A stretch of DNA of 64,000 nt, taken from positions 1 through 64,000 of the forward strand of contig WTXD01000093.1 in NCBI GenBank assembly GCA_022496205.1, given 5' to 3'. The position numbers and the translations under genes are program-made. This DNA comes from Gloeopeniophorella convolvens (lineage: Eukaryota; Basidiomycota; Agaricomycetes; Russulales). The stretch's first letter is position 1. Each line of letters starts with the position of its first letter. This document shows, piece after piece, positions 1-64,000 of this stretch. The notes beneath the pieces were generated by a model. It did no database searches. It was not told where the DNA came from and was given only the letters and a program-made list of their open reading frames with translations.

Positions 1-419
1 TATACTACAGTATTAACTACTGATTCTCACCAGCTAGAGGCTTGAGAGCGATAGAGCTGTAGTGGCAGGAGACACTGGTATTTGCAGTTCCTACAGGTGG
101 CTTTAATATACAGGGGACCCCTAGGGTCCATAAATGGCAGAGGTGTGACTAATGGTGTCCACAATATCGCAGATTTGGCCCTGTACAGGCCTGCCTCAAT
201 GGATTTCGGCCTCATGACTTGTCATGCGTTTGAGAAACAGCCCGGTGAGTAAGGAACGTGATAACTACGGAAGTATCGTACGTAACACTACGGAAATCAG
301 ATATGATGGAGCCTAGTATCCGGACTATCACCATCAAAGTTCCAGCTCGCTGGCGCAAGCTGTGCTGCACGCGCGGCCATCCGAATGTCGGAGAACATCG
401 GACTCGCCTTCGCTCAACA
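1..419 (-). repeat. Copia-1 3' LTR, truncated by window start
   Basis: Matches 5711-6130 almost base for base and ends in CTCAACA at 419. About 36 bp of its outer end lie left of the window. A third copy is the solo LTR at 56345-56790. No gene is present here; reading frames in this stretch are incidental. Confidence 0.95.
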
Positions 420-429
420 CTCCCCCATG
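420..429 (-). promoter_or_regulatory. Copia-1 polypurine tract
   Basis: Directly inside the 3' LTR the minus strand reads CATGGGGGAG, the expected plus-strand primer site of an LTR retrotransposon. Confidence 0.75.
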
Positions 430-451
430 CTAAGTGCAATGTCTAATCACA

Positions 452-781
452 CTAAGCATCTGAAGGCGAGTAAAACTCAAGCCCAAGTTGACTCCTGAAC
501 TTCAGGAACTTAACACGCCCTAGGTTCTTAGTGAACATGTCTGCAGGGTTTTCAGCACCATCAATGTAGAATAGTTCTACTTGTTTCTGCTGTACCACTT
601 GTCGTATATAGTGGAAGCGAATATCAATGTGCTTGAACCTATGCTCTTGTACGGGGTTTGAGGCAACAAATATTGCGCCCTGATTATCCCCACAGAGTGG
701 AATGGCACCTAGATTGATGTCAAGCTCTTCTAGAAGCGACTTAATCCAGACTACCTGTCGACTAGTATCACTCATCGACAT
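452..781 (-). pseudogene. Copia-1 pol, RNase H end
   Basis: C-terminal end of the Copia-1 polyprotein. RNase H removes the RNA strand of the RNA-DNA hybrid during reverse transcription. The peptide begins with the SMSDTSRQVVW block and continues through the CGDNQGAI and KHIDIRFHYIR blocks found at the end of Ty1/copia RNase H, with a final DMFTKNL motif. It ends in a stop at 452, about 30 bp before the polypurine tract, as in other copia elements. Between 782 and 1144 the same domain continues on the minus strand but is broken by stops and frame changes, so the upstream half is unreadable. The domain assignment is firm; function is lost. Confidence 0.85.
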
Positions 782-1144
782 GTATTCAGCTTCAGTGGAA
801 GACAGCGCTACAGTACATTGCGCTCTAGAGTTCTAGCTAAATACTCCATCTGCTAGTTTCACTAAGTATCCAGTAGTAGATCGGCATCATTTGGGTCAGA
901 AGCCCAATCAGAGTCTGCGCAAGCAAACAACCCTTTATTAGAGCGTCCATCATAGACTAGCGCATAGTTTGATGTGCCAGCTAGATAGCAACAGATGTAC
1001 AGTGCTCTATTAAGGTGATCCTGTGAAGGGTTTGCTGCAAAACGCGACAGCTTTGTACTGCAAATGCTATATCAGGACGAGTCCCTAGCATTATATAAAG
1101 CAGTGAGCCAATCACTTGCTGGAATTGAGTGCGAATGTTTGCGT

Positions 1145-2531
1145 CTACTGGAGACGTGTTAGGAGTGGCTGATAGCCTTCTGGCAATGGAGTTGGAACAT
1201 GCTTAGCATCTGTAAGCTTAAAGCGCTTAACTACTTTCTCAAGGTATGGCGTTTGATCAATGTAAATTTTGCCATCCTTTCGAAGTATGCGCATGCGCAG
1301 AAACTCCTTTGCGTCTCCTAGATCGCGACATTCCCACTTTTTCATAAAGTCAGCCTTTAATTTGGCGACCAAGGGCTTGCTATTCCCTAAGAATATGGTG
1401 TCATCAACATAGACAACAACCACAACTATTTCGCCTTTTTTGCCTTTATAGACAAATAGGCCAGAGTCAGATATAAGGCGTTTAAAGCCTAGTTCTGCCA
1501 TGGACTCATCTAGCGCTCTCCACCAAGCAAGAGCAGCCTGTTTAAGACCATAAATGGCGCGTAATAGTCGCAGTACTTTGCGCTCTTGGCCTTTCACCTT
1601 AAAGCCTTCAGGTTGTTCCATATACAGCTCCTCATTGAGTTTACCATATAGGAAAGCACTTTTGACGTCTAATCCAGTAATGTACCAGTCTCTAGTGCTG
1701 CCAAGGCAAGCATAAGACGAACTGTTTCATAACGAACAACTGGAGAGAATATCTCATTGAAGTCGACGCCTTCAACCTGTGAAAAGCCTTTGGCTACTAG
1801 CCTAGCTTTCTTACGACCATCGGATTTCTCATCAAAGACCCATCGGTTTTTAATGACCTTCCTCCCTTTAGGAGGGTCCACCAGCACAAAGACATTACGC
1901 TGCGAAGTGCCTCTAGTTCTTCACGGCATGCTGCCTTCCATTCCTTTTGCTGCGCTTCAGGCATGCGCAAGATGTCCTTATACGTCCATTCTCTAATGTT
2001 AGACGTGTCTAGTGGTTGTGAATCTGGTGGTACCGCTTTTGCAAGCAGGTAATTCACGAATTGTACTCCCCCTTCCTGTGCTAGTTGCGATAAAATATCA
2101 TCAACTTCATCATCACTCCCCCTTAAGGGTGATTGCGGATTTTCGCTCATGCGTTGTGGATTTTTGTCAAGACTAGGCCCAGGAACCTGTCTTTGATGAG
2201 TAGATTTATCCTTTTGGGAGCTACCCGAGGGTTTCTCTACTAAGTCTTTCCACTGACGCATCCGCTGAACATCTTTATGTTGTTGTACAGGGTGCCTGTT
2301 TTCCCCATAGATGTTACCAGGGCGTGATGGTACTTTCCTTTCCCGAGTTGAGCGCCTGGGCACAAAGCCTCCAGGGACATTATCCTCTTCATCAGGGGAT
2401 TGTTCTCGCTCTAATTCTGGCTCAGGAGTAGGCGCACGTTGTTCAGGTTCCTCGTCAGGTTCCCGTTCATTGTTCCTTTTAATAGGAGAGGGGGGACGGC
2501 TCTGCGCCTGTGGCTGCGGATCGTCTTCCAC
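1145..2531 (-). pseudogene. Copia-1 pol, reverse transcriptase with upstream linker
   Basis: Reverse transcriptase copies element RNA into DNA inside the virus-like particle. Three overlapping minus-strand frames cover it. 2531-1797 holds the Pro/Glu/Arg-rich linker after integrase and the start of RT. 1887-1669 holds the [21 protein letters not shown] and [14 protein letters not shown] blocks. 1621-1145 holds GLKQAALAWW and the catalytic YVDD. Frames change at about 1800-1890 and 1620-1670, so at least two frameshifts interrupt it. The catalytic YVDD (not YMDD) is the usual copia form. The family call rests on these RVT_2-type motifs and the position downstream of integrase. Confidence 0.88.
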
Positions 2532-2596
2532 TAAAGGAATGGGCTGATGGTCATTTTCCGAACCATCCTGACCATTAATAGGGTCATCTAATTGTA

Positions 2597-4207
2597 CTAC
2601 GCTCCTACGCTTTGTAGTAGAACACTTAGGGAAGAGGTCTTCATCAACAAGGCAGTAGTGCCTGTATAGATGGAATTGTTCTTGAGCCGCATGAAGAGGT
2701 ACCCTTTAACACCCTCAGCTTGTCCAAGATAGACCATAAGTTCGCTTTTAGGGGCTAATTTATTGGTGCGGCGCTCTTCAGGGATGTAGACATACGCTCC
2801 ACATCCAAAGACTCTAAGATGAGAGACCTCTGGCGTCTTACTATGCAGCAACTCATACGGTGTGCGCCATTTAAGGCGTTGAATGGGGGATCTATTGTAG
2901 AGATGTACTGCATGTAGGACGGAAAATTCCCACCAGGAATCAGGAAGACAAGCATCAAAGCGCATAGCTTGAGCTTTATCCATACAAGTGCGCATGAAGC
3001 GCTCTGCGCGTCCATTTTGTTGTGGAGTATAAGGAGCACTTTGTAGGATCTTTATCCCTAAGTCCTTTAGTGCGCTAATGAACGCATCAGACTTATATTC
3101 GCCACCAGCATCGGACATCCACTCTTTGATAGTGGTGTTATACTGGTTTTTGACCATAGCAACAAACTGCTTAAGCGCATTGATAGCAGAAGCTTTATTG
3201 CGCAAGCAGACAACCCATGCAAATGATGTGAAGTCATCCACAAAGCTAATAAAGTATTTATACTTGTGGTAAGACTCCACTGGGAAGCTTTTAAGATCGC
3301 TATGAATCTTTTCAAAAGGCGAAGATGCGCGTGACTCAGAGGGCAAGTATGACTTTGAAGGCATCTTTCCTTGAGCGCAACCAGGACATAAGGGTACTTC
3401 CTTAGGAATTACTACTCCTTGTGGGAACCCCTTAGTATGATCTTTAGCATGGCGTAGAACATCCTTTGACGGATGACCCATACGCTTATGCATAAGCTCA
3501 TAGTCTAAAGCATAGATAGTGGTATTACTGCGAGCATCACTAAGCTCAGCATGTAGCCAATAGATAGTATGACCAGGATAGGTCGGTATACATTGTACTG
3601 AAGGTGTACTAGACCCCTTTTTGTACAGAGACAAGTACTGCGCATCACCAAGGATGTGCATACCTTGTTGTAGGAACTCTCCAACTGATAGAAGTCTTCC
3701 AGTAAGATTAGGGATGTAATATACAGGATAAAGGCGTGTTATAACACTTTTTACAGTCCCTTTATGTCTGACTTCATGCTTTAGAAGTACGGAACCCTTT
3801 CCTTTGATAAAAATCGGATTTGAAGCTGTTTTAACAGCTATAGGGTTTTTAATCTCTTCGTACTCAATAAAGTCATTTAGAGTGTTCGTAAAATGAGAGG
3901 AGGCACCTGAATCAAGTAGCCAACTTGTAGTACCATTGTCTACTTGTTTTCCCTTACAATGCGGACAATCACACAAAGTGTTAGTCATTGCGCAATGCGG
4001 CGCAGTTACATTCAGACACTTTATAGTACTAGGAACTTTACATCTAGTACTACTTGCTACAAGTCGTTCGCGTTTACATACGGCTACTAGACGAGCATAA
4101 AAGTGTCTGTCAGCTTTGTTAGGGAGTAAGAAGACAGGAGGTACTAACGGATCTTCGAAGTCGTCATCCTCATTAATGCCAGCAGCATCAGGGATTTCTA
4201 CATCCAA
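2597..4207 (-). pseudogene. Copia-1 pol, protease and integrase
   Basis: One open frame of 536 codons. The protease active site is LLDSGASSH near residue 95. A pre-integrase zinc-binding region follows, with HKRMGHPS and CPGCAQGK (H-x-H, C-x2-C), then the integrase catalytic core with D in HSDLKS, D in WMSDAGGEY and E in QQNGRAERFMRT (DDE triad). The core joins element DNA to the target. Order and motifs are those of Ty1/copia. It is listed as a pseudogene because it is only a fragment of a frameshifted polyprotein. The frame stops at 2597, before the linker to RT. Confidence 0.92.
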
Positions 4208-5345
4208 GTCTGAACCCCAATCAAGGGTTCATCGTCATCAGGAGGAGGAGGTGAAGCTGTCTTGCTGCGCTTTGCAGGTGGCGGCAAATCTTCTTCCTCC
4301 AAGTCTTCAACTGTGACTTTGGACGATGTAGCATATCCTCCTAGACGCGCTTCAAGCGGCTTGAGGTTGCGGGCAGACTTGGCGACGTCAAGGTCTTCAC
4401 AGATACTCATAGCATCGTTAAGAGTACCATAAGCACCTGGTTGACGTTTCTTCCAAGGAAGCTTGACGACCTTTCTAACCGTCTTCTCAGGAGTGAAGTG
4501 GGCAACGTGGGTGACATCAGGAGATGGAATAGAGACAGTATCGGCGATATGAGAGTGATCATGATTGTGACCATGGCCTTCCGACTTCTGCTTGTACTTC
4601 TTGCCAGCGCGCTTTCCCCTCTTCTTAGCATTGTCGGTACCTTGGTTAGGTGCCTTCTGCTGATTGAACTGAGGGTCGTTCCGCTTGCGCTTTATGGCAG
4701 AGAGCTTATTAGCAGTCTGTGGACCTTTGCCTTTGCCCCCTTGTTGTTTTCTTGCTCATAGAGCGCAGAAATGGCGTCTCGAATGGTACTAAGCTTGATA
4801 TCAACGATTTGCTTGCCAACAAGGATAGTAGGCAGCAAGGTTTCCCATTTAGGTGGCAGGGTATGCAGCAAAATCATCCCTTGGACGACGTCGGGGATGA
4901 CAACCTTGTTATTAGAGAGACGTTGAAACGCCAACTCCAAGCGGTTTATCTGCGCAAGGGGGTTCTTGGCAGGGTCCAGACGGAAGCTAATAGCCTCCTT
5001 GAAGTCTTTGAAGACGGCAGCAGGCCCAACAGTGCCATACTTCGTCTGAAGGGTGCTCCAAATACTCTCACATCGCTGATCATACGATATCTCCTGTTGA
5101 ATAGTAGGAGAGACCCTAAGAACAATATTGCCAATGGCGCTATTGTCCTTTTGAGTCCACTCATCCTGCGCCTTGAGCTCCTCTTTAGTAGCTTTAGAGG
5201 AGTCAGTAACAGCAGGACAAGAGATCGTTCCATCTGCATGTCCCCACAGTCCAACTGACATAAGGTACGCCTTCATAGAAGTCGACCAAGTGAGCCAGTT
5301 AGAGCCATCAAAGACGGGTACAAAGGTCTGAAGGGTCTGAGACAT
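4198..5345 (-). pseudogene. Copia-1 gag
   Basis: Structural protein of the retrotransposon particle. I place the start at 5345 (MSQTLQTF...), because the following FDGSNWLTWSTSMKAYL block is the normal N-terminus of copia-type gag; an ATG 16 codons upstream is also in frame. The main frame runs to 4692 and contains the helical gag core. A one-base change in a run of G near 4735 moves the rest into other frames (4631-4407, then 4410-4198), where a Lys-rich and then an Asp/Pro-rich tail can be read. There is no CCHC zinc knuckle in the part I can read; a Cys/His cluster (CDCPHCKG) lies in the next frame, just before protease. Family call is good; the gene is broken. Confidence 0.85.
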
Positions 5346-5565
5346 TGTTTCGAAGATTTGTAGGGTTTCTGTAAAGCAAAATATAGTCAGCAACTGTATG
5401 CGACACTTTACTTTGAACAGAAAGTAGTAAAACTAGCGTTCAGGCGCTCTGCGGCCGTTTAGGCGCATTTTGGCGGTGAACCAGTAGACCTCATTACGCC
5501 TACAATGTACCATTATGCAGCCCTAGTAGGCGCACGCATAGTACAATTTATTTCAGCGCAATATG

Positions 5566-5648
5566 CGGCCATAGAGGCGCACAATGCAGCCATCAAGGGC
5601 ACATTAAGCAGCCAGTAAAGGCGCTTTGCAGCCATTAAAGGCGCAATG
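5566..5648 (-). repeat. Short tandem repeats in Copia-1 leader
   Basis: Four degenerate units of roughly 20-22 bp, each with the pattern GC(G/A)GCCA..AGGGCGC/AGGCGC, lie in the untranslated leader between the primer site and gag. Looser units extend back to about 5445. The rest of 5346-5659 has no gene. Confidence 0.7.
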
Positions 5649-5659
5649 TGTCTTGGCTA

Positions 5660-5674
5660 CCAGGGCCCATAACC
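5660..5674 (-). promoter_or_regulatory. Copia-1 primer-binding site (initiator tRNA-Met, anticodon arm)
   Basis: Immediately inside the 5' LTR the minus strand reads GGTTATGGGCCC. Its complement GGGCCCATAACC is the anticodon stem-loop sequence of eukaryotic initiator tRNA-Met. This is the internal half-tRNA primer mode known for Drosophila copia, not 3'-end priming. Confidence 0.8.
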
Positions 5675-6130
5675 TGTTGAACAGGCATAGCGCAGCTACT
5701 GTATTGCTCTATACTACAGTATTAACTACTGATTCTCACCAGCTAGAGGCTTGAGAGCGATAGAGCTGTAGTGGCAGGAGACACTGGTATTTGCAGTTCC
5801 TACAGGTGGCTTTTATATACAGGAGGACCCCTGGGGTCCATAAATGGCAGAGGCGTGACTAATGGTGTCCACAATATCGCAGATTTGGCCCTGTACAGGC
5901 CTGCCTCAATGGATTTCGGCCTCATGACTTGTCACGCGTTTGAGAAACGGCCCGGTGAGTAAGGAACGTGATAACTACGGAAGTATCGTACGTAACACTA
6001 CGGAAATCAGATATGATGGAGCCTAGTATCCGGACTATCCACCATTAAAGTTCCAGCTCGCTGGCGCAAGCTGTGTTGCACGCGCGGCCATCCGAATGTC
6101 GGAAAACATCGGACTCGCCTTCGCTCAACA
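5675..6130 (-). repeat. Copia-1 5' LTR, complete (456 bp)
   Basis: Begins TGTTGAACAGG and ends CTCAACA with a 6-bp terminal inverted repeat. Near-identical to 1-419, so the insertion is recent relative to its host GypA-1. Confidence 0.95.
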
Positions 6131-6323
6131 ACGTCCTCGGGAGACACGCCAATGACAGGTCGATACGACTCCCGACTCCACCCCCTCGACTTCCTCATCC
6201 TCCATTTCCCTGCAGACATTTGCAGCATACCTCGCGAATGTGTCCGACACCGAGAAGGAGTCCATCTTCAGTGTCCTCGAGAAGGACAAGGACTTTAGCG
6301 CCCAGGATTTTCAACAAGCTTGA
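6131..6323 (+). pseudogene. GypA-1 gag, C-terminal fragment
   Basis: Last about 60 codons of gag after the Copia-1 insertion point. The peptide contains SIFSVLEKDKDFSAQDFQQA and ends at TGA 6321-6323, matching the gag ends of GypA-2 and GypA-3. The upstream capsid and zinc-knuckle parts are outside the window, beyond Copia-1. The stop overlaps the pol frame, which continues one base back (-1). Confidence 0.85.
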
Positions 6324-6976
6324 GTAGAGCGATCCTTACTCGAGCCGTCTTCAGCACCGATGTACTAGTACGACTCTCCTATGCCGAAAATGCGATCAGA
6401 GTTCCCCTTTACATCCGAAGTGCGCATAAAAGGATCAATGACAAGGCCCTAGTCGACAGTGGGGCCACCGACAACATCATCGACTGGAAGGTTGTGAAAC
6501 AGCACGGCCTTCAGGTCAAACGACTTCTTCACCTCCGAATGATCCGAAATGCGGATGGAACCCAAAATCGATCCGGTGATAGCACTCACTACACCGAGTT
6601 CGACGTATCAGCTGGAGGAAAATCACATTCCCAGCGCTTCTACATTTCTAGTATCGGAGGAGAATGCATTATCCTCGGATTCCCCTGGCTACAATTGTTC
6701 CAACCCCTGATCTTATGGGGCGAACGACGAGTCGCAGATGACTTCCACCCTATCACTCTCTCTACATCAGACATGTCTTCTTGGAAACCGACACCCACGA
6801 CGTTTAGAGTAGGAGCACATGTGTTGAACGTACACTCCTCTTCCGAGTGGGAAGACGAAGCACGCACTCACAGTCAGCTCTACCTATAGGGGATAGAACC
6901 CCTGCACCTAGACCCTGACGACAAAGTCTACTTTGGTTCACCGCCAGAGCTTGTTGACAAGGTCTGCCTCTTCTGA
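6320..6976 (+). pseudogene. GypA-1 pol, aspartic protease
   Basis: Retroviral-type aspartic protease that cleaves the Gag-Pol precursor. The active site is ALVDSGATDNIID, followed by the hydrophobic GGECIILGFPWL block (flap and second subunit core). The frame is -1 relative to gag and overlaps its stop codon, so translation probably needs a -1 frameshift; no clear slippery heptamer is visible. A TAG at about 6888 replaces a Gln codon present in GypA-2 and GypA-3. A TGA at 6974-6976 lies where all three copies have a stop (TGA or TAA), probably from an ancestral CGA Arg codon. Confidence 0.88.
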
Positions 6977-8460
6977 GTAACACAGGCGCAGCAGCTCGCA
7001 GAAGCCGCACTGGACCCGAATAAAACCAAAGCTGAGCCTATTCCCCCACATTATTGACGCTTCGATAAGGTGTTTAGCAAAGAGGCAGCACAGAGATTCC
7101 CAGAGTTGCGACCTTGGGATCACCCCATCGACTTGAAGGATGATGCACCCTCATCACTTCCTTGTAAAATATACCCCCTATCCCCTTCAGAACAGACGGC
7201 GTTAGAGTCCTTCCTAGACGAGCATCTGAAGAAAGGATACATCCGACCATCTAACTCCTCATACGCCTCTCCCTTCTTTGTTAAAAAGAAGGACAGAAAA
7301 CTTCGACCTGTACAGGATTACCAACAGCTAAATACCTATACAGTGAAGAACAATTATCCCCTCCTGCTCATCGAGGAGATACTTCATAAACTTCAGACTG
7401 CCTGACTCTACACGAAGTTCAACATACAATGGGGGTATAACAATATCCGCATCAAAGAGGGCGACCAGTGGAAAGCCGTGTTTAAAACCAACCGAGGCTT
7501 CTTCGAACCTATGGTCATGTACTTCGGACTCACAAACTCCCTGTCCACGTTCCAGACTATGATGAACGAACTGTTCAAGGACGAGATCGACTCAGGTCTC
7601 GTCTTCATATATATGGACGACATCCTCATCGCGACTCCCGATAACATCGATCTCCACCAACGCATGGTTGAGCGCGTACTCCAGAAACTCCTCGACAACG
7701 ACCTCTATCTGAAACCCGAGAAATGCACCTTTGAGAGTACGAAGGTGAACTATCTCGGTATGATCCTAAATGGCGACCAGATTGAGATGGACCCCGTAAA
7801 GCTTAATGGTATCAGGGACTGGCCTGTCCCGAAAACCGTCAAGCAGGTATGAGCATTCCTTGGATTTGGAAACTTCTACTACCGTTTTATCAGAGACTTT
7901 GGTAAGACCGCACAACCTTTGAATACTCTTACGAAGAACGATACCCCTTTCCTTTGGACTGATGACTGCCAACTTGCTTATGAACGATTAAAGGACACCT
8001 TTCTTTCGAATCCAGTACTTATTCACGTTGATCATAATAAACCTTTTTTCCTCGAAATGGACGCTTTCTCCTTTGTGTGTGGCGCAGTACTTTCTTAAAA
8101 GGGTGTTGATGGACGACGACACCCTATAGCATATTATTCACATTCATTCGCACTGGTTAAACAACGCTATGACGTCTATGATCGAGAACTCCTAGCTATC
8201 ATAAAGGCACTAAAGGAATGGTGCCATTACTTAGCAGGAGCCAAATACCCGATCACGATACTCACGGACCACCATCAACTTATTATTTTTTAAAGACACT
8301 CGAAAGGTTTCACACCGACAGGCGCGGTGGCACAAAGACCTTGCCGAGTTTAACTTTGTTATCCAGCACGTACCTGGGAAGCTTCACACCCCCACCGACG
8401 CCCTCTCTCAATGACCCGATCATGACGATGGCTCCATCGAACACGAGGAAGTAGCCATAC
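6977..8460 (+). pseudogene. GypA-1 pol, reverse transcriptase and RNase H
   Basis: RT blocks run in order: [32 protein letters not shown], then DGxLRPVQDYxxLN (with R for G), then the catalytic YMDD at 7610-7621. The RNase H part follows ([33 protein letters not shown]). Stops interrupt it, for example at about 7048, 7403, 7850 and 8096. Compared with the other GypA copies these are CGA to TGA or CAA to TAA changes. A one-codon loss also occurs near 7280 (FVKKK where the other copies have FFVKKK). All catalytic motifs are still readable, so this is a full domain set that has decayed by point mutation. Confidence 0.88.
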
Positions 8461-9310
8461 TTCCCCCCGACGTCTTCATAAATTCGACGTTCCTGATAGG
8501 AATCCCATTGATCGAGGACCGTGTTCGGGTCGCACAGCTCTGGGGCGATAAAATGAAAGCACCGACTAGATATATGAAACAGTCGGATGGGTGGTGGTGC
8601 ACTGAAAAAGGCCAGCTCTGGATACCAGCCGACATAGACGAAACACTCAGATGCGATATCGTTCGTGCCCATCATGACACCCCTTCCGCTGGACACCCTG
8701 GCATCACGAATACCCAGGAACTGATATGACGGCAGTAGGACTGGCCAGGCCTTAACGAGTTCGTCAAGAACTACGTTAATGGATGTGCTGACTGCCAAGC
8801 GTTGAAAGTCCGGACCAATCAGCAGAAACCGGAACTAATGCCGATCCACGCCGATCCAGATGCCGGACCATTCCAGACCGTGTCCATGGACTTCATCATT
8901 AAGCTCCCGATGTCTCGTGGTTTTGATTCTATCTTCGTGGTTGTCGACCACGACTGCACAAAGGGGGCAGTATTCATGCCCTGCAATGAATCAATTACCA
9001 CCAAAGGAGTAGCAAAACTTTATCTGGACAACGTCTACTGCCATTTTGGACTCCCTCGTCGTATCATCTCTGACCACGACCCTCGTTTTGCATCCTCCTT
9101 TACCCGCGAACTATGTCGACACCTCAGCATTAGCCAAAACATCTCGACAGCCTATCACCCCCAGACTGACGGACAAACTGAGCGCGTTAACCAACAGCTC
9201 GAACAGTACCTCAGATTCTGGGTAAACGGCAGACAAGATGACTGGGTCGATTGGCTCCCATTCGCAGAATTCACGCATAACTCCTGGAAGAGTTCCGCGA
9301 CGAAACTATC
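8461..9310 (+). pseudogene. GypA-1 pol, integrase (N-terminal zinc domain and catalytic core)
   Basis: Integrase inserts the cDNA into the genome. The zinc-binding HHCC domain reads HxxxxxGHPG...GCADCQ (about 8665-8800). The core reads MDFIIKLP, then ISDHDPRF, then [12 protein letters not shown], giving the D, D, E triad. Two stops near 8728-8738 replace Gln or Arg and Trp codons of GypA-3. The frame is cut at 9310 by FB-1 and resumes at 12027. The [14 protein letters not shown] block is diagnostic of Ty3/gypsy integrases. Confidence 0.9.
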
Positions 9311-10222
9311 AATACTGGTGGTTAACTTTGTAAAAACTACTTCACTAATATCCACAATAGTGAAGTACTTTTTGCACTAACAACTATAGCAGTAATATCC
9401 ATAGTAGTAACTACTATGCTTTGAAAGCATAGTATATACTACTACTGGTTATTACTGTAGTACTATAGTGTATACTACACTGGTTATTACTGTGATACTA
9501 TAATATATACTATACTGATTGTTACTGTAGTATTGTAGTATATACTATACTAGTTACTACTGTAGTGATATAGTAAATACTATATTAGTTGTTACTACAA
9601 AAGGCTAGTAAATACAATAGGTAGTAGTAAATACTACAGTGATTACTACTACAGCTATTATAGTAGATAAAAGATTAATCTAAAGGGTAGATAAGATATA
9701 GATAACTGATTGAGGCTGATAAGAAGATCTAGCCACTAGATAACTGCTGATAGTAAGATTTAAATGATAGATAAGGGTTGATAAGAAGATCAGATCTATA
9801 GATTAGCACTAATAAGAGATCTTAGTAGTAGATCAATACTGATAAGATAATCTGGCTAATTGATAAAGATTGATAAAGAGATCTATTATCTAAATGAAGG
9901 ATTATAAGGAGATTTAGATAGTAGATAAGGATTGATAAAATAGATCTAGATAGTAGATAAGGATTGATACAATAGATCTAGATAATAGATAAGGATTGAT
10001 AAGAAGATCTAGATAATAGATAAAGATTGATAAGAAGATCTAAATGGTAGATAAAGGGTGATAAGAAGATCTAGATAGGAGATAAGATATAAGAAAAAAA
10101 CCTAGATAAAAGATCTTGATAGTAAATTTATATTAATAAGAGAATATAAAGATTATTTTGACTACTTAGATTAGATTAGATTAGAAGTGTTATGATTATA
10201 TAGCTATAAAGGGTGTGAGCCA
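9311..10222 (+). repeat. FB-1 left arm
   Basis: Near-perfect reverse complement of 11108-12018. About 9385-9660 is a degenerate array of TAGTA...TACTA units. About 9660-10100 is a second array of about 30-35 bp units built on GATAAGAAGATCTAGATAGTA-like words. No gene. Confidence 0.9.
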
Positions 10223-11107
10223 TGGCAGACCAATGTTATAATCTCTCATCTTTTTCTTTTCTTTCAATATACTTCAACTTTATAATAACTCACACCTATG
10301 TTCTACTACTTACTTCTTATCTAACATCACCTAGATTATTTTACAACTCAGTGCCCTATACACCAACTTCCAGTGCAATTTAAGAGCATACACTACTAGA
10401 CTCTACCATTTTTTACTTAGTTTTTACATCTACTTATCCTCTTAGACTATAGAACTATATCTTACTAATACCTTTCTTTTCATTAGTTATCTCCTTCTTT
10501 ATATACTCATTTACTTTATATCTTTTTATCTTAGAGTTCTATAGCTAACAGGTCTCTAGATAATAGAAATACTCAATAAGCATTCCTATAGGATGGGTAA
10601 AGTTATAGCTAATGTTTCTTGGAGTTACCTGATAGTTTTAGTTAGTTCTCTTAGACACTAAGACCCCTAAGGTGCAGTGTATACCTGAGGAAGAAGATTA
10701 GGCTAGTAGGTTATAGAAGTGCACTACAACTTATATTAAAGCAGTCTTAAGCTAACTCATGTAGGCTGAGGTTAAGTCTTAGAATACTATACTTAGAACT
10801 CAGTATATAAGCACCCTATAGTGTATGGAGAGAGCCTTAAGCCTATTCTCCTTATTGCCTCTATTATCCTAGCTGAATTATATCTCCTTATGTTAGAACA
10901 ATAGTAGAATGTATGCTAAGACTATAGAATGCCTTAAACCTTTATAGTTATAAGCACTCTTAACTTTTAAATGCTTAAAAGGGTTGATTGCTTCTTGTAA
11001 CTATAAATACAACCTTACAACTAGCTTTAGACACTACTATAACATATTAGAACTAATATAAAACACACTACCTTGTCTAAGACTGTAACCTAGTGCTTAG
11101 TCTACCG
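10223..11107. other. FB-1 loop region, no gene seen
   Basis: AT-rich unique sequence between the arms with stops in all frames. It shares blocks with the FB-2 loop in opposite orientation, for example ATAACTCACAC and CCTTAAACCTTT. Confidence 0.7.
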
Positions 11108-12018
11108 TGGCTCACACCCTTTATAGCTATATAATCATAACACTTCTAATCTAATCTAATCTAAGTAGTCAAAATAATCTTTATATTCTCTTATTAATAT
11201 AAATTTACTATCAAGATCTTTTATCTAGGTTTTTTTCTTATATCTTATCTCCTATCTAGATCTTCTTATCACCCTTTATCTACCATTTAGATCTTCTTAT
11301 CAATCTTTATCTATTATCTAGATCTTCTTATCAATCCTTATCTATTATCTAGATCTATTGTATCAATCCTTATCTACTATCTAGATCTATTTTATCAATC
11401 CTTATCTACTATCTAAATCTCCTTATAATCCTTCATTTAGATAATAGATCTCTTTATCAATCTTATCAATTAGCCAGATTATCTTATCAGTATTGATCTA
11501 CTACTAAGATCTCTTATTAGTGCTAATCTATAGATCTGATCTTCTTATCAACCCTTATCTATCATTTAAATCTTACTATCAGCAGTTATCTAGTGGCTAG
11601 ATCTTCTTATCAGCCTCATCAGTTATCTATATCTTATCTACCCTTTAGATCAATCTTTTATCTACTATAATAGCTGTAGTAGTAATCACTGTAGTATTTA
11701 CTACTACCTATTGTATTTACTAGCCTTTTGTAGTAACAACTAATATAGTATTTACTATATCACTACAGTAGTAACTAGTATAGTATATACTACAATACTA
11801 CAGTAACAATCAGTATAGTATATATTATAGTATCACAGTAATAACCAGTGTAGTATACACTATAGTACTACAGTAATAACCAGTAGTAGTATATACTATG
11901 CTTTCAAAGCATAGTAGTTACTACTATGGATATTACTGCTGTGGTTGTTAGTGCAAAAAAGTACTTCACTATTGTGGATATTAGTGGGTAGTTTTTACAA
12001 AGATAATCACCAGGGCTC
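11108..12018 (-). repeat. FB-1 right arm
   Basis: Inverted copy of the left arm with the same two minisatellite tracts in reverse order. A few substitutions and short indels separate the arms, so they are not an exact artefactual mirror. Confidence 0.9.
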
Positions 12019-12026
12019 AAACTATC

Positions 12027-12670
12027 CCCGTTTGAAGCCCTGATGGGCTATCACCCTCACTCTGATTGGCCGATAGGGACGCCTCATCGATACCCCAGAT
12101 TACTGATCGACTCGAACTGCTGCGCAGTCATTGTCTCGCTGCACGAGAAGCCTTGGAATAGACAGCTGATATGATGAAGCGGAAAGCTGGAGGTCAGCTG
12201 CCTGCATTTGAAGAAGGAGACCTAGTATAGCTCAAAGGAAGTCATCTACCAACAGCGTATCTCACGCTGAAATTGGCCCCTCGACGCCATGGTCCCTTCC
12301 GCATCATGTGGAAGCTATCCCCCATGACATTCCAACTAGAACTTCCCCCATCGATGAAGATCCACAATGTGTTCCACGTGTCCCACCTTCTTCCTTATCA
12401 CGAAACTCGAGAACACGGCAAGAACTTTCCCTGTCCTCCCCCGGATCTTATCGAAGGGGAAGAAGAGTACAAAGTTGAATCCATCCAGAACTCCCGTTTC
12501 TTCCGCATCAGCTGCAGTACCTCGTGAAATGGAAGGGCTACCCGGACTCGGACAACGAGTGGATCACAGCCTCCGATGTTCATGCAGACGATCTGCTGAC
12601 TTCATACCATGCGGAACATCCTGATGCTGCTAAACCAGCATTTGATACCCTATCTAAGCGCTGTGGTTGA
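12027..12670 (+). pseudogene. GypA-1 pol, integrase C-terminus and chromodomain
   Basis: Resumes the integrase frame after FB-1 at the PFEALMGYHPHSDWP block. The C-terminal integrase domain follows (HGPFRI..LSPMTFQLELPPS, HNVFHVSHLLPY), then a chromodomain readable across two frames (YKVESIQNS, then YLVKWKGYPDSDNEW). Chromodomains of chromoviruses bind histone marks and steer integration to heterochromatin. Stops at about 12158 and 12227 and a frame change near 12510 break it. The pol stop is TGA at 12668-12670. Confidence 0.87.
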
Positions 12671-12676
12671 CGCTGA

Positions 12677-12693
12677 CTATAAGAGGGGGGTAA
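12677..12693 (+). promoter_or_regulatory. Internal polypurine tract between pol and ORF3 (GypA-1)
   Basis: CTATAAGAGGGGGGTAA lies 7 bases after the pol stop. It is present at the same place in GypA-2 and GypA-3. It resembles a plus-strand primer site but lies about 620 bp before the insertion in ORF3, far from the LTR. Confidence 0.6.
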
Positions 12694-12738
12694 GTTTCAT
12701 CTTTACCCTCAGTGACTTCAGTCACTCTAGCACTCACA

Positions 12739-13290
12739 ATGTTCTACTCAACCTCTTACCCATCCCCACTTCCCACTCCCACCATGTCTCCCGTTCCCAT
12801 CAACATGTCCCCCGTCTCCTCTATTGAATCGTTCTCTCTGCCTCCTCACCCTATCCCGAACATTAAATACCTCCGCACTGACACCGACTCCATCGCCAGC
12901 TCGCGCGCACTGACCCCTCCCACCTTCTTCGAGGAAACCATTGCAGTTATCAAAGGAGTACGTATTCCCATGCCCATTCCCATTTGCTCAGCGTCCACCA
13001 GTGTTGTTACACCCTCGAGCCCGAAGGTAGAGGCCATGACGGTGGAGGCAGAACCAATAAACCCACGTGTTGAAGGGTCGGCGACCATACTGGCGCATTT
13101 CGTCCCTGCCTTGATGCTGCCGAGGACTGGCACACCTGTTGGACCCACCCACATCGTCATGGGTAACACGATCATAGACCTGGATGAAGAAGAGAGCAAA
13201 AGGAAGCATGTCAAAGGACGCAACCAGGACTACCTTGACCATCTAATCACAGCAACGTTTGAGAACATGGGGTTCAACTGGGACCTAAAG
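12739..13290 (+). pseudogene. GypA-1 ORF3, 5' part (unknown protein)
   Basis: First 184 codons of ORF3, starting at ATG 12739 and cut at the GFNWDLK codons by GypA-2 (TSD TAAAG). It is colinear with residues 1-184 of the intact GypA-3 copy at 53610. It has a Ser/Pro-rich N-terminus, then an IIDLDEEES motif followed by basic residues. The gene resumes at 21066 and ends at 25993. I recognise no family. Its position between pol and the 3' LTR is where env or other accessory genes sit, but it shows no signal peptide or membrane segment. Confidence 0.8.
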
Positions 13291-13843
13291 TGTCACGGCC
13301 TGAGCCGGCGCATGCTGGGCAGGCGAGGGCTGAGACGAGCGAGGTTCGGTAAGTCGGTCTCGATGTGAGCCGGTCCTCAAAGGTGCATGGGAATGTGCAC
13401 AAGATCCTGGGTAAGACATGATGTCTGTAGCTTGGAGGCAATCGGCCTCCAGTACATCGAGTTCAAAAGCTGAAGACCTCACGATACTTGGGCGAACAAG
13501 TCCCTCATGCGGGTTCCCTGGTAACCTCGTCGATTGACAAAGGAGAACAGGCTTAAGGCCTTAGAGTACAACTGTTATGCCTTAAGTACTACAAGTCAAG
13601 CGGTTTACATAATGTCCTAGTATCGAGTCAGACGGAGTCAGAACAGACTCAACATGGGTCTCCTAGGTAGAAGTACAGTATTTGTCCAATGGCATAAGGG
13701 GCGCGTCAAAAGATATGAGGGAAGTGTATGACGGTGAAAGATAAGCGTCCCCGAGTCATGGAGTCGGAATGGAACTTGTATCGTACAAGAGAGATAGTGA
13801 AAGAAAAAGAAAATACGTCGTAATATCGTACAAGTCGTGACAT
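13291..13843 (-). repeat. GypA-2 3' LTR (553 bp)
   Basis: On the plus strand it reads TGTCACGGCC...GTCGTGACA, with TGTCA/TGACA terminal inverted repeats. Just outside it, the minus strand has the polypurine-like AAGAGGGACGCAA that precedes every GypA 3' LTR. Confidence 0.95.
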
Positions 13844-13876
13844 TGCGTCCCTCTTACGTCTGAAGTCGTCCTGACT

Positions 13877-15224
13877 TCAATCCTCATTCTGTGTGCCAAA
13901 GTCCACGTCGTGATCACTCGTACCTTCGCACCTTTCTGCCGGTCCCTGTCTCGTGGTGCGCCTCGCCAACAGCGTCTCCTCGTCAGCCCACATCCGACTC
14001 GACCAGTGGTGCAACAGTGGCGTGACACGGTCGACGGAGTGTTGCCGCGCGTTGTTGACCGCCTGTATGTGGGACTCAAGACATGCTGCTTCGAGTCGTC
14101 GTCGAATCTGGAGGATGCGCATGTTCGCGTCTGTGCGCTTCCTCTCCAATTCGTTGATGTCATACTGGACGTGCTTCCTCTTGCACATCTCCTGACCTAG
14201 GCAGAAGGCGTCGGTGGTGAGCCCGTCGTCCCACAGATCCGAACGATGCCGAGAAGATGGTTGTCCTGCGCCATGAGACGGTCCTCAGTTTCGAGAGCTA
14301 GATGATCAGGTTTTTTATGCCTGATCGGAGTCACATATAGTTTGATGCAGGTGTCCATTTCATTGTACTCATCTTCAACGGCGACCATGAACGGGCACGG
14401 GGTGTCAGTGACCTTTCTCACCCAAGGGGCGATGATGAGTCGGCCATCATATTTGGAGCGGATGGTTTTGGAGGTGATGATATGCTGGTCGTTACGGAAG
14501 AAGCCCTCGGCTAGAAGGTCGCACGGGAGTCAAGGATTCTTTAGTCGTAGAGCCTGATAGACCCCGTTGGCCAGGCAGGTGAGAACTAGCATTAGCTCCT
14601 CGCTCAGCTCGGAGATCATGCCCTTGCGGTACTCCATTATCAAAGCGTACCAGCACTGGGAGGAGCAGTCGTCAATCCGTTCGTAGAACCGTTTGGACAA
14701 CTGGGCTTTCATGTCGGTTAGACGAACCAACTTTAAGTCCCAGTTGAACCCCGTATTCTCAAATGTTGCGGTGATGAGATGGTCTAGATAGTCCTGGTTG
14801 CGTCCCTTGACGCGCTTCCTCTCGCTTTCTTCTTTGTCTAGGTCGATGATCATGTTACCTACAACGACGTGAGTGGGTCCGACAGGCGTGCCGGTCCTTG
14901 GCAGCATCGAGGCAGGAACAAATTGTGCTAGGATGGTGGCGGACCCTTCGACGCGAGGGTTCGTGGGTTCCGCTTCCACCGTCACAGCCTCTACCTTCGG
15001 GCTCGAAGGTGTGACGACACTGGCGGATACTGAGCGGATGGGAACGGGCATAGGAATGTGTACTCCTTCGGTAACCATGATGGTTTCTTTAAAGAAGGTA
15101 GGAGGGGTTGGGGCGCGGGAGCTGGCGAAGATGACTCAATGGAAGAGACAGATGATACACTGGTGGGGACGGGAGACATGGTAGGAGTGGGAAGTGGAGA
15201 TGGGTAAGAGGTCGAGTAAAACGT
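13877..15224 (-). pseudogene. GypA-2 ORF3 (unknown protein)
   Basis: Full-length relative of the 468-residue ORF3 of GypA-3, ending with the same FGTQNED C-terminus at 13877. The start codon is ACG where other copies have ATG (15224-15222). Frame changes near 15080-15160, 14420-14530 and 14190 break it into four readable pieces. The IIDLDKEESERKRVKG segment and the later AQLSKRFYERI and YRALR.KNPRL blocks are kept. Function unknown. Three copies diverge but keep the same domains and length, which suggests that ORF3 was under selection while the family was active (inference). Confidence 0.78.
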
Positions 15225-15269
15225 TGTGATCGCTAGAGTGACTGAAGTCGCTGAAGGTAACGATGAAAA

Positions 15270-15286
15270 TTACCCCCCTCTTATAG
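15270..15286 (-). promoter_or_regulatory. Internal polypurine tract between pol and ORF3 (GypA-2)
   Basis: The minus strand reads CTATAAGAGGGGGGTAA, identical to the GypA-1 and GypA-3 sites and directly after the pol stop. Confidence 0.6.
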
Positions 15287-18200
15287 TCAGCGTTGACCAC
15301 GGCGCTTAGATATGGTTTCGGCCATTGGTCCTACAGCATCAGGGTGTTCCGCATAGTACAAAGTCAGCAGGTCGTCTACATGGACATCGGAAGCTGCGAT
15401 CCACTCGTTGTCCGAGTCTGGGTAACCCTTCCATTTCACAAGATACTGCAGCTGACGGCGGAAGAAGCGTGAATTCCAGATGGACTCGACTTTGTATTCC
15501 TCTTCTCCTTCGATAAGGTCAGGTGGAGGTCAGGGGAAGTTTCCTCTGTGCTCTCGTGTCTCGTGATAAGGGAGAAGACGAGATATGTGAAAGACATCGT
15601 AGATCTTCATCGATGGGGGAAGTTCCAATTGGAACGTCACGGGGGATAGTTTCCGTACAATGCAGAAGGGACCATGGCGCTGAGGGGCTAGTTTCAACGT
15701 AGGGTATGATGTCGGTAAATGACTGGCTTCGAGCCATACAAGGTCTCCTTCGTCTAACATAGGCAGCTGACCTCCAGCCTTCCATTTCATCATGTCAGCT
15801 GTCCATTCTAGGGCTTCTCGCACAGCGAGGCGATGACTGCACAGCAGTTCGAGTCAATCAGTGATTCAGGGTATCGATGAGGCCGTTCCTATCAGCCAAT
15901 CAGAGTGAGGGTGATAGCCCATCAGGGCTTCGAACGGGGATAGTTTCGTCACAGAGCTCTTCCAAGAGTTATGCGAGAATTCTGCGAAGGGGAGCCAATC
16001 AGCCTAGTCATCCTGTCGGCTGTTAACCCAGAATCGGAGGTACTGCTCGAGCTGTTGATTGACGTGCTCGGTCTGTCCATCGGTCTGTGGGTGGTAGGCG
16101 GTAGAGATGTTCTGGCTGATGCCTAGGCGTCGGCATAGCTCACAAGTAAAGGAAGATGCAAAACGGGGGTTGCGGTCGGAGATGATGCAGCGGGGTAGGC
16201 CAAACCGGCGGTAGACATTGTCTAAGTATAACTTCGCTACTCCTTCAGCTGTGATCGTTTCATTGCACGGTATGAATACTACACCTTTTGTGCAATCGTG
16301 ATCAACGACTACCAGGATGGAGTCGAATCCTCAGGAGATAGGAAGTTTTACGATGAAATCCATCGATACTGTCTGAAATGGTCCTGCATCCGGATCGGCA
16401 TAGATCAGCATGAGTTCCGGTTTCTGCCGATTTGTCCGGACTTTCAGCGCCTAGCAGTCGGCACAGCCATTGACGTAGTTCTTGACGAACTCATTAAGGC
16501 CTGGCCAGTCCCACTGTCGTTGTATCAGCTCCTGCGTGTTCGTGATGCCGGGATGTCCGGCGGAAGGGGTGTCATGATGAGCGCAGACAATATCGCGCCT
16601 GAGTGTTTCGTCAGTGTCGGCTGGTATCCAAAGCTGGCCTTTCTCTGTGCACCACCACCCATCCGACTGCTTCGTGCATCCAGTCGGTGCTTTCGTTTTG
16701 TCGCCCCAGAGTTAAGCTACTCTGGCGCGATCCTCGAGCGATGGTGTCCCTGTCAAGAATGTGGAGTTTATGAAGACGTCAGGGGGAAGTATAGCTACTT
16801 CCTCATGCTCGATGGAACCATCATCGTGATCTGGGCGTCGGGAGAGAGCATCGGCCAGGGTATGGAGTTTTCCCGGGACATGTTGGATAACGAAGTTAAA
16901 CTCAGCAAGGTCTTTGTGCCATCGCGCCTGGCGATGCGAGACTTTCCGAGTGTCCTTAAAAAATAATAAGTTACAATGGTCCGTGAGTATCGTAATGGGG
17001 TGCTTGGCTCCTGCTAAGTAATGGCGCCACTCTTTCAATGCCTTTATAATAGCTAGGAGTTCTCAGTTGTAAACATCATCTCACTGTTCGACTGGTGCAA
17101 ATGAGTGTGAATAGTATGCTATAGGGTGTCGTCGTCCATCAACACCCTTTTGAGAGAGTACTGCTCCACATGCGAATGAAGAAGTGTCAGTTTCAAGGAA
17201 AAAGGGTTTATTGTGATCGACATAAATAAGTACGAGGTTGGAAAGGAAAGCGTCCTTTAATCGTTCGTACGCAAGTTGGCAGTCATCAGTCCAAAGGAAA
17301 GGGGTATCGTTCTTCGTAAGAGTATTCAAAGGTTGTGCAGTCTTACCAAAGTCTCTGATGAAACGGCAGTAGAAGTTTCAAATCCAAGGAATGCTCGTAC
17401 CTGCTTGACGGTTTTCGGGACAGGCCAGTCCCTGATGCTGTCGAGCTTTACGGGGTCCATCTCGATTTGGTCACCATTCAGGATCATACCGAGATAGTCC
17501 ACCTTCGTGCTCTCGAAGGTGCACTTCTCTGGCTTTAGGTAGAGGTCATTATCGAGTAGCTTCTGAAGTACTCGTTCGACCATGCGTCGGTGGAGATCAA
17601 TGTCGTTGGGGGTCGCGATGAGGATGTCATCCATGTATATGAATACGAGACTGGAGTCGATCTCGTCCTTGAACAGTTCGTTCATCATAGTCTGGAACAT
17701 AGACGGAGAGTTCGTGAGTCCGAAGTACATGACCATGGGTTCAAAGAAGCCATGGTTCGTTTTGAACGTGGCCTTCCACTGGTCGCCTTCTTTGATGCAG
17801 ATATTGTTATATCCCCATCATATGTCGAACTTCGTGTAGAGTCAGGCAGTCTGGAGTTTATGAAGTATCTCCTCAATGAGCAGGAGGGGATAGTTGTTCT
17901 TCACTGTATAGGTATTTAGCTGATGGTAGTCCTGTACAGGTCGGAGTTTCCCATCCTTCTTTTTAACAAAGAAGAAGGGAGAGGCGTAAGGTGAATTCGA
18001 TGGTTGGATATATCCCTTCTTCAAGTGCTCGTCCAAGAAGGACTCAAGCGCCGTCTGTTCCGAAGGGGAGAGAGGGTAGATTTTACAAGGAAGTGAGGCT
18101 GGGGCATCATCCTTCAAGTCGATGGGGTGGTCCCATGGTTGCGATTCTGGAAATCTTTGTGCTGCTTCCTCGCTAAATACCTTGTCGAAACGTTGGTAAT

Positions 18201-18930
18201 GTGGGGGAATGGGATTGGACTTGACTTTATTCAGGTCAATGGCGGCTTCTGCAAGCTGCTGTGCCTGTGTCACTTAGAAGAGGCGAACCTCGTCGACAAG
18301 TTCCGGCGGTGACCCGAAATAAATCTCGTCCTCTGCATCTAGGTTCAGGGGTTCTACCCCTACAAGGTAGAGTCGAACATTTGCCTGTGATTCTTTTTCC
18401 CATTCCGCGGGGGAATGGACATTCGATACACGTGCGCCAGCTTGGAACGTCGTGGGAGTGGGTTTCCAGGATGATGCGTCTGAAGTGGAAAGGGTAATAG
18501 GGTGGAAGTCATCTGCTACTCGTCGTTCGTTCCATAGGATAGGGGGTTGGAACAGTCATAGCCAGGGAAATCTGAGGATAATGCGTTCTCCTCCGATACT
18601 GGAAATGTAGAAGCGCTGGGAATGTGATTTTCCTCCAGCTGATACGTCGAACTCAGTGTGATGAGTGATATCACCGGATCGGTTTCGAGTTCCATCCGCA
18701 TTTCAAATGATATGGGGATGGAGAAGTTGTTTCACCTGAAGGTCATGCTGTTTTACAACCTTCCAATCGATGATATTGTCGGTGGCCCCGCTATCGACCA
18801 GGGCTTTGTCGTCGATCCTTTTATGTGCACTCCGGATGTAAAGGGGAACTCTGATCGCATTCTCGGCATGGGAGAGTCGTACTAGTACATCGGTGCTGAA
18901 GATGGCTCGAGCAAGGATCGCTCTGCTCAA
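15287..18930 (-). pseudogene. GypA-2 pol: protease, RT, RNase H, integrase, chromodomain
   Basis: Order on the minus strand: protease with ALVDSGATDNIID (18930-18703 onward), RT with [21 protein letters not shown] (18273-17842) and IYMDDILIATPND (17736-17326), RNase H (17329-16712), then integrase zinc and core domains (about 16700-15860), C-terminal integrase and chromodomain (to about 15350). The frame opens one base before the gag stop (-1). Stops include a TAA in the VCLF-stop position shared with GypA-1 and GypA-3, and several TAG or TGA at former Gln, Trp or Arg codons. Every catalytic motif is readable, so this is a complete but inactivated polyprotein. Confidence 0.9.
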
Positions 18931-20519
18931 GCTCGTTGAAAATCCTGAACGCTGAAGTCCTTGTCCTTCTCGAGGACACTGAAGATGGACTCCTTTTTAG
19001 CGTCGGACGTGTTTGCCAGATAGGCTGCAAATGTTTGCAGGGAAATGGAGGAAGAGGGTGTCGGTGTCATGGGTGTGGCGTCGGGGGTCGTGTCAACCTG
19101 TCATTGGCATGTTTCTCGAGGACGTGAGTCCTTTTGTGGGCAGGAACGTGAAACGTGTCCTTGCTGGCCACAGTGGAAACAACGCCCCTGTTGCATGTAC
19201 AGGGTACGTTCATCGGGCGTGAGCTTTTTCCCTTTCTGATGGATGAACGTCTGGGTCTGATTGACCATCAACGTGTCTACGTCCATGGGAACTACTCCAT
19301 TGTTCCAAGGTGGCTGTCCTCCTCCTCCAGGTCGTCGTATCTGGAATTGTGGCTGCTGCTTCTGATTCCCCTGATTTCCGTAGATCTCCTTCATGAGTTG
19401 GTACTGAAGCTGCTGGTCGCAAAGCTTCTCAGCCCACTTGTCGAAGGTCCATTGAGTGCTGCCGGGGTTCACTCTGAATACGTCTCCTCCCTGTCGTGTG
19501 GTTTCCCGGATGAGGGTGTTTGAAAACAAGCGGAGGAACATAATGATGGTAGATTCTGCGTCGAGGTGGAAGTTTCCTCGTTCTGCAAGGGTGCAAAACT
19601 TTCCGATATACTCTTCTATCGGTTCGGGATCCCGGTACTTTATGTTCGCTAGGAGGAGTTTGGCATTGACCGCCGTTCCTCTGTTCAGGAACCGCTTATC
19701 GAGAGTGTCTTTAAACACTGTCCAAGCGGTGTCCTTTGTGGCGTAGGGTACCGGTGGGTTGAGAATATCATTCGCTTTGATTTTCTCAAGCCATTCGATC
19801 TGTCTCTGCACCCAGTCGGTTACGATGGCACCTCTGAAGTATGTGAGGCAGAAGGAGATTTTTTTCAGGGGGTCGATGAACGTTGAGTTTTCATCGTTTA
19901 GGAAGGTGTAGAGGTTGAACTGTCGCATGAAGTCATCATAGCGTTTAGATTCTCCGTTAAAGATGAATGGGGCTTCTCCTGTGAGTTTCCCATTCTCTCG
20001 TCGAGCTGCGGTGATAGTGGAATCGACTCGGGTTTCTTCAGCCATCTCGCGCACTGGTAAGGATGTAGGATTAGGTGTCAGGGCAAGGAGTATCGCGGCT
20101 GTTTCTTCAAGGCGCTGAGCAACGCCGATGAGGTCAGTGTTCTGGGGGTGGACAGATGTGGGAGTGGTATTCTCGGGGGATGAGTGGATCAGGTTCTGGC
20201 GAAACCACTCTTCTACTTGTCCTGGAGTCGGTACTCCAAGGACTTTGACGCTTCCTGTGAGCTCGAGGCGCTGTCTTTCTTCTACCCAACCAATCCACGA
20301 CCAGCCATCGGTACTAGAGAAATGGACTCTGAGGATAAGGCCTCTGTCGTCAACAAGGTAGTATCCTTGTGTGCGGGAGTGCTGGATTCGTCTGAGTTCT
20401 GCTCCTCTGAGGGCTTCTGATGCTAAGTCCTCGTCCTGTGCGAAGGGAAGTCGGGGTTCTGATGATACAATGTCTGCTATAGTCCGCTCTCGAGATGGAG
20501 AAGCCTGTTCTAATGTCAT
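18927..20519 (-). pseudogene. GypA-2 gag
   Basis: Gag starts at ATG 20519, inside the last six bases of the 5' LTR; another in-frame ATG lies five codons upstream. About 470 codons are open down to a TGA at 19101, where GypA-3 has CGA. Beyond it the frame continues to the true end at 18927-18929 (QDFQRA). The retrotransposon gag domain is recognisable (EAPFIFNGESKRYDDFMRQF, then FLNRGTAVNAKLLLANIKYR). A CCHC zinc knuckle CFHCGQQGHVSRSC near residue 455 binds RNA. So one CGA-to-TGA change truncates an otherwise intact gag. Confidence 0.9.
20501..20511 (-). promoter_or_regulatory. GypA-2 self-primer binding site
   Basis: The minus strand reads AGAACAGGCTT two bases inside the 5' LTR. Its exact complement AAGCCTGTTCT occurs in the LTR (minus strand, 20777-20767), where the transcript would begin. 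See the GypA-3 sites at 37109 and 37374. Confidence 0.75.
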
Positions 20520-21065
20520 GGCCTGAGCCGGCATGTGCTGGGCGGGTGAGGGCTGAGATGAGCGAGGTTCGGTAAGTCGGTCTCGATGTGAGCCGGTCCT
20601 CGAAGGTGCACGGGAATGTGCACAAGATCCTGGGTAAGACGTGATGTCTGTAGCTTGGAGGCAATCGGCCTCCAGTACGTCGAGTTCAAAAGCTGAAGAC
20701 CTCGCAATACTTGGGCGAACAAGTCCCTCATGCGGGTTCCCTGGTAACCTCGTCGATTGACAAAGGAGAACAGGCTTAAGGCCTTAGAGTACAACTGCTA
20801 TGCCTTAAGTACTACAAGTCAAGCGGTTTACATAATGTCCTAGTATTGAGTCAGACGGAGTCAGAACAGACTCAACATGGGTCTCCTAGGTAGAAGTACA
20901 GTATTTGTCCAATGGCATAAGGGGCGTGTCAAAAGATATGAGGGAAGTGTATGACGGTGAAAGATAAGCGTCCCCGAGTCATGGAGTCGGAATGGAACTT
21001 GTATTGTACAAGAGAGATAGTGAAAGAAAAAGAAAATACATCATAATATCGTACAAGTCGTGACA
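20514..21065 (-). repeat. GypA-2 5' LTR (552 bp)
   Basis: Pairs with 13291-13843. It ends TGACA at 21065 and is followed by the TSD TAAAG. Confidence 0.95.
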
Positions 21066-21739
21066 TAAAGTCAGTTCGTCTAACTGACATGAAGGCCCAG
21101 TTGTCCAAACGGTTCTACGAACGTATCAACAACTGCTCTTCCGAGCACTGGTATGCCTTGACAACAGAGTACTGCAAGAGCATGATAGCTGAGCTTAGCA
21201 AGGAACTCATGCTAGTTCTCACTCGGCTGGCCAACGGAGTCTACCGAGCACTAAGAATGAAAAACCCACGGCTTCTGCGCGACCTCCTTACCGAAGGCTT
21301 CTTCCATAACGATCAGCACATGATCACCTTCGAAACCATTCACTCGAAGTACGACGGACGACTCATCGTTGCTCCCTGGGTCAAAAAGGTCAGCGATGCA
21401 CCGTGCCCATTCCTGGTCGCAGTCAAGGATGAGTATGACGAGATAGACACCGGCATCGAGTTGTACACGACGCCAGTCAGGCATAAACGACCTGACCACC
21501 TCACTCTCGAAACGGAAGACCATCTCATGGCACAGGACAACCACCTCACAAGCATCATCCGAGACCTGTGGGACGATGGACTCACTGTGGATGCCTATCG
21601 TCTAGGTCAGGAGATGCACAAGAGGAAGCGCGTCTAGTATGACATTGACAAGCTGGAGTGGAAATGCGCAGACACGAACATGCGCATCCTCCAGGTACAT
21701 TAACGACTCGAGGCCGCCTGTCTTGAGTTGCACGTACAG
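21066..21739 (+). pseudogene. GypA-1 ORF3, middle part
   Basis: Continues the 12739-13290 frame after GypA-2 (KSVRLTDMKAQLSKRF). It runs parallel to residues 184-408 of intact ORF3, including VYRALRMKNPRL and LLTEGFFHNDQH. A TAG at about 21634 replaces a Gln codon. It is cut at 21739 by FB-2 and resumes at 25808. Confidence 0.8.
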
Positions 21740-22700
21740 GAGCCCTGGTGATTATCTTTGTAAAAACTACCCACTAACAACCATAATACTTAAGTAGATT
21801 TACTCCACTAACAACCATGGCAGTAATAGCCATAGTAGTAAACACTATAGTAGTATATACTATGCTGGTTGTTACTGTAGCTATTTAGTATATACTATAC
21901 TAGTTGTTACTGCAATATTGTAGTAATCACTACACTGATTGTTACCATAGTGCTGTAGTAAATACTACACTGTGTTACTGTAGTATTATAGTCAATACTA
22001 TACTGGTTGTTACTGCAATATTAAAGTAATCACTACACTGGTTATTACTGTAGCACTATAGTAAATACTATGCTGATTGTTACTGTGATATTGTAGTAAA
22101 CACTACACTGGTTGTTACTATAGTATTGTAGTAATCACTATGCTGGTTATTACTGTAGCACTGTAGTAAATACTATACTGGTTGTTACTATAATATTGTA
22201 GTAAATACTATACTAGTTGTTACTATAGTACTATAGTAAATACTACATGCTGGTAGATTAAAGATTAATCTAAAGGATAGATAAGATATAGATAGCTGAT
22301 ATAAGATTGATAAGAAGATCTAGCTAAAAGATGCTGCTGATAGTGAGATTAAGCTTATAGATCAGTACTAATAAGAGATTCTAATAGATTAATAATGATA
22401 AGATAATCTAGCTGATTAACAGATATTAATAAGAAGATAAGAATAGTAGATAAGAATAGATAAGAGGATCTAAATAGTAGATAAGAGTAGATAAGAAGAT
22501 CTAGATAGTAGATAAGGATAGATAATAAGATCTCAATGATAGATAAGAATCAATAAGAAGATCTAGATAGTAGATAAGATATAAGAGAAGGATCTAGCTA
22601 CTAGATAAGATTGATAAGAAGATTGGTTAGTAGATAAAAGCTTATAACTTCAATTAATTTAACAATCTACTAAATAGATAGTAGAGGTTATAATAGTTTC

Positions 22701-23842
22701 TTATTGGCTCTTTTTTGCCTTTTTATATCTATAATAGATAGAGGTTAAATGATTATTTATTATAGGTATTTGATTTATAACTAACACAAGTATTGCTATA
22801 CCTAGGTTATTATGATCACACAGCTATGAGAGGTGCATACTATAGTAAGCTAAGCATCAAGCTATAGTCTTAGTTAAGCTAATATGTTTTAAGTAAGTTC
22901 TGATATGTTACAACAATGTTAAGATCTAGTTATGAAGTCTTATTTGTAGTTCTAAGAGCAATTGTTCCTTCTAAGCACTTGAGAGTTGAGAGTGCCTATA
23001 CCTACAAAGGTTTAAGGTATTTCACAATGTTAGCACTTATTTTACAATTAGTGCATAGAGCACTTGAGTTTTTAGGTAATGCTAGATGAGAAGTAGATAG
23101 TAGAATACATAGTGTGAGTTATTGTAAAGTTAAAAGTATGTTAGAAGAAAAGGAAAAGATGGTGAGTCATAATATAGACTAGCACTCCACAGTATCATAT
23201 AAGAACTATAGTAAGTAGAGTGAGTTGATAGTAGAGAATATCAGAGTAGTTGCATGTATTAAGTATATACTTATAGCTTATATGTGACCCTATCTTCAAC
23301 TATATAGCATATGCCTTACAACTACTCAAGCAACTGTGTATTGCTATAGCAAAAGTTTAAAAGATCGACCTTATGTTGATACCTGTTTAAAATCTAAATA
23401 GGCATGTTTTGATAAAAATTAAAGCCTAAGCATCTATTTAATTATACTTATGTATGTGTCTACTAGCTAAGCATAACAACTTGGAATAAGCATGCTTATA
23501 CTTAAGTAAACCTTCTATCTTGGGCTAGATGAAGATTAAATATCTGTTCTAAATAGACATTAATATAAGGTCAATCTTTCTAATCTCTGCTATAGGACTC
23601 TTAGCTATAACCTATAAAGATCTTAAAGGAATGTTTATAGTGCTAGTTTCCTTAAGCTTGTTAAAAATACAATAGTGGCTATTAGAATATTATAAATAAC
23701 ATTTAGTAGAGATATAATATAGATAGAAGCAATTGCATAGTATAGATATATAAGCAGAATGAGAACATAAAATCGATTCTTTTACTGTAACAACTTGATA
23801 GCTAAATAACAGTATTATAGCTAAGTTATCTGATATTTAACT
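22701..23842. other. FB-2 loop region, no gene seen
   Basis: AT-rich, stops in all frames. Parts are homologous to the FB-1 loop but in inverse orientation (for example GTGTGAGTTAT with CTTTTCC in both). Confidence 0.65.
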
Positions 23843-24240
23843 GAAACTATTATAACCTCTACTATCTATTTAGTAGATTGTTAAATTAATTGAAGTTATA
23901 AGCTTTTATCTACTAACCAATCTTCTTATCAATCTTATCTAGTAGCTAGATCCTTCTCTTATATCTTATCTACTATCTAGATCTTCTTATTGATTCTTAT
24001 CTATCATTGAGATCTTATTATCTATCCTTATCTACTATCTAGATCTTCTTATTGATTCTTATCTACTATCTAGATCTTCTTATCTATCCTTATCTACTAT
24101 CTAGATCTTCTTATCTACTCTTATCTACTATTTAGATCCTCTTATCTATTCTTATCTACTATTCTTATCTTCTTATTAATATCTGTTAATCAGCTAGATT
24201 ATCTTATCATTATTAATCTATTAGAATCTCTTATTAGTAC

Positions 24241-25184
24241 ACCGCCATAAAAGCGACGCAGCCTGAGGTTGACTCGGCTAACACCAGTCGGAGGCCATCC
24301 TAAATGTAGCCCATAGTTTAAAATCGTCAGCCAGCTGTAGGATTATTGCATAATCACCCTGGGATCTGGTGTCATTGGGCCTGCACACTGCGGTGCACTT
24401 TCCACCGGTTAACCTTCGGCAACCCGTGGGGCAGGACTTAATAGGTCTTCGGCTATGCTTGAACCCATCCTGAGGTTGTCCTTAAGATCATCCTGGGGAT
24501 GTGCGCGGGTTAAATTGCCGGACCGACAGCATTCATGACTAATTTTAGACAGCTCATTTTAAATATTGCAGAGTTGGACCGGGAGCACACTGTTCAAGGA
24601 GAAGAAAGCACCTCAGCTTTTATTACAGAACTGTTTAGTGGCTTAGGTACTAATATACAAGTAACTATTCAACTCATACATAGGAAGAATGTGTGTAGGG
24701 GGACTTGGGATGATAGTACCCAAGACCGGTGACTGGTAATCAAAGCTCGAAGTCGAAGGTGGTCGACGTGGATGTGAAGAGACGACACAAAGGTTAAACA
24801 TTGACTTGTAGGTTTTTTCAGCAGTTGCGGCGCCGGCAGGCACCAGGTTGGTGATTTGTTGTCTTTCATGGCTACGGGGCCCTATGGGGCTGCGCGGCTG
24901 ACAACTCAATGGTGGCTAGGCTATTTGTCGCTTATCGTGGCGAACCGTCCTGAGGTTGACCTGGAGAGCAAACCCAGGTTGGTGCTGATGCTGTCTGCAG
25001 TCCGAGGACTTCAGATCCTCAGCCACTCGCTTTATTTGTCCGGCGTTTGTGTTGCCTTCGGGGCGTGTTGTCACACGAATACCACCTCCGGAAATTTAAG
25101 GTCCGTTGTCGCAGCACATCCTACAGGAACAACGAGGTCAAAATTGTCAGGGCCAACCTCAGGACAGTTTGGCCTTTCGGTGGT
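24241..25184. mobile_element. 944-bp GC-richer DNA element with GTAC target duplication
   Basis: Interrupts the right arm of FB-2; the intact left arm shows the empty site. It is flanked by GTAC on both sides (24237-24240 and 25185-25188). Ends are ACCGCC and, inverted, ACCACC. The word CCTGAGGTTG lies exactly 21 bp inside each end (24262 and, inverted, 25154-25163). Two further copies are internal (24469 and 24949). No recognisable protein. It appears to be a non-autonomous DNA transposon of unknown superfamily. Confidence 0.75.
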
Positions 25185-25807
25185 GTACTGATCTATAAGC
25201 TTAATCTCACTATCAGCAGCATCTTTTAGCTAGATCTTCTTATCAATCTTATATCAGCTATCTATATCTTATCTATCCTTTAGATTAATCTTTAATCTAC
25301 TAGCATGTAGTATTTACTACCATCTATAGTATTTACTATAGTACTATAGTAACAACTAGTATAGTATTTACTACAATATTACAGTAACAACCAGTATAGT
25401 ATTTACTACAGTGCTACAGTAATAACCAGCATAGTGATTACTACAATACTATAGTAACAACCAGTGTAGTGTTTACTACAATATCACAGTAACAATCAGT
25501 GTAGTATTTACTACAGTGCTACAGTAATAACCAGTGTAGTGATTACTTTAATATTGCAGTAACAACCAGTGTAGTATTTACTACAGCACTATGGTAACAA
25601 TCAGTGTAGTGATTACTACAATATTGCAGTAACAACCAGTATAGTATATACTAAATAGCTATAGTAACAACCAGCATAGTATATACTACTATAGTATTTA
25701 CTACCATGGCTATTACTGCTATGGTTGTTAGTGGAGTAAATCTACTTAAGTATTATGGATATTAGTGGAGTAGTTTTCACTAAGTTAATCACCAGTATTG
25801 CGTACAG

Positions 25808-25993
25808 GCAGTTCATAACGCATGACTCCACTCCCCGAACCATGTCATGCCTTTCCTTTCACATCCAACGAGCCATATTTGGGCAAATGAGGAGACGATG
25901 CAAGCAAGACGCCTCACGGGGGAGGGACAAGCGGAGAGAACCAAAGGTATGAGCGATCACGACGTGGACTTCGGCACGCAGAACGAGGATTGA
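25808..25993 (+). pseudogene. GypA-1 ORF3, 3' end
   Basis: Last part of ORF3 after FB-2, ending with SDHDVDFGTQNED and TGA at 25991-25993, as in the other copies. Indels in this stretch put the first part out of frame with the end. Confidence 0.75.
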
Positions 25994-26027
25994 AGTCGAG
26001 GCGACTTCAAACGTAAGAGGGACGCAA

Positions 26028-27058
26028 TGTCACGACTTGTACGATACAACTATAATTTCTTTTCCTTCATGACTTGTACAATACGAGCTCCGTTCCATTA
26101 TCTTACTCGGGGACGCTTATCTTCCATTCGTCATACGATTCCCCCACCTTCTTGACGCACCCCTTATGCCATTGGATATTTACTATACTTCTACCTAGGA
26201 GATCCACATCAAGTCCATTCTGACTCGAGCTGACTCAATACTGTTGAGATGGACAGTGTCCTGGCGGCTCTGATTAGATTAGATATGGACCTAATGATTA
26301 AGGACTATCTTATCTTGTGTACATAATGTTCTAGACTTAAGGCTGTGCTCAGCCCCACATTCGTTTCCGTGTTCCGGACTCTTCTAGGGCATTCCATGAC
26401 CCACCCTGTACTCCGGTACCCACTCTTACTCCGTTTCATGTGGGTCTCCTAGGCTTTCTAAGCATTGTTTATCACATGCTATTGTCGTTCCTTACTTGTA
26501 TAAAAGGACCTCCTCTTTCTCCTTTGTAGCCTCAGTCTTTTGACCTTCTCTGACTAAGGCAAGTACACTACCGCTCCTTTCACTTCTACCTTATGCTTAC
26601 TTTACCTTATAGCATCACTTTGTGTCCTTCAGGTATTGCACTAATGTATCAGTCTTTTGACCTTCTCTGACTGAGCGTCACTTTGTGTCCTTCAGTTGTC
26701 ACTCCACCCTCTGCTGTGCTTCAACAAATACTAGGACATTATGTAAACCATTTCTCTTGTAGTACTTAAGGCGTAGCAGTTGTACTCTAAGGCCTTAAGC
26801 CTGTTCTCCTTTGTCAATCAACGAGGTTATTAGGGAATCCGTGTGAGGGACTTGTTCACCCAAGTATCGCGAGGTCTTCAGCTTTGAACTCGACGTACTG
26901 GAGGCCAATTGCCTCCACTCATAGACATCACGTCTTACCCAGGATCTCGTGCACACTCTCGTGCACCTTCAAGGACTGGCTCGCATCGAGATCGACTTAC
27001 TGAACCTCACTCGTCTCAGCCCTCGCTAGCCCCACTTGCGCCGGCTCAGGCCATGACA
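26028..27058 (+). repeat. GypA-1 3' LTR, interrupted by a solo LTR
   Basis: Starts TGTCACGACTTG and ends GGCCATGACA. Without the 26242-26726 insertion and one TSD copy it is about 540 bp, like the other GypA LTRs. The polypurine-like AAGAGGGACGCAA ends at 26027. The bases after 27058 are host-like gene sequence. Confidence 0.92.
26242..26726 (+). repeat. Solo LTR of a Copia-2-related family
   Basis: Inserted in the GypA-1 LTR with a perfect TSD AATAC (26237-26241 and 26727-26731). Ends are TGTTGAGATG and GCTTCAACA. A TATAAAAGG box is at 26499-26507. An internal direct repeat follows (two copies of CAGTCTTTTGACCTTCTCTG). It is a diverged subfamily of the LTRs at 58134 and 62968. Confidence 0.9.
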
Positions 27059-27144
27059 ACCTGATTGTCATCAACATCATCTGAGACGAGATCTTCAGGA
27101 AGAACAGTAGCATCCTTCCACCTGCTCTATTCACGTCTACCTCC
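27059..27144 (+). pseudogene. Host-like gene, upstream fragment (joins 62026)
   Basis: A reading frame runs from the GypA-1 end into the GypB-1 insertion: NLIVINII, then a TGA, then DEIFRKNSSILPPALFTSTS. It continues in the same frame at 62026 after removal of GypB-1 and one CCTCC copy. The TGA is probably a former CGA. The gene's 5' part is missing, cut by GypA-1. I do not recognise the protein. Confidence 0.6.
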
Positions 27145-27594
27145 TGTCATAAACACTAGGGCTTCAAGAAGGACAAACTGCTCAGAACACTAGAGCAAAC
27201 TCAGCCCTACTAGTAAACACCCTATGTGTCACCCACAATGCGACATGTACCACTCACATTGCGACTACAAGTCGAAATGCATCACATGACCCTTCACCCC
27301 CATTCCTCGCCCTACTCCCTAATGGCCAACTCACCCTGAAATACTCCCAAGATCCTGGACTAGGGATTGCTTAGAACGGCCACATTACTTGTCCCAAAGT
27401 AACCAGAACCTTGATTAAGGTGAAACACTTCACACATCCTCTTTGAGACTCTGATCATCAAGAACTCCATGGGGCCTCAAGCCCCACTCTGTGATGGAAT
27501 CTAAGAAGTGTATCAGAGAGGAGAGGTTATGGGGAATCCCCTCTGAAATCCCCATCAGTAATTAGACCAGATTTGTCTAGGGGGTCTCCAGTAG

Positions 27595-27639
27595 TATATA
27601 AAACCCCCATGTATTGCCTAGTGGTTCTTAGACTGTCCA
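27595..27639 (+). promoter_or_regulatory. GypB-1 core promoter: TATA box and predicted start
   Basis: TATATAA at 27595-27601 lies 35 bp upstream of AGACTGTCCA (27630-27639), the block complementary to the primer site at 31117. The same spacing occurs in the 3' LTR (61814 to 61849) and, on the minus strand, in GypB-2 (50707 to 50672). Confidence 0.75.
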
Positions 27640-28794
27640 TCTGTGGCACGAGCCCTGGTGATCTTCTTTGTAAAGTAAAACATGGTAATATTCATATTTT
27701 GGTCGTCATTTTCAGCATGAATTTTTAATACTATAGTAATGCTGATAATACAGCTATTATAGTAAAAACTTCTATAAAGTGCATACTACACTGCTAACAT
27801 GATAGTGCCTACTATAAACACTATTATAAATACAATAGTATACTATGTATTGTACTATCAGTACTAGTAAATACTATAGTATATATATAGTCTTACTTAG
27901 AGTACTATAGTAAATATTATAGTGTACTATATACAGTTCTACCAGCACTATAGTAATTACTATAGTATACTATACATGGGTATATCAGCCCTATAGTAAA
28001 TACTATAGTATAATATACATGGTTTTGTTAGCCCTACAGTAAAGATTATAGTATACTATGCATAGTTCTATCAGCTTTATAGTAAATACTATAGTATAAT
28101 ATATATGGTTTCACCAGTACTATAGTGAATACTATAGTATACTATACATAGTATTCTTAGCCTTACAATGAATCTTACAGTATACTATACATGATTCTAT
28201 CAGCCCTTTAGTGAATACTATAGTATACTATACATGGTTCTATCAGCCCTATAGTGAACACTATAGTATAATATACATGATTCTACCAGTACTATAGTAA
28301 ATACTATAGTATACTATATATGATTCTACCAGTACTATAGTAAATACTATAGTATACTATATATGGTTCTACCAGTACTATAGTAAATACTATAGTATAC
28401 TATACATGGTTCTACCAGTACTATAGTAAATACTATAGTATACTATACATGGTTCTATCAGCCCTATAGTGAATACTATAGTATAATATACATGATTCTA
28501 CCAGTACTATAGTAAATACTATAGTATACTATACATGGTTTTGTCAGCCTTACAATGAATATTATAGTATACTATACATGGTTTTATCAGCCCTATAGTG
28601 AATACTATAGTATAATATACATGATTCTACCAGTACTATAGTAAATACTATACTATACTATACATAGTTCTACTAGTACTCTAGTAAATACTATACTATA
28701 CTACAGTATATATAGTTCTATCAGCCCTGTAGTGAATACTATAGTATAATATACATGATTCTACCAGCACTATAGTAAATACTATCCTATTCCA

Positions 28795-29154
28795 GACTCT
28801 TCCAGATTCTTCCAGGCTCTTCTATAGCCCACCTTAAGTTTCAGTATCCACCTTAGTTCTACTTTCATGTGGGTCACTGGTTATCACATGTTGCTATGTT
28901 TATTACATGCAAACTACACTCTTTTTATGTATATAAGGGATGCTATTTTTGCCCTTGTTGCCTCAGTCTGTTAACTTCACTGACTAAGGCAAGTACTTTA
29001 CTTCTGGTACTTCCAGACTTGTGCTTACTTAGTTACTTTAGCTTTGCTCTTGCTTGCCTAGGTATTGCACCAATGATATAAAGTCTGTTGACTTCACTGG
29101 CTGAGCTTTACTCTTGCTTGCCTAGTTGGCACCCTATTTTGCTGTGCTTTAATA
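28795..29154 (+). repeat. Copia-2 LTR fragment in FB-3 left arm
   Basis: About 360 bp matching the promoter-distal part of the Copia-2 LTR in sense orientation, ending CTTTAATA where intact LTRs end CTTCAACA. It includes ATGTATATAAGG. An apparent 70-codon frame here is LTR sequence, not a gene. Confidence 0.8.
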
Positions 29155-29449
29155 TGGCTCTCTATCAATGCATTAGAGACTGATTGCCTCTTGTTACAAC
29201 TTACTTCTATAATACTAGTATATAGAGGAGCAGAGGTGGTGCACAAAGAGTAGTCTTTGTAAAGGACTGATATTATAGGTGTTGGCCTTGAATCTACTAG
29301 CTAGTGTAGACCAATAAAGATAGCAGAGCAAAGGCAACTAGTAGAATACTAAGAATGATGAGTTGAGTAGATTAGAAATATCACAAGTGGATAGTCTGAG
29401 GACTACTTGTCTTAGCACTATCTTTATATATATAAGAGTCTATTTATAT

Positions 29450-29821
29450 TGTTGAAGCATAGTAGAAATAGGGTGCTAACTAGGCAAGCAAGAGTAAAGC
29501 TTAGTCAGTGAAGTCAACAGACTTTATATCATTGGTGCAATACCTAGGCAAGCAAGAGCAAAGCTAAAGTAACTAAGTAAGCACAAGTCTGGAAGTACCA
29601 GAAGTAAAGTACTTGCCTTAGTCAGTGAAGTTAACAGACTGAGGCAACAAGGGCAAAAATAGCATCCCTTATATACATAAAAAGAGTGTAGTTTGCATGT
29701 AATAAACATAGCAACATGTGATAACCAGTGACCCACATGAAAGTAGAACTAAGGTGGATACTGAAACTTAAGGTGGGCTATAGAAGAGCCTGGAAGAATC
29801 TGGAAGAGTCTGGAATAGGAT
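29450..29821 (-). repeat. Copia-2 LTR fragment in FB-3 right arm
   Basis: Mirror copy of 28795-29154, starting TGTTGAAGC on the plus strand. It shows that the LTR piece became part of the inverted-repeat arms. The 29155-29449 loop between them holds no gene. Confidence 0.8.
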
Positions 29822-31116
29822 AGTATTTACTATAGTGCTGGTAGAATCATGTATATTATACTATAGTATTCACTACAGGGCTGATAGAACTATATATACT
29901 GTAGTATAGTATAGTATTTACTAGAGTACTAGTAGAACTATGTATAGTATAGTATAGTATTTACTATAGTACTGGTAGAATCATGTATATTATACTATAG
30001 TATTCACTATAGGGCTGATAAAACCATGTATAGTATACTATAATATTCATTGTAAGGCTGACAAAACCATGTATAGTATACTATAGTATTTACTATAGTA
30101 CTGGTAGAATCATGTATATTATACTATAGTATTCACTATAGGGCTGATAGAACCATGTATAGTATACTATAGTATTTACTATAGTACTGGTAGAACCATG
30201 TATAGTATACTATAGTATTTACTATAGTACTGGTAGAACCATATATAGTATACTATAGTATTTACTATAGTACTGGTAGAATCATATATAGTATACTATA
30301 GTATTTACTATAGTACTGGTAGAATCATGTATATTATACTATAGTGTTCACTATAGGGCTGATAGAACCATGTATAGTATACTATAGTATTCACTAAAGG
30401 GCTGATAGAATCATGTATAGTATACTGTAAGATTCATTGTAAGGCTAAGAATACTATGTATAGTATACTATAGTATTCACTATAGTACTGGTGAAACCAT
30501 ATATATTATACTATAGTATTTACTATAAAGCTGATAGAACTATGCATAGTATACTATAATCTTTACTGTAGGGCTAACAAAACCATGTATATTATACTAT
30601 AGTATTTACTATAGGGCTGATATACCCATGTATAGTATACTATAGTAATTACTATAGTGCTGGTAGAACTGTATATAGTACACTATAATATTTACTATAG
30701 TACTCTAAGTAAGACTATATATATACTATAGTATTTACTAGTACTGATAGTACAATACATAGTATACTATTGTATTTATAATAGTGTTTATAGTAGGCAC
30801 TATCATGTTAGCAGTGTAGTATGCACTTTATAGAAGTTTTTACTATAATAGCTGTATTATCAGCATTACTATAGTATTAAAAATTCATGCTGAAAATGAC
30901 GACCAAAATATGAATATTACCATGTTTTACTTTACAAAGATAGCTGCCAGTATTGGTGGCACTCTCATCTGTACCTAGCACTACAATAGCACTGTTAGTG
31001 TGTTCCCCCTTCATCTCTGCAATACTCGCAGCTCATCTTCTGTTCCCTCTCTGTAAACGCTCTCCAAACCCTCTGCTATCCTCTCTGCATGCACTCTGCA
31101 AGTGAGTCCTGACATT

Positions 31117-31126
31117 TGGACAGTCT
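31117..31126 (+). promoter_or_regulatory. GypB-1 self-primer binding site
   Basis: TGGACAGTCT, two bases inside the 5' LTR, is the exact reverse complement of AGACTGTCCA at 27630-27639 in the LTR. Confidence 0.75.
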
Positions 31127-31149
31127 CTTACACCCTCTGATCAGCTGCA

Positions 31150-34100
31150 ACCCTAGTGTCTTACTCTTACTCTAGAATTACTACACCCCGGACTGCGCTC
31201 CTCTCGGACCATACTCAACCTTAGGCACTGATTTTCCCCTCATCCTATCTGGACCTTGATGCTCCCACCTCTGGACCATCACCCATCCTTGACTACTCAG
31301 ACGCTCCCCTTCAGCGACTGTCTACCCCTCTTGACTATGGCACTCCTACTTGTGGACTGTCTCCTGAACTTCAGTACCCACCTCTCATCTCCACACCTCA
31401 TCCTCCACCCACACCTCGCTCCCCATCGTACCACCCTTGCTCCCCATCTCCCACTAATGTTGAACCAGGACAGATCTTCGACGTTCTCACTGTACTACCC
31501 TGCTCTCCCTCTCCTCATCAATCGGCCTTTGACTTTCTAGTCCACCTCAGAGCTCAACAAGTGCAAGAATGCTTCGCAGAAATTGTACGCACCTCAGTCA
31601 TCCCTCAGTCTCTTACTCCTGGCCCCTCTCGCACTGGTGAACAAGCTCCCAGCCCCTTGGTCGAGCCTACTTTAGCCTCCCCTTTCCTATCCACTCCTCA
31701 GCCTCACCTTTCATGTTTTTCACCTCTTTACTCCCCTTTGCATCTCTCTGTCCTTGCCCCTTCTCCTCATCCTGTATCATCAACACATACTCCTGTGATT
31801 ACTTCTGATCGTGTTTCTACTCCTCGTCTTGTACCAACTCCCATACCCTCGCAAGCAGCGACGGTATCCCCTTTAATCTTCGCCCCCAACCTTGCTCCAG
31901 CACCCGCTCTTGAGATCCTCATTGATGTTGCAGTCGAACAAATCCCAGATCAAGCACCTCCTCTATACCAGGCCCCACCTCGTCACTCCCCCTCCATCTC
32001 TGAGTTCAGTGAAGATCTCACTGATTACGCTAAGAACCACTTCATCCTCTCTTGCTGTGCATCATCCTCTAACTGCGCTCACATCAACCACTACTACCAT
32101 GAGCGCATCGCCCAAGTCTTACATGGCTACCCAGCAGCAATCAGCAACCACCACCAGCCCTTCTACATCCCTCGCATTAGCAGCACCCTTTACTACCTCA
32201 CCCACTTCGACGAGTTCCTCCCTGAAGTCCGCCCCTTCAGGTCGATCATCCTCCCCAAGCACTATATCACCATCCCTTCCATGCACATGAATGGAGACGG
32301 TCCACTGTATGCACCACAATACATCTGCGCTGTCACTGTGTACGTTCCCCCCTATTGAGAACTCCCACTTGGGGCCATCCGCTACAACTTCACCTACCAC
32401 CTCATTCACACCTTCAATAAACTCACCTTTGGCACCCAGCGACTCTACGAAGGAGCAAGAATTCCCCTTTGCCATATCGACTTCCTTGACGGACATGTCC
32501 TCACTACTGAAGGCAACCTTCACTTTAATCACGGTCACCTCATCCGCATCAACAACCAGTACTCTGTTGTGAACAATGCTTGTAGCCTCTACCCCCATCT
32601 CAAACTCTTCACTGCCTACGCCCGTGTCCCCAACAACATCAAGGAGATAGGTGATGACCCCTTCCTTGCCCTTGACCCTAACCTCATCGCCATCATTCAA
32701 ATTCCGGTAGAAGAGTTCCTGTAAACCAAGTCGAATACTTGTACTAGTAGTAGTATCTGCCCAATTATTTTCTAGAGTGCGCAGCACCTCTGTGGGAGAT
32801 ACTATTGACTCAGACTCAACTCAGTGGATGCACCACTCCAAGTATTGCTTGAAGGACTCCATCTTATCCCTTACAATGATGACAATCGCTTAACATTCGA
32901 CCAAGCCTATCAATACTTCTTTGACAAATATTACCAAGTCCTTCACCATATTATCTGACTCCAATTCTATGACCCTCATGCTCATATCCATGATTTCTCT
33001 ACCGATACTCTAGTTCGTTCCAACTCTTGGCTTACCTCAGTCCTAACAAGACTTCGATGATCTCTCCCATTCGGACAACTCTTCGACAACGATCTACACC
33101 TTAGCCACTAGTTTAATGCAGAAAGGAACATCGTCCAAAGTGCTGTAGAAGAACAGCATCTCTTTTGGTTCCTTCAACGACCTAGTGGTGTACGCTGGGA
33201 ACTGTCACGGACGCATCTTTTCGAAGGATTCCTGGACCACTTAGCAGGCTTGAGCCTTCACTGCTAAGTGAGTAATCAAAGAAGTGCTAAAAGTACATAT
33301 TTCATGGGAATTATTTCCTTTGCATTAGGTGCAGGCTTACATAAGCTGCACATGACGGCACATGACTCATCTTGTGACTCGTCCCATGGGATATTAGGGT
33401 TAGAATGGGCTGGAAGGGCCTAGAGGCTATGGACTTTGGGTTGTGACATCATGGTGATGTTAGTAGTCTAGATTGTGCTATGCATGATGTCATCGCTGAG
33501 TGAGCATGACATAGTGTGGGAAACTGGCTTAGTGAGTGTGAGTAAGGTGCATCAGTCAGCACCAAGTCGCTCAGTCAGCAGCTGCGGAGTTGCTTTGTAA
33601 GCACTCCTCTAGTAGTATATAAACCCATGTAGTTGCGCACTTAGGTCCTCAGACTTTCCTCTTGAGGACCAGGTAAGAGTGCCAACAGCCTCCTGTAGTA
33701 GTACTACAGTTCTAATCTTGAGGACCAGCTTTCTATAGTTGACTCATTCTATGACCTTGCATAAAGGCCACCAAGTCGGAACACTGCTCCTGGACAGTTG
33801 GTTGGCGCAAGACTTCAGCTCTGTGCGAATGCCTTGCTGGTTGTCTCAAAAACAACCTTTCCCTTGACCATACTAGTGTTGTGTGGAGTTGGAGCTCCCG
33901 CTACAGGAACCCATCCAAACCACCAACCTCTGGCTTGAACTCGAACTCTTCTGGTGGAACATCATCCAAGTCCACAAAGAACATCTTATCAAGCAAATCC
34001 TTGCTGGCCACTAAATCTATTATCTTGAACGCGTCATTACTACTCCATATCAAACTTGCCTTCACTTTGCTCAGCTCATTCTACTTCAAGAAAACCCTTT

Positions 34101-35013
34101 AATCCCTATCTACTCTTTCCGTTCCAGTCCCTTCTGCAACTATACCTTGCACCTGCAAGACGGACACTGGATCATAAGCAACCCTCTCGACCTCGATCTT
34201 GTCCAATCAAACAACGACTTCCTATATCCTGTACCTTGATGACCTCCTCTTATTCCTCCCGCAACCCCTGAATCAGACATTGGAGAAAACAGTTGAAACA
34301 ACGCCCCAAGCATCATCAGTAACTTCAGCCTCAACAAAGAACAAGATGCACCAGACAACAATGTGCCTAACATCCACACCATCAGCAACCTTGACCTACA
34401 AGACACCGATGACCTTACCGACACCCAGTATTCAGAGATCTAGTCAGATCCTCCTGTACCTTGTATTTTAGACTATCAGAGTCTTTCTGTCGCAATCCTG
34501 GCATCCAGACCTAATTGTCAACGGTCTCCCAGACACCGTCCTCCAACACCACTACCTCAAGTAGCATTACCACCAGTACAATGTATGCCGACCCCTGAAG
34601 ATCTAAGAAACCTTAGTAGAACCCGACTTGTCGACATCCAACGTGATAACGTTGCGTACCATCTAGAAATCATCTACATTGGCCAAACCTTACCTACCTG
34701 AGACTACCTTGGCTTCCACAACTTCCAACGCTGGTGCAGAGAAGAATACAACCATCGCCAACTCCATATTATCACTTTCCCCCATGATCTCCACGAACTT
34801 GCCAACTTCACTAGCAACCCCTTACACTTTGAAGGTTACCTCTAGAAGCGATCCACAAAAATCTTCTGTGACCATATTAAAGAAGACTATGCCTGCATTG
34901 AACGCCACTCCATTGACCAATGCCATCCCATCCTGAACCACACTTTCACCATCTCATACCACCACAACATCAACACCTACACTGTGCAAGTTGTAGGACT
35001 CCCTGTCATCTGA
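31150..35013 (+). pseudogene. GypB-1 ORF0 region, degenerate (unknown protein upstream of gag)
   Basis: About 3.1 kb of former coding sequence between the primer site and gag, colinear with 50464-47363 of GypB-2. Its best piece (31561-32358) reads a Ser/Pro-rich tract, then LIFAPNLAPAPALEILIDVAVEQ, then a folded-looking part with FYIPRI and FLPEVRPFRS and APQYICAVTVYVPPY. It meets a TGA at 32356 where GypB-2 has an Arg codon. The next piece ends at 32724. Later pieces include YLGFHNFQRWCREEYN (about 34700). There is no ATG at the start, so the initiation mode is unclear. I recognise no family. A GypC solo LTR (33203-33905) interrupts it. Confidence 0.65.
33203..33905 (+). repeat. GypC solo LTR (703 bp)
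   Basis: Inserted in GypB-1 ORF0 with a perfect TSD GGAAC (33198-33202 and 33906-33910). It begins TGTCACGGAC and ends CGCTACA. TATATAAA at 33616-33623 gives a plus orientation. No internal region of this family is in the window. Confidence 0.87.
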
Positions 35014-35023
35014 ATCACTCTTT

Positions 35024-35998
35024 ATGAGTACTGAATTCCAAGAATACATCAAAGAGCACGCTTGAAACAACCCCAGTCCAGAAGAAATCACTGACATCTC
35101 CCAACATCTACCTCCCGGAAGCACTATCAAGAAAATCAGACTCAACGAAGAAACCCACCACATCTTTGCCATCACCACAGTCCTTGGACAAACACTTGTC
35201 CTTGATGAAGCAACTAAGCAAGCAGTTTTTACTACTTATCAAGTACTAGTTCTTGAAGCACTCAACGCTTACTACCCACACACTAATCAACTTCAAGGTT
35301 ATGCCTGGGCATCCCTAGAGGGACTTTACAGAAACAAGAAAGTCCGCTGGAGAGAAGATAGAAAATGCTGGGAATACTTCAATCACCAACCTGTTCACTT
35401 CGATCCTCCTGAACAAACTCACATCATACCGCCACCTACACCACCTCCCTTAGACGACTCAGACGAAGTCAATCAGCTCTTAGAGTCTACTCAAGAAACC
35501 CTCTATCGTATCTCCAGAAAAGTTACTCCGTTAGGCACTCCACTAGCCGCAAACTCACCTCGTACCATACCTGGAGGCTTTGGTACTCCTAAACAACACC
35601 TATCTCCTATTGAACCAGACCCACCAACTTCATCTCCCGAAGAAAACCTACTTCCTGAAGAATCATCTGAATCAGCTGCGCCTCTGCTGTCTCAGCCTCA
35701 AGAACTTGTACCTTTTGTCCAGACTCCTATGCCTCCTGTCTCTCGTATTGGACCGACTCAGACCCTAGTCTCCTCTTTGTCTCATCAGACTCAAGTACCG
35801 CCTCCATTTAAACCACCAGTAAATCCACCATCGCAAGGAACCACTACTGCTCCACCCAAGATGTCTTCCAAATTACTCGGCAGCCCACCAGAACCCTTTG
35901 ACGGCACAGAAGCTACTGCTCGCCAATTCCTTTCCTATCTTAACAACTATTATTCACTCAATGAAGACCTGTATAACACTGACACCAAGAAGATCGCT
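35024..35998 (+). pseudogene. GypB-1 gag, N-terminal part
   Basis: Starts at ATG 35024 (MSTEFQEYIKE) and matches residues 1-325 of the intact GypB-2 gag, including VLGQTLVLDEATKQAVFTTY, a Pro-rich linker and the SPPEPFDGTEATARQFLSYL capsid start. A TGA after about codon 13 replaces Trp. A frame change occurs near 35580. The gene is cut at codon KKIA by GypA-3 (TSD TCGCT) and resumes at 55590. Confidence 0.85.
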
Positions 35999-36042
35999 TG
36001 TCACGGTTGTACAATACTTTTTCTTTTTCTTCACCTGTACGA

Positions 36043-36877
36043 TGATACACCAGCACGGCGTATACGGCGTACGACGGTACATTTTCGCGATCTACGAAAC
36101 GGCTGATATGCAAAGTCCTAGGCATGTCTAGGAGCTCTCGACTGACGAGACATGGACCACAAATAGGCCCAAAGGGGGCACAAGTCGGTGGTCGCGTCGT
36201 CCTTCGGTCGATCTCAGGCGTAGGCCGCAGATGGGCAGTCGGCACCACTCAGCAACGTAGAAACGATAAGTCATTCCCACCTCTGTGTTAGCAGGCGTCG
36301 CTAGCGCATCCGCAGGTGCCTGTTTGCGATCAAACTCGCAGGATGTGAGCCGCTCCGCCGAATGCGCTAAACGCGCGGTCCCGCCGCCGCACGAAGAACG
36401 GCTGTCGCAGCTGCGCGCGCACCAAACTAGCACGTCCGCAGTTATCGCGCGACCGATCAAAGGCCGCTACGTTATACGCGAATACGCCGTTTCCTAGCTA
36501 AACATTACTGTCGAGCGAGAGGCCGTCGTGGCATAACAGAACGCTACGAGATTAGACACCGGCGCGGTCCCGGAGTAGGACTCGCACTATGTATTTAAAC
36601 CTACGGTTCAAGACAACCGAATCCAGGTTACGCTCCCCCTCCGTTCACCTTTCTAGCACGTATCGGTCAGACGTTGGCCGGTCATAGTTCGAGCGTTGTT
36701 GCAGTGCCGTGTCATTGTGCGACGCAGCTTAGCCCTTTTTCATTCGGCTCTCAGTCTTGCGTACCTCGGCAACCCCAGTCGGCGTAACTTGGGCATTAGG
36801 CACGTCTCCCCGTGCACTTGCGATACTAACGAAGCCCCTTTGCTAGATTTAGCCCTTATACTGGGCTTAGGGTATCA
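36043..36877. mobile_element. 835-bp GC-rich insertion with TGATAC termini
   Basis: Splits the GypA-3 5' LTR; the 3' LTR shows the empty site. It is flanked by ACGA on both sides (36039-36042 and 36878-36881). It starts TGATACACC and ends GGGTATCA, a short inverted repeat. It is conspicuously richer in GC and CpG than everything around it. No protein recognised. It could be a non-autonomous DNA transposon or a captured sequence. Confidence 0.7.
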
Positions 36878-37108
36878 ACGATACGAGATCCGTTCTGACT
36901 ATGTGACTCGGGGACGCTTATCGCTTATTTGTCATATGGTTCCTCCACTCTTCTTGACGCGCCCCTTTCGCTATTGGACTATTACTGTACTTCTACCTAG
37001 GAGATCCACATCAAGTCCGTTCTGACTCGGTCTGACTCAATACTAGGACATTATGTAAACCACCTCTCTTGTAGTACTTAAGGCATAGTAGTTGTACTCT
37101 AAGGCCTT

Positions 37109-37119
37109 AAGCCTGTTCT
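37109..37119 (+). promoter_or_regulatory. GypA-3 predicted transcript 5' end (self-primer)
   Basis: AAGCCTGTTCT in the LTR is the exact reverse complement of the primer site at 37374-37384. By analogy with Tf1 it would be the first bases of the RNA. No canonical TATA box lies 30 bp upstream. Confidence 0.65.
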
Positions 37120-37373
37120 CCTTTGTCAATCAACGAGGTTACCAGGGATACCGCGTGAGAGACTTGTTCGCCCAAGCATTGCGAGGTCTTCAGCTTTTGA
37201 ACTCGACGTACCGGAGGCCGATTGCCTCCACTAGTAGACATCACGTCTTACCCAGGATCCCGTGCACATTTGCGTGTACCTTCGAGAACCAGCTCACATC
37301 GAGACCAACTTACCAAACCTCACTCATCTCAGCCCTTGCCAGCACTGCTCAGGCCGGCTCAGGCCATGACATT

Positions 37374-37384
37374 AGAACAGGCTT
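37374..37384 (+). promoter_or_regulatory. GypA-3 self-primer binding site
   Basis: AGAACAGGCTT, two bases after the LTR, overlaps gag codons 3-7. It is perfectly complementary to 37109-37119. Confidence 0.75.
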
Positions 37385-37419
37385 CTTCGTCTAGAGAGCC
37401 AACGATCACAGAACTCGTA

Positions 37420-37635
37420 AGGTAGGGACACGAGAATCCGACTAGTTTACGTCACTATTATTTCTTCTACTCTATGTGTACAGTTACGGTTTTGTAAAAT
37501 CTACTTCCAAGGAGCTGTACATACAAGCAAAAGCTACGATAACTTGGAGCCAGAATAACCATATGTTGATGCGTTGAGAGGCAGTTGCAGAATTTCTGCT
37601 GAATACACCTGGCCGGATTCTCGTGACCGCTACCT
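37420..37635. mobile_element. 216-bp MITE-like insertion
   Basis: Absent from GypA-2 gag. Ends AGGTAGGG and, inverted, AGGTAGCG, followed in both by ACGAGAATCCG. Flanking TA dinucleotides (37418-37419 and 37636-37637) fit a Tc1/mariner-type target. Too short to code. Confidence 0.65.
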
Positions 37636-38160
37636 TACCAATCCGACTTCCCTACACACAGAACGAGGACGTTGCCCCTCTAGAACTTAGAGGAGAAGGA
37701 TTACGAGGAATCTTCCATGACCAAGAAAACAGTTACTATTTGGTCCTCAGTGGACAGACCCTACAAGTACACTTCTCAAGTGACCAAGGCTGGAACTATG
37801 TCTAGTGGTCCGGAATACACCAGAGATACGAAATCACTTCACCAGTGATTGCCTCCGGAATATCGAACTGAGAACAAGTTGTACAGTGGTTTCACGACCA
37901 TCCTATTCACGAGTCCCCTAAACGAACGACCCCCACATCCGCACAACCCCAGACCTCCACCAATCTCATGGGTGTTGCTCAACGCCTTGAAGAAGCCACT
38001 GTGGCACTCATTTCCCCGACACCTGATCCTGCACCCATACCAGCATGCGAGATGGCTGAAGAAACCCGAGTTAACTCCACTATCACTGCAGCTCAACGAG
38101 ATAATGGAAAGCTTATAGGAGAAGCTCCATTTATCTTTAACGGAGAATCTAAGCGATGAT

Positions 38161-38716
38161 ATCCTGAGTCCAGCTAGAGATGTAGACCAAGGGGAGTTGC
38201 TATAGTCGCCAGGGGTGATGGGATGAGGATTGGGTGGTCGGATGAGCAATAGGATGAGCTAGTGACTGCAAGGATCTGCTCAGAAACGCAAGGAAAGGAC
38301 CCGAACCCGCAGGAACATAACTTGAAGCTAACCCGAAGGTCCTGGAAGGCCTCGGGCCCTCCAGAGAGTGAGGGAGAGTCTCTGAACGCGACGCAGACCC
38401 AAAATGAGATGGGAGCACCGGGGAAAGGAAGCTTTTTGATCCAAAACACTACAGGATGCAGTACTACTGACTACGTGGGAACCCGAAGCCAAATCCGGAA
38501 GGTACAAGGTTTCCTGTGGCCCGAAAGTGTAAAGGAACCAGGAAGGAAAAGGAAGTAAAGGGAACTGCAATATACAAACGTACAGGCTCGCATCTGCGCT
38601 CAAGGGCAGTCTGGGGTCACATCCTTTGCTACCCAGCTCAACCCGATCGCTTCGCAGGGCAAAATACCCAGATCCGAGGTTTCCGAGCGTAGAGACCGCT
38701 GGACCCTAACAGTGAT
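38161..38716. other. Unclassified insertion of about 556 bp in GypA-3 gag
   Basis: Lies between the SKR and DFM codons that adjoin in GypA-2. Boundaries are uncertain by several bases (TGATAT occurs at both ends and may be the target duplication). GC-richer than its surroundings; no terminal inverted repeat, gene or pol III boxes that I can make out. Confidence 0.55.
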
Positions 38717-39717
38717 ATGCTGACTTCATGTGGTAGTTCAACCTCTATGCTTTCCTGAATGACAATAATTTGACGTTCACTGACCCCCTAAAGAAAATCT
38801 CCTTCTGCCTCACGTACTTCCGAGGCTCCATCATAACCAACTGGGTGCAGAGACAGATTGAATGGCTTGAAAAGTCAAACGAACAACGTCCTTGACCCAC
38901 CAGTACCCTATGCCACGAGGGAAACTGCTTGGACGGTGTTCAAAGACACCCTCGATAAGCGATTCCTGAACAGAGGGACGGCAGTAAACGCTAAACTCCT
39001 CTTGGCTAACATGAAGTACCGAACCCCTGAACCCATTGAGGAGTATATTAGGAAGTTTCACACCCTTGTGGAATGAGGAAACTTCCACCTTGACGCCGAA
39101 TCCACCATTATCATGTTCCTTCACTCGTTTTCAAACGCCCTTGTCTGGGAAACTGCACAACAGGGAGGAGATGTATTTGGGGTAAACCCTAGCAGCACCA
39201 GATGGACCTTCGATAAATGGGCAGAGAAGCTCTGCGATCAGCAGCTTCAGTATCAGCTCATGAAGGAGATCTACGGAGACCAGGAGAACTCAAAACTGCA
39301 GCCACGATTTCAGATATGATGACCTGGAGGAGGAGGACAGCCACCTCGAAATGACAGAGTAGTTCCCATAGACGTAGACACATTGACGGTCAACCAGACC
39401 CAAACGTTCGTCCATCAGAAGGGAAAGAAACTCACACCTGATGAATGCACCCTGTATATGCAGCAGGGGCGTTGCTTCCACTGCAGCCAACAAGGACACG
39501 TTTCACATTCCTGCCCGCAAAAGGACTCATATCCTTGGGAAACACGCCAGCGACAGGTCAATACAACCATCAATTCCACTCCCTCGACTTCCTCTTCCTC
39601 CATTTCCCCGCAGACGTTCGCAGTGTATCTCGCGAATGCATCCGACGCTAAGAAAGAGTCTATTTTCAGTGTCCTCGAGAAGGACAAGGACTTCAGCATC
39701 CAGGATTTTCAACAAGC

Positions 39718-40374
39718 TTGAGTAGAGCGATCCTTACTTACGCCATTTTCAGCACCGATGTACTAGTATGACTCTCTTATGCCGAGAATGTGATCAGAGT
39801 TCCCCTATACATCCGGAGTGCACACAAAAGGATCGACGATAAGGCCCTGGTCAATAGCGGGGCCACCAACAACATCATCAACTGGAAGGTCGTGAAGCAG
39901 CACGGCCTCCAGGTTAAACGACTTCTTCATCCCCAAATTATCCAAAATGCAGATGGAACCCGAAACCAATCTGGTGATATCACTCATTACACCGAGTTCG
40001 ATGTATCAGCTAGAGGAAAATCACATTCCTAGCGCTTCTACATTTCTAGTATTGAAGGAGAACGCATCATCCTCGGATTTCCCTGGCTACAACTGTTCTA
40101 GCCCCTGATCCTTTGAGGCAAACAACGAGTTGTAGACGACTTCCATCCCATCACACTTTTCATGTCAGACGCATCATCTTGGAGACCCACTCCTACAACC
40201 TTCCAAGCTGGTGCGCATGTATCAAACATCTGCTTCCTTGCAGAGTGGGAAGCAGAAGCACGCACTAGTGTCCAGCTTTATCTTCAAGGGGTTGAACCCT
40301 TGAACCTGGACCCAGAGGACAAGATCTACTTCAGTTCACCACCTGAACTTGTCAATGAGGTTTGCCTCTTCTGA
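39718..40374 (+). pseudogene. GypA-3 pol, aspartic protease
   Basis: Frame -1 to gag, starting at the same TTG-overlap as the other copies. Active site region ALVNSGATNNII has Asn for the catalytic Asp (GAC to AAC), so the protease would be dead. Stops at about 40030, 40099 and 40117 replace Gln/Arg/Trp codons. The end is the shared VCLF stop, TGA at 40372-40374. Confidence 0.87.
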
Positions 40375-40981
40375 GTAACACAGGCGCAGCAGTTAGCAGA
40401 AGCTGCTCTTGACCCAAACAAAATGAAACCCGATCCTATTCCTCCTCATTATAGACACTTCGACAAGGTGTTTAGTGAGGAAGCAGCACAAAGATTCCTA
40501 GAGTCACGACCATGGGATCATCCCATCGACTTGAAGGATGACGTGCCATCATCACTCCCTTGTAAAATATACCCTCTATCCCCTTCAGAACAGACGGCGT
40601 TAGAGTCCTTCCTGGATGAGCACTTGAAGAAGGGATATATCCGACCATCTAACTCCCCATACGCCTCTCCCTTCTTCTTTGTTAAAAAGAAGGATGGGAA
40701 ACTACGACCTGTACAGGACTACCATCAGCTAAATGCCTATACAGTAAAGAACAACTATCCCCTCCCGCTCATTGAGGAGATACTCCATAAACTCCAGACC
40801 ACCCGACTCTACATGAAGTTCGATGTACAATGGGGATATAACAATATCCGTATCAAGGAAGGCGACCAGTGGAAAGCTGCATTCAAAATGAATTGTGGCT
40901 TCTTCGAACCCATGGTCATGTACTTCAGACTCATGAACTCACTGTCCATGTTCCAGACCATGATGAACGAACTATTCAAAG
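40375..40981 (+). pseudogene. GypA-3 pol, reverse transcriptase N-terminal half
   Basis: Open from 40423: [59 protein letters not shown], ending at MMNELFK where GypB-2 is inserted (TSD CAAAG). The following YMDD is at 51190-51201 on the far side. Confidence 0.92.
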
Positions 40982-41637
40982 TGTCAGGACTCACTCGCGG
41001 TGTGCGCGCAGAGAGGATAGCAGAGGGGTTTGGAGAGCGTCACAAGGGGGAAGACAGAAGATGAGCTGCGATGTGCAGGAGCAGAGTGGGAACACACTAA
41101 CAGTGCTATTGCAGTGCTAGGTACAGATGAGAGTGCCACAGATGGACAGTCTGAGGACCACTGGGCGATACATGGGGGTCTTATATACTACTGGAGACCC
41201 CCCAGACGAATCTGGTCTAATTACTGATGGGGATTCCAGAGGGGATTCCCCATAACCTCTCCTCTCTGATACGCTTCTTAGTTTCCATCGCAGAGTGGGG
41301 CTTGAGGCCCCATGGAGTTCTTGATGATCAGAGTCCCAAAGAGGACGCATGAAGTGTTTCACCTTGATCAAGGTTCTGGTTACTTTGGGACGAGTAATAT
41401 GGCCATTCTGAGAGATCCCTAGTCCGGGATCTTGGGGGTATTCCAGGGTTAATTGGCCATTAGGGAGTAGGGCGAGGAATGGGGGTGAAGGGTCACGTGA
41501 TGCATTTCGACTTGTAGTCGCAATGTGAGTGGTACGCGTCGCATTGTGAGCGACGCGTAGGGTATTTACTGGTAGGGTTGGATTTGCTTTAGTGTTCTGA
41601 GCAGTTCGACCTTCTTGAGGCCTTAGTGTTCGTGACA
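40982..41637 (-). repeat. GypB-2 3' LTR (656 bp)
   Basis: Plus-strand reading TGTCAGGACTC...GTTCGTGACA. The polypurine tract AAAGAGGGGATAA (minus strand, 41650-41638) adjoins it. The pol frame runs on through most of this LTR. Confidence 0.95.
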
Positions 41638-43249
41638 TTATCCCCTCTTTATGATTGCGCTGCGCCTGAAGCGCACTGATAAGTCTGTCATGAGCGAGTG
41701 ATGGTGGTTGCGGCATAGAGGGGTGTCGTTGGTGGAATGAGTGAACAGTTTCCATGGCGTGTTTCATTTCCGAGTAAGGGACCCATGAATTTTCAGAGTC
41801 AGGGTAACCTTTCCACTTGACAAGGTATTGAACGCCTCGTCGGTTTCTAGTGGTTCGACTCTTGATAATTGTTTCAATCTCGTAGTGTCCTTCTTCATCG
41901 TCAATGATTTCAGGTGGGGGTGTTGAAAAGTTAGGTCCGTGAGCGGTGGTTTCTTTGTATGGGGAAATGAGTGAGTTGTGAAAGACAGGGTGAATGTGCC
42001 AATGGTCGGGTAGTTTGAGTTTACTGGTGACCGCGTAGGAGGTGATGACCTTGGATGGTCCATAACGTTTGGGTGCTAACTTTGCCTTTGGATGTGTTGT
42101 ACGAAGGTTCTTTGCTTCTAGCCAGACAAGATCTCCTTCTTTGTATTTGTGTTCTGGTCCGTCTGGCCTAGAGCGTTTCATGATTTCTGCGGCGTTTTCT
42201 AAGCTCGCTTTGATTTCGGTGCGGATTTGCTCGAGTAGTATGAGACGTTGTTCGGCAGATTCAACTTGGGAACCGAGTTGTGGTGGTGGAATGAATTCAG
42301 GGAGGAAGCCATACCAGGCTAGGAAGGGTGCGATATGGGTAGCTGAGTGCTGGCGATTATTGTGTGCAAACTCCATGAACGGGATGAGGTTAACCCAGTT
42401 GTCTTGTTGATAATTGCAGAAGACTCGTAGGTATTGTTCTAGTTCTTGGTTAACTCGTTCTGTTTCGCCGTCGGTCTGAGGGTGGTATGCAGTACTGAGG
42501 GTGAGATTTACTTGAAGTCGTTTCCAGACTTCTTGCATAAATTGCGATGCGAATTGCGGTCCTCTGTCGGAGATAACTTGTTTAGGAAGTCCAGTGCGTT
42601 TCCAGACATAATTGATGTAGAGGTCGGCAGTTTGTTCTGAGGTGATAGTCTTATGACAGGGAGCGATGATAGTGGCTTTGGTGAAGCGGTCAACTACGAC
42701 GTAGAGTGAGTCATATCCCTTTGAGATAGGGAGGTCGGTAATGAAGTCCATGGTGATGACTTCCCAGGGACGGTTTGGGATTTCGTTCGGATGCAGTGGA
42801 ATGGGATTAGGGTGTTGTCGTTTAGTGGTTTGGCAAGTGGCACAGCCGTCAACATATTCTTTGACGAACTTGGATATTCCAGGCCACCAGTACTCTCGAG
42901 AGACTAGTTCGTAAGTTTTCCATCTTCCTGGGTGGCCGGTGGCGAGTGACTCATGGTATTGTTGAACAATTTCTTGTCGTAATTTGGTGTCTTTAGGGAT
43001 GTAGACCTTTCCTTGATGTAAGATGAGACCGTCTTCATAGTTCCAATCTTCTAAGCCTTTCGCTATCGTACGTGGACCATTCTTCATGATTGTTGTTAAC
43101 GCTTTAGTGACTTCTTCGTCTTTGTCTTGAGATTCTCTGATGCGTCGTCGTAGGTTTTGGTCTCCAATGGTAGTGGTAGTGCCAGCGCGAGTAGCTCGGA
43201 TTGCGAAAAACTTGGTGTCCAGGAGGATTTTGTTGTCGTTTTCAGTCAT
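41117..43249 (-). CDS. GypB-2 pol, integrase and chromodomain part
   Basis: 710 open codons forming the end of the polyprotein. Zinc domain: HESLATGHPGRWKT...GCATCQTTK (about residues 78-140). Core: MDFITDLP, ISDRGPQFASQF, TERVNQELEQYL, giving D, D, E. Then integrase C-terminal SH3-like part (YKEGDLVWLEAKNLR, PVFHNSLISPYK) and chromodomain (YEIETIIKSR, VQYLVKWKGYPDSENSWVP). The first codon here is ATG inside the internal polypurine tract, but it is the continuation of RNase H, not a separate start. After the chromodomain the frame crosses the 3' polypurine tract and stays open about 170 codons into the LTR. Confidence 0.92.
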   Translation of the reverse strand: MTENDNKILLDTKFFAIRATRAGTTTTIGDQNLRRRIRESQDKDEEVTKALTTIMKNGPRTIAKGLEDWNYEDGLILHQGKVYIPKDTKLRQEIVQQYHESLATGHPGRWKTYELVSREYWWPGISKFVKEYVDGCATCQTTKRQHPNPIPLHPNEIPNRPWEVITMDFITDLPISKGYDSLYVVVDRFTKATIIAPCHKTITSEQTADLYINYVWKRTGLPKQVISDRGPQFASQFMQEVWKRLQVNLTLSTAYHPQTDGETERVNQELEQYLRVFCNYQQDNWVNLIPFMEFAHNNRQHSATHIAPFLAWYGFLPEFIPPPQLGSQVESAEQRLILLEQIRTEIKASLENAAEIMKRSRPDGPEHKYKEGDLVWLEAKNLRTTHPKAKLAPKRYGPSKVITSYAVTSKLKLPDHWHIHPVFHNSLISPYKETTAHGPNFSTPPPEIIDDEEGHYEIETIIKSRTTRNRRGVQYLVKWKGYPDSENSWVPYSEMKHAMETVHSFHQRHPSMPQPPSLAHDRLISALQAQRNHKEGIMSRTLRPQEGRTAQNTKANPTLPVNTLRVAHNATRTTHIATTSRNASRDPSPPFLALLPNGQLTLEYPQDPGLGISQNGHITRPKVTRTLIKVKHFMRPLWDSDHQELHGASSPTLRWKLRSVSERRGYGESPLESPSVIRPDSSGGSPVVYKTPMYRPVVLRLSICGTLICT

Positions 43250-43261
43250 TATCCCCTCTTT
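43247..43261 (-). promoter_or_regulatory. GypB-2 internal polypurine tract inside pol
   Basis: The minus strand reads AAAGAGGGGATAATG, identical over 15 bases to the 3' polypurine tract plus LTR start (41650-41636). Candidate central polypurine tract. Confidence 0.65.
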
Positions 43262-45520
43262 AAGATCTGGACGGCGGGACAGATGATCAGCGCGGTTGTA
43301 AATGCCGGGTTTATGAAGGAGAAGAACGTCGTATTGGGAAAGTTCAAGAGACCAGCGTGCTTGTCTTCGAGTGAGTTTCTGTTTTGTGGTGAAGTATGTC
43401 AGGTTGTTGTGGTCGGTCCAGATTTCAACACGGTGTTGAGCCCCTTGTAAATAGTGTCGATAGGTTTCAAGGGAACGGATAATAGCAAGAAGTTCTTTGT
43501 CGTGGATGTCGTAGTTCGTTCTGCGTCGGTCATAGATTTAGACAGGAATGCGACCGGGTGCCAGCGATTAATTTCGTCTGGTTGCTCCAGCACAGCGCCG
43601 ATGGCAAAGTCGGAGGCGTCTGTAATCAGACGAAATGGGCGAGTGTGGTCGGGAGTGTGAGTACTGGGGCTGAGGTGAATGCGTGCTTGAGGTTGTCAAA
43701 CGCTTGTTGACAGGCTGAGGACCACTGGAACGGAGTATCTTTACGTGTGAGGGCATGAAGTGGTCGTGCGATCTTAGAGAAATCCTTGATGAAACGTCTG
43801 TAGAAATTGCCAAAGCCGAGGAACGCTTGAACGTGCTTGAGTGTTTTTGGCGTTGGCCAATCCATGATAGCTTTGAGTTTGGCAGGGTCCATGCGAATGC
43901 GACCGGCAGAGATGATAAGGCCAAGGTATTCAATGGTTGTCTGGAAGAAGGAACATTTCTCTGGTTTGAGGTAGAGGTCGAGTTCGCGAAGTCGCTGGAG
44001 GACACGATGAACAAGGGCATAGTTTTCTTCAAGAGTGTCGGTGAAAATGAGGATGTCATCCATGTAGATAACAACACAGCCGGTTGCAATGATATCCTTG
44101 AAGTTCTCGTTCATAAAGGATTGGAACGTGCCGGGGGAGTTGCAGAGTCCAAAGAACATGACTAGGGGTTCGAATAGACCACGGTTGGTCTTGAAGGCGC
44201 TTTCCATTCATCGCCTTCTTTGATGCGAATGTTGTTGTAGCCCCAGCGGACGTCAAATTTGGTGAAGTAGCGGGCGTTCTTGAGTTTGTCGATGAGTTCA
44301 GGGATGAGTGGAAGCGGGTAAGCGTTCTTGATTGTGATGTTGTTGAGGGCGCGATAGTCTTGTACAGGACGTAATTTTCCATCTTTCTTCTTGACGAAGA
44401 AGAACGGGCTTGCCATAGGTGACTTTGAAGGGCGAATATAGCCTTTTGCAAGGTGTTCTTTGAGGAATTCGTCAAGGGCCTTTTGTTCATCAGGGGTGAG
44501 ACTGTAGATTTTACAGTCACGGAGTTGGGCATCAGGTTTCAGGTCGATAGCATGGTCCCAAGGTTTGCGAGCAGGGAGTCGTTGGGCAGCTGATTCTTCA
44601 AAGACTTTACGGTACTTGAGGAATTCTGGAGGGACAATGTCTTCGATTGTTTTCTTGGGTGCGACATTTTGTTCGGCCAATTGTTGTGAATGAGTCGTTT
44701 TGGCGCGGACAGATATAGATCCTGTCGACGGGTGTACTCAGGATCATTGACCACTGCTTGGGTGTGCGTTGATTCTGATTGGAAGAGTCGTCTGATGGTG
44801 TGAGGTCGACGGAGTCAAGGAGATATGGTTCTTGAAGGGTGTAGTCGATGTAACCACAAGATGCAAGGATTGTTTGCATTTCTATGGCGAAGTTCACGTC
44901 GGTTTCATGGATACCATCTTCATTGGTATTGATTGGTGCAGTGATAGTACGGATTAGGCCAACAGGAATGTTGTCTAGCGCGGTGGCAGAGATAGCGGAG
45001 TCGGATAGTTGGCAGGAAGGGGGACAACGGTCAAAGGTAATTGTGTCCTTTTCCCAATTGATACTAGGGTTGTGTCGTCTAAGCCAATCCGTGCCTAGGA
45101 TGAGGTCGTGGTCGCCGATGTCAGTGAGATATAGTTCAATCCATTCTTGGTGTGAGTGGCCATCTGGTGTAGGGATTTCAAGGCGTTGAATAGTAGTATG
45201 TTGAACCAAACCGGTGGCGTTATCAGTGCCATCGACATTGCGAACAGGGAAAGGTTTGACGAGTTTCTTGAGTGTGAAGTGATGCCGGTTGGCGAAGTTG
45301 GTATGCAGGATAATGCCTTCTGCGCCACTATCAACGAGTGCGCGTGCACTGATTTTTCGGCCAGAGGACTGTCCCAGGAAATTGACTCTAACAGATATGG
45401 ACGGAGTCCGTCGATTACGCGTCGTAGACGACGGTACAGGAATAGAGTCAATCGTTACAAAGGGTTCAAATTTCTCGACTCCGAAGAACCTCTCATATGT
45501 CCTCTGAACACGAAGAGTCC
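43250..45520 (-). pseudogene. GypB-2 pol: protease, RT and RNase H
   Basis: The pol frame is +1 relative to gag and already open from 46109. Protease: ALVDSGAEGIILH then [40 protein letters not shown] (44680-44162) and VVIYMDDILIFTDT (44207-43626). RNase H: TDASDFAIGAVLEQ onward. Three frame changes interrupt RT and RNase H, near 44165-44207, 43600-43640 and 43510-43530. Each matches the loss of one base in a short run that GypB-1 retains (for example CCCC to CCC before GACCACAC). Without them the polyprotein would be open, so this may be an intact gene with consensus errors. Confidence 0.88.
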
Positions 45521-47352
45521 CAATAGACAGTGCGGCTATGGGACGGTTCAAAAATCCTTCTTCTCGAAGTGGTAGATGGGGAGATGATGTCGGAAACGGC
45601 TTGCTTGGCCTCGGGAGTGGCTTGAGCATACCAGCTATTGATAGCTTGGATAGAAGTGTCGGTAGTGGAGGAGGATGATGGGTCATTCGCAATGAGATTG
45701 CGAGAGTTAGATGAGGGAGTAAAGGATCCGCCGCGTCCGCGGCCTCGGAATGATCCTCTAAAGTTTCCTCTACCTCGGCGGTTAAAATTGAACGAAGTGG
45801 AAGATGAGGGTCCGCTAGGCTTCTTGAGGCATTTGTCGGACCAGTGTCCTCCTCCTCCACAGTACATGCAAAGATTGTTGTCGCGACGACGCTTGCGCTC
45901 TTCAGTAGTGAGTGGGGGAAATGCAGTGGTCGCATTGACTTGTGAGATTTCTCCTTCTTCGAGGGAGCGGATATTGCTTCGTCCGCGTCCACCTCGGAAG
46001 GTACTCCTAGGACGGTTCGTCCAGTAGGAGTCGTCAAGTTCTTGGATAATCTTAACGACTTCCGCAAGCGTCTTTGGTTTGTTTGCGACAGCAGAGTACT
46101 TCTGCTCAAGTTGATTGTTCAAGTTATGGCGGAGAACGGGGATGGTGACAGTGTCGTCAGTGATGGCAGCTTCAGTGCGTGCAACATCCCAATCTTGGTA
46201 CCATTCGCGGAAGCGGCGAATGCCTTGTGGGTACTGGAAGAACTTGTTGATAGCGAGTTGTTTCTGGTCCGGGTTGGTGAACATAGTTTCAAAGGCGTCG
46301 ACAAAGGCTTTCCAGGTGCCGTAGGCTTTATTCGTGAGTGCGTCATTCATGCGGACGCGAGCCCATTCCCCAGCACGGGTGTTGTTTTTAAAGTGAGTAT
46401 AGGCGTCGGCGATCTTCTTGGTGTCGGTGTTATACAGGTCTTCATTGAGCGAATAATAGTTGTTAAGATGAGAAAGGAATTGGCGGGCAGTGGCTTCTGC
46501 GCCGTCAAAGGGTTCTGGTGGGCTGCCGAGTAATTTGGAAGACATCTTGGGCGGAGCAGTAGTGGTTCCTTGTGATGGTGGGTTTACTGGTGGTTTAAAT
46601 GGAGGCGGTACTTGAGTCTGACGAGATGAAGAGGCAACTGGAGTCTGAGTCGGTCCGATACGAGAGACAGGAGGCGTAGGAGTCTGGACGAAAGGTACAA
46701 GTTCTTGAGGCTGAGACGATGGAGGCGCAACTGGTTCAGACGATTCTTCAGGAATTGGGTTTTGTTGAGGAGATGGATGACGTTCCGGGGTACCAAAGCC
46801 TCCAGGTATGGTGCGAGGCGAGTTTGCAGCTAATGGGGTGCCTAATGGAGTAACTTTTCTGGAGATACGGTGGATGGTTTCTTGAGTAGATTCTAGGAGT
46901 TCGTTGACTTCGTCTGAGTCGTCTGAGGGAGGTGGTGTAGGTGGTGGTACGACGCGGGTTTGTTCAGGAGGGTCAAAGTATACTGGTTGGTTGTTGAAGT
47001 ATTGCCACCGTTTCCTTCCTTCGTTCCAACGGACTTTCTTGTCTTTGTAAAGTCCTTCTAAGGACGCCCAGGCGTAACCTTGAAGTTGATCGGCGTGTGG
47101 GTAGTAAGCGTTGAGTGCGTCGAGGACTGGTACTTGATAAGTGGTGAAAACTGTTTGCTTGGTTGCCTCGTCGAGGACGAGAGTTCGTCCAAGGACTGTG
47201 GCGATGGCGTAGACGTGTCCGCTTTCTTCGTCAAGTCTGATTTTCCTAATAATGCTTCCGGGAGGTAGATGTCGGGAGATGTCAGTGATTTCTTCTGGGC
47301 TAGGGTCGTTCCAATTGTTCTCTTTGATGTATCTTTGGAATTCGGTACTCAT
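45493..47352 (-). CDS. GypB-2 gag, intact
   Basis: 619 codons from ATG 47352 to TGA 45493. N-terminal domain of about 130 residues (VLGRTLVLDEATKQTVFTTY, ASLEGLYKDKKVRWNEGRKR) of no recognised family; Pro/Ser-rich linker; capsid domain from about residue 280 (PPEPFDGAEATARQFLSHLN, WKAFVDAFETMFTNPDQ, FREWYQDWD); Arg/Gly-rich tract; CCHC knuckle CMYCGGGGHWSDKC near residue 505; then an RGRG-rich tail. It coats element RNA and builds the particle. It is longer than usual gypsy gags because of the N-terminal domain. Pol overlaps its last 200 codons in the +1 frame. Confidence 0.92.
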   Translation of the reverse strand: MSTEFQRYIKENNWNDPSPEEITDISRHLPPGSIIRKIRLDEESGHVYAIATVLGRTLVLDEATKQTVFTTYQVPVLDALNAYYPHADQLQGYAWASLEGLYKDKKVRWNEGRKRWQYFNNQPVYFDPPEQTRVVPPPTPPPSDDSDEVNELLESTQETIHRISRKVTPLGTPLAANSPRTIPGGFGTPERHPSPQQNPIPEESSEPVAPPSSQPQELVPFVQTPTPPVSRIGPTQTPVASSSRQTQVPPPFKPPVNPPSQGTTTAPPKMSSKLLGSPPEPFDGAEATARQFLSHLNNYYSLNEDLYNTDTKKIADAYTHFKNNTRAGEWARVRMNDALTNKAYGTWKAFVDAFETMFTNPDQKQLAINKFFQYPQGIRRFREWYQDWDVARTEAAITDDTVTIPVLRHNLNNQLEQKYSAVANKPKTLAEVVKIIQELDDSYWTNRPRSTFRGGRGRSNIRSLEEGEISQVNATTAFPPLTTEERKRRRDNNLCMYCGGGGHWSDKCLKKPSGPSSSTSFNFNRRGRGNFRGSFRGRGRGGSFTPSSNSRNLIANDPSSSSTTDTSIQAINSWYAQATPEAKQAVSDIISPSTTSRRRIFEPSHSRTVYWDSSCSEDI

Positions 47353-47362
47353 AAAGAGTGAT

Positions 47363-48938
47363 TCAGATGATAGGGAGTCCTACAACTTGCACAGTGTAGG
47401 TGTTGACGTTGTGATGATATGTGATGGTGAAAGCGTGGTTAAGGATAGGACGACGTCGATCAATGGAATGGCGTTCGATGCGGGCGTAGTCTTCTTCGAT
47501 GTGGTCGCGAAAGATTCTTGTAGATCGCTTCCACAGATAGCCTTCAAAGTGCAGAGGATCGCTAGTAAAGTTGGCGAGTTCGTGGAGATCGTGGGGGAAA
47601 CTGATGATACGGAGTTGGCGACGATTGTATTCTTCTCTGCACCAGCGTCGGAAGTTGTGAAAACCAAGGTAGTTTCGGGTAGGCAAGGTTTGGCCGATGT
47701 AGATGATTTCTGGGTGGTGCGCAACGTTATCACGTTGGATGTCGATGAGTCGGGTTCTGCTGAGGTTTCTTGGATCTTCAGGGGTTGGCGTACGTTGTAC
47801 TGGTGGTAACGCTACTTGCGGTAGTGGTGTCGGAGGACGGTGTCTGGGAGACCGTCGACGATTAGGTCTGGATGCCAGGATTGCGACAGAAAGACTCTGA
47901 TAGTCTAAAATACAGGGTACAGGAGGATCTGACTAGATCTCTAAATACTGGGTGTCGGTAAGGTCACTGGTGTCTTGTAGGTCGAGGTCGCTGATAGTGT
48001 GGATGCTGGGGACGTCGTTGTCTGTTGCTTCTTGTTCTTCGTCGAGGCTGAAGTTGCTGACGATGCTTGGGGCGTTGTTCCAACTATTTTCTCCGTGTCT
48101 GATTCAGGGGTTGCTGGAGGAATAAGAGGAGGTCGTCGTGGTACAGGATACAGGAATCGTTGTTTGATTGGACAAGGTCGAGTCGAGAGGATTACTTATG
48201 ATCCAGTGTGCGTCTTGCAGGTGCAAGGTATAGTTGCAGAAGGGCCGGAGCGGATAGAGTAGAGAGGTACTAGAGGGTTTTCTTGAAGTAGGACAAGTTG
48301 AGCGAAGTGGAGACGAGTCTGGTACGGAGTAGTGATGAAACGTTCAAGATAGTAGATTCGATGGCCGGTAAGGATTTTCTCGATGAGATGTTCTTTGTGG
48401 ACTTGGACGATGTTCCACCAGAAGAGCTCGAGTTCGAGCCAGAGGTTGGTGGTTTGGATGGGTTCCCAGCGTACACCGCTAGGTCGTTGAAGGAACCAAA
48501 GAGGTGCTGTTCTTCTACAGCACTTTGGACAATGTTCCTTTCAGCGTTGAACCAGTGACTGAGGTGTAGATCGTTGTCAAGAGTTGTCCGAATGGGAGAG
48601 ATCGCCGAAGTCTTGTTAAACCGGGGTAAGCCAAGAGTCAGAGCGACTAGAGTGTCGGTAGAAAGTCGTGGACACGAGCCGAGGGTCGTAGAACTGGAGT
48701 CGGATAATCGATGAAGGACTTGATAATATTTGTCGAAGAAGCGTCGATAGGCTTGGTCAAAGTTAGGCGATTGTCGTCGTTGTAAGGATCAGATGGAGTC
48801 CTTCAAGCAATACTTGGGGTGGTGCTTCCACTGAGTCGAGTCTGAGTCAATAGTATCTCCCACAGAGGTGCTACGCACTCTAGAAATAATTGGGCAGATA
48901 CTATTTACAGGTACAAGTATTCGACTGATTTGCTAGGT
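47363..48938 (-). pseudogene. GypB-2 ORF0, distal half (unknown protein)
   Basis: Coding-like sequence between the first ORF0 stop and gag, readable in alternating frames. One block has WLELELFWWNIVQVHKEHLIEK and YYLERFITTPYQT (about 48440-48280). Another is an open stretch 47686-47363 with YLGFHNFRRWCREEYNRRQ, FPHDLHELANF and HFEGYLWKRSTR. It is colinear with GypB-1 33911-35013. At least two frame changes and stops occur. I do not recognise it. Aromatic- and Arg-rich, no signal peptide or membrane helix seen. Confidence 0.6.
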
Positions 48939-50464
48939 TTATTCAAGTTCTCCCCTTGGCACGTGGATGAGGGCGAGGAGGTTGTGATCGTGGCGAAGGA
49001 AGGGTGTGTCTCCTACTTCTCTGATGTTGTCAGGGACGCGCTGGAGGCCGGTGAAGAGTCGGAGTTGCGGGTATAGGAGGCAGGAGTCGTTGAGTTCCGA
49101 GTAGCGATCGCGGATGGAGATGATGCGGCCGTGATCAAAGTGGAGAAAGCCGTAGGTACTCAGAAATCGGCCGTCTAGGAAGTCGATGTGGCGGAGTGGG
49201 ACTCTGGCGCCTTCAAAGCACCTTTGGGTGCCAAATTCAAGGGAGAGGAGGTTGTCGACAAGGTGATAGGTGAACTCGTAGCGTATAGCTCCAAGGGGTA
49301 GTTCACGCGATGGGGGAGTGTAGACGGTGAAGGCGCAGATGTAGCGAGGGTGGTATGGATGTTCAGGTAGGCGTCGGTTGCCTTCGTTTGGACGGGTGGC
49401 TTCAAGAATGAAGTAGTGGTACTCCTCCAGGTGGGAGCGGAAGGGGCGGAGCTCAGGGAAGTAGTTATTGATATTTTCGAGGTAGAATCGAGCGGATTTG
49501 ATGCGAGGGATGTGCCAAAGGAGCTGGGAAGCGTCGAAGCGTTGAGGGCGACCTGCAAGTTGTGCTGCAACTCGCTCGTGAGGTCGGTGGAGTACACGGG
49601 GGCAAGCAGGGATGGGTTGGAGTGGTGGAGCGTCAAAATGGAAGTCGACGTAGTCAGTGAGGTCACTATCGTTTGTGAGCTCAGAGGGGGAGCGAACGCG
49701 ATGATATGGGGGAGGTGCTTGGTCAGGGAATTGCTCGACGGCGACGTCGACGAGGATCTCGAGAGCAGGTGCTGGGACAAGGTTGGGAGCGAAAATCAAA
49801 GGGGATACCGTCGCTGCTCGCGAGGGTATGGGAGTTGGTACAGGATGAGGAGTAGGAGGCGAGTAGGAGGGAGCGCAGGAGTATGCGCCGGCGATGCAGG
49901 ATGAGGAGAAGGGGCAAGGACAGACAGATGCGAAGGGGAGTAAGGAGGTGAAGGACGCGAAGAGCGAGGCTGGGGAGTGGATAAGAAAGGGGAGGCTGGA
50001 GTAGGCTCGACCAAGGGGCTGGGAGCTTGTTCACCAGTAGAGGGGCCAGGGATAGGAGACTGTGGGATAGCTGAGGTGCGTAGGATTTCTGCAAAGCGTT
50101 CTTGCACCTGTTGGGCTCTGAGACGGACTAGGAAGTCGAAGGCTGAGTGATGCGGAGAGGGAGAGCGAGGTGGTACAGTGAGGACGTCGAGGATCTGTCC
50201 TGGTTCAACGTCGACAGGAGATGGGGAGCGAGGATGATACGATGGAGAGCGAGGTGTGGGTGGAGGTCGAGGAGTAGAGGCAAGGGGAGGATACTGTAGT
50301 TCAGGTGACAGTCCACGAGTGGGAGTGCCGTAGTCAAGGATGGTTGGCGGTCCACGAGGGGGAGCGTCAAGATCAGAGTAAGACAGGGGTCGAATCAGCG
50401 CCTGGGGTTGAGCACGGTCCGAAAGGAGCGCGGTCTGAGGTGCGGTGATTCCAGAGTAAGACAC
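48939..50464 (-). CDS. GypB-2 ORF0, proximal half (unknown protein)
   Basis: Two overlapping frames, 50464-49796 and 49799-48939, that are a single frame in GypB-1, so a one-base indel near 49800 splits it here. Residues 1-190 are Pro/Ser-rich and low complexity with a few ordered blocks (FDFLVRLRAQQVQERFAEILR). The remaining 286 residues look folded: EILVDVAVEQFPDQAPPPY, FPELRPFRSHLEEYHYFI, HPRYICAFTVYTPPSRELPL, FEGARVPLRHIDFLDGRF. No ATG lies at the 5' end, and initiation is unexplained. It lies between LTR and gag, where fungal gypsy elements normally have only a short leader. Confidence 0.65.
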
Positions 50465-50493
50465 TAGAGTCGCAGCTGATCAGAGGATGTAAG

Positions 50494-50503
50494 AGACTGT
50501 CCA
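50494..50503 (-). promoter_or_regulatory. GypB-2 self-primer binding site
   Basis: The minus strand reads TGGACAGTCT, two bases inside the 5' LTR. Its reverse complement AGACTGTCCA is in the LTR (minus strand, 50672-50663), 35 bp after a TATATAA. Confidence 0.75.
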
Positions 50504-50505
50504 AA

Positions 50506-51155
50506 TGTCAGGACTCACTCGCGGGTGCGCGCAGAGAGGATAGCAGAGGGTTTGGAGAGCGTCACAGGGGGAAGACAGAAGATGAGCTGCGATATGCAGG
50601 AGCAGAGGGGAACACACTAACAGTGCTATTGCAGTGCTAGGTACAGATGAGAGTGCCACAGATGGACAGTCTGAGGACCACTGGGCGATACATGGGGGTC
50701 TTATATACTACTGGAGACCCCCAGACGAATCTGGTCTAATTACTGATGGGGATTCCAGAGGGGATTCCCCATAACCTCTCCTCTCTGATACGCTTCTTAG
50801 TTTCCATCGCAGAGTGGGGCTTGAGGCCCCATGGAGTTCTTGATGATCAGAGTCCCAAAGAGGACGCATGAAGTGTTTCACCTTGATCAAGGTTCTGGTT
50901 ACTTTGGGACGAGTAATATGGCCATTCTGAGAGATCCCTAGTCCGGGATCTTGGGGGTATTCCAGGGTTAATTGGCCATTAGGGAGTAGGGCGAGGAATG
51001 GGGGTGAAGGGTCACGTGATGCATTTCGACTTGTAGTCGCAATGTGAGTGGTACGCGTCGCATTGTGAGCGACGCGTAGGGTATTTACTGGTAGGGCTGG
51101 ATTTGCTTAGTGTTCTGAGCAGTTCGACCTCCTTGAGGCCTTAGTGTTCGTGACA
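50506..51155 (-). repeat. GypB-2 5' LTR (650 bp)
   Basis: Pairs with 40982-41637. Differences are mainly one-base gaps, for example GCGGTGTGCG against GCGGGTGCG. Confidence 0.95.
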
Positions 51156-52080
51156 CAAAGACAAGATCAACTCCGGCCTCATCTTCATTTATATGGATGA
51201 TATTCTGATCACGACCCCTGACAACATCGACCTTCACCGACACATGGTTGAGCGAGTACTTCAGAAGCTCCTTAATAATGACCTCTACCTGAAACCCAAG
51301 AAATGCACCTTTGAAAGTACGAAGGTAGACTACCTTGGTATGATCCTGAACGGTGATCAGATCGAGATGGACCCCATAAAGCTTGACGGTATCAGGGACT
51401 GGCCTGTCCCAAAGACCGTTAAGCAGGTACAAGCATTCCTCGGTTTCAGAAATTTCTACCGTCACTTTATCAGAGACTTTGGTAAGATCGCTCGACCATT
51501 GAATACCCTTACGAAGAACGATACCCCTTTCCTTTGGACTGATGATTGCCAACTTGCTTACGAACGATTAAAGGACGCCTTTCTTTCGAATCCGGTACTT
51601 ATTCACATTGATCATGATAAACCTTTTTTCCTCGAAACGGACGCTTCCTCCTTCGCGTGTGGTGCAGTACTTTCTCAAAAGGGTGTCGATAGACGATGAC
51701 ACCCTATAGCATATTACTCACATTCATTTGCACCAGTTAAACAACGTTACAACATCTATGATTGAGAACTCTTAGCTATTATAAAGGCACTAAAAGAGTG
51801 GCACCATTACCTAGCAGGAGCCAAACATCTGATCATGATACTCACGGACCACTGTAACTTATTATTTTTTAAGGACACTTGAAAGGTTTCGCATCGCCAG
51901 GCGCGATGGCACGAAGACCTTGCTGAGTTTAACTTTGTTATCTAGCACGTACCCGGGAAGCTTCACACCCCCGCCGACGCCCTCTCCCGATGACCTGATC
52001 ATGACGATGGCTATATTGAATATGAGGAGGTAGCCATACTTCCCCCCGATGTCTTTGTAAACTTGACATTCTTGACAGGA
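51156..52080 (+). pseudogene. GypA-3 pol, RT C-terminal half and RNase H
   Basis: Rejoins 40981 after GypB-2. Catalytic IYMDD at 51190-51201, then DLYLKPKKCTFESTKVDYLG and AFLGFRNFYRHFIRDF (RT thumb). RNase H starts at FFLETDASSFACGAVLSQKG. Stops at about 51698 (TGA), 51764 and 51881 break RNase H. Confidence 0.9.
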
Positions 52081-53546
52081 ACACCGTCAATCAAAGATCG
52101 TGTTCGAATCGCCCAGCTTTGGGGCGATAAGACGAAGGCTCCGACTGGATGTATGAAACAGTCGGACAGGTGGTGGCATACAGAGAAAGGCCAACTCTAG
52201 ATACCTACCAACACCGATGAGACACTCAGGTGTGATATCATTCGTGCCCATCATGATACTCCTTCTGCCGGACACCCCGGCATCACGAACACCCAGGAAC
52301 TGATACAACAGCAATGGGACTGGCCAGGTCTTAACGAGTTCGTCAAGAACTACGTTAATGGATGCGCCGACTGCAGGCGTTAAAAGTCCAAACCAATCAG
52401 CAGAAACCGGAACTCATGCCAATCTATGCCAATCCGGACGTAGGACCATTCCAGACCATGTCCATGGACTTCATCATTAAACTCCCGACATCTCGCGGTT
52501 TCGATTCTATCCTCATGGTCGTCGATCACAACTGCACAAAGGGCGCAGTATTCATACCCTGTAATGAATCAATCACCGCTGAAGGAGTGGCGAAACTTTA
52601 CCTGGACAATGTCTACCGCCATTTTGGACTCCCTCACTGTATCATCTCTGATTGTGACCCTCGTTTTGCATCCTCTTTCACTCGTGAGCTATGTCGACGT
52701 ATCGGCATCAGTCAAAACATCTCGACAGCCTATCACCCCCAAACTGACGGACAGACCGAGCGTGTTAACCAACAGCTCGAACAGTACCTCAGATTCTGGG
52801 TGAACGGCAGACAGGATGACTGGGTCGACTGGCTTCCATTTGCTGAATTCGCACATAACTCCTGGAAGAGTTCTGCGACAAAATTTTCACTTTCCCCATT
52901 TGAAGCCCTGATGGGCTATCACCCTCACTCTGATTGGCCGATAGGAACGGCCTCATCTATACCCCGGATTACTGATCGACTCAAGCTGCTGTGCAGTCAT
53001 CATCTTGCTGCGTGAGAAGCCCTGGAATGGACAGCTGACATGATGAAGTGGAAAGCCAGAGGTCAGCTGTCTACGTTGGAAGAAGGAGATCTCATATGGC
53101 TCGAAGGAAGTCACCTGCCAATGGCATACCCCACACTGAAACTGGCTCCCCGGTGCCATGGTCCCTTCCGCATTGTAAGGAAACCGTCTCCAGTAACATT
53201 CCAACTGAAACTTCCTCCATCGATGAAAGTCCATAATGTGTTTCACGTGTCTCACCTTCTCCCTTATCGCGAAACATGAGAACATGGGAAGAACTTCCCC
53301 CACCCTCTGCCTGACCTTGTCGAAGGGGAAGAAGAGTACAAAGTTGAGTCCATTCGGAACTCCTGCTTCTTCCGCCGTTAGCTGCAGTATCTCGTGAAAT
53401 GGAAGGGCTACCTGGACTCGGATAATGAGTGGATCAAGGCTTCCGACGTACACGTGGATGACCTGCTGACCTCTTATCATATGGAGCACCCTGACGCCGC
53501 AGGACCAGCGTCTGACACCCTATCTACGCGTCATGGTCGACACTGA
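52081..53546 (+). pseudogene. GypA-3 pol, integrase and chromodomain
   Basis: Zinc domain around 52240-52375 (HDTPSAGHPGITN, GCADC then a one-base loss). The core is open 52362-53015: [32 protein letters not shown], with all three acidic residues kept. C-terminal integrase PFRIVRKPSPVTFQLKLPPS and VFHVSHLLPY (53040-53279). Chromodomain YKVESIRNS with LVKWKGYLDSDNEWI (53330-53450), interrupted by a TAG at 53380. Stop at 53544-53546. Confidence 0.9.
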
Positions 53547-53563
53547 CTATAAGAGGGGGGTAA
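53547..53563 (+). promoter_or_regulatory. Internal polypurine tract between pol and ORF3 (GypA-3)
   Basis: CTATAAGAGGGGGGTAA, identical in GypA-1 and GypA-2, directly after the pol stop and 46 bp before ORF3. Confidence 0.6.
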
Positions 53564-53609
53564 TTTTCATTGACACTCTCCAGCGACTTCAGTCACTCTA
53601 ACACTCACA

Positions 53610-55016
53610 ATGTTTTACTCGACCTCTTACCCGTCTCCACTTCCCACTTCTAACATGTCTCCTGTTCCCACCGACATCTCCTCTGTTTCCTCCATCAAAT
53701 CGTCTTCCCCAGCTCCTCGCCCCATCCTAAACATCAAATACCTCCGTACCGACACTGACTCCATTGCCAGCTCACGAGCGCCAACTCCCCCTACCTTCTT
53801 TGAGGAAACCATCATAGTTACCAAAGGAGTACGTATCCCAATGCCCACTCCCATCCGCTCAGTGTCCGCCAGCATCGTCACTCCCTCGAGCCCGAAAGTA
53901 GAGGCCGTCACTGTGGAAGCGGAACCGACGAACTCTCGCATCGAAGGGTCCGTGACCATACTGGCACAGTTTGTTCCCGCCTTGACGTTACCAAGGACCA
54001 CCACACCCGTAGGACCCACTCATGTCGTCGTAGGGAATACGATCATTGACCTAGATGAAGAAGAAAGCGAGAGGAAACGCGTTAAAGGACAACAGCAGGA
54101 CTACCTCAACTACCTCATCACCATGACGTTCGAGAACACAGGATTCAACTGGGACCTGAAGTCAGTTCATACAACTGACATTAAGGCCCAGTTATCCAAA
54201 CGGTTCTATGAACAGATTGAAGACTGCTCCGCCAAATGCTGGTATGCCCTAACGACTGAGTACCGTAAGGGGATGATCGCCGAGCTCAGCAATGACCTAC
54301 CTTCGGTACTTACCCGACTGGCCGATGGAGTCTACCGAGCCCTACGCATGAAAAATCCACGACTTCCACGCGACCTTCTCACTGAAGGTTTTTTCCGTAA
54401 CGACCAGCATACGATCACCTCCAAGACCATCCGCTTGAAATACAATGGACGACTCATCATCGCCCCTCGGGTAAGGAAGGTCAGCGACGTACCTTGCCCA
54501 TTCCTAGTCGCTGTGGAAGATGAGTATGACGAAATGGACACCGGTATAGAACTCTATGCGACTCCAGTTCGGCACAAAAAACCCAACCACCTCGCTCTCA
54601 AAACTGAGGACTGTCTTATGGCGCAGGATAACTATCTCACCGGTATCATCCGAGACCTGTGGGATGATGGACTCACCGCCAACGCATACCACCTAGGACA
54701 GGAGATGTGTAAGAGGAAGCGCATCCAGTACAACATCGACGAATTGGAGCGAAAGCACACTGATGCGAATATGCACATCCTCCAAGTTCGACAAAGGCTC
54801 GAGGCAGCCTGCCTTGAGTTGCACGTACAAGCAGTCCATAACGTGCGACTTCATTCATCGAACCGCGTCACCCCTTTCCTTTCCCACCCGACGAGCCGCA
54901 TCTGGGCGAACGAGGAAACAATGCTAGCACGACGCCTTGCGAGGGAAGGACCGGCAGAGAGACACAAAGGTATAAGTGATCACGACGTGGACTTTGGTAC
55001 GCAGAACAAGGATTGA
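53610..55016 (+). CDS. GypA-3 ORF3, intact 468-residue protein of unknown function
   Basis: Complete frame from ATG 53610 to TGA 55014-55016, the only unbroken ORF3 in the window. Residues 1-130 are Ser/Pro/Thr-rich and probably disordered. Residues 145-152 read IIDLDEEE, which fits a SUMO-interacting motif (hydrophobic pair, D-L, then acidic run). A basic ERKRVKG stretch follows at 154-160 (possible nuclear signal). Residues 165-410 look mostly helical (AQLSKRFYEQIEDCSAKCWYAL, LTRLADGVYRALRMKNPRL), with charged helix-forming sequence at 365-405. No signal peptide, membrane segment, zinc motif or enzyme signature seen. The same gene follows pol in GypA-1 and GypA-2, so it belongs to the element. 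Role unknown. Confidence 0.85.
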   Translation: MFYSTSYPSPLPTSNMSPVPTDISSVSSIKSSSPAPRPILNIKYLRTDTDSIASSRAPTPPTFFEETIIVTKGVRIPMPTPIRSVSASIVTPSSPKVEAVTVEAEPTNSRIEGSVTILAQFVPALTLPRTTTPVGPTHVVVGNTIIDLDEEESERKRVKGQQQDYLNYLITMTFENTGFNWDLKSVHTTDIKAQLSKRFYEQIEDCSAKCWYALTTEYRKGMIAELSNDLPSVLTRLADGVYRALRMKNPRLPRDLLTEGFFRNDQHTITSKTIRLKYNGRLIIAPRVRKVSDVPCPFLVAVEDEYDEMDTGIELYATPVRHKKPNHLALKTEDCLMAQDNYLTGIIRDLWDDGLTANAYHLGQEMCKRKRIQYNIDELERKHTDANMHILQVRQRLEAACLELHVQAVHNVRLHSSNRVTPFLSHPTSRIWANEETMLARRLAREGPAERHKGISDHDVDFGTQNKD

Positions 55017-55050
55017 AGTTGGGGTGACTTCAGATGTAAGAGGGACGCAA

Positions 55051-55584
55051 TGTCACAGTTGTACAATACTTTTTCTTTTTCTTCACCTGTACGATACGAG
55101 ATCTGTTCTGACTATGTGACTCGGGGACGCTTATTGCTTATTTGTCATATGGTTCCTCCACTCTTCTTGACGCACCCCTTTCGCTATTGGACTATTACTG
55201 TACTTCTACCTAGGAGATCCACATCAAGTCCGTTCTGACTCGGTCTGACTCAATACTAGGACATTATGTAAACCACCTCTCTTGTAGTACTTAAGGCATA
55301 GTAGTTGTACTCTAAGGCCTTAAGCCTGTTCTCCTTTGTCAATCAACGAGGTTACCAGGGATACTGCGTGAGAGACTTGTTCGCCCAAGCATTGCGAGGT
55401 CTTCAGCTTTTGAACTCGATGTACCGGAGGCCGATTGCCTCCACTAGTAGACATCACGTCTTACCCAGGATCTCGTGCACATTTGCATGCACCTTCGAGA
55501 ACCAGCTCACATCAAGACCAACTTACCAAACCTCACTCGTCTCAGCCCTTGCCAGCACCGCTCGCGCCGGCTCAGGCTGTGACA
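55051..55584 (+). repeat. GypA-3 3' LTR (534 bp)
   Basis: Begins TGTCACAGTTG and ends GGCTGTGACA, preceded by AAGAGGGACGCAA. Uninterrupted partner of 35999-37371. Confidence 0.95.
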
Positions 55585-55589
55585 TCGCT

Positions 55590-56339
55590 GACACCTATAC
55601 TCATTTTAAAAACAACACCCATGCCGAAGAATGGGCTCGCATCTGCATAAACAATGCACTCACGAATAAAGCCTATGGCACCTGGAAAGCCTTTGTCGAC
55701 GCTTTAAAACTATGTTCACCAATCCTGACCAGAAACAACTCGCTATCAACAAGTTCTTCCAATACCCACAAGGCATTCGCCGCTTCTGCAAATGGTACCA
55801 AGATTGGGACGTTGCACGCACTGAAGCTGCCATCACTGACAACACTGTCACCATCCCTGTCCTCCACCATAACCTGAACAATCAACTCGAACAGAAGTAC
55901 TCTGCTGTCGCAAACAAACCAAAGACACTTGCAGAAGTCGTTAAGATTATTCAAGAACTTGATGACTCCTACTGACAAACCATCCTAGGAGTACCTTCTA
56001 AGGTGGACGCGGACAAAGCAACATCCGCTCCCTTGAAGAAGGAGAAATCTCACAAGTCAATGTGACCACTGCATTTCCCCCACTTACTGCTGAAGAGCAC
56101 AAACATCGTCGCAACAATAACCTTTGCATGTACTGTGGAGGAGGACACTGGTCCGACAAATGCCTCAGGAAACCCGGCAGACCCTCACCTCCTACTTTAT
56201 TCAACTTTAACCATCGAGGCAGAGGAAACTTCAGAGGATTGTTCCGAGGCCGCGGGCGCGGTGGAACTTTCACTTCCTCATCCAACTCTTGCAATCTCAT
56301 TGCGAATGACCCATCATCCTCCTCCACTACCAACACTTC
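55590..56339 (+). pseudogene. GypB-1 gag, middle part
   Basis: Continues from 35998 with DTYTHFKNNT, FRRF.KWYQDWD (55712-55975), then the CCHC knuckle CMYCGGG-HWSDKC (one Gly shorter than in GypB-2) and the RGRG tail. A one-base loss near 55700 and a TGA at 55973 break it. It is cut at NTS-I by the solo Copia-1 LTR (TSD CATTC). Confidence 0.87.
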
Positions 56340-56344
56340 CATTC

Positions 56345-56790
56345 TGTTGAACAGGCATAGCGCAGCTACTGTATTGCTCTATACTACAGTATTAACTACT
56401 GATTCTCACCAGCTAGAGGCTGAGAGCGATAGAGCTGTAGTGGCAGGAGACACTGGTATTTGCAGTTCCTACAGGTGGCTTTATATACAGGAGGACCCTG
56501 GGGTCCATAAATGGCAGAGGCGTGACTAATGGTGTCCACAATATCGCAGATTGGCCTGTACAGGCCTGCCTCAATGGATTTCGGCCTTATGACTTGTCAC
56601 GCGTTGAGAAACGGCCCGGTGAGTAAGGAACGTGATAACTACGGAAGTATCGTACGTAACACTACGGAATCAGATATGATGGAGCCTAGTATCCGGACTA
56701 TCTACCATCAAAGTTCCAGCCGCTGGCGCAAGCTGTGTTGCACGCGCGGCATCCGAATGTCGGAGAACATTGGACTCGCTTCGCTCAACA
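56345..56790 (-). repeat. Copia-1 solo LTR (446 bp)
   Basis: TGTTGAACAGG...CTCAACA with a perfect TSD CATTC (56340-56344 and 56791-56795) in GypB-1 gag. Compared with 5675-6130 it lacks about ten single bases, nearly all from runs (CTTGAG to CTGAG, TTTGAG to TTGAG, GGAAAT to GGAAT). Confidence 0.93.
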
Positions 56791-56795
56791 CATTC

Positions 56796-56951
56796 AAGCT
56801 ATCAATAGCTGGTATTCCCAAGCCACTCCCGAGGCCAAACAGGCTGTTTCTGACATCATCTCCCCACCTGCCACTTCTGAGAAGAAGGATTTTTGAACTG
56901 TCCCATAGCCGCACTGTCTATTGGGACTCTTCGTGTTCAGAGAACGTATGA
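56796..56951 (+). pseudogene. GypB-1 gag, C-terminal end
   Basis: Resumes with QAINSWYSQATPEAKQ after the solo LTR and ends at TGA 56949-56951, like GypB-2 gag. The pol frame starts in the +1 frame over this end. Confidence 0.85.
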
Positions 56952-58133
56952 GAGGTTCTTCAGAGTCGAGAAATTTGAACCCTTTGTAACGATTGACTCT
57001 ATTCCTATACTTTCATCTATGACGCGTAATTGACGGACTCCGTCCATATCTGTTAGAGTCAATTTCCTGGGACAGTCCTCTGGCCGAAAAATCAGTGCAT
57101 GCACACTTGTTGATAGTGGCACAGAAGGCATTATCCTGCATACCAACTTCACCAACTGACATCACTTCACACTCAAGAAACTCGTCAAACCTTTCCCGGT
57201 TTGCAATGTCGATGGCACTAATAACACCACCGGCTCAGTTCAACATACTACTATTTAGCGCCTTGAAATCCCTACACCAGATGGCCACTCGCACTAAGAA
57301 TGGATTAAACTATATCTCACTGACATCGGCAACCACGACCTCATCTTAGGCACAGACTGGCTTAGATGACACAACCCTAGTATTAACTGGGAAAAGGACA
57401 CAATTACCTTTGACCGTTGTCCCCCTTCCTGTCAACTATCCGACTCCACTATCTCTGCCACTGCACTAGACAACATTCCTGTTGGTCTAATCCATACCAT
57501 TACTGCACCAATCGATACTAATGAAGATGGTATCCATGAAGCCGATGCCAATTTTGCCATAGAAATGCAAACAGTCCTTACATCTTGTGGTTACATCGAC
57601 TACACCCTTCAAGAACCATATCTCCTTAACTCTATTAACCTCACCACCATCAGACAACTCTTTCAATTAGAATCAACACACACCCACACAGTAATCGATG
57701 ATCCTTGCATGCGTTCTGCCCATGCAATGGTCCATGATCCTAGAGCTCGTCCTGTAACACAACTAGAGTTACACCAGTTGATAGGATCCATATCTGTCTG
57801 TGCCAAAACGACTCATTCACAACAATTGGCCAAACAAATATCACACCCAAGAAGACAATTGAAGACATTGTCCCTCTAGAATTCCTCAAGTACCATAAAG
57901 TCTTTGAAGAATCAGCTGCCCAATGACTCCCTGCTCGCAAACCCTGGGACCATGCTATCGACCTGAAACCTGATGCCCAACTCTGTGACTGTAAAATCTA
58001 CAGTCTCACCCCCAACAAACAGAAGGCCCTTGATGAATTCCTCAAAGAACACCTTGCAAAAGGCTATATTTGCCCTTCAAAATCACCCATGGCAAGTCCT
58101 TTCTTCTTCGTCAAGAAGAAAGATGGAAAGCTA
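56941..58133 (+). pseudogene. GypB-1 pol, protease and start of RT
   Basis: Protease: FEPFVTIDSI, TLVDSGTEGIILH, LILGTDWLR. RT begins at about 57840 ([19 protein letters not shown]) and reaches [10 protein letters not shown] at 58133. Stops replace codons kept in GypB-2: CGA to TGA at about 57031 and 57157, CAA to TAG near 57256, CAA to TAA near 57296, CGA to TGA near 57367, all transition-type. The gene is cut by the solo LTR at 58134. Confidence 0.87.
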
Positions 58134-58658
58134 TGTTGAAGCGCAGCAGAAACAGGGTGCCAACTAGGCAAGCAAGAGCAAAGCTCAGTCAGTGAAGTCA
58201 ACAGACTTAGTATCATTGGCGCAATACCTAGGCAAGCAAGAGCAAAGCTAAAGTAACTAGGTAAGCGCAAGTCCGGAAGTTCCGGAAGTAAAGTACTTGC
58301 CTCAGTCAGTGAAGTCAACAGACTGAGGCTACAAGGGCGAAAACAGCGTCCTTTATATACACAAAAGGAGTGTGGTTTGCATGTGATAAACAACAGCAAC
58401 ATGTGATAACCTGAGACCCATGTGAAAGCGGAACTAAAGTGGGTCGACCGGAACTGCAGGTGGGTCAACCAGAACTGCATGTGGGTCATGAAAGAGCCTA
58501 GAAGAATCTAGAACAGGAACGAAAGTAGGTACAGCCTTAGGGGCTAGAACATAATGATGTCATATACATTGTAGATCAGATAGCTCGCAGATCACCGAGT
58601 CCCTTATCTAATCTAATCAGAGACGTCCTTCCTGTCCTGAGTCCTGTCCGTCTCAACA
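58134..58658 (-). repeat. Copia-2 solo LTR (525 bp)
   Basis: TGTTGAAGCG...CGTCTCAACA with a perfect TSD AGCTA (58129-58133 and 58659-58663) in GypB-1 RT. Minus-sense TATATAAAGG near 58352. The frames seen inside are LTR sequence. Confidence 0.93.
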
Positions 58659-58663
58659 AGCTA

Positions 58664-59842
58664 CACCCTGTATAAGACTATCGTGCCCTCAACAATATCA
58701 CTATCAAGAATGCCTACCCGCTTCCACTCATCCCTAAACTCATTGACAAACTCAAGAACACCCGCTATTTCACTAAGTTCGACATCCACTAGGGCTATGA
58801 CAATATTCGCATCAAAGAAGGCGATGAATGGAAAGCTGCCTTCAAGACCAACTGTGGGCTATTTGAACCCCTAGTCATGTTCTTTGGACTCTGCAACTTC
58901 CCCGGCACATTCCAATCCTTTATAAATGAGAACTTCAAGGATATCATCACAACCAGCTGTGTTGTTATCTACATGGACGATATCCTCATTTTCACCAACA
59001 CTCTTGAAGAAAACTATGCTCTTATTCATTGTGTCCTCCAACACCTTCGTGAACTCAACCTCTACCTCAAACCAGAGAAATGCTCCTTCTTTCAGACAAC
59101 CATCAAATACCTCGGTCTTATCATCTCTGCTGGTCACATTCGCATGGACCCTGCCAAACTCAAAGCCATCATGGAGTGGCCAACACCAAAAACACTCAAG
59201 CATGTTCAAGTGTTCCTCGGCTTTGGCAATTTCTATAGACGTTTCATCAAGGATTTCTCTAAGATTGCATGCCCCCTTCATGCCCTCACATGTAAAGACA
59301 CTCCGTTCCAGTGGTCCTCAGCCTGTCAAAAAGTGTTTGACAACCTCAAGCATGCATTCACCTCAGCCCCAGTACTCACACTCCCCGACCACACTCGCCC
59401 ATTTTGTCTGATTACAGACGCCTCCGACTTTGCCATCGGCGCTGTGCTGGAGCAACCAGATGAAATTAACTGTTGGCACCCCGTCACATTCCTCTCTAAA
59501 TCCATGACCAAAGCTGAACGCAACTATGATATCCATGACAAAGAACTTCTTGCTATTATCCGCTCCCTCAAAACCTATCAACACTACCTACAAGGAGCCC
59601 AACACCGAGTCAAAATCTGGACTAACCACAACAACCTGACATACTTCACCACGAAACAGAAACTCACTCGACAACAAGCACGTTGGTCTCTTGAACTATC
59701 CCAATACGATGTCCTTCTCCTTCATAAACCCGGCATCTACAACCGTGCCAATCATCTGTCCCGCTGTCCAGATCTTAAAGAGGGGATAATGACTGAAAAT
59801 GACAACAAAATCCTCCTGGACCCCAAGTTTTTTGCAATCTGA
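58664..59842 (+). pseudogene. GypB-1 pol, RT and RNase H
   Basis: RT resumes ([13 protein letters not shown] region carrying stops to about 58795), then an open 58877-59842 with VVIYMDDILIF (YMDD at 58970-58981), LYLKPEKCSFFQTTIKYLGL, thumb FLGFGNFYRRFIKDFSKIA, and RNase H ITDASDFAIGAVLEQ, YDIHDKELLAIIRSLKTY. The TGA at 59840 is CGA in GypB-2. RNase H here keeps its frame where GypB-2 has two one-base losses. Confidence 0.9.
59777..59791 (+). promoter_or_regulatory. GypB-1 internal polypurine tract inside pol
   Basis: AAAGAGGGGATAATG, identical to the 3' polypurine tract with the first LTR bases at 61351-61365 and to the GypB-2 site at 43247. Confidence 0.65.
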
Positions 59843-61665
59843 GCTACTCATGCTGGCACTACCACTACCATTGGAGACCAAAACCTACGACAATGCATTA
59901 GAGAATCTCAAGACAAAGACGAAAAAGTTACTAAAGTGTTAACAACAATCATGAAGAATGGCCCATGCACAATTGCAAAAGGCTTAGAAGACTGGAACTA
60001 CAAAGATGGTCTCATCTTATACCAAGGAAAGGTCTACATCCCCAAAGACACCAAATTACGATGAGAAATCGTTCAGCAATACCATGAATCACTCGCCACT
60101 GGCCACCCGGAAAGATGGAAAACTTACGAACTAGTCTCTCGAGAGTACTGGTGGCCCGGAATATTCAAATTTGTCAAAGACTACGTCAATGGCTGTGCTA
60201 CTTGCTAAACCACTAAACAACAACATCCTAATCCCATTCCCCTGCACCCAAACGAAATCCCAAACCGTCCCTGGGAAGTCATTACTATGGACTTCATCAC
60301 CGACCTTTCTATCTCAAAAGGATACGACTTACTCTACATTGTAGTCAACCGCTTCACTAAAGCTACTATCATCGCCCCCTGTCATAAAACTATCACCTCA
60401 GAACAAACTGCCAACCTCTACATCAATTATGTCTGAAAGTGTACTGGACTTCCTAAACAAGTTATCTCTGACAGAGGACCGCAATTCGCATCGCAATTTA
60501 TGCAGGAAGTCTGGAAATGACTTCAAGTAACTCTCACCCTCAGTACCGCATACCACCCTCAGACCGATGGTGAAACAGAATGAGTTAACCAAGAACTAGA
60601 ACAATACCTATGAGTCTTCTGCAACTATCAACAAGACAACTGGGTTGACCTCATCCTGTTCATGGAATTGCACCCTTTCTAGCCTGGTATGGCTTCCTCC
60701 CCGAATTCATTCCATCACCACAACTTGGTTCCAAAGTTGAATCTGCCGAACAACGTCTTATGTTACTCAAACAAATCTGCACTGAAATTAAAGCAAGCTT
60801 AGAAAACGCTGCAGAAATCATGAAACGCTCTAGACCCAACGGACCAGAACACAAGTACAAAGAAGGAGATCTCGTCTGGCTAGAAGCAAAGAATCTTCGA
60901 ATGACACATCCAAAGGCAAAATTAGCACCCAAACATTATGGACCGTTCAAAGTCATCACCTCCTATGCAGTCACCAGTAAACTCAAACTACCCAACCATT
61001 GGCACATCCACCCTGTCTTTCATAACTCACTCATTTCCCCATACAAAGAAACCACTGCTCATGGACCCAACTACTCGACACCTCCACCAGAGATCATTGA
61101 TGATAAAGAAGGACACTATGAGATTGAAACAATTATCAAGAGCCGACCCACTAGAAACCGACAAGATGTTCAATACCTTGTTAAATGGAAAGGTTACTCT
61201 GACTCTGAGAATTCATGGGTTCCTTATTCAGAAATGAAACATGCTATGGAAATGGTTCACTCATCCCACCAACGACACCTCTCTATGCCACAACCACTAT
61301 CACTCGCTCATGACAGACTCATCAATGCACTTCAGGCGCAGCATAATCATAAAGAGGGGATAATGTCACGAACACTAGAGCTTCAAGGAGGACAAACTGC
61401 TCAGAATACTAGAGCAAACTCAGCCCTACTAGTAAACACCCTACACGTCACCCACAATGCGACACGTACCACTCACATTGCGACCACAAGTCAAAATACA
61501 TCATGTGACCCTTCACCCCCATTCCTCGCCCTACTCCCTAATGGCCAACTCACCCTGAAATACTCCCAAGATCCTGGACTGGGGATTGCTCAGAACGGCC
61601 ACATTACTTGTCCCAAAGTAACCAGAACCTTGATTAAGGCAAAATGCTTCACACATCCTCTTTAG
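59843..61665 (+). pseudogene. GypB-1 pol, integrase and chromodomain
   Basis: Zinc domain with HESLATGHPERWKT and NGCATC then TAA; core MDFITDL, ISDRGPQFASQF, ETE-stop in place of ETERVNQ. Several TGA/TAA at former Arg/Gln/Trp codons. A deletion near 60666 removes part of the FAHNNRQHSATHIAPF segment. From 60760 the frame is open: YKEGDLVWLEAKNLR, then chromodomain YEIETIIKSR, VQYLVKWKGYSDSENSWVP. It passes through the polypurine tract at 61351 and ends in the LTR at 61665. Confidence 0.88.
61351..61363 (+). promoter_or_regulatory. GypB-1 3' polypurine tract
   Basis: AAAGAGGGGATAA directly before the 3' LTR. Confidence 0.8.
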
Positions 61666-62020
61666 GACTCTGATCATCAAGAACTCCATGGGGCCTCAAG
61701 CCCCACTCTGCGATGGAATCTAAGAAGTGTATCAGAGAGGAGAGGTTATGGGGAATCCCCTCTGGAATCCCCATCAGTAATTAGACCAGATTTGTCTGGG
61801 GGGTCTCCAGTAGTATATAAGACCCCCATGTATCGCCCAGTGGTTCTCAGACTGTCCATCTGTGGCACTCTCATCTGTACCTAGCACTGCAATAGCACTA
61901 TTAGTGTGTTCCCCCTTCGTCTCTGCAATACTCGCAGCTCATCTTCTATTCCCTCTCTGTAAATGCTCTCTAAACCCTCTGCTATCCTCTCTGCATGCAC
62001 TCTGCAAGTGAGTCCTGACA
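61364..62020 (+). repeat. GypB-1 3' LTR (657 bp)
   Basis: TGTCACGAACACTAG...GTCCTGACA, followed by TSD CCTCC. TATATAA at 61814-61820 and AGACTGTCCA at 61849-61858. Confidence 0.95.
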
Positions 62021-62025
62021 CCTCC

Positions 62026-62457
62026 ACAGATCTGATGTATAAGGGCTGGAAGGAGGTGCTGCCGGCGCTCCTCGCTAGCATCGGGATGGTGGTAACTTCT
62101 TAAATGTTTCAAAACTCAAATAACTTGCTAAACATCCATCATAGCTTCACACTGCTCTCACTGAGTGGATTACTGGGAGCCATATTATAGCAAAGTTCAA
62201 CGCTGATCATTTCAACCCCATTTACGAGTATCATATAAAGTCACTCACAGAGATCAAGAAATACAACCTGGGAGGGTTCCATGACCTTCTCCATCGCATC
62301 TACTGCCTAGCAAAGTGAGTTCTAATCCTATTTAGTGAGCTTATGCTTATAATTCTGTAGAAACACTGCTATCAACTCAGGGAAGCCACAAAAATTGATT
62401 GGAGCCTCTCTTGCAAAGCTTGGACTGCCACTGTCTAAGGCATCAGGCTCAAAGTAG
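62026..62457 (+). pseudogene. Host-like gene, 3' exons (unknown protein)
   Basis: Continues the frame of 27059-27144 after GypB-1: TDLMYKGWKEVLPALLASIG, then a 53-nt intron (62092-62144, GTAACT...branch-like TGCTAAAC...ATAG), an exon with LTEWITGSHIIAKFNADHFN and YNLGGFHDLLHRIYCLAK, a 46-nt intron (62315-62360, GTGAGT...TGTAG), and a last exon with LIGASLAKLGLPLSKASGSK ending at TAG 62455-62457. Frame is kept through both introns. No family recognised; it might be a host gene or the coding part of an old element. It is disrupted by 35 kb of GypB-1 and its 5' part is missing. Confidence 0.65.
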
Positions 62458-62967
62458 TGTGTAGATATGAATAGATGGTGCTTTAGCCTATGAACTTTCG
62501 CTATATCTTATTTTATTCTCTTATCTTATCCTGGTTTCTTATCTTATCGCACCAAATCAGATCAAATCATGTTATTTGATTAAAGATAGCAAAGATAAGA
62601 TAAGAAATTGAGATAAGATAAGAGAATATGATAAGATCAGAGAATAGGATAAGATAAGAGAATAAGGATAAGACAAGATTAGATTTAAAAAGAATAGAAG
62701 TAAGGTAAGATAAGATAAGAGATAAGATTAAGGATAAGATAAGATAGAATAATAAGGAACTATGACATAATTGAATATATAGCACTGTTATATTGGTGCC
62801 TATAAGTATTAAATAAAGCCTACATTAAGGTTATAACCACATATTTACTTCTATCAGAATTATACTTCTATAAATAGGCAGTATTGGCCCCCTTTTGCTA
62901 CTAATAGGACACAATTATCCTGTTTATGATGCAGAGACTTGTCTTATTATTACCTATGGGTTCTTAT
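62458..62967. repeat. AT-rich spacer with degenerate GATAA/TAAGA repeat
   Basis: No gene. About 62537-62765 is a run of AGATAAGATAAGA-like words, with a shorter TCTTATCTTAT stretch of opposite strand at 62508-62548. The remainder is AT-rich and featureless. Confidence 0.7.
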
Positions 62968-63489
62968 TATTGAAGCGCAGCAGAAACAGGGTGCCAACTA
63001 GGCAAGCAAGAGCAAAGCTCAGTCAGTGAAGTTAATAGACTGAATGTCATTGGTGCAATACCTAGGCAAGCAAGAGCAAAGCTAAAGTAACTAGGTAAGT
63101 GCAAGTCCGGAAGTACTGGAAGTAAAGTACTTGCCTCAGTTAGTAAAGTCAACAGACTGGGGCTACAAGGGCGAAAACAGTGTCCTTTATATACACAAAA
63201 GGAATGTGGTTTACATGTGATAAACAACAGCAACATGTGATAACCAGAGACCCATATGAAAGCAGAACTAAAGTGGGTCGACAACTGCAGGTGGGTCAAC
63301 CAGAACTGCATGTGGGTCATGAAAGAGCCTAGAAGAATCTAGAACAGGAACGAAAGTAGGTACAGCCTTAGGGGCTAGAACAAAGTGATATCATATACAT
63401 TGTAGATCAGATAGCTCGCAGATCACCGAGTCCCTTATCTAATCTAATCAGAGACGTCCTTCCTGTCCTAAGTCCTGTCCGTCTCAACA
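62968..63489 (-). repeat. Copia-2 3' LTR (522 bp)
   Basis: Starts TATTGAAGCG (one change from TGTTGAAGCG) and ends CGTCTCAACA. Minus-sense TATATAAAGG box. Contains a direct repeat of the CAGTCTGTTGACTTCACTGA word. Confidence 0.92.
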
Positions 63490-63498
63490 TCCCCCCAT
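63490..63498 (-). promoter_or_regulatory. Copia-2 polypurine tract
   Basis: The minus strand reads ATGGGGGGA next to the 3' LTR. Confidence 0.75.
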
Positions 63499-63542
63499 AA
63501 TCCAGACTGTCTCACTACAATGCCTATGCGCTCATTGAGCAG

Positions 63543-64000
63543 TCACAGGTTATCCTTTGGCAGGGATTTTGTGAAGCCGTCGGCGACCATGTCCTCAGTG
63601 CGAGTGCGCACCAATTCAATGACACCTTGTTCAACATATTCCCGTATAACATGATGCTTGATAGCAATATGTTTGGATCGCTTCCCAGTGACAGGATTTA
63701 ATGCCAAATCAATGGCACCTTTATTATCACCGTGAAGTGGGATCGCGGGATCCTCAACGTCATACTCAAGTTCCATGAAGAAGCTCCGATACCACTGAGC
63801 CTGGTTAGAGGCATCAGTCATGGCCATGTACTCTGCATGTGTAGTACTCTGGGCAATAGTCTTTTGCTTGCGTAAAGACTAAGAGATTGCACCATTGCAT
63901 AGCAAGAACACATAACTGAACGTGGAGTGGTAATTGTCTGGCTGGTCTGCCAGAGAGGAATCAGAGTAGCCACTAAGCCAACTCTTCGACATGCCATTAT
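63543..64000 (-). pseudogene. Copia-2 pol, RNase H (partial)
   Basis: C-terminal RNase H of a copia polyprotein: TIAQSTTHAEYMAMTDASNQ with the active-site Glu, LHGDNKGAIDLALNP with the Asp, KHIAIKHHVIREYV and the terminal DMVADGFTKSLPKD. It ends at 63543, shortly before the polypurine tract. Upstream (63840-64000) the frame continues as LLCNGAIS-stop-SLRKQ; the TAG stands where copia elements have Trp. So the element carries at least one nonsense change. The rest is outside the window. Confidence 0.88.

Follow-up and report, generated by a model that had tools for sequence, protein, structure and literature searches.

A conserved third reading frame between pol and the 3′ LTR of a chromovirus in Gloeopeniophorella convolvens

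An open frame of 468 codons lies between pol and the 3′ LTR of a Gypsy element, termed GypA, in the window investigated here, that is, the first 64,000 nucleotides of contig WTXD01000093.1 of Gloeopeniophorella convolvens (contig C398 in a genome of 36.7 Mb and 404 contigs). Is this frame, ORF3, a gene of the element, and if so, how was it gained and what is it kept for? The initial annotation had described the frame and two more copies of it within the window, and all three were recovered, the first as a plus-strand frame from ATG to TGA (Table 1).

The host element and the copies of ORF3

By the Pfam domains of a sister copy (L015), GypA is a chromovirus (Ty3/Gypsy). Three frames of L015 contained a CCHC knuckle, aspartyl protease, RT, RNase H, integrase and chromodomain, where the stretch from RT to the chromodomain shares one frame and the protease is located in the preceding one. 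In the gag of L015, zf-CCHC was matched at E 4.9e-05 and Retrotrans_gag scored under its cut-off. The LTR ends are of the TG...CA type (TGTCAC...GTGACA), and a polypurine tract adjoins. A 5 bp sequence, ATTAG, flanked L027 on both sides and no such duplication was seen in the other five copies read with both flanks. We noticed that L011, L014 and L015, on different contigs, share a common 5′ flank, CAGCTTCG(A), and have differing 3′ flanks without a target-site duplication. The LTR pairs within single copies (L010, L011, L014, L015, L017, L020, L023-L025, L027 and L028) were 91.4-99.1% identical, and many GypA insertions are therefore young.

The window copy is divided into two parts, 36878-40981 and 51156-55584, because a second Gypsy element, from a different family, has inserted into its pol. 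This nested element of about 10 kb (41000-51155, minus strand) has an LTR pair, 41000-41640 and 50525-51155, that is 98.7% identical, and its pol frame continues through its own purine tract into the LTR. The LTRs of the window GypA copy are 97.0% identical over 495 bp, and its pol contains 9 in-frame stops across 2379 nt projected onto intact pol.

Table 1. Coordinates in the window of the GypA copy with the open ORF3, of the other ORF3 copies and of the comparison element.
Feature	Position	Strand	Remarks
5′ LTR with gag and 5′ pol	36878-40981	+	5′ LTR 36878-37372; extra LTR piece 35999-36043
3′ part of pol (RT remainder, RNase H, integrase, chromodomain)	51156-53546	+	With stops; domains read from L015
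Conserved non-coding block, pol stop to ORF3	53547-53609	+	44/62 positions invariant in the GypA family
Internal polypurine-tract-like sequence AAGAGGGGGGTAATTTTC	53551-53568	+	Inside the conserved block
ORF3, window copy	53610-55016	+	Open, 468 codons; P/S/T-rich N-terminal third; basic C-terminal helix (predicted)
Short inverted repeat GAAGTTGGGGTGACTTC	55015-55031	+	Overlaps the ORF3 stop
3′ polypurine tract	55037-55050	+	Adjoins the 3′ LTR
3′ LTR of the ORF3 host element	55051-55584	+	TGTCAC...GTGACA
Second ORF3 copy	13877-15222	-	Codon 1 ATG; broken
Third ORF3 copy	12739-13291, 21062-21738, 25801-25993	+	Three pieces
Polypurine tract AAAGAGGGGATAA of the ORF3-less comparison element	41638-41650	-	Right behind pol; LTR directly after

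Two interruptions break up the third copy of ORF3, one of them a minus-strand element at 13291-21066; across 12739-25993, one GypA copy sits inverted within the ORF3 of another. A DNA search of the genome with the window ORF3 gave at least 41 matches, the window ORF3 included, which is a lower bound since scoring covered 40 of 57 candidates. Open frames and selection were assessed below on 36 rows, the window ORF3 and 35 others, the two further window copies being left out. Among the 27 near-full-length rows, 8 were open without indels, whereas stops were present in 12, short deletions in 11 and both in four. The single-base deletions crowd a few contigs, where they are probably sequencing errors. 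In one copy (L049, C145:10185-11891) an insert of about 530 nt is found in ORF3, and the open frame continues across it.

Selection and occurrence in related families

In 500 base shuffles of the ORF3 stretch, read in six frames, the longest stop-free run had a mean of 120 codons and a maximum of 246. Pairwise dN/dS (NG86) between the window ORF3 and 29 of the 35 other rows, six short or poorly aligned rows being left out, was 0.10-0.15, with dN 0.104-0.135 and dS 0.85-1.19. Among the other copies the median was 0.06-0.07 in each dS class of 0.05 or above. A codon model of 13 copies with stops masked gave an omega of 0.069 (lnL -7083.0 against -8020.5 at omega 1 with the same kappa), and the same model gave 0.083 for 12 copies of pol. 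The variation shows third-position periodicity in gag, in pol and in ORF3. ORF3 is consequently a genuine protein-coding gene, neither a chance frame nor a decaying passenger, and is under purifying selection about as strong as that on pol. The initial annotation had proposed that a functional gene would have a dN/dS well below 1, and values near 1 were not seen in either analysis. That ORF3 is a functional gene of the element is close to certain, and it very likely aids the spread of the element, since it is kept about as strictly as the replication enzymes.

In the window lineage the constraint on ORF3 was somewhat below that on pol (dN/dS 0.10-0.15 in 8 pairs and 0.07-0.09 in 11 pairs, respectively, at similar dS). 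The 5 pairs with a dS below 0.02 had 5 nonsynonymous and 2 synonymous changes, numbers too few to test, though compatible with a loss of constraint once a copy has inserted.

Searching the genome at the protein level with the ORF3 of L032 gave four weak matches (E 0.001-0.004). These were ORFs behind pol in two further families, that of L043 (with L045 and L046) and that of L044, the latter with one known copy. The ORF3 profiles of GypA and of these families aligned by hhalign with a probability of 83% and an E of 9e-6 over 211 colinear columns, from few sequences (Neff 1.2 and 1.6). Identity was about 20% between GypA and L043, and 35-36% between L043 and L044. In the L043 family ORF3 had a dN/dS of 0.07-0.15 and was open in 4 of 5 full-length copies, and is thus likewise under purifying selection. 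Three element families of the genome carry ORF3 at the same position, in line with the presence in related elements that had been suggested as a check, and ORF3 predates the GypA family.

The integrases of the L043 family (59-61%) and of L044 (58%) are those most identical to that of GypA, followed by one family at 47-50% and then by another at 44-45%. The 47-50% family, to which the nested window element belongs, has no ORF3: pol, the purine tract AAAGAGGGGATAA and the LTR are in direct succession, and the same succession is seen in another copy (L065). In L064, from the 44-45% family, the tract and the start TGTCACGG are directly behind pol, where the LTR start was read without its pair. Since the families without ORF3 run from pol to tract to LTR directly, ORF3, by this comparison, occupies the junction of purine tract and LTR. 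The exact form AAGRGGGGGGTAATGTNAC had 0 matches in the genome, and the junction argument is therefore based on the ORF3-less families. Pol trees did not firmly group the ORF3-bearing families, nor was a single ORF3 clade rejected (p-AU 0.57); a single gain is likely, and stays unproven on account of these trees.

The borders of ORF3 and its start codon

In the block between the pol stop and ORF3, 44 of 62 positions are invariant. Of 100 third positions, by comparison, 13 are invariant where ORF3 begins and 31 where pol ends. The tag AARRGGGGGGTAATTT had 50 matches in the genome and its reversed control 0; 49 of the 50 are by their coordinates located just upstream of an ORF3 match, as is the 50th, at a contig end, from the reading of L059. 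At or adjoining the ORF3 stop an inverted repeat is present in all three families in differing letters (GAAGTCG-AGG-CGACTTC, GAAAGC-TGGG-GCTTTC and GAAACCG-AGT-CGGTTTC), and in GypA all 7 pairs are kept in 32 of 34 rows when G-T is counted. RNA folding was clearly better than in shuffles for L015 alone (z -2.6), and the fold of L043 had the hairpin at a z of -0.7; the best fold of the window copy at the ORF3 stop was without it, and the stretch folded for L044 cut through the inverted repeat. In most GypA copies the 10-mer GCGACTTCAG flanks ORF3, after the internal and before the 3′ purine tract (53583-53592 and 55024-55033 in the window), where the window copy has GTGACTTCAG in its place behind ORF3.

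The ATG at 53610 was rejected as a family-wide start, as codon 1 in 29 distinct GypA copies was ACG in 23, ATG in 5 and ACA in 1 (L010). Three more copies had ATG (L047 and L050) and ACG (L049), and ATG was found in the L043 and L044 families. Given its presence in L047, L050 and these two families, ATG is probably the ancestral start. Variation in ORF3 codons 2-15 was nearly all synonymous, the variable sites being distributed 1/3/11 over the codon positions, while the ten preceding codons had 4/4/2 (Fisher p 0.015). The codon preceding codon 1 is invariantly ACA, which puts an A at -3, and an upstream in-frame stop was present in 32 of 32 rows: in 30 of them a TAA lies 16 codons ahead of codon 1, in the window copy a TGA at 13 and in L013 a TAA at 27. 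Because the constraint begins at codon 1, and by virtue of the invariant ACA and the upstream stop, the protein most likely begins there, with near-cognate initiation at ACG in most copies. Met16 is invariant and may be a second start. A spliced leader may be an alternative route to the start, and splicing may be a source of the ORF3 mRNA: in GypA and L043, though not clearly in L044, the internal tract leads into a stretch rich in pyrimidines that ends with CAG, a candidate acceptor. A TATA-driven start was dropped, as TATAAG is kept neither in L047 and L050 nor in the other families.

The protein and its possible role

The ORF3 protein of about 53 kDa consists of 42% P, S and T in residues 1-150 and contains the basic clusters RKRVKG and KRKR. 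The window ORF3 had no Pfam match up to E 10, none in NCBIfam and no significant one in the PDB, which agrees with the initial annotation in that no domain is recognisable; the captured host domain in decay that it had offered as a counter-finding did not appear in these searches either. When 18 members of the family were searched against Pfam, one match was obtained, to the coiled-coil family Nuf2_DHR10-like (E 0.0014), while L043, L044 and P0002 (see below) had nothing above the cut-off (matches at E 0.03 or worse). Profile searching of the PDB returned 5 weak matches, the best at E 0.047. AlphaFold2 reached a mean pLDDT of 37 with 7 rows of one family and of 49.5 with 18 rows of three families, in a 319-residue C-terminal model that is confident solely in part of a long helix, at about residues 370-409. 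Foldseek found no match to this latter model in the PDB at E 0.001. The long, basic C-terminal helix is probably a coiled coil, as modelled. No similarity of ORF3 to pol was found by Pfam.

That ORF3 might be an envelope-like gene, of the errantivirus or plant sense-ORF type, is suggested by its place on the sense strand between pol and the 3′ LTR, but four ORF3 proteins from the three families were without a membrane segment by hydropathy, as had been claimed from the window frame. The best 19-residue means were 0.94-1.10 (0.98 in the window ORF3), where the usual Kyte-Doolittle limit is about 1.6, and an envelope-like gene is accordingly among the least probable explanations. Equally improbable is a single capture of part of a host gene that has since been in decay. 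The stops in near-full-length copies and a few weak matches in the own genome (E 0.07-0.45 on C112, C335, C1 and C189) would agree with such a fragment, whereas the omega given above, the lack of a clear host homologue among the own-genome matches and the homologues in families with integrases just 58-61% identical do not. ORF3 begins about 60 nt past the pol stop and could in principle be an extension of Pol at its C terminus, translated by readthrough or a frameshift; the in-frame stop in every row and the amino-acid changes at codons -3 to -1 make this very unlikely. Nor is it much more plausible that the host has domesticated the window copy and keeps it open for its own use. ORF3 has 0 stops here, as opposed to the 9 in its pol, and the initial annotation was correct in that the frame stayed open while pol decayed. 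Special preservation is unsupported, however: with LTRs 3% apart, the insertion seems too young for an open frame to need selection, the dN/dS of the window ORF3 is if anything above that of its family, and the openness needs no special protection given the LTR identity and the stops that break other copies.

The reading preferred here, to which we assign a probability of about 0.6, is that a chromovirus lineage acquired ORF3 as an accessory gene where the polypurine tract meets the 3′ LTR, and has retained it because the element spreads better with it. The protein would be translated from a subgenomic RNA, which would arise by splicing or by a transcript start close to the internal purine tract. 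Initiation at ACG would be weak, and the invariant Met16 would give a second start. Its P/S/T-rich N-terminal third would be disordered, the basic C-terminal helix would serve oligomerisation, and the protein could act in trans as a nuclear factor associated with nucleic acid or chromatin, either in the entry of the preintegration complex to the nucleus or in relief from silencing. The proposal of an oligomeric nuclear factor draws on these protein traits and on what is suggested for additional ORFs of plants in the accessible parts of two studies (PMC7264820; PMC11963269). The nuclear role itself is tentative, as basic clusters and a helix are weak signs. Somewhat less probable, though of the same order, is a cytoplasmic factor of the particle, which would work beside Gag, as a further structural protein or as a chaperone, in assembly or RNA packaging. 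The long helix and P/S/T-rich N-terminal third would suit a scaffold and the constraint resembles that of pol, but ORF3 is unlike the gag of the element (hhalign probability 0.1%) and has neither a zinc knuckle nor a Gag domain. The fullest form of the accessory-gene reading is doubtful: a new gene without recognisable relatives, gained at the plus-strand priming site, which left the element with two purine tracts, expressed from its own subgenomic RNA by weak initiation at ACG in the manner of complex viruses, and countering a nuclear defence of the host.

A third gene held about as tightly as pol in three families of one genome implies that this lineage gains from more than gag and pol, and the value of ORF3 is open to test since families with and without it coexist in one genome. 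Together, the ACG start and the internal purine tract supply a simple model of how a new gene can be added to a retrotransposon and expressed.

Relatives outside the genome were sought in a collection of 5.8 billion proteins. Among about 8,000 scored candidates sharing the most words with ORF3, one relative was found, P0002 (354 aa on a 1282-nt contig), which is 94% identical to the ORF3 of L015 over 340 residues; with the ORF3 of the distant families none was found among about 8,000 candidates scored likewise. In a control search with the GypA pol, 5,686 of the 7,979 proteins scored were matched at E 1e-10, which demonstrates that the collection holds such elements, and the best near-full-length identity among the 120 matches listed was 55%. 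A fast-evolving ORF3 may escape word matching. IMG/VR contained no relative of ORF3 in our search.

According to the accessible part of a 2010 survey, fungal Gypsy elements have mostly one ORF (gag-pol) or two, and the legend of its Figure 3 marks an 'add. ORF' in fungal chromoviruses (PMC2864245). Like ORF3, this is an extra ORF with no role assigned in mostly fungal chromoviruses, though neither its position, sequence and distribution nor the selection on it is given there, by which sameness with ORF3 could be judged. In many plant elements, as described in the text available, sense additional ORFs are located between pol and the 3′ LTR in all or most copies (PMC7264820), thus with the place and strand of ORF3. 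These are called env-like and some have membrane segments, whereas ORF3 has none and belongs to a chromovirus of a fungal host. The additional ORFs of the plant elements Grande, RIRE2 and Retand and of the fungal Boty have a similar place but are, in the same partial sources, antisense, in contrast to ORF3, and a role in nuclear regulation has been suggested for the plant ones (PMC7264820; PMC11963269). The accessible part of PMC3248453 does not use the term 'additional ORF'. Additional ORFs in LTR elements are thus already known, and by its sequence ORF3 is one of them, being conserved between pol and the 3′ LTR in many copies. In what we could see of the literature outside subscription journals and preprints, no account was found of a sense, strongly selected additional ORF with such borders in chromoviruses.

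LTR elements of bdelloid rotifers have reportedly captured extra ORFs (PMC5408684); as with ORF3, genes were added to standard LTR elements, a likeness by description only and in other hosts. Retroviruses possess small regulatory accessory genes near the 3′ end and make use of non-AUG initiation, which is an analogy to ORF3 and its near-cognate start without a link in sequence. In GypA we also noticed that, between the LTR end and the gag ATG of L015, L014 and L024, a stretch of about 110-150 codons ahead of the usual start of gag is conserved in coding style. No ATG opens this coding-like stretch in L014, and translation of gag, too, may begin at a codon other than AUG or within the LTR.
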